Below are positions 1 through 64,000 of a stretch of DNA of 64,000 nucleotides, one piece after another. A program made the position numbers and the translations under genes. Positions within the stretch are counted from its first letter, which is position 1. The number at the start of each line of letters is the position of its first letter. The notes under the pieces were generated by a model, which saw only the letters and a list, made by a program, of their open reading frames with translations, was not told where the DNA came from and did no database searches. The stretch comes from Siphonodentalium dalli (lineage: Eukaryota; Mollusca; Scaphopoda; Gadilida; Siphonodentaliidae). Location: assembly GCA_032622095.1 (NCBI GenBank), contig CP136063.1, positions 267,151,426-267,215,425 of the forward strand, written 5' to 3'.

Positions 1-65
1 ATGTGGGGGATACCGTCACTAAATTCACACTTTGGGGGACAGACACACTATTTACAGCCTTGTCC
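1..65. mobile_element. Family E fragment (right end only)
   Basis: Ends AGACACACTATTTACAGCCTTG, resembling the right terminus of complete family E copies. The hairpin half is decayed and cut by the window edge. Confidence 0.6.
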
Positions 66-156
66 AGGATAACCAGTGATTTCTTAGAAGCAGTACCTCG
101 AGACATTATAGGTAAGCTTCATTCAGGATCAATGTAAGGCCTAAAAAAATATATAT

Positions 157-586
157 ACCTGTGTTTCTGATGACATGCAAGAAAAAAATAGGGGTGGGGG
201 GGGGGGGGGTGGCTTTTCACTTTATTTATTTTTTTTCATTTTATTTTCAACTTCGCTTCAATAAATATTATTACCCCCCAAGACTGCTTTTCCTTATTTT
301 TAATGTACTATAAAATAATAAAACTAAGTACATAATATTAGAATATAGTGTAATTTATTGTTTTATTGAGTAAAACATGAAAGTAAGTTTAATTGGGCTG
401 TGACCTAATTGAAGTGTGGTACAATTTTCGGTTAACAGTACATGCGATGTGTCTGTTTTACATGGAAATGAATCAGTTTTACATGGAAAATAAAATAAAA
501 TGTGTACTAATTTTTCAAAGCCAATAAAATGAAAATGGGCGGGGGAGCAAGAATAGGGGGGGGGGGGTCACCAGAAACACAGGTCT
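157..586. repeat. AT-rich segment flanked by inverted CCTGTGTTTCTG
   Basis: ACCTGTGTTTCTGATGAC at the left and GTCACCAGAAACACAGGT at the right form about 18-nt inverted ends, each next to a long G run (about 190-210 and 557-568). Probably an old DNA element of unknown class. Confidence 0.5.
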
Positions 587-649
587 TTTTTATTTTGGCT
601 TAAGTGTCATTCCAGATCTGCCAATATTATGACAATAAATGAGATCCTA

Positions 650-1081
650 TACAGGCCTGAGAACATGGTGCTGGATATGTGCAGAATGAGGTCCCCAGAG
701 GGTGAATTTAGTGATCCTACCCCGCACAGCAGGCTAGCATCAGCAAATTCATCCTCTGGGGACCTCATTTGCATGGCCGATCTAGACTCAAGTTCCCATA
801 TGATGATTCCGATATTCACCCATTGGGTACCTCGATTTTGCAATGTGTCGTCTGCCAATTTGCGAATATAGAGAAACTAATCTAAAAATGAAAATTTCTG
901 AATAAGTTCCTAAAGACACAAAACAATCTTGTTAATTTGATAATGATACTTTCTAGAGATGAGGCCTAAGCAGAATGAGGTCCCCAGAGGGTGAATAGAG
1001 TGATGCGAGCCGGCTGTGCGGCGTAGCATCACTAAATTTACCTTGGGACCTCATTCTGCAAATGTCTGGCACCATATTTTC
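650..1081. mobile_element. Family E element with two hairpins
   Basis: Two roughly 94-nt palindromes (683-772, 972-1061) built on GCAGAATGAGGTCCCCAGAG and GGTGAATTTAGTGATGCTA, separated by about 200 bp. The second hairpin is slightly eroded. Termini are diverged from the consensus. Confidence 0.75.
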
Positions 1082-1147
1082 AGACAGAATTCAATACATT
1101 GTTTGAAAAATGTTTATTCTATCTAACAAAATTATAAATAACAACCA

Positions 1148-1748
1148 TTAGGCCAAAAAAAGGGTTTTGATTCTCAGGCATCACCGCATAAAAAAAGATA
1201 CTGCCCGGTTGGACAATTTTATTCCGATCGAAGGTACGAAAACTGAACCAGCTTGACAAGCAGTGTACATGTATATTGGCCATGTTTATGATGGTTATTT
1301 GAAGTTTAATGTCTATCTTCCATTGCGGTACATAAACAGTCTCTAATTAGTCAGTGGAATAAGTGAATCAAGACTTTCTATGATAGTTTGGAAGATCACT
1401 TTATCTTTTCGTTTTGACTGTATTTACGTTTCGTATTTTTATATGAATCAGATATGTAGTTCTGCATGTTAAGAGTTATTGTGCCGATATTAAAATCATA
1501 TCAATATATATATCAATCATTGTACGGTACTCAATCATTGTACGGTAGTACAATGTCATAATTTGTCATTCTTTATTATCAGATTAAATTAGTTTACATC
1601 CATTAAAAAGTTCTCCCTACATTTTCTGTACCTGAGAAGTTATAATAACCCACGCTTACTATGGGCAGAAAAAAATAAACCCTCGCTCCCGTATTGATTT
1701 AAAAAAAAAATTGCCTGAGAATCAAATATCTTTCTTTGTTTGGCCTAA
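1148..1748. mobile_element. Unclassified 600-bp element with 32-bp inverted ends
   Basis: Left TTAGGCCAAAAAAAGG...TTGATTCTCAGGCA pairs with right TGCCTGAGAATCAA...TTTGGCCTAA. The AT-rich interior has no coding potential. Confidence 0.7.
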
Positions 1749-2761
1749 GTTTCTATAAAATTTGTCGGGAAAAACTTGGAAAAAGATAAATGCCTCATTC
1801 TCGCCTCAAATTTTCTCATATACTTTCTGTAAACACAATTATTTATTTCACTGTCATTTGAAAGGTGAGCTGCTTATGAAACATTCCGTTTGTGATTTGG
1901 ATGAGATTTGGATGATAGTTTGAAAATCTATTCTCAAAATTGTGTCTACTATTTTTCTGCATTTTCTCTATTTCCAAATCTTTCTCTAGATGTCAACATG
2001 AAGATTTGATTAATGTGACAGTGAGGGGATTGAGGCCGCTCTACTAACGCTGAGCCATACTAGTAGAAACCTTGGGTTCGGATTACATGTAAACAAAATT
2101 AGAGTTGGTAGGCTTAAAATTACATTTTTTATTTGATTTTTTTTCAATTAATTTTCTTTCAATTTGACATATTGTTAATAATAATAAATCTTATGTAGCT
2201 CTTATCTCTCGAACATGATCGGACGAGGGATGTGGCCTGTAGGGTGTGCCAAAGGACATTGTTGATTGATGCATGGACCGATTTTGGTGGGATAAAAGGG
2301 TTGATGATTATCATGATTAGAAATATTTCTAAAAATGTGTTAGAAATAAGATAACAGTTATATTAAAGCTAAGATCTGGTGAGCTGATTTTGGTGGGATA
2401 TAAAACGTGGGGATTTGTAGCATGACTTCTCAAACTGAGGCAGCCTGCACCTTTTGATTAAAATTGAGGAAATATGAAAATATCAACACATAAAATTAAA
2501 ATTAATACCTTGATTCATAAGATATGTGGTTGTAATTGTGACCTCTAATCACAGAGTAAATAAAAATGATGTTCAGATTAGAGAATGCCAACATAACACT
2601 TCAAGCATCAACAGACTATAACATTCAATAACTTCGGTGGGAAATTTCATCAAATGGTAGCTTAACTATAATCTGCCAATGATCTCATTGTAACACACGC
2701 ATGACTTGTTCTTGTATGAGTAGGGGGGGGGGGGTCACAGATAATAGGAACTATAACATAT
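1749..2761. other. Non-coding stretch with repeat remnants
   Basis: No gene seen. 2020-2060 read on the minus strand contains GGCTCAGCGTTAGTAGAGCG, like a tRNA/SINE A box, but no matching B box follows. The stretch GACGAGGGATGTGGCCTGTA at 2222 recurs in diverged form near 39000. Confidence 0.5.
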
Positions 2762-2890
2762 TACAGTAATGCCCTAAATAATTGACTCCTTAACAACAGC
2801 AGAATTATGGGTAACTTTTCAGGATTTAGTCGGAAAAGTTACCCATAATTCTGCTGTGGTTAACGAGTCGATTATTTAGGGTATTACTGT
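2762..2890. mobile_element. Family F foldback element (short form)
   Basis: TACAGTAATGCCCTAAATAA at the left and its inverted form ending GGTATTACTGTA at the right; arms of about 60 nt meet without the central segment. CAGT ends next to TA suggest the pogo/Tc1-mariner group. Confidence 0.8.
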
Positions 2891-2910
2891 ATGTTTCATT
2901 CCATCTCATA

Positions 2911-4211
2911 ATTAACCCTTTCTATACTAAATACTCATTGACGAGTAGTTCCCTTATTAACCCTTTCTATACTAAATACTCATTGACGAGTAGTTCCCTT
3001 ATTAACCCTTTCTATACTAAATACTCATTGATGAGTAGTTCCCTTATTAACCCTTTCTATACTAAATACTCATTGACAAGTAGTTCCCTTATTAACCCTT
3101 TCTATACTGAATACTCATTGACAAGTAGTTCCCTTATTAACCCTTTCTATACTGAATACTCATTGATGAGTAGTTCCCTTATTAACCCTTTCTATACTAA
3201 ATACTCATTGACGATTAGTTCCCTTATTAACCCTTTCTATACTAAATACTCATTGACGAGTAGTTCCCTTATTAACCCTTTCTATACTAAATACTCATTG
3301 ATGAGTAGTTCCCTTATTAACCCTTTCTATACTAAATACTCATTGACAAGTAGTTCCCTTATTAACCCTTTCTATACTAAATACTCATTGATGAGTAGTT
3401 CCCTTATTAACCCTTTCTATACTAAATACTCATTGACGAGTAGTTCCCTTATTAACCCTTTCTATACTAAATACTCATTGATGAGTAGTTCCCTTATTAA
3501 CCCTTTCTATACTAAATACTCATTGACAAGTAGTTCCCTTATTAACCCTTTCTATACTGAATACTCATTGACAAGTAGTTCCCTTATTAACCCTTTCTAT
3601 ACTGAATACTCATTGATGAGTAGTTCCCTTATTAACCCTTTCTATACTGAATACTCATTGACGAATACTTCCCTTATTAACCCTTTCTATACTGAATACT
3701 CATTGATGAGTAGTTCCCTTATTAACCCTTTCTATACTAAATACTCATTGACGAGTAGTTCCCTTATTAACCCTTTCTATACTGAATACTCATTGACGAA
3801 TAGTTCCCTTATTAACCCTTTCTATACTGAATACTCATTGATGAGTAGTTCCCTTATTAACCCTTTCTATACTAAATACTCATTGACGAGTAGTTCCCTT
3901 ATTAACCCTTTCTATACTGAATACTCATTGATGAGTAGTTCCCTTATTAACCCTTTCTATACTAAATACTCATTGATGAGTAGTTCCCTTATTAACCCTT
4001 TCTATACTAAATACTCATTGACAAGTAGTTCCCTTATTAACCCTTTCTATACTGAATACTCATTGATGAGTAGTTCCCTTATTAACCCTTTCTATACTAA
4101 ATACTCATTGACGAGTAGTTCCTTATTAACCCTTTCTATACTAAATACTCATTGATGAGTAGTTCCCTTATTAACCCTTTCTATACTAAACACTCATTGA
4201 TGAGTAGTTCC
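2911..4211. repeat. 45-bp minisatellite, about 29 copies, inside a family B element
   Basis: Unit ATTAACCCTTTCTATACTAA, ATACTCATTGACGAGTAGTT and CCCTT. It equals the left terminus of family B elements seen elsewhere. Unit length divisible by 3 produces an artefactual 405-codon frame. One unit near 4122 has lost a C, which ends that frame. Confidence 0.96.
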
Positions 4212-4420
4212 CTTAGGAAATGTTCAGATAATAAGTTCAATAACGTTTGTTGAACTTAGTATCTAAACATTTCCATCCAATGAATATGAATAATTCTGTG
4301 CTTGTATTATCATTTTATCTGCTCATATACCCTTAACATACCTCCAAATAAATAATAGACCATTTCAATATATACTTTTATAACTGAGTGGGAGAATCCA
4401 TTTAGTATAGACAGGGTTAA
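2912..4420. mobile_element. Family B piggyBac-like element expanded by its terminal minisatellite
   Basis: Starts TTAACCCTTTCTATAC and ends AGTATAGACAGGGTTAA. The right part (4212-4420) is a normal family B body with the inverted motifs AAATGTTCAGATAATAAG and CTAAACATTTCC. Normal copies are about 240-260 bp; this one is 1.5 kb because of the internal 45-bp array. Confidence 0.85.
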
Positions 4421-4575
4421 CTATGACAGTGATATCACTGATATGTATTACAGGGGAGGCAGGAAGACAGTCGGTAGTGTTATGCCGCAATACACATTTC
4501 CATTGTTCATGCATTACTCATATTATAATATTCATGTGTACATTGTAATTAAATCATCCTATCACTGTTGCCGAT

Positions 4576-5048
4576 GGGGTCATTGTCACAAGGCTACGGT
4601 CACATTCATAGCCAGCTTTTTAAATGGATCACAAATGTAGCCAGCTTTTTCACCGGCGATCACATTCGTAGCCAGCTTTTCTAATTCCATGCTTTATATG
4701 GCCAAAATATGACGTCATCACGTTCGTGATTAAAATGTCGACGTCATGCTCCAAAACTGACTTCGTTTATCAACTTATATTGGAATAATATTGGAATATA
4801 ATTCGAGCATTCCAACGACATTGATTGGAAACCTCAGGTTATTAGATGAACTAATATCAAAACAAAATTTAAGTTGTTGTTCATCCATCAACTCAGAAAA
4901 ATGAGATTAACCTGATCGTGTTCATTGAGGCTCGCCTGAATATGAAAAGCTGGCTACAAATGTGATCGCCATAGAAAAGCTGGCTACATTTGTGATCGAT
5001 TTAAAAAGCTGGCTACGAATGTGATCGATGCCTTGTGACAATGACCCC
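4576..5048. mobile_element. Foldback element with repeated AAGCTGGCTAC motifs
   Basis: Ends GGGGTCATTGTCACAAGGC and its inverse GCCTTGTGACAATGACCCC. Each arm carries three copies of TAGCCAGCTTTT (inverted AAAAGCTGGCTA) next to GATCACA. The three spaced motifs per end look like subterminal transposase sites. No coding capacity. Confidence 0.8.
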
Positions 5049-5415
5049 ACCAGCATCACTGTTGCATGGATATGTCTGGAATTACAACAGTCTCACCAAG
5101 CATATAAAGTTATAGTATGTTGAAACTTGAAGAGCGATGTTGGAATTCTCTGATATAAATCTCACAATTATCTTTGATTTAACAACAGTAATGAAAATGA
5201 TAAATATACAGAGTATGACATGGATCTCAATCAAAATGCGCATCATAATGGTTGTGAAATACAGCTGGAAAATAGTGTAGGGGTTCAAACCTTGATAAAT
5301 TTTTTGAGAATATTTCACTAACTTGTGACTAATAGTACTGCTGTTCATTATAAGATGTGGAGTTACAATCAAGATTTTGTCATGTTTTCAGATTTAAGAA
5401 CCAAGAGATATACTA

Positions 5416-5677
5416 TTAACCCTTCCATGGCTGGAGCTTACTGAAATTATGCGAAAACCCTGTGCCAATGCATTCTCTTATATATGCAAGGCTCCCTATG
5501 GGAGCCTTGCATATATAAGAGAATACATTGGCCTAACTATATTTACATTGACCTTGTAAGCCAGTGCATTCTCTTATATATGTGAGGCTTCCTATGGGAG
5601 ACTTGCACATATAATAGAATGAACTGGCACAGGATCGTTAATGCTGCACCAGCTCTGCTCACATCATGAAAGAATTA
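5416..5677. mobile_element. Family D piggyBac-like element
   Basis: TTAACCCTTCCATGGCTGGA to CATCATGAAAGAATTAA. Contains two hairpins built on CCAATGCATTCTCTTATATA with loop GGCTCCCTATGGGAG, joined by a segment resembling TTACATTGACCTTGTAAGCC. Confidence 0.85.
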
Positions 5678-5726
5678 AATCTTACTCAGCTAGTTATTGT
5701 CACAGACTATATATAGAGGATCTACG

Positions 5727-5853
5727 AGTCCTCAGTTTATAGCGGAATTTACAAAACAAGTCCAGTAAATTAGGTCTGGACCCAGCCTTTGGCGAGGTTC
5801 AGACCTAGTTTACTGGACTCGTTTTGTAAATTCCGCTATAAACTGGGGACGAG
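5727..5853. repeat. Near-perfect palindrome, arms of about 55 nt
   Basis: GTCCTCAGTTTATAGCGGAA pairs with TTCCGCTATAAACTGGGGAC; the loop contains CCAGCCTTTGGCGAGG. Probably a foldback element. The unique sequence after it up to 6260 shows no gene. Confidence 0.75.
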
Positions 5854-6265
5854 TTGTAGATTCTATTTATTACATAATCCAAAACCTCGCAAAACATACT
5901 TAAATCAACAAACGGGATGCGAAACTAACAACGGCTTCTATAAGGCATGTGATGACATTCTACGTAATTATGCTTGGGTTGCCCGCGTTAACAAATAGTC
6001 CCATATAAATAAAGACCATTTGTCGTATTTAATGGCGTATATTTAATGAAATAGCTTTTCAAACTCTTCATTCATTAGAGTTTATTGGAAAAATATTGGA
6101 AGCCCTAGTAGTTTTGTGACGTAACGTACTGGAATTTAAATAGATGACAAACCGGAAGTCAAAGGTCATCTGGCACTATTTCCTGATATTAAACGAACGT
6201 TTAATATCACAATTTATAGAATGGGTTTATTGAATGGAATTAGGGTAGGATCATGTAATAAATGA

Positions 6266-6454
6266 TATTATGGAGCTCCGCGGTTCAGTGGTGAGCATGT
6301 CTGACTTGTCTTCGCAGTCAATTCATCGAGATGAGTTCGCAGTCCACCGGTGGACTATTGAGTTTCACACCACAGTGGCTTGGTCGAATTATGCAACATA
6401 CAATTGACCCTTGAGCAAGTTTGCTTATACTGTGACTGCTGCACCACTCGTGCA
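6266..6454 (+). mobile_element. Possible SINE, interrupted by a family C element
   Basis: GCGGTTCAGTGGTGAGCATG resembles a pol III A box, and CCCTTGAGCAAGTTTGCTTA resembles SINE 3' domains. The B box is degenerate (TTGGTCGAATTATG). Flanking sequence resumes after the element at 6714. Confidence 0.4.
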
Positions 6455-6713
6455 TTAACCCTTTGAGTGCCAGGGGCTCGATAGTATCGGCCCTAAACCT
6501 ACACAATAAGTCTGTTAAAGAATATAATAAAATATATTAAAATTGGAAAAATTGTATAAAAAAAAAATAAAAAAAATAAAATAAAAATGTTAAGCCAATG
6601 CATTCTCTTATATATGCGAGGCGACCTATGGTCGACTCGCATATATAAGAAAATGCATTGGCACAGGGTATATGGGTTGATACAAAAATCTGACCTGGCA
6701 CTCAAAGGGTTAA
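6455..6713. mobile_element. Family C piggyBac-like element
   Basis: TTAACCCTTTGAGTGCCAGG to CCTGGCACTCAAAGGGTTAA, perfectly inverted ends, TTAA at both borders. Carries one copy of the shared hairpin module (6596-6663). Confidence 0.88.
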
Positions 6714-7022
6714 AGGAAGTACTCGGTTCGGGTGTCAATAAATCTATTCAGTATGATAGCCTTGATATGCACGCAAATTTGTTGCAGCTTGGGTTGTTTC
6801 CTCGTTGCAAGGATGGCAGTAACAATGGTGTCATGTCCGCTATGACCGAGATAATAACTGATGTAAAGTGCATTGAAACTCAATGTATAATCTATATAAA
6901 TGGATCATTTATTATTATTATTATAAGACCAAACTGATTGGGGAATAGGTTATATCTTTTACCCATTCTGGGGTCAATCTCCTCTAGTGGATGAAGTAAA
7001 ATAAGCTTGTGCTGCTAGAAAT

Positions 7023-7218
7023 TTAACCCTTTCAGTGCCAAGTCCAATTTTTGTATCAACCCATATCTCCTTGATAATTTTTCAAATTTATTTATTATAA
7101 TAATGTGATACATTGATGGAAAGAGCTCTAAATCACATTATTATAATCAATAAATTTGAAAAATGATCACTGAATTATTGGTTGATACAAAAATCGGACT
7201 TGGCACTGAAAGGGTTAA
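7023..7218. mobile_element. Family C foldback without hairpin module
   Basis: TTAACCCTTTCAGTGCCAAG to its inverse; arms of about 90 nt including ATTTTTGTATCAACCCATAT. The centre is GAAAGAGCTC. Same termini as the hairpin-bearing family C copies, so the module is dispensable. Confidence 0.88.
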
Positions 7219-7279
7219 GAGACTAAATCTCAACTGAAAGTTGGAGTTTTTAATCTGAAAACATGACTAATCATCAGGC

Positions 7280-7580
7280 CTCAAAATATGGTGCTGGTCA
7301 TATGCAGAATGAGGTCCCCAGAGGGTGAATTAAGTGACGGTACACTGCACAGAGGGCAAGCATCACCAAATTCACCTTCCTGGGACCTCATTCTGCATTG
7401 CCTCATCTGCTATGGGAGACATAGAATCAGATATTTATTTGAAGATGATTAGTAAACCTCAAATTATGGTGCTGGACATGTGCAGAATGAGGTCCCCTGA
7501 TGGTGAATTTACTGACGGTACACTTCACAGAGGGATAGCATCACCAAATTCACCTTCCTTGGACCTCATTCTGCTTAAGT
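7280..7580. mobile_element. Family E element with two hairpins
   Basis: Hairpins at 7303-7397 and 7485-7576, each flanked on the left by ATGGTGCTGG(A/T)CAT. Same pattern as 650-1081. Confidence 0.75.
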
Positions 7581-7783
7581 TAGGCTTCATCTTCTCTGGC
7601 ACATATCTTTATTGTCAAATTGACAAGTATTTTGTTTCTGTAGAAACTTCTTTGGAAAGTTTCTTTTTTAGATTTAGTAGATAATAGTGTATAACACATT
7701 TGGAATAAGAAGAGCCGCCTGAAAGACGCTATCCTGTTTGATATTTTTTTTTTATTATTATATTTCTAATATTTTAAAGCGAC

Positions 7784-8070
7784 AGCGATAATTATTTTGT
7801 AAAATCTTCAATAACAAAGATGTCTTTCTTTGGGCATATATCTATTATAGTTGTAACTAGTAGTCTGGAATCCTGAATACATATTTAGAGTGAATTTATA
7901 TGCATTCAGGATAGCAGACCCCCAGTTACAACAACAACAACTTATAAATTATTATTTAACATCACTTCTCACTTTGTTTCACTAAAACAATATTGAAATA
8001 CACAAACTGGTCTTATAAATACAAAAGAAAGACATTCTGTTATTGAGAACCTCACAAAATAATTATTGGT
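7784..8070. mobile_element. Foldback element, arms of about 50 nt
   Basis: AATAATTATTTTGTGAGGTT (minus strand of the right end) pairs with GATAATTATTTTGTAAAATC and both continue through AATAACA.A.TGTCTTTCTTT. An inner inverted pair GAATCCTGAATACAT/ATGCATTCAGGAT nests inside. Confidence 0.7.
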
Positions 8071-8139
8071 GACCTCTAAAACATTGAAACTAGAGGTGGG
8101 ACTGTCTCAATGGGACTAAGGATGCCCCCCGCCATGCAA

Positions 8140-9067
8140 TTTAAGCTGCTTTCACATACGTCCGATTCACACATCCGTTTAATGCATGCGTACGCGCATC
8201 GTTAAGCGGATGGTTTCGGTCTCCAATGTTATCACTGGAGCTTTCACATACTGTCCGCAAAACTCGCGCAGCTGCGCGTGCACAACTTTACGCTCCCGGA
8301 CCGAAAACCTGTCCGCTTAGCGGACTAAGCGGACAGACAGGGGCATTCGGTGCGATGTCATAATCCTGGGATATACCGCAGATATTTTGTGGTGTTTACG
8401 AATGAGAATGTTATTATGTGGGGGCATATGACAGCTGGCACCATGTTATCTAATCTTGGGTCAAATTAAACAAGAATTAAATAATTGTGATGGCAGTTAT
8501 ATGTCAAAATATACATTAAATGACATAGAATGCCATGGTTTTATGGGAAGTTAGCATATTGGATACCACGATGCACAGAGGTCCCAAAATTCATGGGAAA
8601 CTATTTCAAACGACATGAGGAACTCAGCACATGGAGAATATGAAGGTAATTAAGCTCTCAGTTCATGCATGATGGCAGGGTGACACAGTGTGTATAGTAT
8701 TTGTTATTTATTTTGGGGAGGGTGGTTCATCAGTTGTTTTAACTGACGCTAAATTCAAGTCAACATCAATATAGATTCAATATTCACTATACCATAATTT
8801 AGCATTTGTTATGTTGGTATTTTTGTTAAATATATCAATATCGTCTTTCGTTGTTATATATACACAAAGCAATCATTAGAATGTCCTCGTCTTCGGAGAA
8901 ATCCATGGTGAAAGGACAATATGTAAACACAAATAATTCTTCGCGCATCCGCTAACGGACGCGTACGCGCAGATGTAAACGGACCTATGTGAAAGCACAA
9001 CGTGGACGTCAGCCTAACGCATCCGTAAAACACATGCGTTATGCAGACGTATGTGAAATCAGCTTTA
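8140..9067. mobile_element. 930-bp element with GCTTTCACATACGTC inverted ends
   Basis: TTTAAGCTGCTTTCACATAC and GTATGTGAAATCAGCTTTA form the ends; repeated internal GCGTACGCG, CCGCTTAGCGGA and TTTCACATA motifs lie near both termini. Markedly GC-richer than its flanks. No transposase frame. Confidence 0.75.
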
Positions 9068-9533
9068 TCTACATTAAGGTTAGCCATATTAATATATTTT
9101 TGAAAAAAAAAAAACCACAAGGAATACAAGCTTGGACAAAATTATGAATGTTGCGAAACAATTAAAAGTGAAAATGGGGATAACTCCACTAAAAAAGTCG
9201 GACAGACCTCATAATCGCAGGGGCACAGGTTCCCATGGTACTAAATATATGTGCAAAGCTTAAAAAATTGAAGTGAAAAGTTGCATCAATGGACGGATGG
9301 ACGACAGGTGGCTAGACAAACAGACAAGCGGATTCCTATATACCCACAAAACTATGTTACGGGAGGTATAATAAATGGGTACAAAATCAATATCAAACAA
9401 AATACTGTTTTTTTTTGGGTGGCATTACTTGTTCCAACTATTTTATGTTATACACTGGTATCTCAATAAAAATAAAATAAAACTTTTAAGATTTGTAAAA
9501 ATAGGGTCTAGTGCCTTGAAACATCGTTAGATG
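9068..9533. other. Non-coding stretch downstream of the gene
   Basis: No gene. 9270-9390 contains GGACGGATGGACGACAGG and TATACCCACAAAACT, a decayed 3' end of a family P element. The xylosyltransferase transcript may end here or in the elements to the right; I see no convincing poly(A) signal. Confidence 0.5.
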
Positions 9534-9815
9534 TAAGATGACTGGAGCTTCCTAAAATGTTGCGAAAACCTTATGCCAATGCATTCTCTTTTATATGCAT
9601 CTCCCATAGGGAGCCTCGCATATAAACTGAAAGAGAATATATTGGCCTAACAATATTTACCTTGACCTTGTAAGCCAGTGCATTCTCTTATATATATATT
9701 CTCTTATATATTCTCTTATATATAGGCTCCCTATGAGAGACTCGTATATATAAGAGAATGCACTGGCACATGATCTTAATGCTGAACCAGCAAACTCTCG
9801 TCATGAAAGGGTTAA
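9534..9815. mobile_element. Family D element in the xylosyltransferase 3' UTR
   Basis: Ends TCGTCATGAAAGGGTTAA only 19 nt from the stop codon on the gene strand; the other end is eroded. Contains two hairpin modules, one with a TCTCTTATATAT triplication near 9690-9725. Confidence 0.8.
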
Positions 9816-9834
9816 ATCTAACATAAATTAAACA

Positions 9835-10494
9835 CTATCTAATTTTCCATGTTTTCTTATCGAACACAATTTCTGATTTAGGATCCGGAGACAGCGAACT
9901 CCACGAAGCAGCTTTACAAAGTCCAACATGGGGGCAGCGCTGCATGAATCTCTCGAAGGCACAAACGTTCTTCACCTGCCAGAACTGCGTAGCAAGACTG
10001 TCAATCCAGTTGTCCAAATCTCGCCCAACCAGTTTTGAATTTATCACAGATTGCTTTTCAGCTAAAAAGTTTCTTTGCACAGCCAATGATTGGCGGAAGT
10101 CAGAAAAGTTTTTCGATGTATAAAGACCTGAAGGTCCGCTATGAGATAAATGGATTTCTTTACCAGTCATAGGTCTCCCTTTGTAGAAGGTGAGTGGAGA
10201 AACGAGGAATTTCGTCTCCGCTACGATTTCCCAGTTATACAGGAGCTTTACTGTCCACACACCTGATCGTAGTGGTTTAGAGAACTGAGGTTTATGGGAG
10301 CCGACATACACAGTGTTTGGAATTTTTACATCAAATGAAGCTGCGATAACATTTGTGGGATCAATCCACGCCGCTGACACGGTCATCTCCGAACCCGGCC
10401 CCCATATATGTCTCAGTGCCATGTCACTAAATGGTCCCATAATCTCTGCATAATTCCGGAATATCAACTCTTTGAGGTCAAAATCTGTCCCAAC
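9835..10494 (-). CDS. XYLT (oxt-like): Xylosyltransferase exon 12: C-terminal domain and stop
   Basis: Residues 700-918 and TAG. Begins after acceptor TTTCTTTCACAG with [20 protein letters not shown], continues through [39 protein letters not shown] and ends [11 protein letters not shown]...WKIR. This is nearly colinear with human XYLT1/2 to the last residues, so the stop is natural and not a truncation. A family D element begins 19 nt after the stop codon, that is, in the 3' UTR. Confidence 0.98.
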   Translation of the reverse strand, partial: VGTDFDLKELIFRNYAEIMGPFSDMALRHIWGPGSEMTVSAAWIDPTNVIAASFDVKIPNTVYVGSHKPQFSKPLRSGVWTVKLLYNWEIVAETKFLVSPLTFYKGRPMTGKEIHLSHSGPSGLYTSKNFSDFRQSLAVQRNFLAEKQSVINSKLVGRDLDNWIDSLATQFWQVKNVCAFERFMQRCPHVGLCKAASWSSLSPDPKSEIVFDKKTWKIR

Positions 10495-13400
10495 CTGTGA
10501 AAGAAAAATAGGGTTGATGAAACTTCGAAGAAATTATTTGCAAAATACTATATACCGGTAATTCATACATGTGTGTATAATAGTCATATTTCCTGCATGT
10601 ACAAAACATATATATTTAACCCGATCAATACTAAAATGATTCTCCCACTTACTCATAAAAGTATATCGTCGCATCAGTGCTATAATGTCGTAACCCACAT
10701 TTTCAACTTTCCGAGAAAATGAAGGTTGAAGTTTTCAGACAACATTTTTCCTAATGTTGAGAAAGCATGACGTATTGTTGTATTTATCCCAATGAAAACT
10801 GACATTAGCTGTCCATTGAACCACATATTATTTCTGTTTACTCCCTCGTTTTATTTTAAAAAGCAATAACTTGTTTGGAGATATGACCTTTTGCGTATGC
10901 CAACGACGATTGGTTTCCGTGCTATAAGGAAGTTGTGCTAATAAATACAGATTAAGCTAAATATGGTGGCAATCGCATGTGTCTATGAACTAAAAAGTGC
11001 CTATTCTACATTATGAATATTCACTCATGTGCATCATCATACAGAAATTTGTGGAACAATCACAAAATTTAAATCACCAAATGATCACGTGACTAACATG
11101 GAGATACGACCATATAGCACACATTTGAGAATTTACAAACACAAAACAGAAGTCACGTGGACAACCTGAAGCATCCGATTGGCTGCTGTTGGACATACAA
11201 CCATATAGCACGAATAATTGTGAAGATCGCTGGAGAAACGACATTTGTGTCACTGGTTTGTGAGAATATTTGACATCCAATGCAAAAACAGTTTGGCCCA
11301 TCGGATTGGAATTGTTCTCACGATTCGAATGATATCAAATAGTCATTTCTCGCCAAAATGAAGTTACGACCTTATAGCACTGATGCGACAATATGTTGAA
11401 ATGAATTACATGTGTAATTCATCTGGAGGGGTGGAGAGAAAAAATAAGCAGAAAACAGATAAAAGTGCGGAAGAATTCCTATTTATTGAAGGGAAATGTT
11501 GAGAAAATAAGTTCAACTACGACAATTGTTGAACTTATTATTTGAGCATTTCCTGTGGGATAACTACTCATCAATGAGTATTTAGTATCCAGGGTTAAAG
11601 ACTCCTGCGGATACAGATACTTAACCCTTTACCCAACAGAAGGGCCCTGTGCCAATGCATTCTCTTATATATGCGAGTCGACCATGGGTCGCCTCGCATA
11701 TATAAGAGAATACATTGGCTTAACACATTAAAAATTATAAAATTGTTAAAGAATGTAAGAAAAAATGATAAAAAGTTTTTTTTTTAGGCCAATGCATTCT
11801 CTTATATATGCGAGGCGACCTATGGTCGACTCGCATATATAAGAGAATGCATTGGCACAGGGCATAACTGTAACCATCACAATGTGGTCAAGGAGCCGGT
11901 TCCAATGATATCCATATTTGTATGGTTTTATTGAGACAGACCGAAGATATTTTAGGCTGTTGAAGCTTTATTTGGCCGGTTTTGGCCGGTTTGTTGGGTA
12001 AAGGGCTAATGCTTTTTTTTAAATGTTGGTGTGCGACCAAATTAAAAGCACTTCATTGAGTATTATTCTTCATAACTTTTTTGTCGTGTTACAGGTATAT
12101 TTTTGTTGTGTTACAGGTATATTTTTGTTGTGTTACAGGTATATTTGTCAGTTAAAAGAACCTGTTAGTGGTGTAAATATAGATTTTATAAAAAGTTGTT
12201 TTTCAGCTATATTTCACGAAAATAGACACTAGCATATAATTGAAATCCTGATTGTTTTTTTTTTTTTGTCAAGACATAAATAAATGTATAATCTAAGACA
12301 AATCTAACAATCAGGCTGAAATAAAATGTGTAATGTGCGTTTCCGGTAACTGCCGCCAAACTCAAATGCTGCATCCAAAACTAATTTTCTCCATTTTGGC
12401 CTTTTTCATTGCTAAAGATTTTATTTTCGCTGATAATCTGCGATACTCTAAGGATGAATGAACCTCTTTTCAATTTACACTCTCCTGTTCTCTTTCTTAT
12501 CAATATATATGCATCTAAGATTCCTGAAATTTTGCGATAACATGTGTGCCAATGCATTCTCCTTTATATGTGACTCTCCCATAGGGAGCCTCACATATAT
12601 AAGAGAATGCATTGTGCTAACAATATTTACCTTGACCTTGTAAGCCACTGCATTCTCGTATATATTTTACCAATTCCTCATTTCATATATCACGGGTTCA
12701 TTTTGACTTAATTAATAATGTCTCTTGCAATAATCAAATTTATTACACGACAACCCCAATTAATTATAGACACATTCCAGAAACAAGGATCCATTTTATT
12801 TTGGTCCAATGATTATATGTAAACCCTGACAGGGATGGGGCAATTACATGCCTAAAGTATTTGATTAAAATACAAATAATAATAGTAATAAATTTGATGA
12901 TTACAAATACAAAACAAACATTTGTTCCAGTTGATGTATCTGATTACAAATACAATCGTTTTGTAAAAGTAATCAAATACTGTTTGAGTAATCAATAAGT
13001 ATATTAACCCTTTACCCAAATAACCGGCCAAAACCGGCCAAATAAAGCTTCAACAGCCTAAAATATCTTCGGTCTGTCTCAACAGAACCATACAAATATG
13101 GATATCATTGGAACCGGCTCATTGACCACATTGTGATGGTTATAGTTATGCCCTGTGCCAATGCATACTCTTATAATACGCGAGTCGACCATAGGTCGCC
13201 TCGCATATATAAGAGAATGCATTGGCCTAAACAAATCTTTTTTTAAACACTTTTTACCATTTTTTCTTACATTCTTTAACAATTTTATAATTTTTAATGT
13301 GTTAAGCCAATGCATTCTCTTATATATGCGAGGCGACTTATGGTCGACTCGCATATATAAGAGAATGCATTGGCACAGGGCCCTTCTGTTGGGTAAAGGG

Positions 13401-16400
13401 TTAAAATGAAAATACTCTGCAATTCTCAAAGTATTTTTTATTAAAAATACAATACTTTAGCTGCATCCCATCCTGAACCCTGATGGAGGATATGGAACTT
13501 TAAACATTGAAAAACAAAATCCACAGACAAAAAATATTGTCAGGAAGTGCAATAACTCAGAAAGTATTGTCCGATGAATATCACAATCACAGGTTTCATG
13601 TGGGCAGATCTTTGTGTAGTGCTTAGAAAAGAATTATTGGTAGATGACATAACGCGAGTTAGAAGGAGGTTCCTAATTAAAATATAGCACGGCAAAGAAG
13701 AGAAATAACTACATGAACATGAATCACTTCTCATAATCGCAGGTCCATACCTTACTAAATTTTGTTTAGTACCTTTATCAGTTCTAAATTCTAAATATAG
13801 AACTTTGCAAATATAAAGATGCATTTTCCGAATTATTGCTCCTATATTACTATTTCTTTGGCTTCTAAAAAATATTTGATTCGAGTCAAGGAACCCACCC
13901 ATCAAAACTCAGAGTGATCAGATATCATTTTTTGAAGTTTGTTATTTCGCGAGATGTGCAATTATTTGTGGCCCAGAAAATGTCGACAAACAGACGGTCT
14001 CAGACAAATTTGCAGATGAAGATGGATAACTCTAAAATCAACTGGCATTAAATATGGCCAATTTTTTTTATAATTAAGTGATAATACGGCATTTTTTTCG
14101 TTTTGAAGAAATGTTGTTGTTGTTGTTGTATCTTGATGATATGGGGACCGTCTGATCAGATTGAGTACCTTTAAATACAAGTAAGGTATCACTCAAGGTA
14201 CACCATGTTTCAGTCGACATAAATTTCGACTCAGTATATCATATAAATTCATCTGAGTCGAACAGGACTGGCCGGAAAGCTATTTCCAGACTTGGGGATA
14301 TACCAGGAAATTCCTTGTTTTGATTGGAAGCGGTACCAGAAACCGCTAACCCCGATTGGCTAACCGATAACAGCTGCGCGTGTCCCGTAAAAATAGCTCA
14401 GGTGTCATCTGTATACGGCGAACGCAATAGTCGTTTAACTCGGTCATGTGGCACTGATTTAAAGTTAGTTTTAATAGTCGTATTGATTTTGACCAGCTGC
14501 TTTATTAAAGAAAAACACTTTTGACAAATGGCATGATTCTGATCGGCGGCGAAATAACCGATGCCGATATTCAGTGTTCTGTACTAGTAAATCTCTGCCT
14601 CTCGTAACATTCCAATACAACTGCATAAATTATTCCTTATTTGGAATGTCTGTGACATCAGTATGACGTCACGATATTGGGGGAAGCCCATTGTTCTGGA
14701 AATGGGTTTTTACATGAATTCGTGTCGACGTAATATTATAATTATTACGGAGATGTTTACGTCGACTGACCATGTTTTAGAAACATTTACCAAAGAGTGA
14801 CGAAATTTAAATGTAGCCTGTCCACAGATGGTAGGGTAAGATGATGACAGTAGTTAAGCTTATTCCAGAATATCTCTCAACTACTTTATAGTGGGGGGGG
14901 GGGCAAGCCTTGAAATAGTGTGTCTGTCATTTGCAGAATGAGGTTCCCAGAGGGTGAATTTAGTGATGCTATCCCGCATAGCGGGCTAGCATCACCAAAT
15001 TCACCCTCTGGGAACCTCATTCTGCTGAGGTGTAAGCAGAATGAGGTCCCCAGACAGGGTTCTTGCACCAATTTTGAAATGAAATTCAAGGAGTTTCCAG
15101 GAGTATTTAGGGGCAATTTTCCAGGGTTTTTCCAGGAGTACAATACTAAATATTCAAGGGTTTTCCAGGAATTGAATATACCGGTACATGTACTTGATTA
15201 TGGGCTCTGGTTTCATTGAAGCATGGGACTAATTATTGATGTTATATCATATTTAACAAGAGATGGACTGTCGTCCGGTACATACTCCCTAGTGGCATAC
15301 CGCCTAGTGTGGGCATATCTATAACTTATGACTGCTATATTCAGACAGATGGACCCAAAAATCAGCATTTTCATAAAAACAAAGATGAATAACTGTAGAA
15401 CAAAAAACCAAAACAAAACAGTTGAATGTGCCATTAAATGTCCTCATAGTGGTGAACATCCATACAAAATTTCATTGAGATCCGAGCATTACTGTTCAAG
15501 TTATGACCTGAACAGACATCGGATGGACCAAACAGCCAACATTTCCAGATAAACAAAGATGAATAACTCTAGAATGGAAAACCCAAACAGAACAATGTAA
15601 CCCTCTAGTGAATGTCCTCATAGTGGTGAACATCCATACCAAATTTTATTGAGATCCCAGCACAACTGTTGAAGTTACAATATGAACAGACACCAGACAG
15701 ACCAAAAAGCCAACATTTCCAGATAAACAAAGATGAATAACTCTAGAATGGAAAATCCAAACAAACTGATGGAACGCTCTATTGAATGCCCTCATAGTAG
15801 TGAACATCCATACCAAATTTCATTGAGATCCGAGAACTACTGTTCATGTTATGACATGAACAGACACCAGACAGACCAAAAATCCAACATTTCCAGATAT
15901 ACAAAGATGAATAACTCTAGAATGGAAAATCCGAACAAAACGATGGAACCCTCTATTTAATGTCCTCATAGTTGTGAACATCCATTTCAAATTTCAATGA
16001 GATCCCAGCACAACTGTTGAAGTTACGACATGAACAGACACCAGACGGACCAAAAAGCCAACATTTCCAGATCAACAAAGATGAATAACTCTAGAATGGA
16101 AAATTCGAACAAAACGATGGAACCCTCTATTTAATGTCCTCATAGTAGTGAACATCCATACTTAATTTCATTGAGATCCGAGCACTACTGTTCAAGTTAT
16201 GACATGAACAGACATCGGACGGACGTACAGTGCGACGCACGGACGGACGGACGGACGGACAGGTGCAAAACAGTATACCCCCCTTTTTTTTTTTTAAAGG
16301 GGGTATAAATATTCATACACATACTTGCACCTGTACAACTAAATATAACGGTAAGTTTTAATAAGCAGAAATTATTTCTCAATCACACGTATAACACATA

Positions 16401-19400
16401 TACTCACAGTACTGTGGCAAAAGGAATTGTCATTTTTTTTCTGTCCAAAGTTCAAGACATGAACCTAGCCCGAACACACTCAAGTACATGGTTTTATTTT
16501 CACCACAGGAGAACTGGTTGGCGATGGCACTGTCTGGGAACATTTTTTTAAATGTTCTGCTCATTGTACTACAGCTGTTGTAACTGTAGTGCTTAGATAC
16601 CAATGTTACTGTAGCAGACCACAATAATTCAGCTTTTAGAATGTAAATATAACCCCAGCTGGCATTCACAGCCACAATACAGTCAATGGCTGATTGCGGT
16701 GGAGGGTAAACGCTTTCGTGGCGAGATGTCGCCTTTGTTTTAAAAACTTTGGCGTTTCAAATATGGGTGAACATGCACTTAAATCCCACATGAAAGGGGC
16801 AAAACACGTGACAGCTTCTCGAAATATACAATCGACGGCCACATTAGTCATTATCAAGCTTCATGCCTCCATCGCCTGCAAGTTCTAACACTGTCCCTCG
16901 CCCTCGGGAGGTGTCCGCATCTGACAGAGACTGTATATCAACAAACAATGAAACAAGTACGGGTGCTCGACTAGGTCCTATTGCAGTTTCATCTGAGGTA
17001 TGCTTTGGCGAATTCATTGAATTTTCTAGGTCATAATATTGCATCATGTATGGGCAGACAACTCACGTATTTACGCATACTCAGTTACAGACATTTCTAT
17101 TGGCTGAATAGGGAAGTCAATTGGGAATTGGCCAATAAGAAACGTGTTAACATAATGTCACAACTCTGCTAGACTTCTGACCTCGTGTTACCGTAAAACC
17201 GGTGAAATTAGAAGGAATTAATTTCCCAACTCGCAGCGATCGTTTCAATAAAATTTAATAGAGCATTTTCCAGGGTATTCAAGGAGTGGGATTGGATTCA
17301 AGGGTTATCCAGGGCCCTTGAAAATAAATAATTTATTTCCAGGGTTTTCCAGGAGTTTCCAGGACCCGCGGGAACCCTGCCTAGAGGGTGAATTTGGTGA
17401 TGCTAGCCCGCTATGCGGGTTAGCATCACTAAATTCACCCTCTGGGGACCTCATTCTGCAAATGACAGGCACACTATTTCAAGGCTTGAGCGGGGGGGGA
17501 TTTAAATACAAACCTCCAGAGTATGTAGCCTGTCCAGTATAACTGAGTTATCAAACACACGGAAGACATGCTTGGAATGTACGTGGCTCTCCATCGTGAA
17601 GATATTCCCCGTGGATAACAGCTCCACCTGATACCGTAGAACCAATCCATGGAAGTGGTCTGATTCATATAAAATGTTTGCCTCGAGGACTTTAATTGGT
17701 CGCACTTTGCATTGTGATGAGTTTTTAAGTAAATATTGCACAGTAAGTCTCATAAACGAGTGGTATAAAGTAAGGTGCGCATCAGGAACTTTCGTAGATT
17801 TGTCGAGATGGTGGTAGTCGTTTTGCCAGTAGTTATTGATGGCAACCAAATCTGAAAATATGATATAACATGTATTGCTGCAATACACAGTGACAATATT
17901 CAAATACCATTACAGTTTTATCTATCTGTCACGCGAGACTCACACAATCGGTCTTCACTTCAATGCACCAGAGATCACAAGGGAACCACACCTACATACC
18001 GTATTATTACGTTATAGAGATACTAATATCCAATCACAGACAATGAATTAGGCAATAAAACGTGTAAAGAACATGAAATTCGTGGATAATTAATTTAGAC
18101 TCTGTGCGCTGATACCCAGTCTGTGTTAACCCTTTCATGACTGGAGCCATGCTTGTGCAGCATTAGAGATCCTGTGCCAGTGCATCCTCTTATATATGCG
18201 AGTCTCCCACAGGGATCCTTGCATATATTAGAGAATGCATTGGCTTACAAGGTCAATGCAAATATTGTTAGGCCAATGTATTCTCTTATATATGTGAGGC
18301 TACCTATGGGAGACTCACATATGCATTGGCACAGGGTTTTCGCAAAATTTCAGGAAGGTCCAGTCATGGAATACTGATGGTGATTCTATCGTATTCATTG
18401 CTCAGAACGCTTGTGGTCTTTCTCAAAATGATGTCACATCGCTACATTAATCATTTGTTGTAAAATATAGAGATCCGGGGGGGCTGGGAACACCACAGAA
18501 TACAAGGGTAAACCTGTCTTCGGTAACATGGACAAAGGTGATCATTATCTAGGTACACATTCCGAAGCGCCACTTGGACAATTCCATAGTCAGTAAAATT
18601 AAAAACAGGAGCATAATAGAGGTATGCCTGGTGTTTTGAAATTTGGAAAATATAGGTATACATATGACAGAGTATGCGTACCAGTATCGTAGAATCACGC
18701 ACTATCAGAAATGAACTAGTTATACGTAGAGTATTAAAATATTCTTAAGTTTCATGATTGTCCCATACCGGTAGTTTCAGTAAAACATGGGAGCGTGGTA
18801 CATAGTTAGGTGTTACGAATTTAGAAATTAGGAACGTAAGCATAGGCCGCGAGTTTTCGAAAGGGTTAATTTTGAAATTTATAGTTATGTACATGAGTAA
18901 GCAGTTGTGGAATGTAAGTGTAGGTGTAAGTCTGAAGTAAAATGCTAAATTTCACTGGAATCGTCGTCAGTTATGTACCTGGTGATGGAGTGTTTAAACA
19001 ACAGACCACCGCTTTTCGACACTTTTTTCATTTCGATTTGACAGTATTATCTTGGTACTACTAATAGTGAGTTCTGATTCGCGCTACTGCTATGGAATCC
19101 AACGATATGGGAAATAGAAAGTCTGCGACAAGTAATCATACATCTATATATGGGACTTTTAGTCATTTATCTATCTCTCCAGTATCCCAGCCAGATAGCT
19201 TGCTGAATTAGAACAGATGTATAATAATTGGTGCTTTCAAACTGCATGTTTTGCATTTTGGTTAAGATTTGGTTTAGAACAATGCTCTAATTTGGCCTCA
19301 GTCAGTCTCAGAAACAAGTGGCATAAAGTTAAGTATGCATCGAGGAGACAAGAACCTTGGTTGACTTATCGAGATGGTGGTAGTCGTTTTGCCAGTAGTT

Positions 19401-22400
19401 ATTGACGGCTACAAAACCTTAAAATATGAAAATATTATACAAGCGCTCACATAGGAGAGTATTTGGTCTGTGGCCTTTTTACAAACTTTGTTCAATAGAG
19501 AATTTGCATTATAAATAAATATGAAAACATAATGATGCCACATTGATAAGGTTGAGAAAATGTTATTTCGAAGCTAATGTTATATGCGTCAGATCCTTGA
19601 CAATGCCACATTTAAACACCGCAGTTTCACTGGTGCTAAATTTGTGAATAAATTTATCAAATGTCAAGAGGTAATCAAAGAGCAGTAACTCTAAATTCTT
19701 GGAACAAACCTTGTGTGTAGGAGCCAAAGAGATAAATATCCAAGCTGTTTATTATCTCTTGATTTACGACAGGTTCAAACTTTCTGGCAAAAAACAACGG
19801 CCTCTCTTCGAACTTCTGTAAGAGAAAGTAAAAGCTTATGTCATCAGTGTGGTGAACATTTCCTAAGATATATACACAGCCAGTGATAACCTAAACTAGT
19901 TCCATAAAACTAATTTTAATTTGGTAAACAAGTCGAAATTTATTTGTAAGGCCATCACAGACTTATATCTTCAAGATTTCGTTACAGTAACTACAGTAAT
20001 GCCCTAAGTAATCGACTCCTTAACCACAGCAGAATTATGGGTAACTTTTCTCGGGGAGAGCTTTCCGGGAGAGCTTTCCGATGAATGGCAACAAGCCATA
20101 TTTCCGACTAAATCCTGAAAAGTTACCCATAATTCTGCTGTGGTTAAGGAGTCAATTACTTTGGGCATTACTGTAATATGAGATGTGAGTGATACCACTA
20201 CATCTCTGTAATAAAGCGACCTAATTGAGGCCGAAAGTATGGTTATACTGTCGCATTGGCCCCTAACTCCATTGTGCCGTCTAAATTGGCATTTTATGAT
20301 AAGATCCACAAAAACCCCTAACATTCTGCACTCCAAAATAACGAGTTAGTTCATGTATCTGAAAAGTAGACATCAATTTTGAAGTAGCTTGATCACACAT
20401 GTAAGATTGAATTTGTCAAGAAATGAACGGCAGTTTCAATGTGGTCATGGGATTTTGACCGCGATAAAAATTCAGCAGAGTTTGCTGAATTTTTATCGCG
20501 GTCAAAACCCATGACCACGTTGAATCCGTCGTTTATTATTTATATTTAATTACCTAAATTCATTATGAACTAGGATTGTCTGTCTTTCCCACTATTTGTT
20601 CAAACTTTAGATGAACGCATGGAGTTCAGTTCGGACAGTTTGAATCCTTGAGTTTAGAAACCAAACATTGTAAGAATCCATTGATGGAGAGCGGAAAAAC
20701 GCAATTTCACAGTAAAGTATACACATATGATGGAATGTCTTGTTTAGCTTGTAATGAATGTAGACGTGTTGATTTCAAGAATGATAATATCTGAAACTAA
20801 CATTTAAGTTTCGGCTTTGGATAAGAAATTGACAACACGCCATTCTACAATAATGATATATTTGTAATTCGGGTGAATATTTGTAGCGGCAAGGAAAATG
20901 TTCAAACTCTACTGAGTAGCGCGGTTATTTGAACATCAACGCTTAGTAATATGTTGTACTTCTCATGACAACAATTGTCGAGATGTGGGTTGTGTGACCT
21001 GATTGGTGTGTAATCAAGAGGAGATAGGTTTCAAGAAATTTGTTTCAGGAGAAGGGTAACAACACTGATTTCCCTTCAAAACAAATCTCTTGTAAAACCC
21101 GGACGTGCTGAATACTCAAGCAGTTGTTCGTTCATGCCCAACAATCACCGGTGATTTCCGGGATCAATGTGTTCATAAACCTATGAAAGACATTGAAAGT
21201 GACGTCACGTTACGTTCCGGTAGGTTTATGAACACATTGACTCAGGGGGCGTGTCTACCGTAATGCTATGGTGAAATCCTAAGCAATATCAGGTGTATGT
21301 AAATATAGTCATATGAACATCTGATGAAGTATTCATGAGAAAAACATGGCAAAGTGTGGATACGAGATAACTCATAGTCGGCACCCAGCCAAAATACCAT
21401 GAGATGGCGTTGCTCTGTGCCAACTACGAGTTATTACATAATGACATGTTTTATGTGATCCAAGCTGATACATGCCTAGTTTTGCGGTTTGAGGGTAGTT
21501 ATAAGGTGTAATCTACATAATTAACACTAAATCTAATGTTGGCACCCTAGAATGTTACACTATATGGTTCCGGCACTCAATGTGACACCATGCGGTACGT
21601 GAAACATACCTGTTATCTATAGTTAATTTGCTGTGCTTCACATGAGCGATTTTACCAAAAGCAGTTTTTAGCACTCGTAAATTATCAGACGAGTGCATTT
21701 TACACTCAGAATGATATATTGCAATGAAATGCATCAATATGATTGATGTTTCTTTTTCCTTTTTGGTTTAAATGTTTTCTGAAACCAGTAAATATCCTCT
21801 GCTGTTATTTTTCGGCCCATATTTTTGGTAACATTGAGAATGTTTTAAAATCAAATTGTTTACCATAGTGCTATATAGATTACAGTCTGCCAACCCCACA
21901 TACTTATCATGGCAGGAGGGACGGGAGCTATAATGATTACAGTCCACAAACTCCACTTATCATGGCAGGAGCTTATTTCAGCATCCGTAAATTGAAAGTT
22001 ACGGGTGCAATAGCACCAAGCCAGCAAATAGTGTGTATGTCATTTGCAGAATGAGGTGCCCAGAGGATGAATTTAGTGACACTATCTTGGAAGGTGGGCT
22101 AGCATCACCAAATTCACCATCTAGGAACCTCATTCTGCTTAGGCCTCAACTGCTATGGGAGACCTCGGTTCTGATAGAAGTGTCCCAGTTGAAGTTGGCG
22201 ATGTTCACCCATTAGTCAGCTTGATTATGCATTTTATCTTCTGCAAATTAGGGGATATAGAAACTTCTCAGAAGGAAAAAGTAACTAAAAACACTATTAA
22301 TTTGAGACTATAGATACTTCCCAGAAGCAGAATGAGGTCCCTGGAGGGTGAATTTGGTGATGCTAGCCCACTGTGCTGGATAGCATCTTTAAATTCACCC

Positions 22401-25400
22401 TCTGGGGACCTCATTCTGAAGATGACAGACACACTAGTTGCAGGTTTGATAGCACCCATCTCCAATGAAGCACTGAATTTCATGTTAGAACAATTCTTTA
22501 GACAGCACAAGAGGAATAACTCTATATTTTGCAGCACTCACCAAACTGATGCAGGATGAGCATATAGAAGTAATAAAATATACACTGGGCTGTGATTGTA
22601 CAATAGCCTTATCTAGTTCATATATGGACATATAGAACATCACTCTTCGAGGTGAAATAGCCACAAACACAGACATTAACCCTTTTTATATACTTAACCC
22701 TTTACCCAACAGAAGGGCCCTGTGCCAATGCATTCTCTTATATATGCGAGTCGACCATAGGTCGCCTCGCATATATAAGAGAATGCATTGGCTTAACACA
22801 TTAAAAATTATAAAATTGTTAAAGAATGTAAGAAAAATGGTAAAAAGTGTTAAAAAAAGATTTTTTTAGGCCAATACATTCTCTTATATATGCGAGGCGA
22901 CCTATGGTCGACTCGCATATATAAGAGAATGCATTGGCACAGGGCATAACTGTAACTATCACAATGTGGTCAATGAGCCGGTTCCAATGATATCCATATT
23001 TGTATGGTTCTATTGAGACAGACCGAAGATATTTTAGGCTGTTGAAGCTTTATTTGGCCGGTTTTGGCCGTTTTGTTGGGTAAAGGGTTAATACTCAATG
23101 ATGAGTAGTTCCTTTAGGAAATGATCAGATAATAAGTTCAAATTGACAATAGGTTGTCATTTTTTCTAACAGCTGTTTGTTGAACTTATTATCTGAACAT
23201 TTCCCACTGAATATTAATCGATCATTATGCTCTTGTTTTATCTGTTTTTCTGCCTGGAGTCTGATTTTATTTCCTTAAAACCCCTCTGAATGAACAATAG
23301 ACCATTCCAATATATTCTTTTATAACTGAGTGGGAGAATCAATTTAGAATATAAAGGGTTAGAGTGATGTGCAGCACTCTGTTAGGATAATTAAATGCGA
23401 ATTGAAAACATTCTTGTTCAAAATAGTTACCTCATTTTTCGTACAGTAATGCCCTAAGTAATCGACCCCTTAACCACAGCAGAATTATGGGTAACTTTTC
23501 AGGATTTAGTCGGAAATATGGCTTGTTGCCATTCATCAGAAAGCTCTCCCCGAGCTGCGCTTGTGCAGCATTAAAGATCCTGTGCCAGTATATTCTCTTA
23601 TATATGCGAGTCTCCCACAAGGAGCCTCGCATATATAAGAGAATGCATTATGCTTACAAGGTCAAGGTAAATATGTTAGGCCAATGTATTCTCTTATATA
23701 AGAGAATGCATTGATACAGAGTTATCGCAACAATTTCGGAAGCTCCAGTCACAGAAGGTTTAAATATGCACTAACTTTCACTGGCAGAATCATTTCTATT
23801 TGTTTATCTGTGATTTTACTAGAACAGTACTGTGCATAGTTCAGATGTTGTGTTTTTTGTAATGGTACCATTCATGTGGTTGGAAGTTTTGGCTATATAA
23901 GATGAACGCTACAGTCACAGGTGCTATAGCACACATCAAAATCGAAGGTCTGATCATGCTTTGTTTAGCAACAGTTCTACTTACCATAAGTTTGCTGAGA
24001 TCATTGGGTTTGAAGTCATTCGGGGAACACCCGCACCAGTCGACAATGTGTTTATACTGACACTTACAGCCCTGTTTACGTTTCCAGTTCGTCACATGAA
24101 GGTTGTTGTCAACCAGCTTATCACAGAATTTGCTATTCAGTAGTAATGTATGAAAGAAAGACTGAAAAAGAAAAAAGAAGGAAATCAAAAACTTTACCTC
24201 TTTGGTCTTAAAATTTAAAGTTTTACCTTTTTCCTTAACCCTTTACCCAACAGAAGGGCCCTGTGCCAATGCATTCTCTTATAGGTCGCCTCGCATATAT
24301 AAGAGAATGCATTGGCTTAACACATTAAAAATTATAAAATTGTTAAAGAATGTAAGAAAAAATGGTAAAAAGTGTTTTTAGGCCAATGCATTCTCTTATA
24401 TATGCGAGGCGACCTATGGTCGACTCGCATATATAAGAGAATGCATTGGCACAGGGCATAACTGTAACTATCACAATGTGGTCAAGGAGCCGGTTCCAAT
24501 GATATCCATATTTGTATGGTTCTATTGAGACAAACCGAAGATATTTTAGGCTGTTGAAGCTTTATTTGGCCGGTTTTGGCCGGTTTGTTGGGTAAAGGGT
24601 TAAATTACAAATTTTTAGGATTCTTTGATTTTAAATATCTTCTTTCGACATGTATGTTCCAAATTACCGCCGCTCCGGACCTTGCTATCCAACTCTAAAT
24701 TTTGCCAAGAACACGAGGAACACAGTATCTGCATGTAATTTGGACCCTGACCCTAATATATTCCCCCTTCTTTCATATACTTTGCAGACACTCTCCTCTT
24801 GTTCTTGACATCCATCACAGTTTTGCACCACCAATATTATATGGGTAAACTTACATGACAAATATGTTTAAGCCATTTTTCTTTCTTACTAAAATCTCTG
24901 TTGACTAACAAAAAGGCCTCTGTGGTCAGCCTGCCAGAGAATTACTCTTACTTGGTCTCTGTCATTCTAGTATGCTAGTTTGGTGTTACTTAACCTGGAC
25001 TCGTGTTACCTGGTCAGACATCCACTTACCTGTATCGGTGACACATAAAAACAAAGGAAATACTGTAAATTCATTTTAACCCATTTTTTGCTAAATACTC
25101 ATTTATGAGAAGTTCCCTTAGGAAATGTTCAGAAAATAAGAACAATAGGTAATTTGTTGAACTTATTATCTAAACATTTCCCACCAATGAATACAAATTA
25201 TTCTGCTCTTGTATTATCTGTTTTGTTGTCTGTCATCTGCTTTTATTACCTGAACACACCTCCAAGTGAATAATAGACAATTCCAATGTATACTTTTACA
25301 ACTGAATGGGAGAATCCATTTAGTATAGAAAGGGTTAACCCTTTACCCAACAGAAGGGCCCTGTGCCAATGCATTCTCTTATATATGCGAGTCGACCATA

Positions 25401-28400
25401 GGTCGCCTCGCATATATAAGAGAATGCATTGGCTTAACACATTTTTTAGGCCAATGCATTCTCTTATATATGCGAGGCGACCTATGGTCGACTCGCATAT
25501 ATAAGAGAATGCATTGGCACAGGGCATAACTGTAACCATCACAATGTGGTCAAGGAGCCGGTTCCAATGATATCCATATTTGTATGGTGTTATTGAGACA
25601 GACCGAAGATATTTTAGGCTGTTGAAGCTTTATTTGGCCGGTTTTGGCCGTTTTGTTGGGTAAAGGGTTTAGAGAGGTGTTTATAGAAAATGTGCTAGCA
25701 TCAAACATGAAACTTCAATTACAAGAGTGATTAGGATGAAAATATTCAATTATTAAAGGTGCTCTCTCCCATTTGATGGTCCACATATCATCAGATTCAA
25801 CAACCTATGGTCGACTCGCATATATAAGAGAATGCATTGGCACAGGGCCCTTCTGTTGGGTAAAGGGTTAATTTGTGATTTCGAGGTAAAGCAAAACCAA
25901 GAAATCAAGAGCCACAGAAATATTTGACATAGATTTTGATAAAATGGTTGTAATAAATCATGAAAGGTGAGACAAAATGTAATAATTGATATGACATAGT
26001 CTATCGATTATCTATATTAACCCTTTACCCAACAAACCAGCCAAAACCGGCCAAATAAAGCTTCAACAGCCTAAAATATCTTCGGTCTGTCGCAATAGAA
26101 CCATACAAATATGGATATCATTGGAACCGGCTCATTGACCACATTGTGATGGTTACAGTTATGCCCTGTGCCAATGCATTCTCTTATATATGCGAGTCGA
26201 CCATAGGTCGCCTCGCATATATAAGAGAATGCATTGGCCTAAAAAAAATCTTTTTCTTACATTCTTTAACAATTTTATAATTTTTAATGTGTTAAGCCAA
26301 TGCATTCTCTTATATATGCGAGGCGACCTATGATCGACTCGCATATATAAGAGAATGCATTGGCACAGGGCCCTTCTGTTGGGTAAAGGGTTAATTAAAT
26401 GCAAATAATGTTCAAGGAATATTTAACTTAATAAAAGCTAATGATTTTGTCTAGTGCAGGTTACATAAAACAATATTATAACTATCACATCGGTGTGAGA
26501 TATAAAGCCAGTAGCTATTAGCACTCTGAGTAACCCAAGCCCTGTCAACTGAAATTTTGTGAAAACCCTGTGCCAATGCATTTCTTATGTATGCGAGTCA
26601 CCCATAGGAAGCCTTGCATATATAAGAGAATACATTGGCTAACAATATTTATATTTACATTGACCTTGTAAATCAGTGCACTCTCTTATATATAAGAGGC
26701 TCCCGTTCTGATATATAAGAGAATACAGTGGCCTTACAATATTTACATTGACCTTGTTAGCCAATGCATTCTCTTATATATGCGAGGCTCCCTATGGGAG
26801 TGCATCTTTAATGCTGCACCAGCGCAGCTCCCCTCATGAAAGGGTAAACATAATCTCACCTCAACGGGTAGGAGAGTATATTTATAAATCTGCTTCAATC
26901 CAGTGATGAGTTCATCGTTGCCGCTGACTGCGTAATCACAGAAGTCTCTATGGAGGCCGATCCAGTCGCTCCCGCCATCGAGAATAATTCCTGTGCTGAT
27001 ATTCCTCTTCCCAATCCTCCATAAATGGTTATCACACTCATAGAATATCTGGTCGAGGCCCTGCTTCAAAACAAACCTGAGACGAGGGGAAAATCCACAT
27101 GATTATCCTCAGTATGGTTACCCCTTTCATAGCAACCATCAAGGGTGCTTATACATAAGGCAGGTGAATGACGTCATAGCAACCATCAATGGTGCTTATA
27201 CATAAGGCAGGTGAATGACGTCATAGCAACCATCAATGGTGCTTATACATAAGGCAGGTGAATGACGTCATAGCAACCATCAAGGGTGCTTATACATAAG
27301 GCAGGTGAATGACGTCATAGTAACCATCAAGGGTGCTTATACATAAGGCAGGTGAATGACGTCATAGCAACCATCAATGGTGCTTATACATAAGGCAGGT
27401 GAATGACGTCATAGCAACCATCAATGGTGCTTATACATAAGGCAGGTGAATGACGGCATAGCAACCATCAAGGGTGCTTATACATAAGGCAGGTGAATGA
27501 CGTCATAGTAACCATCAAGGGTGCTTATACATAAGGCAGGTGAATGACGTCATAGCAACCATCAAGGGTGCTTATACATAAGGCAGGTGAATGACGTCAT
27601 AGCAACCATCAAGGGTGCTTATACATAAGGCAGGTGAATGACGTCATAGCAACCATCAAGGGTGCTTATACATAAGGCAGGTGAATGACGTCATATAATT
27701 TGTTCTATACCCATCAGTGATTTTTCGAGATCGTGGGTATAGATTTTGGAGAAATTGTCACGTGACTTCCGGTTAGCAACCGTGTGGAGATCGCAAAAAC
27801 GCAGAACTGGAAATGAAGCATCGCGATAAAACTAACTACTTCACAACTTACGAAGAATTCACATGGTCAGCTTAATGAAAACGAAAAATGAAGAAGTCTT
27901 GACGATAATCCAGACAAGATTTTACAATCCACGACACGTCTTGTCAATTTGGCATGTCGTCTCCGTCGTGACACATCATGTGTGGTTGCTCCACTACGTG
28001 TCACGTACGATTCATATTAGTGGGAGCTGCGCTGATGTCAGTGCATTCTGTTATATATGCCATTGGTTTATATATGTGCCAAGTTTTAAAAATATTTACC
28101 AGAAAATGACAGAATACAGGCTCGGACAAATTTCCAGATGGATGGATGCATGCCTGGATGCATGGATGGACAAGGGTCATTACTATAGTCCTCCGTTAGA
28201 ATGTCAGGGGACAATTACCAAACCAATTCTGGCATCTGGAATACTGGGTAACTGCAGACACTCTATATTGGCCAAAATTCAGCATCCGAAAATAGAGTTT
28301 TCATAATGAGGGTGTAAGGGTAGTGAGTTGAGAGTGGTCTTTCGGCATGTATCAATACCAGAAAGAGAGAACAAAAGACTAAAATCCAGTGAGCCAAAAC

Positions 28401-31400
28401 TATAACAAAAGTCACTAAAACAGTTATTTCTGAAGTATATATAAGAATCGATGTTCCAAATATCCCTCTGTATAATTTTTGGCAAAAATTATATTCATTT
28501 GACAAAATAAATGACTTGTGTGGATCCTGGATTTTGAATATAGAGAATATATGTGGATATTGAATATATAGAATATATACGTATAAAACACAGATATATA
28601 CACACCCATCACCCATAAATGTTTTAATATGACATACCTTGATGTATCACTACCATGAGACTTGAGGAAGTTCATACCCTTGTATATCGTCAGGTATTCC
28701 ACCAATGTGTCCACTGTCCTGAAAGCACACACACCATATGTTAAAATCACAAAACAGACTTAACCATTTCATGATGAGAGCTGGCCTGGTGCACTCTCTT
28801 ATAGCCTTGCATATATAGAGAATACACTGGCTTACAAGGTCATGGTAAATGTTTATGCCAATGTATTCTCTTATATATGCGAGGCTCCCTATGGAAGACT
28901 CACATATATAAGAGAATGCATCGGCACAGGGTTTTCGCAAAAGCTCCATTCATGGAAGGGCTAAATCTTGTATTAATTATATAGATAATATCTCCACTTT
29001 TCTAGATACAATTATTATCCCATGAGGGATTAAACTATTTCACATTTCTACAAATTCAAATATTTTGTCATCCCAAATGAGATAATTCTAATCTAATTTG
29101 ATAAGATAACAATTGCTGCCACTACATCACTGAAGCTGAATTATGATATAAATATCTCACTGGAAATTCCCAGACAAAACTTTTTATCATATGCTTGACT
29201 ATAGAACAGCAGAAAACAAGAGGTGTTCACTCGAGTGCTAGCATACCCCCACCGTGGCATATTCAACCCGCATTATCCGTAAACCCAACAAAAAAGATTT
29301 TTAACTTTAAATAAAAATTTGGATTAATAATTTTGATATTGGTTCATATTTGTTCGAATGATTGCAGAAACCCAAAAAAGGGTAGAAAATGATTATGAAA
29401 CGCAACCTTACCATCTAAGATGGCTTTTGTCGAGTGTGATAGCATCCAAAAAAAAGAAAGTTTCAAATATCTATGATCAAAACTGTAGGAGGAGTTGATT
29501 ACACCATGAAGGTACCCTCATACAGAAAAACAGAAAATTATAAAAAAAAATTCAAAGTCGAAAGGCCCATAACTTTGGGAAAAATCATTGGATCAAACTC
29601 AAATTCGAACTTGACCTGTATTTTGATATGAATGACCCACAAAAAAAACATAATTTCCAATTAAACAATCCAAACTTGAGTTATCATCCGGAAACCAAAG
29701 AAAAAACAAGTAAAATTGAATTTTCTAAGTCGAAAAGCCCATAACTCTGAGAAAAATCATCGGATCAAACTCAAATTCGAACTTGACCTGTATTTTGATA
29801 TCATTGACTCACACAAAAACGGAATTTTCAATTGAACAGTCCAAACTTAGTTATCATCTGGAAACCCCCAAAAAAAGAAGAAAATTGAATTTTCTAAGTC
29901 GAAAAAATTCCATTACTCTAGAAAAAATTCGAAATCAACCTGTATCTTGATATGACTGATCTACAAAAAAACGGTATTTGCAATTAAAGGATCCAAACTT
30001 GAGATATCATCCGGAAACCGAAAAAGTCGAGTATGAGGCGTAACTTTAAAAAAAAAAGTCGGACCGAACCGCAATTAGCATCATGCGGAGAGGCCGTCCT
30101 AATTATGGAGATTGCATACAAAACATTATTGAAATTGGTTCATAGTTGTTCGAGTTATGAGGTCGGACGGACGGTACGACGGACGGACGGCTCGACACAC
30201 GGAGGGAGAAAGCGTGACGGACAGACGCAGTCAATCCAGTATACCCCTTTCGAAGAAGCCACAGTGAAATACAGTACTGTTAATTCAATGTAGCTTTCGT
30301 TATTTCACTGAAGTTTGTCGGCAGTTTACGTGAGTGCCACTTAATATGCCCAGTACATAATGGACAAAAAAGTTTTGTACTATTAAAAGTGAAAATGCTG
30401 CATAATTTAGAAATTTTGAGCATTAAAGACATATTATGGACTTGTTCGGGTGCGTGAAATTAATAAGTTAGTACTAAGGCGCTATACCAACCTGGGGAAT
30501 GTAGACTTCTACTAACATTTCTGAAAATTTCAAAGAAATAGACCGTACCACTCCATAGAAAACATCATCTAAACTACGCTCAATTGTAAATATTTACATC
30601 TCGAATCGGGATGCAACTATCAGCGATAATCTAACACAAATGATTTCGCCATCGAGAGTCATTGCAATTAATTAATATATAAGAATGACGGTGTGTATCG
30701 TCAATTATGGATTAATATTCATAACAAATAACTACTTTGAGCAAGATTATTCTCAATTTCTATTTGATCTGTTGTTTGAGTACCTGAAACATCTCATTCG
30801 TGTCTAGAAAGAAATTTTCACTCGCAGCTGCTATTCCGCACTACATCATGACATCATATTTTTGCCTCATTCGGTATATCTTTGCGCATTATTTTAACAG
30901 AACAGGCTGGTCGTGTTGTAGCTTTAAGAATGTGTTAGGAATAACCAAGTGTTTATATAGTCTGGTTCATATAAGAAATAAACGGCGGTTTCAATGTGGT
31001 CATGGGATTTTGACCGCGAGAAAAAATCAGCAAACTGCATGAACCCCGAAGGGGTTCATGCAGAGTTTGCTGATTTTTTTATCGCGGTCAAAACCCATGA
31101 CCACGTTGAATCCGCCGTTTATTATTTATATTTATATACTTAAATTCATTATGAACTAGGATTGTCTGTCTTTCCCACTATTTATTCATCTATTTAAATG
31201 AACGCATGCATGGAGTTCAGTTCAGAAAGTGCGAATCCTCATTTTTTGGAAAACCAAACATTTTGAGAATCCGTTCTTGAAGAACAGAAAAAAACGCAAT
31301 TTCACAGCTTAGTATTACACATATGACAAACTGTCTTGTTTAGCTAGTAACTAATGTAGACGTGTTGATTTCAAGAATGATAACTGAAACTAACAATTGA

Positions 31401-34400
31401 GTTTCGGCTGTGGATAAGAAATCGACAACCCGCCGTTCTACCATAATGATATATTTGTGAGGTTGGGGGAATATTTGTAGCGGTAAGGAAAATGATAAGT
31501 AACGGGATTTTTGAACATCAACGTTCAGTAACACCGGGCAACAACACTGATTATAGACCAAAATAAATTTCTTGCCAAATTCGGACGTACTATATAGATA
31601 CTCAAGCAGTCGGCAATGTCCGACAATCCCCGGTCATTTCCGGGACCAATGTGTTCATAAACTTATGAACGACATTGGAAGTGACGTCACGTTGCGTTCA
31701 TAGGTTTATGAACGCATTGAATACGGGGGCGTGTCTACCGTAACGCTATGTGGGAATCGGAGGAGATATTAGGTGTATGTAAATATAACATAATAACCAA
31801 GTGTTTATATAGTCTGGTTCATAACATAATAACCAAGTGTTTATATGGTCTGGTTCATAACATAATAACCAAGTGTTTATATAGTCTGGTTCATAACATA
31901 CTGGTATAGAAAATATACTAAACACAACATTAGAATGTCCTCTCGTGAGATGCAAGTATTGTTTATTGTTATGTATTTATGTTAGATTACTTGTGTGTAC
32001 ATATTTTATCGCACGTGTTGTGCCAGTATTAACTTTGTAAACCATTTTAGAGCACACCTGTGGTTTTACAGTTATATAAAATAAATTATTATTATTAAAA
32101 TTATTATTATTTTCACTTGGCTAGCACCTCATAAATATAATCCTCCACAACTCACTTGGGGAGAAAAACCGTAATACTCATTCTATATTCTCACCTATAC
32201 CGTAATACTCATTCTATATTCTCACCTATATTTCATAATATTTTATGGCTGTGCATTAACCCTTTACCCAACAAACCGGCCAAAAACGCCCAAATAAAGC
32301 TGCAACAGCCTAAATTATCTTGGGTATGTCTCAATAAAACCATACAAATATGGATATCATTGGAACCGGCTCATTGACCACATTGTGATGGTTACAGTTA
32401 TGCCCTGTGCCAATGCATTCTCTTATATATGCGAGTCGACCATAGGTCGCCTCGCATATATAAGAGAATGCATTGGCCTAAACAAAATCTTTTTTTAACA
32501 CTTTTTACCATTTTTTCTTACATTCTTTAACAATTTTATAATTTTTAATGTGTTAAGCCAATGCATTCTCTTATATATGTGAGGCGACCTATGGTCGACT
32601 CGCATATATAAGAGAATGCATTGGCACAGGGCGGTTCTGTTGGGTAAAGGGTTAATAATAATCTAATAAGATAAGTTGGAATGCTCTTAATATCTTCTAT
32701 GCCTGATGAAGTTTCAATGAAAAATCAAAATGGAATCGGGAGTACCATTGTCTGCAATATTAAATACAGGGACCCACACATACATGTATGTTACTGCCAT
32801 TAGAGCAATGGCATGGAATAGCAGAAGAGGCAGAAGTGTTATCCTTCTGCAATCGCAAGACTGAGTCTAACTAACATAACTATCATACAGTAACACAGCA
32901 GGCCCTTATATTCCCCTAAATGAAAGAAAAGTGGAGAACTCGTACTTAGGGATAATACTTATCTTTTTAATGTTTATTGCGTGTTCTTTGGTAAAATTTT
33001 GTCGAAACCCGTTTTATGATTTTGGACAAGTGGTGCAAGACCAAATATTTACTGTTTTCTGTTTTCCCAATAAATTATTTACCTGATATACTCACTTAAT
33101 AGGGTAATCACTCTCATTATTTACCTGATATACTCACTTAATAGGGTAATCACTCTCATTATTTACCTGATATACTCACTTAATAGGGTAATCACTCTCA
33201 TTATTTACCTGATATACTCACTTAATAGGGTAATCACTCCCTGATATACTCACTTAATAGGGTAATCACTCCCTGATATACTCACTTAATAGGGTAATCA
33301 CTCCCTGATATACTCACTTAATAGGGTAATCACTCCCTGATATACTCACTTAATAGGGTAATCACTCCCTCATATACTCACTTAATAGGGTAATCACTCC
33401 CTGATATACTCACTTAATAGGGTAATCACTCTCTATTTACCTGATATACTCCTTAATAGGGTAATCACTCCCTGATATACTCACTTAATAGGGTGATCAC
33501 TCTCTATTTACCTGATATACTCACTTAATAGGGTAATCACTCTCTATTTACCTGATATACTCACTTAATAGGGTAATCACTCTCACTCTGATATACTCAC
33601 TTAATAGGGTAATCACTCTCTATTTACCTGATATACTCACTTAATAGGGTAATCACTCACTCTGATATACTCACTTAATAGGGTAATCACTCTATATTTA
33701 CCTGATATACTCACTTAATAGGGTAATCACTCTCACTATTTACCTGATATACTCACTTAATAGGGTAATCACTCTCACTATTTACCTGATATACTCACTT
33801 AATAGGGTAATCACTCTCATTATTTACCTGATATACTCACTTAATAGGGTAATCACACCTGATATACTCACTTAATAGGGTAATCACTCTCTATTTACCT
33901 GATATACTCACTTAATAGGGTAATCACACCTGATATACTCACTTAATAGGGTAATCACTCTCTATTTACCTGATATACTCACTTAATAGGGTAATCACTC
34001 TCACCTGATCACTTAATAGGGTAATCACTCTCTATTTACCTGATATACTCACTTAATAGGGTAATCACTCCCTGATATACTCACTTAATAGGGTAATCAC
34101 TCTATATTTACCTGATATACTCACTTAATAGGGTAATCACACCTGATATACTCACTTAATAGGGTAATCACTCTCTATTTACCTGATATACTCACTTAAT
34201 AGGGTAATCACTCTCTATTTACCTGATATACTCACTTAATAGGGTAATCACTCCCTGATATACTCACTTAATAGGGTAATCACTCTCTATTTACCTAATA
34301 TACTCACTTAATAGGGTAATCACTCTCTATTTACCTGATATACTCACTTAATATGGTAATCACTCTCTATTTACCTGATATCCTCACTTAATATGGTAAT

Positions 34401-37400
34401 CACTCTCTATTTACCTGATATACTCACTTAATAGGGTAATCACTCTCACTCTGATATACTCACTTAATAGGGTAATCACTCTCTATTTACCTGATATACT
34501 CACTTAATAGGGTAATCACTCTCACTCTGATATACTCACTTAATAGGGTAATCACTCTCTATTTACCTGATATACTCACTTAATAGGATAATCACACCTG
34601 ATATACTCACTTAATAGGGTAATCACTCTCTATTTACCTGATATACTCACTTAATAGGGTAATCACTCCCTGATATACTCACTTAATATGGTAATCACTC
34701 TCTATTTACCTGATATACTCACTTAATAGGGTAATCACTCTCACTATTTACCTGATATACTCACTTTATAGGGTAATCACTCTCTATTTACCTGATATAC
34801 TCACTTAATAGGGTAATCACTCCCTGATATACTCACTTAATAGGGTAATCACTCTCTATTTATCTGATATACTCACTTAATAGGGTAATCACTCTCACTA
34901 TTTACCTGATATACTCACTTTATAGGGTAATCACTCTCTATTTACCTGATATACTCACTTAATAGGGTAATCACACCTGATATACTCACTTAATAGGGTA
35001 ATCACTCTCTATTTACCTGATATACTCACTTAATAGGGTAATCACTCTATTTACCTGATATACTCACTTAATAGGGTAATCACTCTCACTCTGATATACT
35101 CACTTAATAGGGTAATCACTCTCTATTTACCTGATATACTCACTTAATAGGGTAATCACTCTCACTCTGATATACTCACTTAATAGGGTAATCACTCTCT
35201 ATTTACCTGATATACTCACTTAATAGGGTAATCACTCTCACTCTGATATACTCACTTAATAGGGTAATCACTCTCTATTTACCTGATATACTCACTTAAT
35301 AGGGTAATCACTCTCACTATTTACCTGATATACTCACTTTATAGGGTAATCACTCTCACTCTGATATACTCACTTAATAGGGTAATCACTCTCTATTTAC
35401 CTGATATACTCACTTAATAGGGTAATCACTCTCACTATTTACCTGATATACTCACTTTATAGGGTAATCACTCTCACCTGATATACTCACTTAATAGGGT
35501 AATCACTCTCACTATTTACCTGATATACTCACTTAATAGGGTAATCACTCTCATTATTTACCTGATATACTCACTTAATAGGGTAATCACACCTGATATA
35601 CTCACTTAATAGGGTAATCACTCTCTATTTACCTGATATACTCACTTAATAGGGTAATCACACCTGATATACTCACTTAATAGGGTAATCACTCTCATTA
35701 TTTACCTGATATACTCACTTAATAGGGTAATCACTCTCATTATTTACCTGATATACTCACTTAATAGGGTAATCACTCTCTATTTACCTGATATACTCAC
35801 TTAATAGGGTAATCACTCTCTATTTACCTGATATACTCACTTAATAGGGTAATCACACCTGATATACTCACTTAATAGGGTAATCACTCTCTATTTACCT
35901 GATATACTCACTTAATAGGGTAATCACACCTGATATACTCACTTAATAGGGTAATCACTCTCATTATTTACCTGATATACTCACTTAATAGGGTAATCAC
36001 TCTCTATTTACCTGATATACTCACTTAATAGGGTAATCACTCTCTATTTACCTGATATACTCACTTAATAGGGTAATCACTCTCTATTTACCTGATATAC
36101 TCACTTAATAGGGTAATCACTCTCTATTTACCTGATATACTCACTTAATAGGGTAATCACTCTCTATTTACCTGATATACTCACTTAATAGGGTAATCAC
36201 TCCCTGATATACTCACTTAATAGGGTAATCACTCTCTATTTACCTGATATCCTCACTTAATAGGGTAATCACTCTCTATTTACCTGATATACTCACTTAA
36301 TAGGGTAATCACTCTCTATTTACCTGATATACTCACTTAATAGGGTAATCACTCTCACCTGATATACTCACTTAATAGGGTAATCACTCTCTATTTACCT
36401 GATATACTCACTTAATAGGGTAATCACTCTCACCTGATATACTCACTTAATAGGGTAATCACTCTCACCTGATATACTCACTTAATAGGGTAATCACTCT
36501 CACCTGATATACTCACTTAACACGGTAATCACACCTGATATACTCACTTAATAGGGTAATCACTCTCACCTGATATACTCACTTAATAGGGTAATCACTC
36601 TCACCTGATATACTCACTTAATAGGGTAATCACTCCTGATATACTCACTTAATAGGGTAATCACACCTGATATACTCACTTAATAGGGTAATCACTCTCA
36701 CACCTGATATACTCACTTAATAGGGTAATCACTCTCACCTGATAAACTCACTTAATAGGGTAATCACTCTCACCTGATATACTCACTTAATAGGGTAATC
36801 ACACCTGATATACTCACTTAATAGGGTAATCACTCTCACCTGATATACTCACTTAATAGGGTAATCACACCTGATATACTCACTTAATAGGGTAATCACA
36901 CCTGACATACTCACTTAATAGGGTAATCACACCTGATATACTCACTTAATAGGGTAATCACTCTCTATTTACCTGATATACTCACTTAATTGGGTAATCA
37001 CTCTCACCTGATATACTCACTTAATAGGGTAATCACTCCCTATTTACCTGATATACTCACTTAATAGGGTAATCACTCTCACCTGATATACTCACTTAAT
37101 AGGGTAATCACACCTGACATACTCACTTAATAGGGTAATCACACCTGATATACTCACTTAATAGGGTAATCACTCTCATGATTTACCTGATATACTCACT
37201 TAATAGGGTAATCACTCTCACCTGATATACTCACTTAATAGGGTAATCACTCCCTATTTACCTGATATACTCACTTAATAGGGTAATCACTCTCACCTGA
37301 TATACTCACTTAATAGGGTAATCTCACCTGATATACTCACTTAATAGGGTAATCACTCTCTATTTACCTGATATACTCACTTAATAGGGTAATCACTCTC

Positions 37401-40400
37401 ACCTGATATACTCACTTAATAGGGTAATCACTCTCATTATTTACCTGATATACTCACTTAATAGGGTAATCACTCTCTATTTACCTGATATACTCACTTA
37501 ATAGGGTAATCACTCTCATTATCACCTGATATACTCACTTAATAGGGTAATCACTCTCATTATTTACCTGATATACTCACTTAATAGGGTAATCACTCTC
37601 ATTATTTACCTGATATACTCACTTAATAGGGTAATCACTCTCACCTGATAACTCACTTAATAGGGTAATCACTCTCACTAAGATTAACATAATAATCCCA
37701 GTGCCAATCCTTCTTCTCAAGCAGCTCCTTGATGAAGTACAGGTGTGCTTGGAGTAAACTGGCACCACCCCATATGGTAGCGAATCTGTGCTTGGTGAGA
37801 TATACATTCGGAAGACTTGTTTCTAGAGGTAGCAGCTCCCTATACATATATTCCTGCCTCTGTAATACAATTCAGATAGACATAGACATATTTAACCTTT
37901 TCAAGATGGAAGCTGCGCAGCATTTAAGATACTTTGCCAGTGTATTTTCTTATAGGGAGCCTCACAAATATAAGAGAATGCACCAGTTTACAAGGTCAAG
38001 GTTAATATTGTTAGGCAAATGTATTCTCTTAAATATGAGAGGCTCCCTATGGGAGACTCGCATATATAAGAGAATGCATTGGCACATGGTTTTCATGAAA
38101 TTTCAGGAAGCTCCAGTCATAAAAGTGTTAACCCTTTCAGTGCCAGGGGCCGATCTCATCGGGCCTAATTTACGGTCTGTAAAATCGGCCCTAAAAAAAT
38201 AATTTTTTTTTTTTTTTTTATTTTTTTTAGATTTAAAATTTTAAAAAAATTATTAAATTTGTAAAAAATTGTAAAAAATAATAACAAATGATGAAAAATT
38301 GTTAGGCCAATCCATTCTCTTATATATTCGAGGCGACCTATGGTCGACTCGCATATATAAGAGAATGCATTGGCACAGGGTATATGGGTTGATACAAAAA
38401 TCGGACCTGGCACTCAAAGCGTTAATGCACTATCAATATACATGCGCAGGATATGGCAAACATAAAGAAAACAAAACTGTAATGCAACTCCAATCAAAAT
38501 CAAAATATGAAGAGGGTAACACTTAATTCAGAGGCCAAGCAAGATATCACATATACAGTAATACCCTAAATAATCGACTCCTTAACCACAGCAGAATTAT
38601 GGGTAACTTTTCAGGATTTAGTCGAAAATATGTCTTGTTGCCATTCATTGGAAAGCTCTCAGTGAGAGCTTTCCGATGAATGGCAATAGGCCATATTTCC
38701 GACTAAATCCTGAAAAGTTGCCCATAATTCTGCTGGGGTTAAGGAGTTGATTATTTAGGGCATTACTGTAGGTATGGCCAAATGAATGTGTGAAGCTCCG
38801 AAACATGTCACATATATATTAGTTTACAAACACCTTTGTGAGGAGGGAGGAGCAACATTGAGTATTCATGATGATCTTTGTAATCGTAGATCGATAACAT
38901 GATACAGTCCATGAAATTTCTTTGAATTTCGGAAAAATTGGACAATTCCCATCTAAAGTAGAGGTCACCCTGAGCAACCATATGATGTTTGGTGACGGTC
39001 GGATGAGGGATGTGGCATGTAGGGTGTACCAAGGGATTTAGTCATGAAAAGAGTAAAATCCAAGAGATGTTTCTCAATGAAAATTCATAAAAATTTGATA
39101 GCTCCCATCTAGTGGTCATCCTGAAGAGCCATATGTAATTTGGTGATCATCGGATGAGGGATGTGGGCAAGTTGAGCTAACAAGTGTATATCAAAATGGC
39201 CTGTCATTGGTTTGGAGGAATGTATAGGTAATATAAGCAGACAACAGATAATAAAAGTGCAGAAGTCATCTTATTAATTGGAGGAAAATGTTCAGGTAAC
39301 AAGTTCAACAAATGTCCTATGTCGTTAGATGAATTAATTATCTGAACATTTCCAAAGGGATAACTACTCATCAATGAGTGTTTAGTATAGAGAGAGCTAA
39401 ACTTACCTTATCAACATGTAGAAAATACATATGATCTTGGTGGTATATAGCTCGTAATAATCGTTTCACCTGACGCACTTGTCTGCCATTCAATGTAAGA
39501 ACAAATACTATTTTGACAGGCGTTTTTCCACTCGCTCCTCCACTTTTAAGAGGGGCGTCATTCTTCACTCTCTCTGGAAAAGAAATAATGTAATGTTTAA
39601 TTTATCGTAAAATATTATGAGATAGCTCTCGACTATCCAGCATTAGAATTTATTACAGCCTAAATTAGCAACACATCTGGTGATTCAGAACCGATAACCT
39701 ATGTCTGAGCTATATGAGTGGACTGACAAAAAAAACCCCAGATTTCCAGCTAAAACAATAAGGATAACTCCAGAATGGAAAATGCAAACAATGTCATTTG
39801 CATCTCATTTGAAAGCAGTCATGATGAGGATCCTACATACCAAATTCCATTCATCTATCTGGAGAGGTGGATAGACAGACGGATAGACAGATGGGTAAAG
39901 TCCATCCAGTATACCCCCCATGGTGGGGGTATAATTACATAAAGGTGGGGGTATAATTACATAAAGGTGGGGTATAATTACATAAAGGTGGGGTATAATT
40001 ACATAAAGGTGGGGGTATAATTACATAAAGGTGGGGGTATAATTACATAAAGGTGGGGTATAATTACATAAAGGTGGGGTATAATTACATAAAGGTGGGG
40101 TATAATTACATAAAGGTGGGGGTATAATTACATAAAGGTGGGGGTATAATTACATGAAGGTGGGGTATAATTACATGAAGGTGGGGGTATAATTACATGA
40201 AGGTGGGGGTATAATTACATAAAGGTGGGGTATAATTACATAAAGGTGGGGTATAATTACATAAAGGTGGGGTATAATTACATAAAGGTGGGGGTATAAT
40301 TACATAAAGGTGGGGGTATAATTACATAAAGGTGGGGTATAATTACATAAAGGTGGGGTATAATTACATAAAGGTGGGGGTATAATTACATAAAGGTGGG

Positions 40401-43400
40401 GGTATAATTACATAAAGGTGGGGTATAATTACATAAAGGTGGGGTATAATTACATAAAGGTGGGGTATAATTACATAAAGGTGTGGGTATAATTAGATAA
40501 AGGTGGGGGTATAATTACATAAAGGTGGGGGTATAATTACATGAAGGTGGGGTATAATTACATGAAGGTGGGGGTATAATTACATGAAGGTGGGGGTATA
40601 ATTACATAAAGGTGGGGGTATAATTACATGAAGGTGGGGTTATAATTAGATAAAGGTGGGGGTATAATTACATGAAGGTGGGGGTATAATTACATGAAGG
40701 TGGGGGTATAATTACATGAAGGTGGGGTATAATTACATGAAGGTGGGGGTATAATTACATGAAGGTGGGGGTATAATTACATGAAGGTGGGGGTATAATT
40801 ACATGAAGGTGGGGGTATAATTCATGAAGGTGGGGGTATAATTACATGAAGGTGGGGGTATAATTACATGAAGGTGGGGGTATAATTTGCTAATGATTAT
40901 TTCTTGAGTTCTAGATGTCTATTACATATACATCTCAGTTAGAGAGTGGGAAATAAATTTAAAAATTACCTCCTCGGAATAGAATTCATGCTAAAATTAG
41001 ATTTCTGGATTTCCCCAGTCGCTGTGCTAAATTTAGGAAGCGGAATATGGTATTGGGGACAACACTATCGGATATAGATAACACAAACCAGCCATCCAAA
41101 ACTGTGGATTAGACAATAAATTATCACTTGAGGTAAAACATTTATATATATTTTAGAATGCTGAAAGGAATGGAATATGCAAAGAACATACCGGCAACAC
41201 CAGTTTGAAACACGCGCTGAGTGAGGAAGCCTCCACATGTGTGCGTGACATTTCCCGGACACTTCGCCGCACAAGCGCCCACAGTTGACTTCCCATGTTT
41301 CCCGTAGCTTTGACCACACCAGCATTCTTTGGTGAATTGGAGGCCTGCATACTGGTAGCCTGAAATAATTATAGAAAATAAAATGAAACAAGAGCTGGGC
41401 TGTCGCCTGGTGCATACCCCCATGTGGCATATCGCCCATAGGGTGGGCATAGAAGTCAGAGGACTTGAAATAGTGAGGCTGTCATTTGCAGAATGAGGTT
41501 CCCAGAGGGTGAATTTAGTGATGCTATCCCGCACAGTGGACTAGCATCACCAAATTCACCCTCTGAGAACCTCATTCTGCTAAGGCCTAAGCAGAATGAG
41601 GTCCCCAGAGGGTGAATTTGGTGATGCTAGCCCGCTGTGCGGGATAGCATCACTAAATTCACCCTCTGGGGACCTCATTCTGCAAATGACAGGCTCACCA
41701 TTTCAAGGCTTGATTGAATATCTGCAGTCCAGGGACCAACCAAGCTAGTGGGTGACAACTTGGGTGACATATTCTCCCTAAAATATGCCACTTCTCCCTA
41801 TTTTTGTCCCAGGGAGAAGTGACGTCTCTCATATACATGTACCAGTATTCATACACTGCATGTCCCAATGCCATGTTTAAAGTGTATTTAAAGATTTAAA
41901 GGTACTCAATCCGATCAGAGGGTCCTATATTACTATTTCTTTGGCTTTGGGGGTAAAAAATATTTGATTCGAGTCGAGGAACCCACCCATCAAAGCTCAG
42001 AGTGATATTGATTTTTGAAATCTATTAATTTTCGGATTTGTAGCCCACAAGGTGACAGAACACGTGATCAAAACGGACAAATTGTGGGTGTAAGATGGAT
42101 AACTCTAAAATCAAGTGCTTACTATTAACAATAATAACCACTTGATTTTAGAGATATCCATCTTACACCCGCAATTTGTCCGTTTTGATCACGTGTTCTG
42201 TCACCTTGTGGGCTACATATCTGAAATTTAATAGATTTCAAAAATCGATATCTAATCACTCTGAGCTTTGATGGGTGGGTTCCTCGACTCGAATCAAATA
42301 TTTTTTACCCCCAAAGCCAAAGAAATAGTAATATAGGACTCTCTGATCGGATTGAGTACCTTTAATGTTATAATGATGTTCTTATTCTCTATAATGGTTC
42401 TATAAATGTGCTCTTATGCTGTATAATTCTTATTGAACCATAGAATTGTTAACCCTTTACCCAACAGAAGGGCCCTGTGCCAATGCATTCTCTTATATAT
42501 GCGAGTCGACCTATGGTCGACTCGCATATATAAGAGAATGCATTGGCACAGGGCATAACTGTAACTATCACAATGTGGTCCAATGATATCCATATTTGTA
42601 TGGTTCTATTGAGACAGACCGAAGATATTTTAGGCTGTTGAAGCTTTATTTGGCCGGTTTTGGCCGGTTTGTTGGGTAAAGGGTAAAGGTGTAAATTGAA
42701 CTTCAGCCATGGCTACCTCTCCCTGATAACAGTTCACTTCTCTCTAATAACCAAACAGGGAGAAGTTACTTCTCCCAATTTTAAACCTCTAGCCAGGTCA
42801 CTGATCGCCACCCAATTCCATTGAGATCTGATGTCTGTTGAAGAAAAATAGCCCTAGAATGAATAATGTAAACAAAACCTTTGAATTAAGACTTCTTTGG
42901 AGGTCCTCATTACGGTATACATTCATAACAAATTTCAATGAGATCCGATAACCTGTGACTGAGATATTTGTATCCACGGAAAAAATCTACAGTTCAAGAT
43001 AAACATAGGAGAATAGCTCTAGAATGGAAATGCAACAACACCAGTTGACACTTCATTGAAAGCCCTAATCATGATGATCATCCATATAGCAGGCTAGCAT
43101 CACTAAATTCACCCTCTGGGGACCTCATACAAAATTTCATCGAGATCCCATAGCCCATGTCTGAGATACTCAGGGAGATGGAAAAAATATCAACATTTCC
43201 AGATAAACAAAGATGAATAACTCTAGAACGGAAATCCTGAACAGAACAATTGAACACTTCTCTGAATGTCCTTACAGTTGAACATCTATACCAAATGTTA
43301 TGGGAGACTCGCATATATACCGTAAGAGAATTCATTAACCCTTTACCCAACAAACCGGCCAAATAAAGCTTCAACAGCCTAAAATATCTTTGGTCTGTCT

Positions 43401-46400
43401 CAATAGAACCATACAAATATGGATATCATTGGAACCGGCTCATTGACCACATTGTGATGGTTACAGTTATGCCCTGTGCCAATGCATTCTCTTATATATG
43501 CGAGTCGACCATAGGTCACCTCGCATATATAAGAGAATGCATTGGCCTAAAAAAAATCTTTTTTTAACACTTTTTACCATTTTTTCTTACATTCTTTAAC
43601 AATTTTATAAATTTTAATGTGTTAAGCCAATGCATTCTCTTATATATGCGAGGCGACCTATGGTCGACTCACATATATAAGAGAATGCATTGGCACAGGG
43701 CCGTTCTGTTGGGTAAAGGGTTAACACAAGGTTTTTGCAAAAGTTCAGGAAGCTCCAGTCATGGAAGGGTACAACTCGCCTTTATGTTGAACATATTATC
43801 TGAATAGTTCCCACCAATGAGAATCCTTGTATTATTTATTACTTGGTATCAATTTGCATACACATTATTACCCCTTTCTTTACTAAATACTCATTGACGA
43901 GTAGTTAACTTAGGATATGTTCAGATAATAAATTCAACATAGGTTGTTTGTTGAACTTATTAGCTGAACATTTCCCACCAAAGAATATAAATCTTTCTCC
44001 TCTTGTATTATCTGTTTGTCCATATGTTGTCTGCTTTTATTAGCTGAACACCCCTCCAAATGAATAATTGACCACTCCGATACATACTTTTGTAACTGAA
44101 TGGGACAATCCATTCAATATAAAATGGGTTAATGGAGTTAAGATATATGGAGATACAAACCTGCTTGAGAACAGAAATTTATACATGCTGTTGGAGAATT
44201 GTTGTCTGGGAAATCTTTGTGCGGTCCGCCCAAATCACGATCATTATTCACGTCGGTATAACAGCCAAGATATTCTCCTGTTGTTCCGTCTGTGGAAAAA
44301 CGAATTGCTATTGAATTAAAGAGTTTCTCTCACAACAGAAACTGCTTCATCATTAGGTGTGACTCAATGGCACATGCACTTATGCTACAGACGGGCTACC
44401 AACAATCATGTAGGATCAAAGAAAAAATAGTTGTGGTTCGGGTTTCCAACCTACCCTATTATATAACAAACTACACTCAAGTTTTTTTAATGATATTCAA
44501 GAAATATTTATGAAATTTTTCTCTTAAATAAAAAATAAATTTTCGATATCTCAGAATGCATTGTTATCTATTAAAGTATTGTGTCTTTCAAAATTTAAAC
44601 TAAGGAAAGCAAAGGAAGACATAAGATATGCTAAAATCAAAAACAAATTAATTGAATAAATACAATTTTAAGCCTTCCTACCAACTCTGATATATTCTGA
44701 CGTGTAATCTGAACACAAGCCTTCAAATAGTGTGTCTGTCATTTGGAGCATGAGGTCCACAGATGGTTAATTTAGTGATGCACAGCAGGCTAGCATCACT
44801 AACTTAACCCTCTGGGGACCTCATTCTGCTTAGGTCTCATCTGCTGGGGAGTATCTATTGTTTTAAATTAACATTGTTTTTAGTTACTTTTTCCATTCTG
44901 TTCAGTTTCTATATCCCGTAATTTGCAGAAGATAAAATGCATAATTGAGGTGACCAATGGGCGAACATCACCAACTTCAACTGGGGTACTTCAATCTGAA
45001 CCTAGGTCTCCTATAGTAGTTGAGGCCTCAGCAGAATGAGGTCCCCAGAGGGGGAATTTGGTGATGCTAGCTCGCTATGTGGGATAGCATCACTGTATTC
45101 ACCCACTGGGGACCTCATTCTGCAAATGTGAGGCACACTATATCCAGGCTTGTTTCGGATCCTCTCTTCTATCATATTTCATCTCAGTATGCTTTGTTAA
45201 AATTGTATGGTACAGTAATGCCCTAAATAATCGACTCCTTAACCACAGCAGAATTATGGGTAACTTTTCAGGATTTAGTCGGAAATATGGCTTGTTGCCA
45301 TTCATCGGAAAGCTCTCAGGGAGAGCTTTCCAATGAATGGCAATAGCTTGTTGCCATTCATCGGAAAGCTCTCAGGGAGAGCTTTCCAATGAATGGCAAC
45401 AAGCCATATTTCCGACTAAATCCTTAAAAGTTACCCATAATTCTGCTGTGGTTAAGCAGTTGATTAATTAGAGCATTACTGTATAACAGATTATAACATG
45501 AATATGGGAAGATTAAATGTTGTTTACCGTAAAGAAAGGCTTAAAAATTGCTTGTGTGGAAGCAGTGCAATTGCACTTAATCCTGCGTCATGTGAAATTC
45601 ACACTGTGAATGACTGAACAATATGCTTATCACCTGCCTTGTGTACTTACGTTTAACATGACAGGAACGTGGCAGACTAGATGGAAACAGTTTATTGTTG
45701 GTGGCCAGACAGCTCATATCTCCAATCTCCTGCTTACATTCTCTAGTGGTAGCACGATGGATTGCTGAAAGAGCATCTTTTGACTCAATCTTACACTTCG
45801 CATTGAAGCCTTTGAATATGTCTGCTGGTATTTTCGATTTATTGTCAGGCTTAGAATGCTTTTCACTGTCTATCTTTATTTCAAAATTATCTGCAGGTTT
45901 ATTATTAAATGTTTGTTGTTGTTGTTGTTTACCAGGACCTCCCTTTATGTGTTCTTCTTGTTTTCTTGTATCATCGAGGGGTGGTCCCTTCCCATTTTCT
46001 TTAACCAAATACAGTCCTGTCAGAGCTCTCGGGTGTTGTCTATTCTTTCCCTGGAAATTTAAAGAAAAATTTTGAACTAATTATGTTAAATGTGTCTTCA
46101 GGTAAATAAGATTCAATTTATCAGTTTTGACTAAAACCAAAGGAGACTTACTATAAACTATGTGATACACATACAGTAATGCCCTAAATAATCGACTCCT
46201 TTATAACGACAACATAATTATGGGTAACTTTTCAGGATTTAGTCGGAAATATGGCTTGTTGCCATTCATCGGAAAGCTCTCCCCGACTAAATCCTGAAAA
46301 GTTAACCATAATTCTGCTGTGGTTAAGGAGTTGATTATTTAGGGCATTACTGTATCAACCATAATTTCATGAATGTATTATAACATAAGTATAACAGACA

Positions 46401-49400
46401 GCTGGTAGGGAAATTCTATGCATTTCTCTTTCATTCATGTGACATATAACTGAGAGAATCACCTCACATATATAACAGAATGCATTGGCCTAATAAATTT
46501 TATATTATTTTTTATAATTGTTAAAAAATGTAAGACAAAATGAAAAAAATGAAAACCGATTGTTAAAGAATGTAAGAAATAATAATAAAAAAAATGATAA
46601 AATTGTAAAAGAATGTAAGAAAAAAATGATAAAATTGTTAAAGATTATAAGAAAAAAATGATGAAAATTGTTATAGAATGTAAGAATTTTTTTTAAATTA
46701 TTTTTAAAGAATATAAGAAAAATTTCTAAAAAAAATTATAAAAATTGTTAAAGAATGTAAGAAAAATTGATAAAAAATTGTTAGGACAATGCATTCTCTT
46801 ATATATGTAAGGCGACCTATGGTTGACTCACATATATAAGATAATGCATTGGCACATGATCTTTAATGATTCATCAGCGCAGCTCCCGTCATGAAAGGAT
46901 TAAAGTAACTCATCATTTTCAGACCTCAAAGTAAACCTAGAAAGCACATCTTTTTGTAATGTTCTGAGAATAAATGTGCATGAAATAACCATATACAGAC
47001 TATACTTTCTTTTGAAAGTCCTAATAATTTGACAGAATTTGTCAGCAGTTTTCAACAATCTGCACAGCGCTCTTTATTAGAAACAATTCTGTTAGAAGAC
47101 GGTAAATCTAACAAAGGACACTCGGTTTTGTTAAAAGATGAAGAGAAAAGGTTTAAAGGAACACTCTTTTTCTTCCTAAAGTAGCCTAAAAGCAATATGC
47201 GATAAAATCAATAATTATTGGGTTAAATTTAAAAACCGGATCATTTTATGAGTTGCTTTATGGGAATAATATTAACAATTATACAGTTCTGTTATAGGCC
47301 AAAAAGACTATACTGGACCCTGTGTCAAGTTAGAATACTGGGAAAAAAACAAACTTCAAAATCTCTTGTATCAAGAAGTCACTTGAAAACGAGAAAATAT
47401 TGGAAACCAAGTTTCATGCATATGATCCAAAGTTCTCAGTAATCACTAATGTGCACATAAATCTGTCGCTATTTAAAGAAGAACTAATCAAGTTTTCCAT
47501 TAAAGAATGGAAAAATTCCCATGGTGAGATGCATTATTAATGGATATTTATCACAGAATAAATCTCTTAGCATCAGGGGTCAGGAATGCATATGGAGTTG
47601 ATCATAACCCAGTTCCACATTAAATATAATTACCCCATTGTGTGTTAAAGTCAAGCACCTAAAATGCTTTCTCAGGGCAAGCCTGCAAATAGTGTGTCCG
47701 TCATTTGCAGAATGATGTCACCAGAGGGTGAATTTAGTGATGCTATCCCACATAGTGGGCTATCATCACCAAACTCTGGGAACCTCATTCTGCTTAGGCC
47801 TCAACTGCTATGGGAGACCTGGGATCTGATTGAAGTTCCCCAGTTGAAGTTGGTGACCCATCAGTCACCTTGATTATGCATTTTATCTTCTGAAAATTGG
47901 GTGATATACAAACTGAACAGATAAAGTGACAAAAAACAGTGTTAATTTGAGACTATGGATACTTCCATTAGCAGAATGAGGTCCCCAGAGGGTGAATTTG
48001 GTGATGCTGGCCTCCTTAGTGGGATAGTGTCACTATATTCACACTCTGGGGGACCCCATTCTGCAAATGACAGACACACTATTTGAAGGCTTGTCTGAGG
48101 GTGAGAAATCTGAGGGTAATTATCACAAAAAAGAGGTCAAGAACATTATAACAACATGTTTTTATGATGAACTAAGGCCAAGCCTTGAAATAGTGTGTCT
48201 GTCATTTGCAGAATGAGGTCCCCAGAGGGTGAATTTAGTGATGCTACCCCGCTATGCGGGGTAGCATCACCAAATTCACCCTCTGGGGACTTCTTTCTGC
48301 TTACAACTCAACAGAATGAGGTCCCCAGAGGGTGAATTTGGTGATGCTAGCCCGCTATGCGGGGTAGCATCACTAAATTCACCCTCTGGGGACCTCATTC
48401 TGCAAATGACAGACACACTATTTCAAGGCTTGTGAACTAAGGCACAGGAATAATAGCATGCATGATCGCTACATATAATATCTCATACAAAGAACTACAT
48501 CAGCATATTAATTCCACAATAGTTTACAGATATATATCAACTAGTACTTACAGTAGTAATGCCCTAAATAACCCTTAACCACAGCAGAATTATGGTTAAC
48601 TTTTCAGGATTTAGTCGGAAATATGGCTTGTTGCCATTCATCGGAAAGCTCTCACTGAGAGCTTTCCGATGAATGGCAACAGCATTTAGTCGGAAATATG
48701 GCTTGTTGCCATTCATCGGAAAGCTCTCACTGAGAGCTTTCCGATGAATGTCAACAAGCCATATTTCCGACTAAATCCTGAAAAGTTAACCATAATTCTG
48801 CTGTGGTTAAGGAGTCGATTATTTAGGGCATTTCTGTATATGTACATGTACATCTACTTATATTGTGTATATAGAGTGGCACAATATACATGTAAACACA
48901 CATACTCAAATCTGCCTGGTATGTTTTTGTAGGCATTTGGATACAGACAGCTATAATGTGCAAAAAAACAACTGCAAAAATTATTATAAAATGCATAAGT
49001 ACAACAGCTAATACTTTGTGAGAAGTAAAAACTCTGTAGTTCGGTACCATACTTCTCCTGTAAATAGCTATTATCTCCCAAGAATTAATCATACAGGTAT
49101 TATCTCCCAAGAATCAATCATACAGGTATTATCTCCCAAGAATCAATCATACAGGTATTATCTCCCAAGAATCAATCATACAGGTATTATCTCCCAAGAA
49201 TCAATCATACAGGTATTATCTCCCAAGAATCAATCATACAGGTATTATCTCCCAAGAATCAATCATACAGGTATTATCTCCCAAGAATCAATCATACAGG
49301 TATTATCTCCCAAGAATCAATCATACAGGTATTATCTCCCAAGAATCAATCATACAGGTATTATCTCCCAAGAATCAATCATACAGGTATTATCTCCCAA

Positions 49401-52400
49401 GAATCAATCGTACAGGTATTATCTCCCAAGAATCAATCATACAGGTATTATCTCCCAAGAATCAATCATACAGGTATTATCTCCCAAGAATCAATCATAC
49501 AGGTATTATCTCCCAAGAATCAATCATACAGGTATTATCTCCCAAGAATCAATCATACAGGTATTATCTCCCAAGAATCAATCATACAGGTATTATCTCC
49601 CAAGAATCAATCATACAGGTATTATCTCCCAAGAATCAATCATACAGGTATTATCTCCCAAGAATCAATCATACAGGTATTATCTCCCAAGAATCAATCA
49701 TACAGGTATTATCTCCCAAGAATCAATCATACAGGTATTATCTCCCAAGAATCAATCATACAGCTATTATCTCCCAAGAATCAATCATACAGCTATTATC
49801 TCCCAAGAATCAATCATACAGCTATTATCTCCCAAGAATCAATCATACAGGTATTATCTCCCAAGAATCAATCATACAGGTATTATCTCCCAAGAATCAA
49901 TCATACAGCTATTATCTCCCAAGAATCAATCATACAGCTATTATCTCCCAAGAATCAATCATACAGCTATTATCTCCCAAGAATCAATCATACAGCTATT
50001 ATCTCCCAAGAATCAATCATACAGCTATTATCTCCCAAGAATCAATCATACAGGTATTATCTCCCAAGAATCAATCATACAGGTATTATCTCCCAAGAAT
50101 CAATCATACAGGTATTATCTCCCAAGAATCAATCATACAGGTATTATCTCCCAAGAATCAATCATACAGGTATTATCTCCCAAGAATCAATCATACAGGT
50201 ATTATCTCCCAAGAATCAATCATACAGGTATTATCTCCCAAGAATCAATCATACAGGTATTATCTCCCAAGAATCAATCATACAGGTATTATCTCCCAAG
50301 AATCAATCATACAGGTATTATCTCCCAAGAATCAATCATACAGGTATTATCTCCCAAGAATCAATCATACAGGTATTATCTCCCAAGAATCAATCATACA
50401 GGTATTATCTCCCAAGAATCAATCATACAGGTATTATCTCCCAAGAATCAATCATACAGCTATTATCTCCCAAGAATCAATCATACAGCTATTATCTCCC
50501 AAGAATCAATCATACAGCTATTATCTCCCAAGAATCAATCATACAGGTATTATCTCCCAAGAATCAATCATACAGGTATTATCTCCCAAGAATCAATCAT
50601 ACAGCTATTATCTCCCAAGAATCAATCATACAGCTATTATCTCCCAAGAATCAATCATACAGCTATTATCTCCCAAGAATCAATCATACAGCTATTATCT
50701 CCCAAGAATCAATCATACAGCTATTATCTCCCAAGAATCAATCATACAGGTATTATCTCCCAAGAATCAATCATACAGGTATTATCTCCCAAGAATCAAT
50801 CATACAGCTATTATCTCCCAAGAATCAATCATACAGGTATTATCTCCCAAGAATCAATCATACAGGTATTATCTCCCAAGAATCAATCATACAGCTATTA
50901 TCTCCCAAGAATCAATCATACAGGTATTATCTCCCAAGAATCAATCATACAGCTATTATCTCCCAAGAATCAATCATACAGGTATTATCTCCCAAGAATC
51001 AATCATACAGGTATTATCTCCCAAGAATCAATCATACAGCTATTATCTCCCAAGAATCAATCATACAGGTATTATCTCCCAAGAATCAATCATACAGCTA
51101 TTATCTCCCAAGAATCAATCATACAGGTATTATCTCCCAAGAATCAATCATACAGGTATTATCTCCCAAGAATCAATCATACAGGTATTATCTCCCAAGA
51201 ATCAATCATACAGGTATTATCTCCCAAGAATCAATCATACAGGTATTATCTCCCAAGAATCAATCATACAGGTATTATCTCCCAAGAATCAATCATACAG
51301 GTATTATCTCCCAAGAATCAATCATACAGGTATTATCTCCCAAGAATCAATCATACAGGTATTATCTCCCAAGAATCAATCATACAGGTATTATCTCCCA
51401 AGAATCAATCATACAGGTATTATCTCCCAAGAATCAATCATACAGGTATTATCTCCCAAGAATCAATCATACAGGTATTATCTCCCAAGAATCAATCATA
51501 CAGCTATTATCTCCCAAGAATCAATCATACAGCTATTATCTCCCAAGAATCAATCATACAGCTATTATCTCCCAAGAATCAATCATACAGGTATTATCTC
51601 CCAAGAATCAATCATACAGCTATTATCTCCCAAGAATCAATCATACAGCTATTATCTCCCAAGAATCAATCATACAGCTATTATCTCCCAAGAATCAATC
51701 ATACAGCTATTATCTCCCAAGAATCAATCATACAGCTATTATCTCCCAAGAATCAATCATACAGGTATTATCTCCCAAGAATCAATCATACAGGTATTAT
51801 CTCCCAAGAATCAATCATACAGCTATTATCTCCCAAGAATCAATCATACAGGTATTATCTCCCAAGAATCAATCATACAGCTATTATCTCCCAAGAATCA
51901 ATCATACAGGTATTATCTCCCAAGAATCAATCATACAGGTATTATCTCCCAAGAATCAATCATACAGGTATTATCTCCCAAGAATCAATCATACAGGTAT
52001 TATCTCCCAAGAATCAATCATACAGGTATTATCTCCCAAGAATCAATCATACAGCTATTATCTCCCAAGAATCAATCATACAGGTATTATCTCCCAAGAA
52101 TCAATCATACAGCTATTATCTCCCAAGAATCAATCATACAGGTATTATCTCCCAAGAATCAATCATACAGGTATTATCTCCCAAGAATCAATCATACAGC
52201 TATTATCTCCCAAGAATCAATCATACAGGTATTACCTCCCAAGAATCAATCATACAGCTATTATCTCCCAAGAATCAATCATACAGCTATTATCTCCCAA
52301 GAATCAATCATACAGGTATTATCTCCCAAGAATCAATCATACAGCTATTATCTCCCAAGAATCAATCATACAGGTATTATCTCCCAAGAATCAATCATAC

Positions 52401-55400
52401 AGGTATTATCTCCCAAGAATCAATCATACAGGTATTATCTCCCAAGAATCAATCATACAGGTATTATCTCCCAAGAATCAATCATACAGGTATTATCTCC
52501 CAAGAATCAATCATACAGGTATTATCTCCCAAGAATCAATCATACAGGTATTATCTCCCAAGAATCAATCATACAGGTATTATCTCCCAAGAATCAATCA
52601 TACAGGTATTATCTCCCAAGAATCAATCATACAGGTATTATCTCCCAAGAATCAATCATACAGCTATTATCTCCCAAGAATCAATCATACAGGTATTATC
52701 TCCCAAGAATCAATCATACAGGTATTATCTCCCAAGAATCAATCATACAGGTATTATCTCCCAAGAATCAATCATACAGCTATTATCTCCCAAGAATCAA
52801 TCATACAGGTATTATCTCCCAAGAATCAATCATACAGCTATTATCTCCCAAGAATCAATCATACAGGTATTATCTCCCAAGAATCAATCATACAGGTATT
52901 ATCTCCCAAGAATCAATCATACAGGTATTATCTCCCAAGAATCAATCATACAGGTATTATCTCCCAAGAATCAATCATACAGCTATTATCTCCCAAGAAT
53001 CAATCATACAGGTATTATCTCCCAAGAATCAATCATACAGCTATTATCTCCCAAGAATCAATCATACAGGTATTATCTCCCAAGAATCAATCATACAGCT
53101 ATTATCTCCCAAGAATCAATCATACAGGTATTATCTCGCAAGAATCAATCATACAGGTATTATCTCCCAAGAATCAATCATACAGGTATTATCTCGCAAG
53201 AATCAATCATACAGGTATTATCTCCCAAGAATCAATCATACAGGTATTATCTCGCAAGAATCAATCATACAGGTATTATCTCCCAAGAATCAATCATACA
53301 GGTATTATCTCCCAAGAATCAATCATACAGGTATTATCTCCCAAGAATCAATCATACAGGTATTATCTCCCAAGAATCAATCATACAGGTATTATCTCCC
53401 AAGAATCAATCATACAGGTATTATCTCGCAAGAATCAATCATACAGGTATTATCTCCCAAGAATCAATCATACAGGTATTATCTCGCAAGAATCAATCAT
53501 ACAGGTATTATCTCCCAAGAATCAATCATACAGGTATTATCTCCCAAGAATCAATCATACAGGTATTATCTCCCAAGAATCAATCATACAGGTATTATCT
53601 CCCAAGAATCAATCATACAGGTATTATCTCCCAAGAATCAATCATACAGGTATTTGAATGTAACATCTGAGTAGCACCATTAAGTGTGGAACTACAGAAA
53701 GTTTACTTCTGATGTTGTTAGCTATCATAAAAATGCATTTTATATGCATATTTGTTGCGGTTCATATGGTTTTCTATGACAAAATGCCTGCAAAATTATA
53801 CAGTACTGTGCAAACTTGCCAGTGTGTCAAGTTGTCAAAGTACATGTACCCTCAGAGGCTCAATGGGACCAGGGTGATCAAGTCTGCAAATAGTGTGTCT
53901 GTCATTTGCAGAATGACGTCCCCAGAGGGTGAATTCAGTGACACTATCCCACAAGGCGGGCTAGCATCACCCAATTCACCCTCTGGTCTGGGAACCTCAT
54001 TCTGCTTAGGCCTCAACTGCTATAGGAGACCAAGGATCAGATTAAAGTTTCCCAGTTGAAGTTGATGATGTTCAACCATTAGCTACCTCAATTACATGTA
54101 TGGATTTTATCTTCTGCAAATTATAAGATATAGAAACTGGGGAGATATAGAAACTGAAGAGAAAAGTAACTAAAAACAATGTTAATTTGAGACTATTGAC
54201 ACTTCCCAGAAGATGAGGCCTAAGCAGAATGAGGTCCCCACAGAGTGCATTTGGTGATGATAGCCTGCTATGTGGGATAGCATCACTAAATTCACCCACC
54301 GAGCACCTAAGTCTGCACTTGTACAGACTCACTATTTGCAGGCTTGTACAAGAAATATGGCTTGTTGCCATTCATCGGAAAGATCTCCCCGAGAGCTATC
54401 TGATGAATGGCAACAAGCCATATTTCCGACTAAATCCTGAAAAGTTACCCATAATTCTGCTGTGGTTAAGGAGTCGATTACTTAGGGCATTACTGTATTG
54501 ATTGGAATGGCACATTGAGATATCCCTCGCCCCAGATCAACCTTGAAAATCAATCGCGATTTTCGCCCATGTCGGGGTTCGAACCCGAGCCAATCTCGTC
54601 GAGCCCAGACTGCAATGATCTTATTCATGACCTAATCACCTCGGCTACAGGACATACTTAAAAGGAAGCCCTTTCGCCGAGAGTTGGGAAGCATATCAGT
54701 CTGAACATGGGTTAAAATATTGACCCAGAACTGATCTACTATTATATTGGAACAACACAATGCACTTCCCCTGAAATTTTATCTGTGACCATACCTTTAC
54801 TGGTACTGGTGTATACATATATAAGGATTAACTGTCATGTGGACTGTTTTTATGGAGATGTAACCGTGAGGTAAGTGGTCATAACTTGTGTAAAACCCGG
54901 GTTTTACATACAAGTTATGACCAATTACCTCACGGTTACATCTCCATAAAAACAGTCCACATGACAGTTAATCCATATATTTATATACATTTAGCGAAAA
55001 AGCCACTTTTGTAAATGTATTTAAATCGACAAACCCAAATGACGTATCGATGTTGTTATGAGCTTGCAGTTATAAGCCGTTGCGCATTCACCGAGAAATA
55101 ATTGCTACTAGCCACGTGGGCGCCGACCAATCAGAATGCTGGATTTAGTGATGATAACACTTAGTATGTAAATATATCAGATTAATGGAGGCACGGATTC
55201 GGTATAAGTGTTCATTGCTTCAAACATGCTTGCTTCAGTTAGCATGAACAAATTCTCATCAAAGTGGCGATGTATCGATAAGAATGGCACATAATTTTCC
55301 TTGTGATCATTTCAAAGGGAAGGCAACTTGATTCGTGTATCTCCCACTATCTGGGCAAGTTTGTAAATTGATATCAGGGGTTTCTATGGTATGGGCATAT

Positions 55401-58400
55401 TAACCCTCTTCGCCGTCTTTCATACTCTATGAAGCTGACAACAATGTGATATGGGTAGCGGCCGAATCAACAATAAACCAACTGAATTAATCCTTCAAAA
55501 TTTGGGTTATCAAAATATTTTCAAATATGGAGATTATTGAAGGTCAACATGGTTCTGATAAGAAATTATGGAAGCTAAATTGAGGTCATTGGATTTTGAT
55601 TGGCAGAGTAATTAACCCTTTACCCAACAGAACGGCCCTGTGCCAATGCATTCTCTTATATATGCGAGTCGACCATAGGTCGCCTCGCATATATAAGAGA
55701 ATGCATTGGCTTAACACATATTAAAAATGATAAAATTGTCAAAGAATGTGGAAAAATATTATAAAAAAAGATTTTTTTTAGGCCAATGCATTCTCTTATA
55801 TATGCGAGACGACCTATGGTCGACTCGCATATATAAGAGAATGCATTGGCACAGGGCATAACTGTAACCATCACAATGTGGTCAATGAACCGGTTCCAAT
55901 GATATCCATATTTGTATGGTTTTATTGAGACAGACCTAAGATATTTTAGGCTGTTGAAGCTTTATTTGGGCGTTTTTGGCCGTTTTGTTGGGTAAAGGGT
56001 TAAACAAAGTACATGAATCCCAAAGGGATTCACACAAACAGGTCAAAACCAAAGACCCCAATTGATCTTCCAGTCATTCCTTATCATATATCAATACATT
56101 TAACCCTTTACCCAACAAACCGGCCAAAACCGGCCAAATAAAGCTTCAACAGCCTAAAATATCTTCGGTCTGTCTCAATAGAACCATACAAATATGGATA
56201 TCATTGGAACCGGCTCCTTGACCACATTGTGATAGTTACAGTTATGCCCTGTGCCAATGCATTCTCTTATATATGCGAGTCGACCATAGGTCGCCTCGCA
56301 TATATAAGAGAATGCATTGGCCTAAAACAAATCTTTTTTTAACACTTTTTACCATTTTTTCTTACATTCTTTAACAATTTTATAATTTTTAATGTGTTAA
56401 GCCAATGCATTCTCTTATATATGCGAGGCGACCTATGGTCGACTCGCATATATAAGAGAATGCATTGGCACAGGGCCGTTCTGTTGGGTAAAGGGTTAAT
56501 AGAACATTAATAACATGAACAACTTTTCAAGACTACCAAAACAATTTTAATAACAAATGTTCAAATTCCAACACAGTCTTTCAATAATAACATGCTGCGA
56601 GCGTGTACACATGATCAACTTTAAGTGACGTAGGTGGTTCATTGCTTTTTATGAACTGGAGTTATTGCTTGATAAACCTTGAAAACGTTCGTTTAAACCC
56701 TATGGTGATTTGTACTGATTCTTATGGGAGCAAATTGTGTGAATGTACTGCAAAGTAAAGTGTGTGTGATTATTTGCTCTTGAAGTATCTAACAATCACT
56801 CCACTTATTCAATTTCATTTGTGAATGCAAGTGTAAAGAAATTTAGAACAAGAGGTGTGCACTCGAGTGCTAGCATACCCCCACCGTGGCAAATTCAACC
56901 CGCATTATCCGTAAACCCAACAAAAAAGATTTTTAACTTTAAAGAAAAATTTGGATTAATAATTTTGATATTGGTTCATATTTGTTCAAATGATTGCAGA
57001 AACCCAAAAAAGGGTAGAAAATGAAACGCAATCTTAACATCTAAGATGGCTTTTGTCGAGTGTGATAGCATCCAAAAAAAAGGAAGTTTCAAATATCTAC
57101 GATCAAAACTGTAGGAGGAGTTGATTACACCTCATACAGAAAAACAGAAAATTATAAACAAAAAAAATTCAAAGTCGAAAGGCCCATAACTTTGGGAAAA
57201 ATCATTGGATCAAAGTCAAATTCGAACTTGACCTGTATTTTGATATGAACGACCCACAAAAAAAACAGAATTTCCAATTAAACAATCCAAACTTGAGTTA
57301 TCATCCGGAAACAAAAGAAAAAACAATAAAAATTGAATTTTCTAAGTCGAAAAGCCCATAACTCTGAGAAAAATCATCGGATCAAACTCAAATTCGAACT
57401 TGACCTGTATTTTGATATCATTGACTCACACAAAAACGGAATTTTCAATTGAACAATCCAAACTTTAGTTATTATCTGGAAACCAAAAAAAATTGAATTT
57501 TCTAAGTCGAAAAAAGTCCATTACTCTAGAAAAAATCATCGGATCAAACTCAAATTCGAACTCAACCTGTATCTTGATATGACTGATCTACAAAAAAACG
57601 GTATTTGCAATTAAAGGATCCAAACTTGAGATTTGAGATATCATCCGGAAACCGAAATTAGCATCATGCGGAGAGGCAGTCCCAAGGAGATTGCATACAA
57701 AAAATTATTGAAATTGGTTCATAGTTGTTCGAGTTATGAGGTCGGACGGACGGACGGACAGACGGTACGACACACGGACGGAGAAAGCGTGACGGACAGA
57801 CGCAGTCAATCCAGTATACCCCCAATTTTCTTCGAAAGTGGGGGTATAACTACCATAAATGTGTATTAGGTGCACATACTATGAAACTGCATTTCCTAAA
57901 GTTTGATAGGTTAAGACGTCTATATTTTTATTCAGAGAGGTAATTATATAAGAAGTGGGTGCATAGTTTAATATCCATGTGTTAACGATTAACATGTTCC
58001 ATAGTTAAGAGCCCAGACTGATTGTGAACACATGGAAACAATACACTCTTATGTTTTATGTAAGAAGATAGAATCAGGAATGGCTTGGTTGATGCTTATT
58101 TAGATTGGTATTTATTTTAAAATGTTGGCAGGGTTCTGAGAGCTTTTTATGTTGTTTCCCCTTTTTTATAGTAAAAAACATGATTCCTGCCAAGAGAAAA
58201 CTGATTTTTCACCCAAATATTACCCATTTGTTGTCCATATATATAGAAAATTTTCAGTGAAATTTTACTATGATATTTAATTCAAATTTTAGTGAAATTT
58301 AAGTATAATTCTGCAATATACCTATTATATAAATATCCATAAAATACCATTGAAATTTCACTGAATTTATTTTGATATTTCTGGAGTTCTGGAGTTAATC

Positions 58401-60234
58401 ACAGGTTATTATTGTAAGACTGGAGGTACATGTGCATATATATAACGATCAGTGGTAAGTGGTTATAAATGTTCCCATGATTACACTGTAATCATAATTG
58501 AAGTTTTCACATTTTCTTCATACTGCAGCATGAATGAATGTAGAATTTTTTTTAATTATTTTACTTTTGTCCAAAAAAATTTAGTACTAGAAATATTTTT
58601 GATAAAATTTTATTCTTTAATATATTAAATGAAGACTTAGAAGAGCCGGCAATTAAGAACAAATTCACTGAGAGACAGCAAACTTTTGAAGACATTTGTC
58701 GGTAGAATCAATGTTGAAATTCTTATTATAAAGTCTTCTGTTAGCATGAGATTTATTAAATTATGCTGTTCAATTTGTGTGGTAAAGATCTCTTAATTGA
58801 TGACATCAGAATATATCTGTTCTGGTAATTTCCTGACATTTTCCTTACTGATTTTTCACCAAAATATTACTGATTTTTTGTCCATATATATACAAAATTT
58901 TCAGTGAAATTTTACTATGATATTTTATTCAAATTTTGGTGAAATCATATTTGAAGATTATACATTTTCTTCGTATTGCAGCATGAATGAACATGAATGT
59001 AGAATTTTTTTAAATGATTTTACTTTTGTCCAAAAAAATTTAGTACTAGAAATATTTTTGATAAAATTTTATTCTTTAATACATTAAATGAAGACTTAGA
59101 AGAGCCGGCAATTAAGAAAAAATTCACTGAGAGACAGCAAACTTTTGAAGACATTTGTCGGTAGAATCAATGTTGAAATTCTTATTATAAAGCCATCTGT
59201 TAGCATGAGATTTATTAAATTATGCTGTTCAATTTGTGTGGTAAAGATCTCTTAATTGATGACATCAGACTATATCTGTTCTGGTAATTTCCTGACATTT
59301 TCACACAATTTCATGGTCCTATAATGATTGCCTACATATTTTGATTAGTCATATCCTAGTCACATTGTAACAAGCCCTTCAGGATGCGGTTTCTCTTCCT
59401 TAACCCTTTCAGTGCCAAGTCCGATTTTTGTATCAACCCATATTTCCTTGATCATTTTTCAAATTTATTGATTATAATAATGTGATACATTGATGGAAAG
59501 AGCTCTAAGAGCTCTAAGTATCACATTATTATAATCAATAAATTTGAAAAATTATCAAGGAAATATGGGTTGATACAAAAATCGGACTTGGCACTGAAAG
59601 GGTTTAGCTTTCTAGTAGATTCATGGATCAGAGACACAAGACAACACAAATTTTCTTTGATTTTCTTTCCATACACTATTTAACCCTTTATATTCTAAAT
59701 GATTCTGCCATGATCAGTTATAAAAGTATACATTGGAATGGTCTATTAATCATCTGGAGGGGTGTTCAGGGAAAATAAGCAGACAGCAGATAGTAAAAGT
59801 GCAGAAGGAGTCCTATTTATTGGAGGGAAATGGTCAGATAATAGAACTTATTACCGTATCTGACCATTTCGTAAGGGATAACTAATAGTTAATGAGTATT
59901 TAGTATAGAAAGGGTTAAACTAAGACTATTAGGTCTGTGTTTTAATCACTGAGAGCTTTCTGATGAATGGCAACAAGCCATATTTCCGACTAAATCCTGA
60001 AAAGTTACCCATAATTCTGCTGTGGTTAAGGAGTCGATTATTTAGAGCATTACTGTACACATAATATTATTCGCTTTTGAAGTTTTCCCGGTATCGAAAT
60101 AGGTCGATAAATATCTGAACTACCTTTCTACGAGCATTATGTACCCCAAAAAGAAGCATTGAAGTAATGAAAAATACAACTAAATACAACAAAGCGTTCG
60201 AGTCCCAAACAAAAAACAGCCATTTGCACGACAT
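9835..60234 (-). CDS. XYLT (oxt-like): Peptide O-xylosyltransferase, complete 12-exon gene
   Basis: The enzyme transfers xylose from UDP-xylose to serine of proteoglycan core proteins, the first step of the heparan/chondroitin sulfate linker, and the family works as Golgi type II membrane proteins. Twelve exons join with matching phases to 918 residues (human paralogues are about 865-960). Visible order: cytoplasmic tail and anchor (1-34), stem with a five-Gln run (38-170), WSC domain (about 172-262), GT14 core (about 285-600) with [23 protein letters not shown] and [11 protein letters not shown], then the xylosyltransferase C-terminal domain ending in [11 protein letters not shown]. Exons: 60124-60234, 45651-46050, 44161-44289, 41192-41359, 39407-39573, 37657-37859, 28638-28718, 26860-27076, 23985-24161, 19710-19815, 17514-17851, 9835-10494. 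Introns are 1.4-14.1 kb and packed with repeats. Family assignment rests on remembered motifs, not a search. Exon 1 is the least certain part. Confidence 0.95.
10616..11598. mobile_element. Family B element split by another transposon
   Basis: TTAACCCGATCAATAC...CTCCCACTTACTCATAAAAG on the left, CATCTGGAGGGGTGGAG...CCAGGGTTAA on the right; the two parts join into a normal B copy once 10665-11393 is removed. Confidence 0.85.
10665..11393. mobile_element. Element with GTCGCATCAGTGCTATAA inverted ends, nested in B
   Basis: GTCGCATCAGTGCTATAATG at the left, inverted TTATAGCACTGATGCGAC at the right, with ATAT on both outer sides. CATATAGCAC-like motifs recur at both ends (for example 11111, 11210, 11374), like subterminal binding sites. 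Lies in intron 11. Confidence 0.8.
11621..12009 (+). mobile_element. Family A piggyBac-like element
   Basis: TTAACCCTTTACCCAACA to GTTGGGTAAAGGGCTAA. Two copies of the shared hairpin module (GCCAATGCATTCTCTTATAT...), joined by an A/T spacer, then a conserved roughly 150-bp tail containing GGAGCCGGTTCCAATGATAT and GCTTTATTTGGCCGG. Confidence 0.9.
12082..12148. repeat. 22-bp tandem repeat, 3 copies
   Basis: GTGTTACAGGTATATTTTTG plus TT, repeated three times. Confidence 0.8.
12520..12668. mobile_element. Truncated family D element
   Basis: ATTCCTGAAATTTTGCGATA, one hairpin module, then ACAATATTTACCTTGACCTT and half of the second hairpin. Confidence 0.75.
12822..13483. mobile_element. hAT-like element with exact 8-bp target duplication
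   Basis: AACCCTGA at 12822-12829 and again at 13476-13483 flank CAGGGATGGGGCAATTAC...GCATCCCATCCTG. The subterminal AAGTATTTGATTAAAATAC type of sequence is common in non-autonomous hAT elements. Interrupted by a family A copy at a TTAA. Confidence 0.9.
13004..13404 (-). mobile_element. Family A element nested in the hAT-like element
   Basis: TTAA at both ends, CCCTTTACCC termini, both hairpin modules and the GCCGGTTCCAATG tail, inverted relative to the 11.6 kb copy. Confidence 0.9.
13484..13845. other. Unique intronic sequence
   Basis: No gene, RNA or repeat recognised in intron 11 here. Confidence 0.5.
13846..14176. mobile_element. Diverged relative of the 41.9 kb foldback
   Basis: Shares CCTATATTACTATTTCTTTG, TTTGATTCGAGTC.AGGAACC, GATGGATAACTCTAAAATCA and the end CTGATCAGATTGAGTACCTT with 41897-42364. 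The central part differs, and the left terminus is missing. Confidence 0.75.
14177..14906. other. Intronic sequence, partly GC-rich
   Basis: 14270-14560 is less AT-rich, with GATTGGCTAACCGATAACAG. It has an open plus-strand frame of 66 codons that matches nothing I know. No firm feature. Confidence 0.35.
15380..16250. repeat. 174-bp tandem repeat, 5 copies, then (GGAC)n
   Basis: AACAAAGATGAATAACTCTA recurs at about 15380, 15554, 15727, 15901 and 16075. The block resembles the body of a family P element and ends in GGACGGACGGACGGAC and CAGTATACCCCCC (16280). Confidence 0.9.
16694..17026 (+). pseudogene. BED/C2H2-like zinc-finger frame, frameshifted
   Basis: The plus strand encodes [20 protein letters not shown] then KSHMKGAKH: a C-x2-C, H-x5-H finger of the BED-like kind found in transposase-derived proteins. 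The frame stops at 16888, but another frame stays open from about 16868 ([20 protein letters not shown]) to a possible donor TCTGAG|GTATGC at 16999. Either it is a pseudogene with a frameshift or an intron was missed. Lying inside the CAGGG-bounded insertion, it is probably an exon of that element's own or captured gene. Confidence 0.55.
17514..17851 (-). CDS. XYLT (oxt-like): Xylosyltransferase exon 11: start of C-terminal domain
   Basis: Residues 587-699. Encodes [20 protein letters not shown], then [15 protein letters not shown], a variable middle, and [19 protein letters not shown]. It matches the family's YWENVYD...LTLYHSFARL segment. Acceptor ATATTTTCAG; donor GAG|GTTTGT, the same weak type as exons 3 and 10. 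A decayed duplicate of its first third lies 1.5 kb upstream at 19.31-19.42 kb. Confidence 0.95.
17852..18125. other. Intron 10, unique
   Basis: No feature recognised before the family D copy. Confidence 0.5.
18126..18374. mobile_element. Family D element
   Basis: TTAACCCTTTCATGACTGGA to CCAGTCATGGAATAC; two hairpin modules and the GTCAATGCAAATATTGTTAG linker. The right-end TTAA has decayed. Confidence 0.82.
18375..19304. other. Intron 10, unique
   Basis: No gene established. A minus-strand frame at 18451-18702 contains [14 protein letters not shown] and several Cys, but I recognise no domain and no flanking splice sites fit the xylosyltransferase. Confidence 0.4.
19305..19425 (-). pseudogene. 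Decayed partial duplicate of xylosyltransferase exon 11
   Basis: The minus strand reads [19 protein letters not shown], then breaks: a frameshift is needed to reach [20 protein letters not shown], which parallels [15 protein letters not shown] of exon 11. The intronic AG just upstream is also altered. The copy sits in intron 10, same orientation. A mutually exclusive alternative exon is excluded by the frameshift and stops, unless assembly errors caused them. Confidence 0.85.
19710..19815 (-). CDS. XYLT (oxt-like): Xylosyltransferase exon 10: [13 protein letters not shown] motif
   Basis: Encodes [20 protein letters not shown] then [15 protein letters not shown]. Acceptor TTTCTCTTACAG, donor CAAG|GTTTGT (non-consensus at +3 to +6), phase 1. 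This short exon links the catalytic core to the C-terminal domain. It has no Met-initiated frame and was found by reading the minus strand between exons 9 and 11. Confidence 0.96.
19992..20174. mobile_element. Family F foldback element
   Basis: TACAGTAATGCCCTAAGTAA to GGGCATTACTGTA, with the core GAAAGCTCTCC.. and GGATTTAGTCGGAAATATGG arms. The left arm is shortened. Confidence 0.85.
20424..21303. repeat. Dispersed 0.8-0.9 kb repeat G, copy 1
   Basis: Opens with a hairpin TTTGACCGCGATAAAAATTC/GAATTTTTATCGCGGTCAAA and closes with GACGTCACGTTACGTTCCGG flanked by inverted TGTTCATAAACCTATGA/TAGGTTTATGAACACATTGA. Homologous, with indels, to 30975-31790. Confidence 0.85.
22014..22440. mobile_element. 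Family E element with two hairpins
   Basis: CAAATAGTGTGTATGTCATT at the left, ATGACAGACACACTAGTTGC at the right; hairpins at 22047-22140 and 22326-22420 separated by the typical linker with CATTTTATCTTCTGCAAATT. Confidence 0.85.
22676..23361. mobile_element. Family B element split by a family A element
   Basis: Left piece TTAACCCTTTTTATAC, right piece TACTCAATGATGAGTAGTTC to AGAATATAAAGGGTTA. Removing 22694-23087 restores a normal B copy with one TTAA. Confidence 0.88.
22694..23091 (+). mobile_element. Family A element nested in family B
   Basis: Complete copy with both hairpin modules and TTAA at each border. Confidence 0.92.
23442..23552. mobile_element. Half of a family F element
   Basis: TACAGTAATGCCCTAAGTAA through GGCTTGTTGCCATTCATCAG, ending abruptly in CTCCCCGAG where a family D fragment begins. 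Confidence 0.8.
23553..23765. mobile_element. Family D fragment fused to half F
   Basis: CTGCGCTTGTGCAGCATTAA, two hairpin modules (the second truncated), ending GAAGCTCCAGTCACAGAAGG. Confidence 0.75.
23985..24161 (-). CDS. XYLT (oxt-like): Xylosyltransferase exon 9: [11 protein letters not shown] motif
   Basis: Residues 493-551, phase 0 at both ends. Encodes [40 protein letters not shown] and KPNDLSKLM. The Cys-rich [11 protein letters not shown] block is the strongest family signature in the window. Acceptor CTTTTTCAG follows a pyrimidine-rich tract; donor ATG|GTAAGT. Confidence 0.98.
24235..24603 (+). mobile_element. Family A element, first hairpin arm deleted
   Basis: TTAACCCTTTACCCAACA to GTTGGGTAAAGGGTTAA. 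In the first module, one arm is cut between TCTCTTATA and GGTCGCC. Ends 74 nt upstream of the exon 9 acceptor on the gene strand. Confidence 0.9.
24604..25075. other. Intron 8, unique
   Basis: No feature recognised. Confidence 0.5.
25076..25338. mobile_element. Family B element, full length
   Basis: TTAACCCATTTTTTGCTAAA to TAGTATAGAAAGGGTTAA; the right TTAA is shared with the next element. Confidence 0.88.
25335..25671 (+). mobile_element. Family A element, spacer deleted
   Basis: Abuts the B copy and shares its TTAA. Two hairpin modules are joined by only TTAACACATTTTTTAGG. The right end is mutated to GGGTTTA. Confidence 0.9.
25803..25871 (-). mobile_element. Family A terminal fragment
   Basis: Half a hairpin module plus GGCCCTTCTGTTGGGTAAAG GGTTAA. 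Confidence 0.85.
26017..26394 (-). mobile_element. Family A element
   Basis: TTAA borders, both modules, spacer shortened to TCTTTTTCTTACATTC. Confidence 0.9.
26530..26846. mobile_element. Family D element next to the exon 8 donor
   Basis: AACTGAAATTTTGTGAAAAC to CCCCTCATGAAAGGGTAAA. Contains three hairpin-derived segments, some rearranged. The element ends 13 nt from the GTGAGA donor at 26859. Confidence 0.8.
26860..27076 (-). CDS. XYLT (oxt-like): Xylosyltransferase exon 8: DGGSDW motif
   Basis: Residues 420-492. Encodes [26 protein letters not shown] and [20 protein letters not shown], ending YTLLPVE. Acceptor CTCGTCTCAG, donor GAG|GTGAGA. DGGSDW is part of the sugar-nucleotide site in this family. 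A family D element ends 13 nt inside the downstream intron, and the 47-bp array starts about 50 nt upstream of the acceptor. Confidence 0.97.
27128..27696 (-). repeat. 47-bp tandem array, 12 copies, with CRE palindromes
   Basis: TGACGTCA recurs exactly every 47 nt from 27169 to 27686; copy 7 (27451) reads TGACGGCA. Units alternate between AAGGGTGC and AATGGTGC. The array lies in intron 7, about 50 nt from the exon 8 acceptor. TGACGTCA is the palindromic CREB/ATF site; function here is not shown. Confidence 0.95.
27697..28637. other. Intron 7, mostly unique
   Basis: No gene established. 28130-28195 (GATGGATGGATGCATG...TCATTACTATAGTCCTCC) is a decayed family P end. The 147-codon plus frame at 27863 covers this debris. 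Confidence 0.5.
28638..28718 (-). CDS. XYLT (oxt-like): Xylosyltransferase exon 7 (81 nt): MNFLKSHG motif
   Basis: Small exon between acceptor GTGCTTTCAG and donor TCAAG|GTATGT. Encodes [20 protein letters not shown] followed by HGSDTS, matching the human TNDQLVAFLS...MNFLKSHG segment. Both ends are in the phases required by exons 6 and 8. Intron 6, on its 5' side, is 8.9 kb and contains the splice-site array. Confidence 0.96.
28760..28964. mobile_element. Family D element in intron 6
   Basis: TTAACCATTTCATGATGAGA to CATTCATGGAAGGGCTAA; the first hairpin is largely deleted. Its border is 39 nt from the exon 7 acceptor. Confidence 0.8.
29214..30262. mobile_element. Family P element, copy 1 (1.05 kb)
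   Basis: Starts CTCGAGTGCTAGCATACCCC and ends CAGTCAATCCAGTATACCCC. The body repeats AAGTCGAAA..CCCATAACTCT and GGATCAAACTCAAATTCGAA about every 150-160 bp; (GGAC)n lies near the end. Very similar to 56848-57849. Confidence 0.85.
30263..30942. other. Intron 6, unique
   Basis: No feature recognised. Confidence 0.5.
30943..31786. repeat. Dispersed repeat G, copy 2
   Basis: Same order of blocks as 20424-21303 with a longer hairpin loop containing AACCCCGAAGGGGTTCATGC. Preceded by AATAACCAAGTGTTTATATA, the unit that follows it in triplicate. Confidence 0.85.
31787..31897. repeat. 36-bp tandem repeat, 3 copies
   Basis: AACATAATAACCAAGTGTTT plus ATATAGTCTGGTTCAT, three near-identical copies bordering repeat G. 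Confidence 0.9.
32256..32655 (-). mobile_element. Family A element
   Basis: Complete, TTAA borders, both hairpin modules with full spacer. Confidence 0.92.
32656..33079. other. Intron 6, unique, bordering the junction array
   Basis: No gene. The last bases (AATAAATTATTTACC) continue the junction repeat's intronic side. Confidence 0.5.
33080..37660 (-). repeat. Tandem array of the exon 6/intron 6 junction (about 120 copies)
   Basis: Units of about 31, 32, 35, 40 and 42-44 nt share a core that on the gene strand reads GTGATTACCCTATTAA followed by GTGAGTATATCAGGT. The core equals the last coding nt of exon 6 plus the start of intron 6. Length variants differ in a short spacer (AAATAGAGA, AAATAATGAGA or none). 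The outermost copy continues into AATAATTTATTGGG, probably the ancestral intron sequence. Nearly every copy keeps an intact GTGAGT donor. The first, authentic donor differs slightly (GTGAGTTATC). Confidence 0.95.
37657..37859 (-). CDS. XYLT (oxt-like): Xylosyltransferase exon 6: TIWGGASLL and DWHWDYY motifs
   Basis: Residues 326-392 plus two nt. Contains [11 protein letters not shown] and [17 protein letters not shown], near-invariant in the family. It ends CCTATTAA|GTGAGTTATC. The last 20 nt of this exon and the first roughly 20 nt of the intron are the unit of the huge array in 33.1-37.65 kb. Reading past this donor gives a TGA in the next codon, so use of any downstream copy would truncate the protein. 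Confidence 0.97.
37892..38131. mobile_element. Family D element
   Basis: TTAACCTTTTCAAGATGGAA to CTCCAGTCATAAAAGTGTTAA. Lies 30 nt upstream of the exon 6 acceptor; shares its right TTAA with a family C copy. Confidence 0.82.
38128..38425. mobile_element. Family C element with hairpin module
   Basis: TTAACCCTTTCAGTGCCAGG to CCTGGCACTCAAAGCGTTAA, with GGGCCGATCTCATCGGGCC near the left end and one hairpin module at 38306-38371. Confidence 0.88.
38554..38770. mobile_element. Family F element, full length
   Basis: TACAGTAATACCCTAAATAA to AGGGCATTACTGTA; arms of about 100 nt meeting at GAAAGCTCTCAGTGAGAGCTTTC (loop CAGTG). Confidence 0.92.
38771..39207. other. Intron 5, repeat remnants
   Basis: Two diverged copies of GGTGA(C/T)..TCGGATGAGGGATGTGG (38991, 39150) also found near 2222. 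No gene. Confidence 0.45.
39208..39399. mobile_element. Family B element, right part
   Basis: Ends GAGTGTTTAGTATAGAGAGAGCTAA, 7 nt from the exon 5 donor; the left terminus is missing. Confidence 0.8.
39407..39573 (-). CDS. XYLT (oxt-like): Xylosyltransferase exon 5: start of GT14 core
   Basis: Residues 270-325. After acceptor TTCTTTTCCAG it encodes a short linker, then [18 protein letters not shown] and [15 protein letters not shown], the first beta strand and nucleotide-sugar-binding region of the GT14 fold. Donor GATAAG|GTAAGT, phase 0. The terminus of a family B element starts 7 nt inside the intron. Confidence 0.97.
39720..39935. mobile_element. Family P 3' part
   Basis: Contains AAGGATAACTCCAGAATGGA, GACAGACGGATAGACAG and the terminus AGTATACCCCCCATGGTGGG; the minisatellite at 39911 begins in this terminus. 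Confidence 0.75.
39911..40888. repeat. 21-22 bp G-rich minisatellite, about 45 copies
   Basis: Unit GGTGGGG(G)TATAATTACAT plus AAA or GAA. The left half mostly has ACATAAAG, the right half ACATGAAG. It begins at the palindromic end (TACCCCCCATGGTGGGGGTA) of a family P element, so the array grew from that terminus. It lies in intron 4. Confidence 0.95.
41192..41359 (-). CDS. XYLT (oxt-like): Xylosyltransferase exon 4: C-terminal half of WSC domain
   Basis: Begins after acceptor TTATTTCAG with [20 protein letters not shown] and continues through CAAKCPGN and HTCGG, the typical second half of a WSC domain with its cysteine spacing. Donor GCCG|GTATGT. Together with exon 3 this completes the domain. 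Presence of WSC is the arrangement known from fly and nematode xylosyltransferase and absent from the vertebrate paralogues. Confidence 0.95.
41388..41450. mobile_element. Family P 5' fragment
   Basis: AACAAGAGCTGGGCTGTCGC then GCATACCCCCATGTGGCATA, like the starts at 29214 and 15228. Confidence 0.6.
41462..41712. mobile_element. Family E element, compact two-hairpin form
   Basis: Left GACTTGAAATAGTGAGGCTGTC, right GACAGGCTCACCATTTCAAG; two back-to-back hairpins (41489-41582, 41590-41684) separated by a few nt. Confidence 0.9.
41897..42364. mobile_element. Long foldback element, arms of about 220 nt
   Basis: AAAGGTACTCAATCCGATCA pairs with TGATCGGATTGAGTACCTTT and the pairing continues almost to the centre (CTTACTATTAACAATAATAAC). 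CACGTGATC and GTCACCTTGTGGGCTACA lie within the arms. Confidence 0.93.
42449..42686 (+). mobile_element. Family A element, one hairpin lost
   Basis: TTAACCCTTTACCCAACA to GTTGGGTAAAGGGTAA. Half of each module has fused into a single perfect hairpin with loop GTCGACCTATGGTCGAC; part of the tail is also deleted. Confidence 0.9.
42687..43298. other. Intron 3, family P and E debris
   Basis: Repeats of ATTTCCAGATAAACAAAGAT and AATTTCA(A/T)(C/T)GAGATCC, as in the 15.4 kb block. 43085-43128 is half of a family E hairpin (GCAGGCTAGCATCACTAAAT). Confidence 0.55.
43299..43770. mobile_element. Family D remnant split by a family A element
   Basis: ATGGGAGACTCGCATATATA on the left, CACAAGGTTTTTGCAAAAGT and GCTCCAGTCATGGAAGGG on the right of the inserted copy. 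Confidence 0.8.
43335..43724 (-). mobile_element. Family A element nested in family D
   Basis: TTAA at both borders, both hairpin modules, complete tail. Confidence 0.92.
43866..44132. mobile_element. Family B element
   Basis: ATTACCCCTTTCTTTACTAA to CAATATAAAATGGGTTAA; the left TTAA has mutated. Its right border is 28 nt from the exon 3 donor. Confidence 0.85.
44161..44289 (-). CDS. XYLT (oxt-like): Xylosyltransferase exon 3: N-terminal half of WSC domain
   Basis: Acceptor TTTTTCCACAG, donor AAGCAG|GTTTGT. The product contains GEYLGCYTD followed by [13 protein letters not shown], the LGCY start and the first cysteines of a WSC carbohydrate-binding domain. It enters with two nt completing residue 171 and leaves one nt for residue 214. 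A family B element ends 28 nt into the following intron (44132). Confidence 0.93.
44718..45152. mobile_element. Family E element with two hairpins
   Basis: AAGCCTTCAAATAGTGTGTC to GGCACACTATATCCAGGCTTG; hairpins at 44747-44830 and 45031-45123. Confidence 0.88.
45212..45482. mobile_element. Family F element with internal duplication
   Basis: TACAGTAATGCCC to GAGCATTACTGTA; the apex GAAAGCTCTCAGGGAGAGCT block is duplicated (45306 and 45364). Confidence 0.9.
45651..46050 (-). CDS. XYLT (oxt-like): Xylosyltransferase exon 2: stem region
   Basis: Residues 38-170 plus one nt. It opens after acceptor TTTCCAG with [14 protein letters not shown], continues through a charged Gly/Pro/Lys-rich stem with five consecutive Gln, and ends with the conserved block [20 protein letters not shown] followed by Cys-containing sequence to SCHVK. 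This block corresponds to the pre-catalytic segment of animal xylosyltransferases. Donor AAAC|GTAAGT, phase 1. Confidence 0.93.
46172..46354. mobile_element. Family F element, shortened apex
   Basis: TACAGTAATGCCCTAAATAA to GGGCATTACTGTA; the left arm reads TTTATAACGACAACATAATT, a local change. Lies in intron 1 about 120 nt from exon 2. Confidence 0.88.
46440..46902. mobile_element. Family D/C-like element with expanded spacer
   Basis: Hairpin modules at the left (partial) and 46793-46852, ending CCGTCATGAAAGGATTAA. The usual spacer ATTGTTAAAGAATGTAAGAA is amplified to about eight imperfect copies (46510-46770). Confidence 0.75.
47018..47562 (+). pseudogene. Eroded coding sequence, not recognised
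   Basis: Segments of frame look protein-like: [51 protein letters not shown], then after stops and shifts [38 protein letters not shown]. Stops and at least two frameshifts separate them. Possibly a retroelement or host-gene relic; I cannot name the family. Confidence 0.35.
47670..48095. mobile_element. Family E element with two hairpins
   Basis: CAAGCCTGCAAATAGTGTGT to CAGACACACTATTTGAAGGCTTG; hairpins at 47703-47792 (shortened) and 47972-48064. Confidence 0.9.
48178..48433. mobile_element. Family E element, best-preserved compact copy
   Basis: AAGCCTTGAAATAGTGTGTC to its inverse ending TATTTCAAGGCTTG. Two hairpins (48208-48301, 48311-48404), each with apex CCCGCTATGCGGG. Nearly perfect inverted symmetry of the whole element. 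Confidence 0.93.
48549..48838. mobile_element. Family F element with duplicated apex
   Basis: TACAGTAGTAATGCCC to GGGCATTTCTGTA; the block ATTTAGTCGGAAATATGGCT through the apex occurs twice. Confidence 0.9.
49080..53653. repeat. 29-bp minisatellite, about 157 copies
   Basis: The unit is TATTATCTCCCAAGAATCAA plus TCATACAGG, highly homogeneous over 4.57 kb. The main variable site is the last base (CAGG or CAGC); a minority near the right end has CTCGCAAG. Because 29 is not a multiple of 3 and the unit has no stop in any plus frame, it yields an artefactual frame of 1,550 codons. It lies in intron 1 of the xylosyltransferase gene. Confidence 0.97.
53882..54346. mobile_element. Family E element with two hairpins
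   Basis: TCTGCAAATAGTGTGTCTGT to GACTCACTATTTGCAGGCTTG; hairpins 53911-54006 and 54222-54318. Joined directly to half of an F element. Confidence 0.88.
54350..54497. mobile_element. Family F element, right part
   Basis: AGAAATATGGCTTGTTGCCA, apex, and a full right arm to GGGCATTACTGTA; the outer left arm is absent. Confidence 0.85.
54500..54657 (-). mobile_element. tRNA-derived SINE
   Basis: On the minus strand, A box TAGCCGAGGTGATTAGG (54631-54647) and B box GGTTCGAACCC (54575-54586), 61 nt apart from start to start, as in a tRNA with a long variable arm. The 3' side does not pair as an acceptor stem, so I call a SINE head and not a functional tRNA. Confidence 0.7.
54817..54982. repeat. 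Palindrome with arms of about 70 nt
   Basis: ATTAACTGTCATGTGGACTG pairs with CAGTCCACATGACAGTTAAT; apex AAAACCCGGGTTTT. Confidence 0.9.
54983..55611. other. Intron 1, unique
   Basis: No gene. 55113-55131 has a CACGTG E box beside an inverted-CCAAT-type GACCAATCAG in a locally GC-richer stretch, possibly regulatory. Confidence 0.35.
55612..56003 (+). mobile_element. Family A element
   Basis: Complete copy, TTAA borders, both modules. Confidence 0.92.
56100..56499 (-). mobile_element. Family A element
   Basis: Complete copy in the opposite orientation to its neighbour 97 bp away; the pair could form a 400-bp stem in RNA. Confidence 0.92.
56500..56847. other. Intron 1, unique
   Basis: No feature recognised. 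Confidence 0.5.
56848..57849. mobile_element. Family P element, copy 2 (1.0 kb)
   Basis: AACAAGAGGTGTGCACTCGA, GCATACCCCCACCGTGGCA at the left; CAGTATACCCCCAATTTTC and GTGGGGGTATAA at the right, an inverted CCCCCA end. Differs from copy 1 mainly by small indels. Confidence 0.88.
58195..59300. repeat. Direct duplication of about 0.45-0.65 kb
   Basis: 58508-58842 and 58962-59300 are almost identical (AGAAGAGCCGGCAATTAAGA; GAGAGACAGCAAACTTTTGA); the preceding part (TCCATATATATA.AAAATTTTCAGTG) is also repeated, with a deletion in copy 2. No gene recognised inside. Confidence 0.88.
59400..59605. mobile_element. Family C foldback without hairpin module
   Basis: TTAACCCTTTCAGTGCCAAG to CTTGGCACTGAAAGGGTTTA; almost perfect inverted repeat with a duplicated AGAGCTCTA centre. 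Confidence 0.9.
59680..59918. mobile_element. Family B element, full length
   Basis: TTAACCCTTTATATTCTAAA to GTATAGAAAGGGTTAA. Confidence 0.88.
59948..60058. mobile_element. Half of a family F element
   Basis: Apex and right arm to GAGCATTACTGTA; ends 65 nt into intron 1 from the exon 1 donor. Confidence 0.85.
60124..60234 (-). CDS. XYLT (oxt-like): Xylosyltransferase exon 1: start codon and membrane anchor
   Basis: Encodes residues 1-37: a 13-residue tail beginning [13 protein letters not shown], a hydrophobic stretch [19 protein letters not shown], then NARRK. This is the type II signal-anchor layout expected for the family. The exon ends AAG|GTAGTT in phase 0, matching exon 2, which begins in phase 0. 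An in-frame TGA lies about 45 nt upstream of the ATG, so this is the first usable Met. A possible acceptor (ATTCACAG) ends 14 nt before the ATG, so a non-coding 5' exon further up is likely. The donor is weak at +5/+6 and this exon has no sequence conservation to lean on, so confidence is lower than for the others. Confidence 0.72.
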
Positions 60235-60795
60235 GGAACAGAAAATGGCTGTGAATTTGACAAGTGTTTTTCAGAGCATATGAGTGTATCAATATTTTGT
60301 GTATTTATCGACATATGGTATCTGTCCCTGCAAATTATGTAGACAAAATTTGGATGAGTGAATGAGCCATGTCCATTTAAAGTTAAATATGTGTGCTACC
60401 AGATGTGATTTACAGGGATGCTATACTAGACTGTTGAGAAAAACAATTTGCATAACAAATTCTATTCCAGTGGTAAATGTTGTCTGGGGAAGGGAAACTA
60501 AATCTTTAAGATAGATTAATCCTATTTCATACTAAAGGATATCCGTGCATATGTGTATTCAAATAGCAGGAAAACACCAGACATGCTCGTCTGAGTACAA
60601 GTGTATATTAAATAATGGAGAGGATTAGATTTCTAAATTTGCTCATATGCACAACAGACTTTATATATTGTGTCTGAGGCTGGAAAATATTATCGAACAT
60701 AGTCAGCTATGTTCTATTTCCAAGTCTGTGCAACATTCCACAGTGATTTCTTCAATCATCATAGAAACAGAAAATGTGCCATACTATAGTCAGCA
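60235..60795. other. Sequence upstream of the start codon
   Basis: Expected to hold the 5' UTR end or a 5' intron acceptor (near 60249) of the gene. I see no TATA box or other promoter element I can defend. Confidence 0.4.
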
Positions 60796-61582
60796 TTAAC
60801 CCTTTATATACTAAATGGATTCTCCCAGTCAGTTAAAATGTGTAGATTGGAGTGTTCTATTATTCATTAGGAGAGATGCTAAGGTGATAAAAGCAGATGA
60901 CAGATAACTGAAAGTGCAGAAGGAGCCCTATTTAACCCTTTACCCAACAGAAGGGCCCTGTGCCAATGCATTCTCTTATATATGCGAGTCGACCATAGGT
61001 CGCCTCGCATATATAAGAGAATGCATTGGCTTAATACATTAAAAATTATAAAATTGTTAAAGAATATAAGAAAAAATGGTAAAAAGTGTTAAAAAAAAGT
61101 TTTTTTTTAGGCCAATGCATTCTCTTATATATGCGAGGCAACCTATGGTCGACTCGCATATATAAGAGAATGCATTGGCACAGGGCATAACTGTAACTAT
61201 CACAATGTGGTCAAGGAGCCGGTTCCAATGATATCCATATTTGTATGGTTCTATTGAGACAGACCGAAGATATTTTAGGCTGTTGAAGCTTTATTTGGCC
61301 GGTTTTGGCCGGTTTGTTGGGTAAAGGGTTAATGTGGGAAATGTTTAGATAATAAGTTCAACAAACTGGTCATTAGTTGAACTTATTATCTGAACATTTC
61401 CTATGGGATAAGTACTCAACAATGATGCTTTAGTATAGACAGGGTTAACTTATTATCTGAACATTTCCTATGGGATAAGTACTCAACAATGATGCTTTAG
61501 TATAGACAGGGTTAACTTATTATCTGAACATTTCCTATGGGATAAGTACTCAACAATGATGCTTTAGTGTAGAAAATGTTAA
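60796..61582. mobile_element. Family B element with nested A and triplicated end
   Basis: TTAACCCTTTATATACTAAA at the left; interrupted at 60932 by a family A copy; its right 65-bp end (CTTATTATCTGAACATTTCC...AGACAGGGTTAA) is present three times in tandem (about 61380-61582). Confidence 0.88.
60932..61332 (+). mobile_element. Family A element nested in family B
   Basis: Complete copy, TTAA on both sides; B sequence CTATTTAA/TTAATGTGGGAAATG continues around it. Confidence 0.92.
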
Positions 61583-61796
61583 CCCTTTGAGTACCAGGTC
61601 CGATTTTTGTATCAACCCATATACCATGTGCCAATGCATTCTCTTATATATGCGAGTCGACCATAGGTCGCCTCGCATATATAAGAGAATGCATTGGCCT
61701 AACCCAAAAAAAACAAACAAAAATTCATTTTTTAGGGCACTCTAGGGACCATAACTTAGGGCCGATGAGATCGGCCCCTGGCACTAAAAGGGTTAA
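61579..61796. mobile_element. Family C element with hairpin module
   Basis: TTAACCCTTTGAGTACCAGG to CTGGCACTAAAAGGGTTAA; one hairpin module with the family A loop TCGACCATAGGTCG. Shares its left TTAA with the B copy. Confidence 0.88.
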
Positions 61797-61942
61797 ATAA
61801 AGAACTATTTACACATCATGTGGTGTTTTTATACAGTATATAGTTGAGCCATCATTGGATTTTATCTTCAGCCATAATGTGAGGAATATGATAGTCTTAA
61901 TATGTTTGATGTACAAAGTTAGAAGTTTTCAATATAACACCC

Positions 61943-62433
61943 TGGTCAAGTGGTCCTGCTAATGTGCTATGATGCTGGTGGGTCCTGCAGAATTGCTATG
62001 ATGCTATTAGGGCAAACTGATGCTGTTAAGAAAAAGTACCGTTATTTTTCCTAAAGTTGTCATTTTCATGGTGTTCAGATAATCTGAAGATATCCAGCAA
62101 AAGCCATTACAAAACATATATATTGCGAAATATTGCAATACTGGTTGTATTAGTTGTTGCAAATTGACTATAATCAAGATGGCTATTAACGTCATTTTGC
62201 AAACACTGGCGCAGCTATTATTAAATTTTTCAAAAATATATATGTTTTTGAATGTTTCATACAGACACTGGCTTTTTCTCAAATTGCTCAGATTAGCCAA
62301 ACACCGTGAAAATGACAACTTTCGAAAAAAATAACGGTACTTTTTCCAAACGGCATCAGTTTGCCCTGACAGCAACATAGCAATTCAGCAGGACACACCA
62401 GCATCATAGCATATTGGCAGGACCACTTGACCT
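61943..62433. mobile_element. Foldback element, arms of about 130 nt
   Basis: AAGTGGTCCTGCTAATGTGC pairs with the right end GCATATTGGCAGGACCACTT; the arms contain GGGCAAACTGATGC and AAAGTTGTCATTTTCA. The centre near 62150 is unique. Confidence 0.85.
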
Positions 62434-62538
62434 GAGGGTGCATAAACACATATAACATGCTGAGTAAGAGAAAGCATTAAATCCATTATCCAGTTCAAGG
62501 TAGATGATTTCTCAATTATCTCTGTGAAGGTTGAGTTC

Positions 62539-63003
62539 CTGCCTGCAAATAGCGTCTCTGTCATTTGCAGAATGAGGTCCCCCAGAGGGTGAATTTAGTG
62601 ATGCTATCCCGCACAGCGGGCTAGCATCACCAAATTCACCCTCTGGAGACCTCATTCTGCTTTGGCCAAATCTTCTGGGAATTATTTATGGTATCAAATT
62701 AACATTGTTTTAGTTACCCTTTCCCTTCCGGGAAGTTTCTATATCTCCCTGGGAAGTTTCTATATCCCCTAATTTGGAGAAGATAAAATTCATAATTGAG
62801 GTGCCCAATGGGTGAACATCACCGACTTCAATTGGGAACATCATTCTGATCCTAGGTCTACCATAGCAGTTGATGGCCTAAGCAGAATGAGGTCCCCAGA
62901 GGGTGAATTTAGTGATGCCAGCCCGCTATGCGGGGTAGCATCACTAAATTCACCATCTGGGGACCTCATTCTGCAAATGACAGACACGCTATTTGCAGAC
63001 TTG
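62539..63003. mobile_element. Family E element with two hairpins
   Basis: GCCTGCAAATAGCGTCTCTG to CAGACACGCTATTTGCAGAC; hairpins 62568-62660 and 62881-62974, with a duplicated GGGAAGTTTCTATATC in the linker. Confidence 0.88.
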
Positions 63004-63202
63004 GTTGAGTTGCCACCATATTGATTACTTGTCATCCTATCTGACTGTCAAATCTTGATTAATCCAGGGTAATCAGTGCACTCAGATAATCACTATCTTT
63101 CTAATCCATCATCTTACATTGTCAATGTAATCCTTTCACTCTGCAGTGTAATGCTAAATTCTGCACCACTAGCATAACAGAGCTTAAACATTGATTTCCT
63201 GT

Positions 63203-63448
63203 TTAACCCTTTCATGATGGGAGCTTCCTCATTTTTTTAGCAAAAACGCTGTGCCAATGCATTCACTTATATTGGCGAGTCGCCCATAGGGTGCCTCACA
63301 TATATAAGAGAATGCATTGGCCTAACAATATTTACCTTGACCTTGTAAGCCAGTGCATTCTCTCATATACATGTATGCGAGGCTCCCTATGGGAGACTTG
63401 CATATATAAGAGAATGCACCAGCGCATCTCCTATCATGAAAGGGTTAA
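63203..63448. mobile_element. Family D element
   Basis: TTAACCCTTTCATGATGGGA to CCTATCATGAAAGGGTTAA; two hairpin modules with GGCTCCCTATGGGAG-type loops. Outside the gene, upstream. A family B left end (TTAACCCTTTCTTTACTAAA) begins at its shared TTAA (63445). Confidence 0.88.
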
Positions 63449-63489
63449 CCCTTTCTTTACTAAATGGATTCTCCCAGATAGGTTAGGAA

Positions 63490-64000
63490 TCACATAGTCA
63501 TATAACTTCAATTTACAATGGGAACTTTGGTTGGGTGTGGTTTAAAATTGATGACTATCAAGAAGATAAACCGTGTGCAGTTATCGCAGAAGTCCTCGGC
63601 ATTCAACAATGAATTATTGCTGTCTGCAGACTTCCACAGTGAGATATTAATGTGGATTATCTCTTTAAAGGTGGATTATCTCTTCGTAAACATGTATTAT
63701 ATAGTTACCGGGGTATAAAATATTAGATTTGAATCGAAGACTACTGTTCCGGAAATGCTTCTATCGATTGATATTAATTTTATTTCGAAAATTTTCTGAT
63801 ATAAAAAGGTGTGTTTGTTCAGCCAACGAACAATAGTGGTTACTGTTTAAACAGAGACCAGAAATTTTATTGTACAGTTTTGTCACAAATTAACGTTAAT
63901 TATACTCATTATCGCTTATTTCTGTGGAACAACACAATACAAACAATCAATCTGGAACATTTGACTTTCGGTGCGTAGCCATAGGAACAGCCCAGTGTTC
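63490..64000. other. Unique sequence to window end
   Basis: No gene established. A minus-strand frame (about 63500-63660) contains NAEDFCDNCTRFIFLIVIN without a Met or clear splice sites. Confidence 0.35.

What the first reader, a model, noticed from the sequence alone, without database searches (positions are those of the whole stretch)
33080..37660. About 120 tandem copies of a gene's own 5' splice site
Sequence shows: the array unit is the last ~20 nt of xylosyltransferase exon 6 plus the first ~20 nt of intron 6, so nearly every unit carries an intact AA|GTGAGT donor in its coding context and correct orientation. The authentic donor is the first copy and differs slightly (GTGAGTTATC against GTGAGTATATC). 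Using any later copy would hit TGA one codon after Lys393. Inference: either the outermost donor wins by position, or some transcripts are truncated; the array could also act as a local U1 snRNP sink and protect this 50-kb transcript from early polyadenylation. I know of no described minisatellite made of exon-intron junctions on this scale.
Basis: partly seen in the sequence, partly recalled or inferred. Interest (0 to 1): 0.87.

Follow-up and report, generated by a model that had tools for sequence, protein, structure and literature searches.

The report
Giant array of splice-donor copies
In an animal sugar-transferase gene the end of one exon and the start of the next intron have been copied head to tail about 124 times, a very large case of a junction-duplicating minisatellite, a kind already described in lancelets and found at other genes of this genome too.

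Summary
On the minus strand of a xylosyltransferase (XYLT) gene, 33076-37678 holds about 124 tandem copies of the gene's own exon-intron junction; AA|GTGAGT occurs 120 times. The exon ends at 37657: splicing there joins the frame cleanly to an exon at 28718, and any later donor meets TGA at 37655.

It is not alone. In 191 other exon matches from three families, 8 donor-side arrays of at least 3 copies were found (all in kinesins; 1.98 expected, P=0.0006), plus lower-copy cases in all three. But duplicated sequence is no commoner at donors than in nearby intron, and acceptor edges are hit almost as often (13 against 16 loci), so tolerance explains much.

It matches lancelet "mirages" and resembles the human IFI6 donor minisatellite. 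Most likely it is a passenger minisatellite seeded on the junction: the exon-proximal donor is used and the array leaves with the 8.9-kb intron. A U1-platform or rheostat role is untested. Organism unidentified; no transcripts or reads.

The parts
37657..37859 (-).
   Evidence: Branch domain PF02485, 6ej7 match E 4.2e-18, continuous spliced frame
37645..37656 (-). Intron side of the authentic 5' splice site, TAA|GTGAGTTATCAG; U1 duplex -5.7 kcal/mol
   Evidence: sequence, duplex energy
33076..37678 (-). Minisatellite of about 124 junction units (30-42 nt, mode 40): 20-22 nt exon tail plus intron head; 120 AA|GTGAGT sites and 101 CAG|GT sites
28719..37656 (-). The intron, 8,938 nt; the array fills its first half; AATAAA at 32978, 31967, 31186, 31123 and ATTAAA at 32971, 32549, none inside the array
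28638..28718 (-). Next coding exon, 81 nt, starts G|ACA GTG (completes Lys, phase 2)
26860..27076 (-). Following coding exon
23985..24161 (-). Following coding exon (Branch positions 200-247)
39407..39573 (-). Preceding coding exon (ends HVDK, phase 0)
41142..41540 (-). Open frame with a WSC domain, taken as an upstream part of the same gene
17508..17849 (-). Xylo_C match, taken as a downstream part of the gene (second piece at 10339-10500)
   Evidence: converted from G000:C3 coordinates

Best explanation
A mirage-type minisatellite. A short stretch that straddles this exon's 5' splice site was duplicated in place and then expanded by the usual tandem-repeat turnover to about 124 units. Because each new copy lies downstream of the intact exon-proximal junction, the duplication is tolerated: the spliceosome defines the 203-nt exon by the donor next to it, and the array is removed with the 8.9-kb intron. 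Later donors, if used, give an immediate TGA and presumably mRNA decay. Shown: the array, its unit, the reading frame, the stop, the low U1 complementarity of the authentic donor, the recurrence of junction duplications elsewhere in the genome. Inferred: order of events, use of the first donor in most transcripts, decay of the rest, absence of a role.
For: The unit is the local junction, with no excess elsewhere in the genome. Its distal end continues into ordinary intron (GTAAATAAT|TTATTGGG) and its proximal end into exon, as expected of duplication in situ. Linker variants are ordered along the array: identity at lag 2 is 0.355 and at lag 4 0.286, against maxima of 0.264 and 0.261 in 1000 shuffles; lags 1, 3, 5 and 6 stay within the shuffled range. 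That is typical of local expansion. The first unit's donor sequence is unique in the array. Frame and homology need the first donor. Junction duplications recur at kinesin, myosin and CCT exons. In lancelets RT-PCR suggested that mirages do not disturb splicing (PMC3087553, passage).
Against: The authentic donor has the lowest U1 complementarity of five donors of the gene (-5.7 against -6.8 to -10.7) and is outscored by 118 GTGAGTAT copies (-7.6), 64 CAG|GTAAAT sites (-8.3) and 18 CAG|GTGAGA sites (-11.1); only two GTGAGG copies score lower (-5.1) and one equals it. Predicted accessibility does not favour it clearly over the other AA|GTGAGT copies: 0.052, against mean 0.052 and median 0.031 of 122 others, higher than 68% of them. 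Clustering of array starts just inside exons hints at more than random seeding.
Confidence: 0.75

Rival explanations
1. Unproductive-splicing rheostat: stronger downstream donors compete with the weak authentic one, and array length or U1/SR protein levels set how much XYLT mRNA is productive; the rest is degraded after the TGA.
For: A weak donor first, with 118 stronger AA|GTGAGT-type copies and 101 CAG|GT donors behind it; the nearest, 12 nt downstream, is CAG|GTGAGA at -11.1 kcal/mol. Every alternative ends at the same TGA. IFI6 repeat units do serve as extra donors (PMC4526556, passage).
Against: Exon length grows by 34, 76, 118, 159 nt and so on with each AA|GTGAGT copy, so exon definition (general knowledge) should silence all but the first few. 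The CAG|GT sites are predicted to be less accessible (mean 0.010 for 101 sites, against 0.052 for the AA|GTGAGT class). Lancelet mirages reportedly leave splicing intact. No transcript data.
Confidence: 0.12
2. U1 platform: the array binds many U1 snRNPs and protects the long intron from premature polyadenylation or strengthens exon definition.
For: About 220 donor-like sites in 4.6 kb; 4 AATAAA and 2 ATTAAA lie past the array and none within it.
Against: Six such hexamers in an AT-rich intron look unremarkable (no expectation was computed). Arrays holding GTGAGTAT are hardly commoner genome-wide than arrays of the reversed word (5,497 against 5,185 matches; GTAAGTAT 7,330 against 5,730; counts dominated by long arrays), so there is no clear sign of selection for donor arrays as such.
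Confidence: 0.05
3. Donor-directed duplication: some process linked to splicing or transcription duplicates DNA at 5' splice sites in this genome, so junction arrays are seeded there more often than elsewhere.
For: In 140 loci (kinesin and myosin), 7 of 29 array starts fell in the last 60 nt of the exon match (4.4% expected, P=2e-4). Of 37 arrays in all 191 loci, 8 span the donor edge against 1.98 expected (P=0.0006), and 3 the acceptor edge against 1.96 (P=0.31).
Against: By a measure without TRF, 33-mers around the match's 3' end are duplicated in 11-15 of 191 loci, no more than in nearby intron (10-20 of 188-191), and any duplication at the edge is about as common on the acceptor side (13 of 191) as on the donor side (16 of 191). 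Selection against arrays that reach deep into exons could push visible starts to the exon's edge. All 8 arrays are in kinesins and two of them are paralogues.
Confidence: 0.08
4. Assembly artefact: repeat number or the array itself is wrong.
For: No reads are available to check; long arrays are error-prone.
Against: Units differ in linkers and substitutions in an ordered pattern; the contig is chromosome-sized (301 Mb); similar, smaller arrays occur at other genes.
Confidence: 0.03

Closest known systems
Lancelet 'mirages' (Adh3, globins BflGb6/BflGb9, troponin C; PGBD5 duplications likened to them)
   Same: Minisatellite-like tandem duplication of an exon-intron boundary, at donor or acceptor, many units keeping AG/GT signals; the cluster's boundary unit escapes homogenisation (PMC3087553, PMC3902484; passages)
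   Different: Here about 124 units, against 6 and 3 units for the two BflGb6 haplotypes and one duplicate in BflGb9 in the passages read (Adh3 copy number not seen); organism here not identified as a lancelet; here junction duplications were sampled at many exons of three families
Human IFI6 (6-16, G1P3) splice-donor minisatellite
   Same: A minisatellite that provides extra splice donors; two downstream units are used (as cited in PMC4526556, passage; Turri 1995 itself not held)
   Different: Different gene; use of later units unknown here, and here they would truncate the protein
[quoted passage not shown]
   Same: Duplication of sequence carrying splice signals
   Different: Here an intron is lengthened; no new intron is seen

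Membership tests
Mirage (lancelet-type junction minisatellite) | Tandem repeats that span an exon-intron boundary | tested here: met
   Unit = exon tail + intron head
Mirage (lancelet-type junction minisatellite) | Many repeat units keep splice signals | tested here: met
   120 AA|GTGAGT, 101 CAG|GT
Mirage (lancelet-type junction minisatellite) | Boundary unit distinct from the homogenised interior | tested here: met
   First unit's donor GTGAGTTATC is unique; linkers ordered along the array
Mirage (lancelet-type junction minisatellite) | Normal splicing not disturbed | not testable with these tools
   No transcripts; the frame is compatible
Mirage (lancelet-type junction minisatellite) | Length polymorphism and somatic instability (reported for Adh3) | not testable with these tools
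   One assembly only
Mirage (lancelet-type junction minisatellite) | Occurs in a cephalochordate | tested here: inconclusive
   No GFP-family match (PF01353), but nothing rang in the controls either; the organism stays unidentified
IFI6-type donor minisatellite | Later repeat units used as splice donors in mRNA | not testable with these tools
   No transcripts

The most novel reading that the evidence does not exclude
In this genome 5' splice sites are themselves hot spots of tandem duplication, through a process tied to transcription or splicing, and the resulting donor arrays, of which XYLT's 124 copies is the largest seen, tune how much of each transcript is spliced productively.
Probability: 0.06. 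Interest if true: 0.88.

Novelty: new member of a known kind. Interest (0 to 1): 0.55.

Why it matters
It offers a natural test of how a spliceosome chooses among more than a hundred near-identical donors when the correct one is among the weakest and every wrong choice gives the same truncated product. It also suggests that junction-duplicating minisatellites, described gene by gene in lancelets, can be a common feature of a genome, relevant to intron growth, intron gain and gene annotation.

Tried and rejected
Recursive splicing (CAG|GT as a zero-length exon): set aside on inspection, because the unit has no pyrimidine tract before CAG (AAGTGAGTATATCAG). Structural protection of the first donor: local folding gives it the same mean accessibility as the other AA|GTGAGT copies; the CAG|GT class is less accessible. 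Transposon or dispersed family: no excess of the unit outside this locus. Enrichment of donor-like words in arrays genome-wide: not clear, counts are close to the reversed-word controls and dominated by long arrays. Rfam: no match in the window at gathering scores. A second XYLT copy: none found with this exon. Other XYLT junctions duplicated: none of the 9 other exon edges tested (best 22 of 33). Naming the organism: no GFP, mollusc haemocyanin or GH6 match (all without a ringing control); a muscle myosin exon matched several animals' chains almost equally (species of the chains recalled); given up. Paper searches and passages on competing donors and on lancelet genomes gave little of use.

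Rows dropped before counts: kinesin survey used 100 of 123 listed matches (left out: several near-identical paralogues at C7:207-210 Mb and C6:54 Mb, and weak or neighbouring matches); myosin 40 of 85 (mostly near-identical cluster copies left out); CCT 51 of 53 (two long uninterrupted frames left out). The 'exon edge' in the survey is the edge of the family match, not an annotated splice site; junctions were read by eye only in the loci printed. Some near-identical pairs remain in the counts (L054/L057, L178/L179).

Full report
WHAT IS THERE. Tandem Repeats Finder reports 33076-37676, period 40, 124.0 copies. Read on the gene's (minus) strand, the exon ends ...TTAGTGAGAGTGATTACCCTATTAA|GTGAGTTATCAG and is followed by units GAGAGTGATTACCCTATTAA|GTGAGTATATCAG plus a variable linker. 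Anchors give 124 units, most of 40, 42, 31, 35 or 32 nt. In 33040-37700 AAGTGAGT occurs 120 times and GTGAGT 121 times; the rest of the window (59.4 kb) has 12 GTGAGT on this strand and 5 on the other. In the whole genome the 20-nt core with up to 2 mismatches has 123 minus-strand matches (capped list; every minus-strand match listed is in this array) and 5 plus-strand ones, against 12 and 10 for the reversed pattern.

THE GENE. The exon matches the Branch domain (PF02485, E 4e-10) and solved xylosyltransferase 1 (6ej7, E 4.2e-18; the human source of that entry is recalled). A WSC open frame lies upstream and Xylo_C pieces downstream. The exon has no second match in the genome. Splice boundaries read from the sequence and joined in a script give one continuous frame over five exons: 39573-39407, 37859-37657, 28718-28638, 27076-26860, 24161-23985. 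The junction of interest reads [32 protein letters not shown]. The donor exon ends in phase 2 (AA) and the next exon supplies G. The next-but-one exon also matches xylosyltransferase 1 (E 2.1e-24). Reading past the donor meets TGA at 37655, so all later donors give the same truncation.

There are 101 CAG|GT sites besides the AA|GTGAGT sites. With an unmodified 11-nt U1 5' end, duplex energies are: authentic donor -5.7 kcal/mol; 118 copies (TAA| or AAA|GTGAGTAT) -7.6; one other copy -5.7; two GTGAGG copies -5.1; 64 CAG|GTAAAT sites -8.3; 18 CAG|GTGAGA sites -11.1; 18 CAG|GTGTGA sites -6.7. The first CAG|GTGAGA lies only 12 nt past the authentic donor. The other four donors tested in the gene give -6.8 to -10.7. 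The authentic donor is therefore the weakest of the five gene donors tested and weaker than nearly all its copies. Local folding does not set it apart from them (0.052 unpaired, against mean 0.052 and median 0.031 for 122 others, higher than 68% of these), but the CAG|GT sites are predicted to be less open (mean 0.010, 101 sites), which may offset their stronger pairing. Successive AA|GTGAGT copies would lengthen the 203-nt exon by 34, 76, 118, 159, 199 nt and so on. In established models of exon definition that disfavours distant copies (general knowledge, not tested).

HOW THE ARRAY IS BUILT. At the far end the last unit runs on into ordinary intron, and at the near end the first unit is the exon itself. 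Linker types are clustered along the array, with excess identity at lags 2 and 4 (0.355 and 0.286; maxima of 1000 shuffles 0.264 and 0.261) and none beyond the shuffled range at lags 1, 3, 5 and 6. In 121 indel-free cores, the 14 exon-derived columns hold 12 substitutions and the 13 intron-derived ones 7, so there is no sign that the exon half is conserved more. This is the pattern of a minisatellite grown in place.

IS IT ALONE? I took 191 exon matches in the same genome: 100 of 123 kinesin, 40 of 85 myosin, 51 of 53 CCT. TRF arrays of at least 3 copies and period 10 or more numbered 37; 8 span the 3' (donor) edge of the match (L034, L037, L054, L056, L057, L063, L071, L083; L054 and L057 are paralogues) and 3 the 5' (acceptor) edge (L082, L086, L134). 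With random placement 1.98 and 1.96 are expected (P=0.0006 and 0.31, 5000 placements). By family the donor count is kinesin 8 of 100, myosin 0 of 40, CCT 0 of 51, so the two smaller samples did not repeat the high-copy result. L082's array stops just before the acceptor AG and does not truly span it. By eye, the donor-side units are the exon tail plus its own donor, for instance GTAGATTTAGCAG|GTAACTATGACTATGAACCTA in 17.3 copies up to the end of the stretch in L056. Lower-copy donor duplications: L067, L078, L093, L111, L163, L170, L175, L181 (myosin L111 and four CCT loci among them). CCT L167 has 10 copies of a 33-mer, 7 of 9 spacings 37-39 nt, which TRF broke up. Acceptor junction copies occur too, for example L149 and L097. 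The XYLT array is the largest that I saw of this class.

RESULTS THAT TEMPER THIS. A TRF-free measure (does a 33-mer have a copy of at least 27/33 elsewhere in the locus?) gives 11-15 of 191 for 33-mers starting from 20 nt before to 20 nt after the exon match's 3' end, 10-20 of 188-191 for starts 30-310 nt past it, and 1-4 of 191 for starts 150-90 nt before it, in the exon. Donors are therefore not richer in duplications than introns; they are merely not spared. On the acceptor side, starts within 100 nt upstream of the match give 4-9 of 191. Loci with any duplication at the edge number 16 of 191 on the donor side and 13 of 191 on the acceptor side (the latter include L082 and a few with a copy some way off). 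Array starts do cluster in the last 60 nt of the exon match: 7 of 29 in the 140 kinesin and myosin loci, P=2e-4. Selection against arrays that reach further into exons may cause part of that. Arrays that repeat GTGAGTAT or GTAAGTAT are abundant genome-wide, but not much more so than for the reversed words (5,497 against 5,185; 7,330 against 5,730).

WHAT IS KNOWN. [quoted passage not shown] It states that the Adh3 data and its own RT-PCR suggest no interference with splicing, that the mechanism is unclear, and that they might create introns. PMC3902484 (passage) adds troponin C and likens PGBD5 duplications to mirages. PMC4526556 (passage) cites Turri 1995 for IFI6, where two downstream repeat units act as donors; PMC3618361 (passage) cites the same work for interference with splicing. 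The primary papers (Turri 1995; Canestro 2002) are not held, so I cannot say what copy numbers they report. I saw nothing of this size in the listings, which cover open-licence papers only.

VERDICT. Observation confirmed; a very large member of a known kind, in an organism that I could not identify (2.23 Gb in 9 contigs). Most likely a tolerated passenger, with the exon-proximal donor in use. What a specialist would find surprising is the size, the stronger decoys behind a weak authentic donor, and the recurrence at other genes. Transcript evidence would decide between passenger and regulator.

Noticed in passing
window 49069-53654: A 29-bp minisatellite of about 158 copies, 98% matches, 4.6 kb, as long as the XYLT array
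   Followed up: no
window 27127-27695: A 47-bp minisatellite of about 12 copies that ends 51 nt upstream of the exon that starts at 27076; it does not include the acceptor junction
   Followed up: partly
window 2911-4215, 15346-16224, 39922-40887: Further large tandem arrays (45 bp x 29; 174 bp x 5; 22 bp x 45) in the same window: with the other three, six arrays over 500 bp make up about a fifth of it
   Followed up: no
window 41488-41683 and 48209-48403; similar words in L175 and L181: A dispersed repeat with AGAATGAGGTCCCC...GGGTGAATTTAGTGATGCTA and its inverted form, looks like a short inverted-repeat element
   Followed up: no
G000 C1:20205261-20208138 and C1:25802594 onward: A 33-bp satellite unit GTAAGTATATATCGATAG... 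present in long arrays at two or more places of C1
   Followed up: no
G000 C4:274.2-275.5 Mb, also C4:172, 221, 288-291 Mb: Cluster of very similar myosin head exons, several with equal scores, suggesting a recent expansion of muscle-type myosin genes
   Followed up: no
L134 (myosin), coding-strand 237-693: An acceptor-side array: units of CAG|GTCTGGTCGATGCCGGGTTAGTCC, the first codons of the exon, repeated about 15 times by TRF upstream of and into the real exon start
   Followed up: partly
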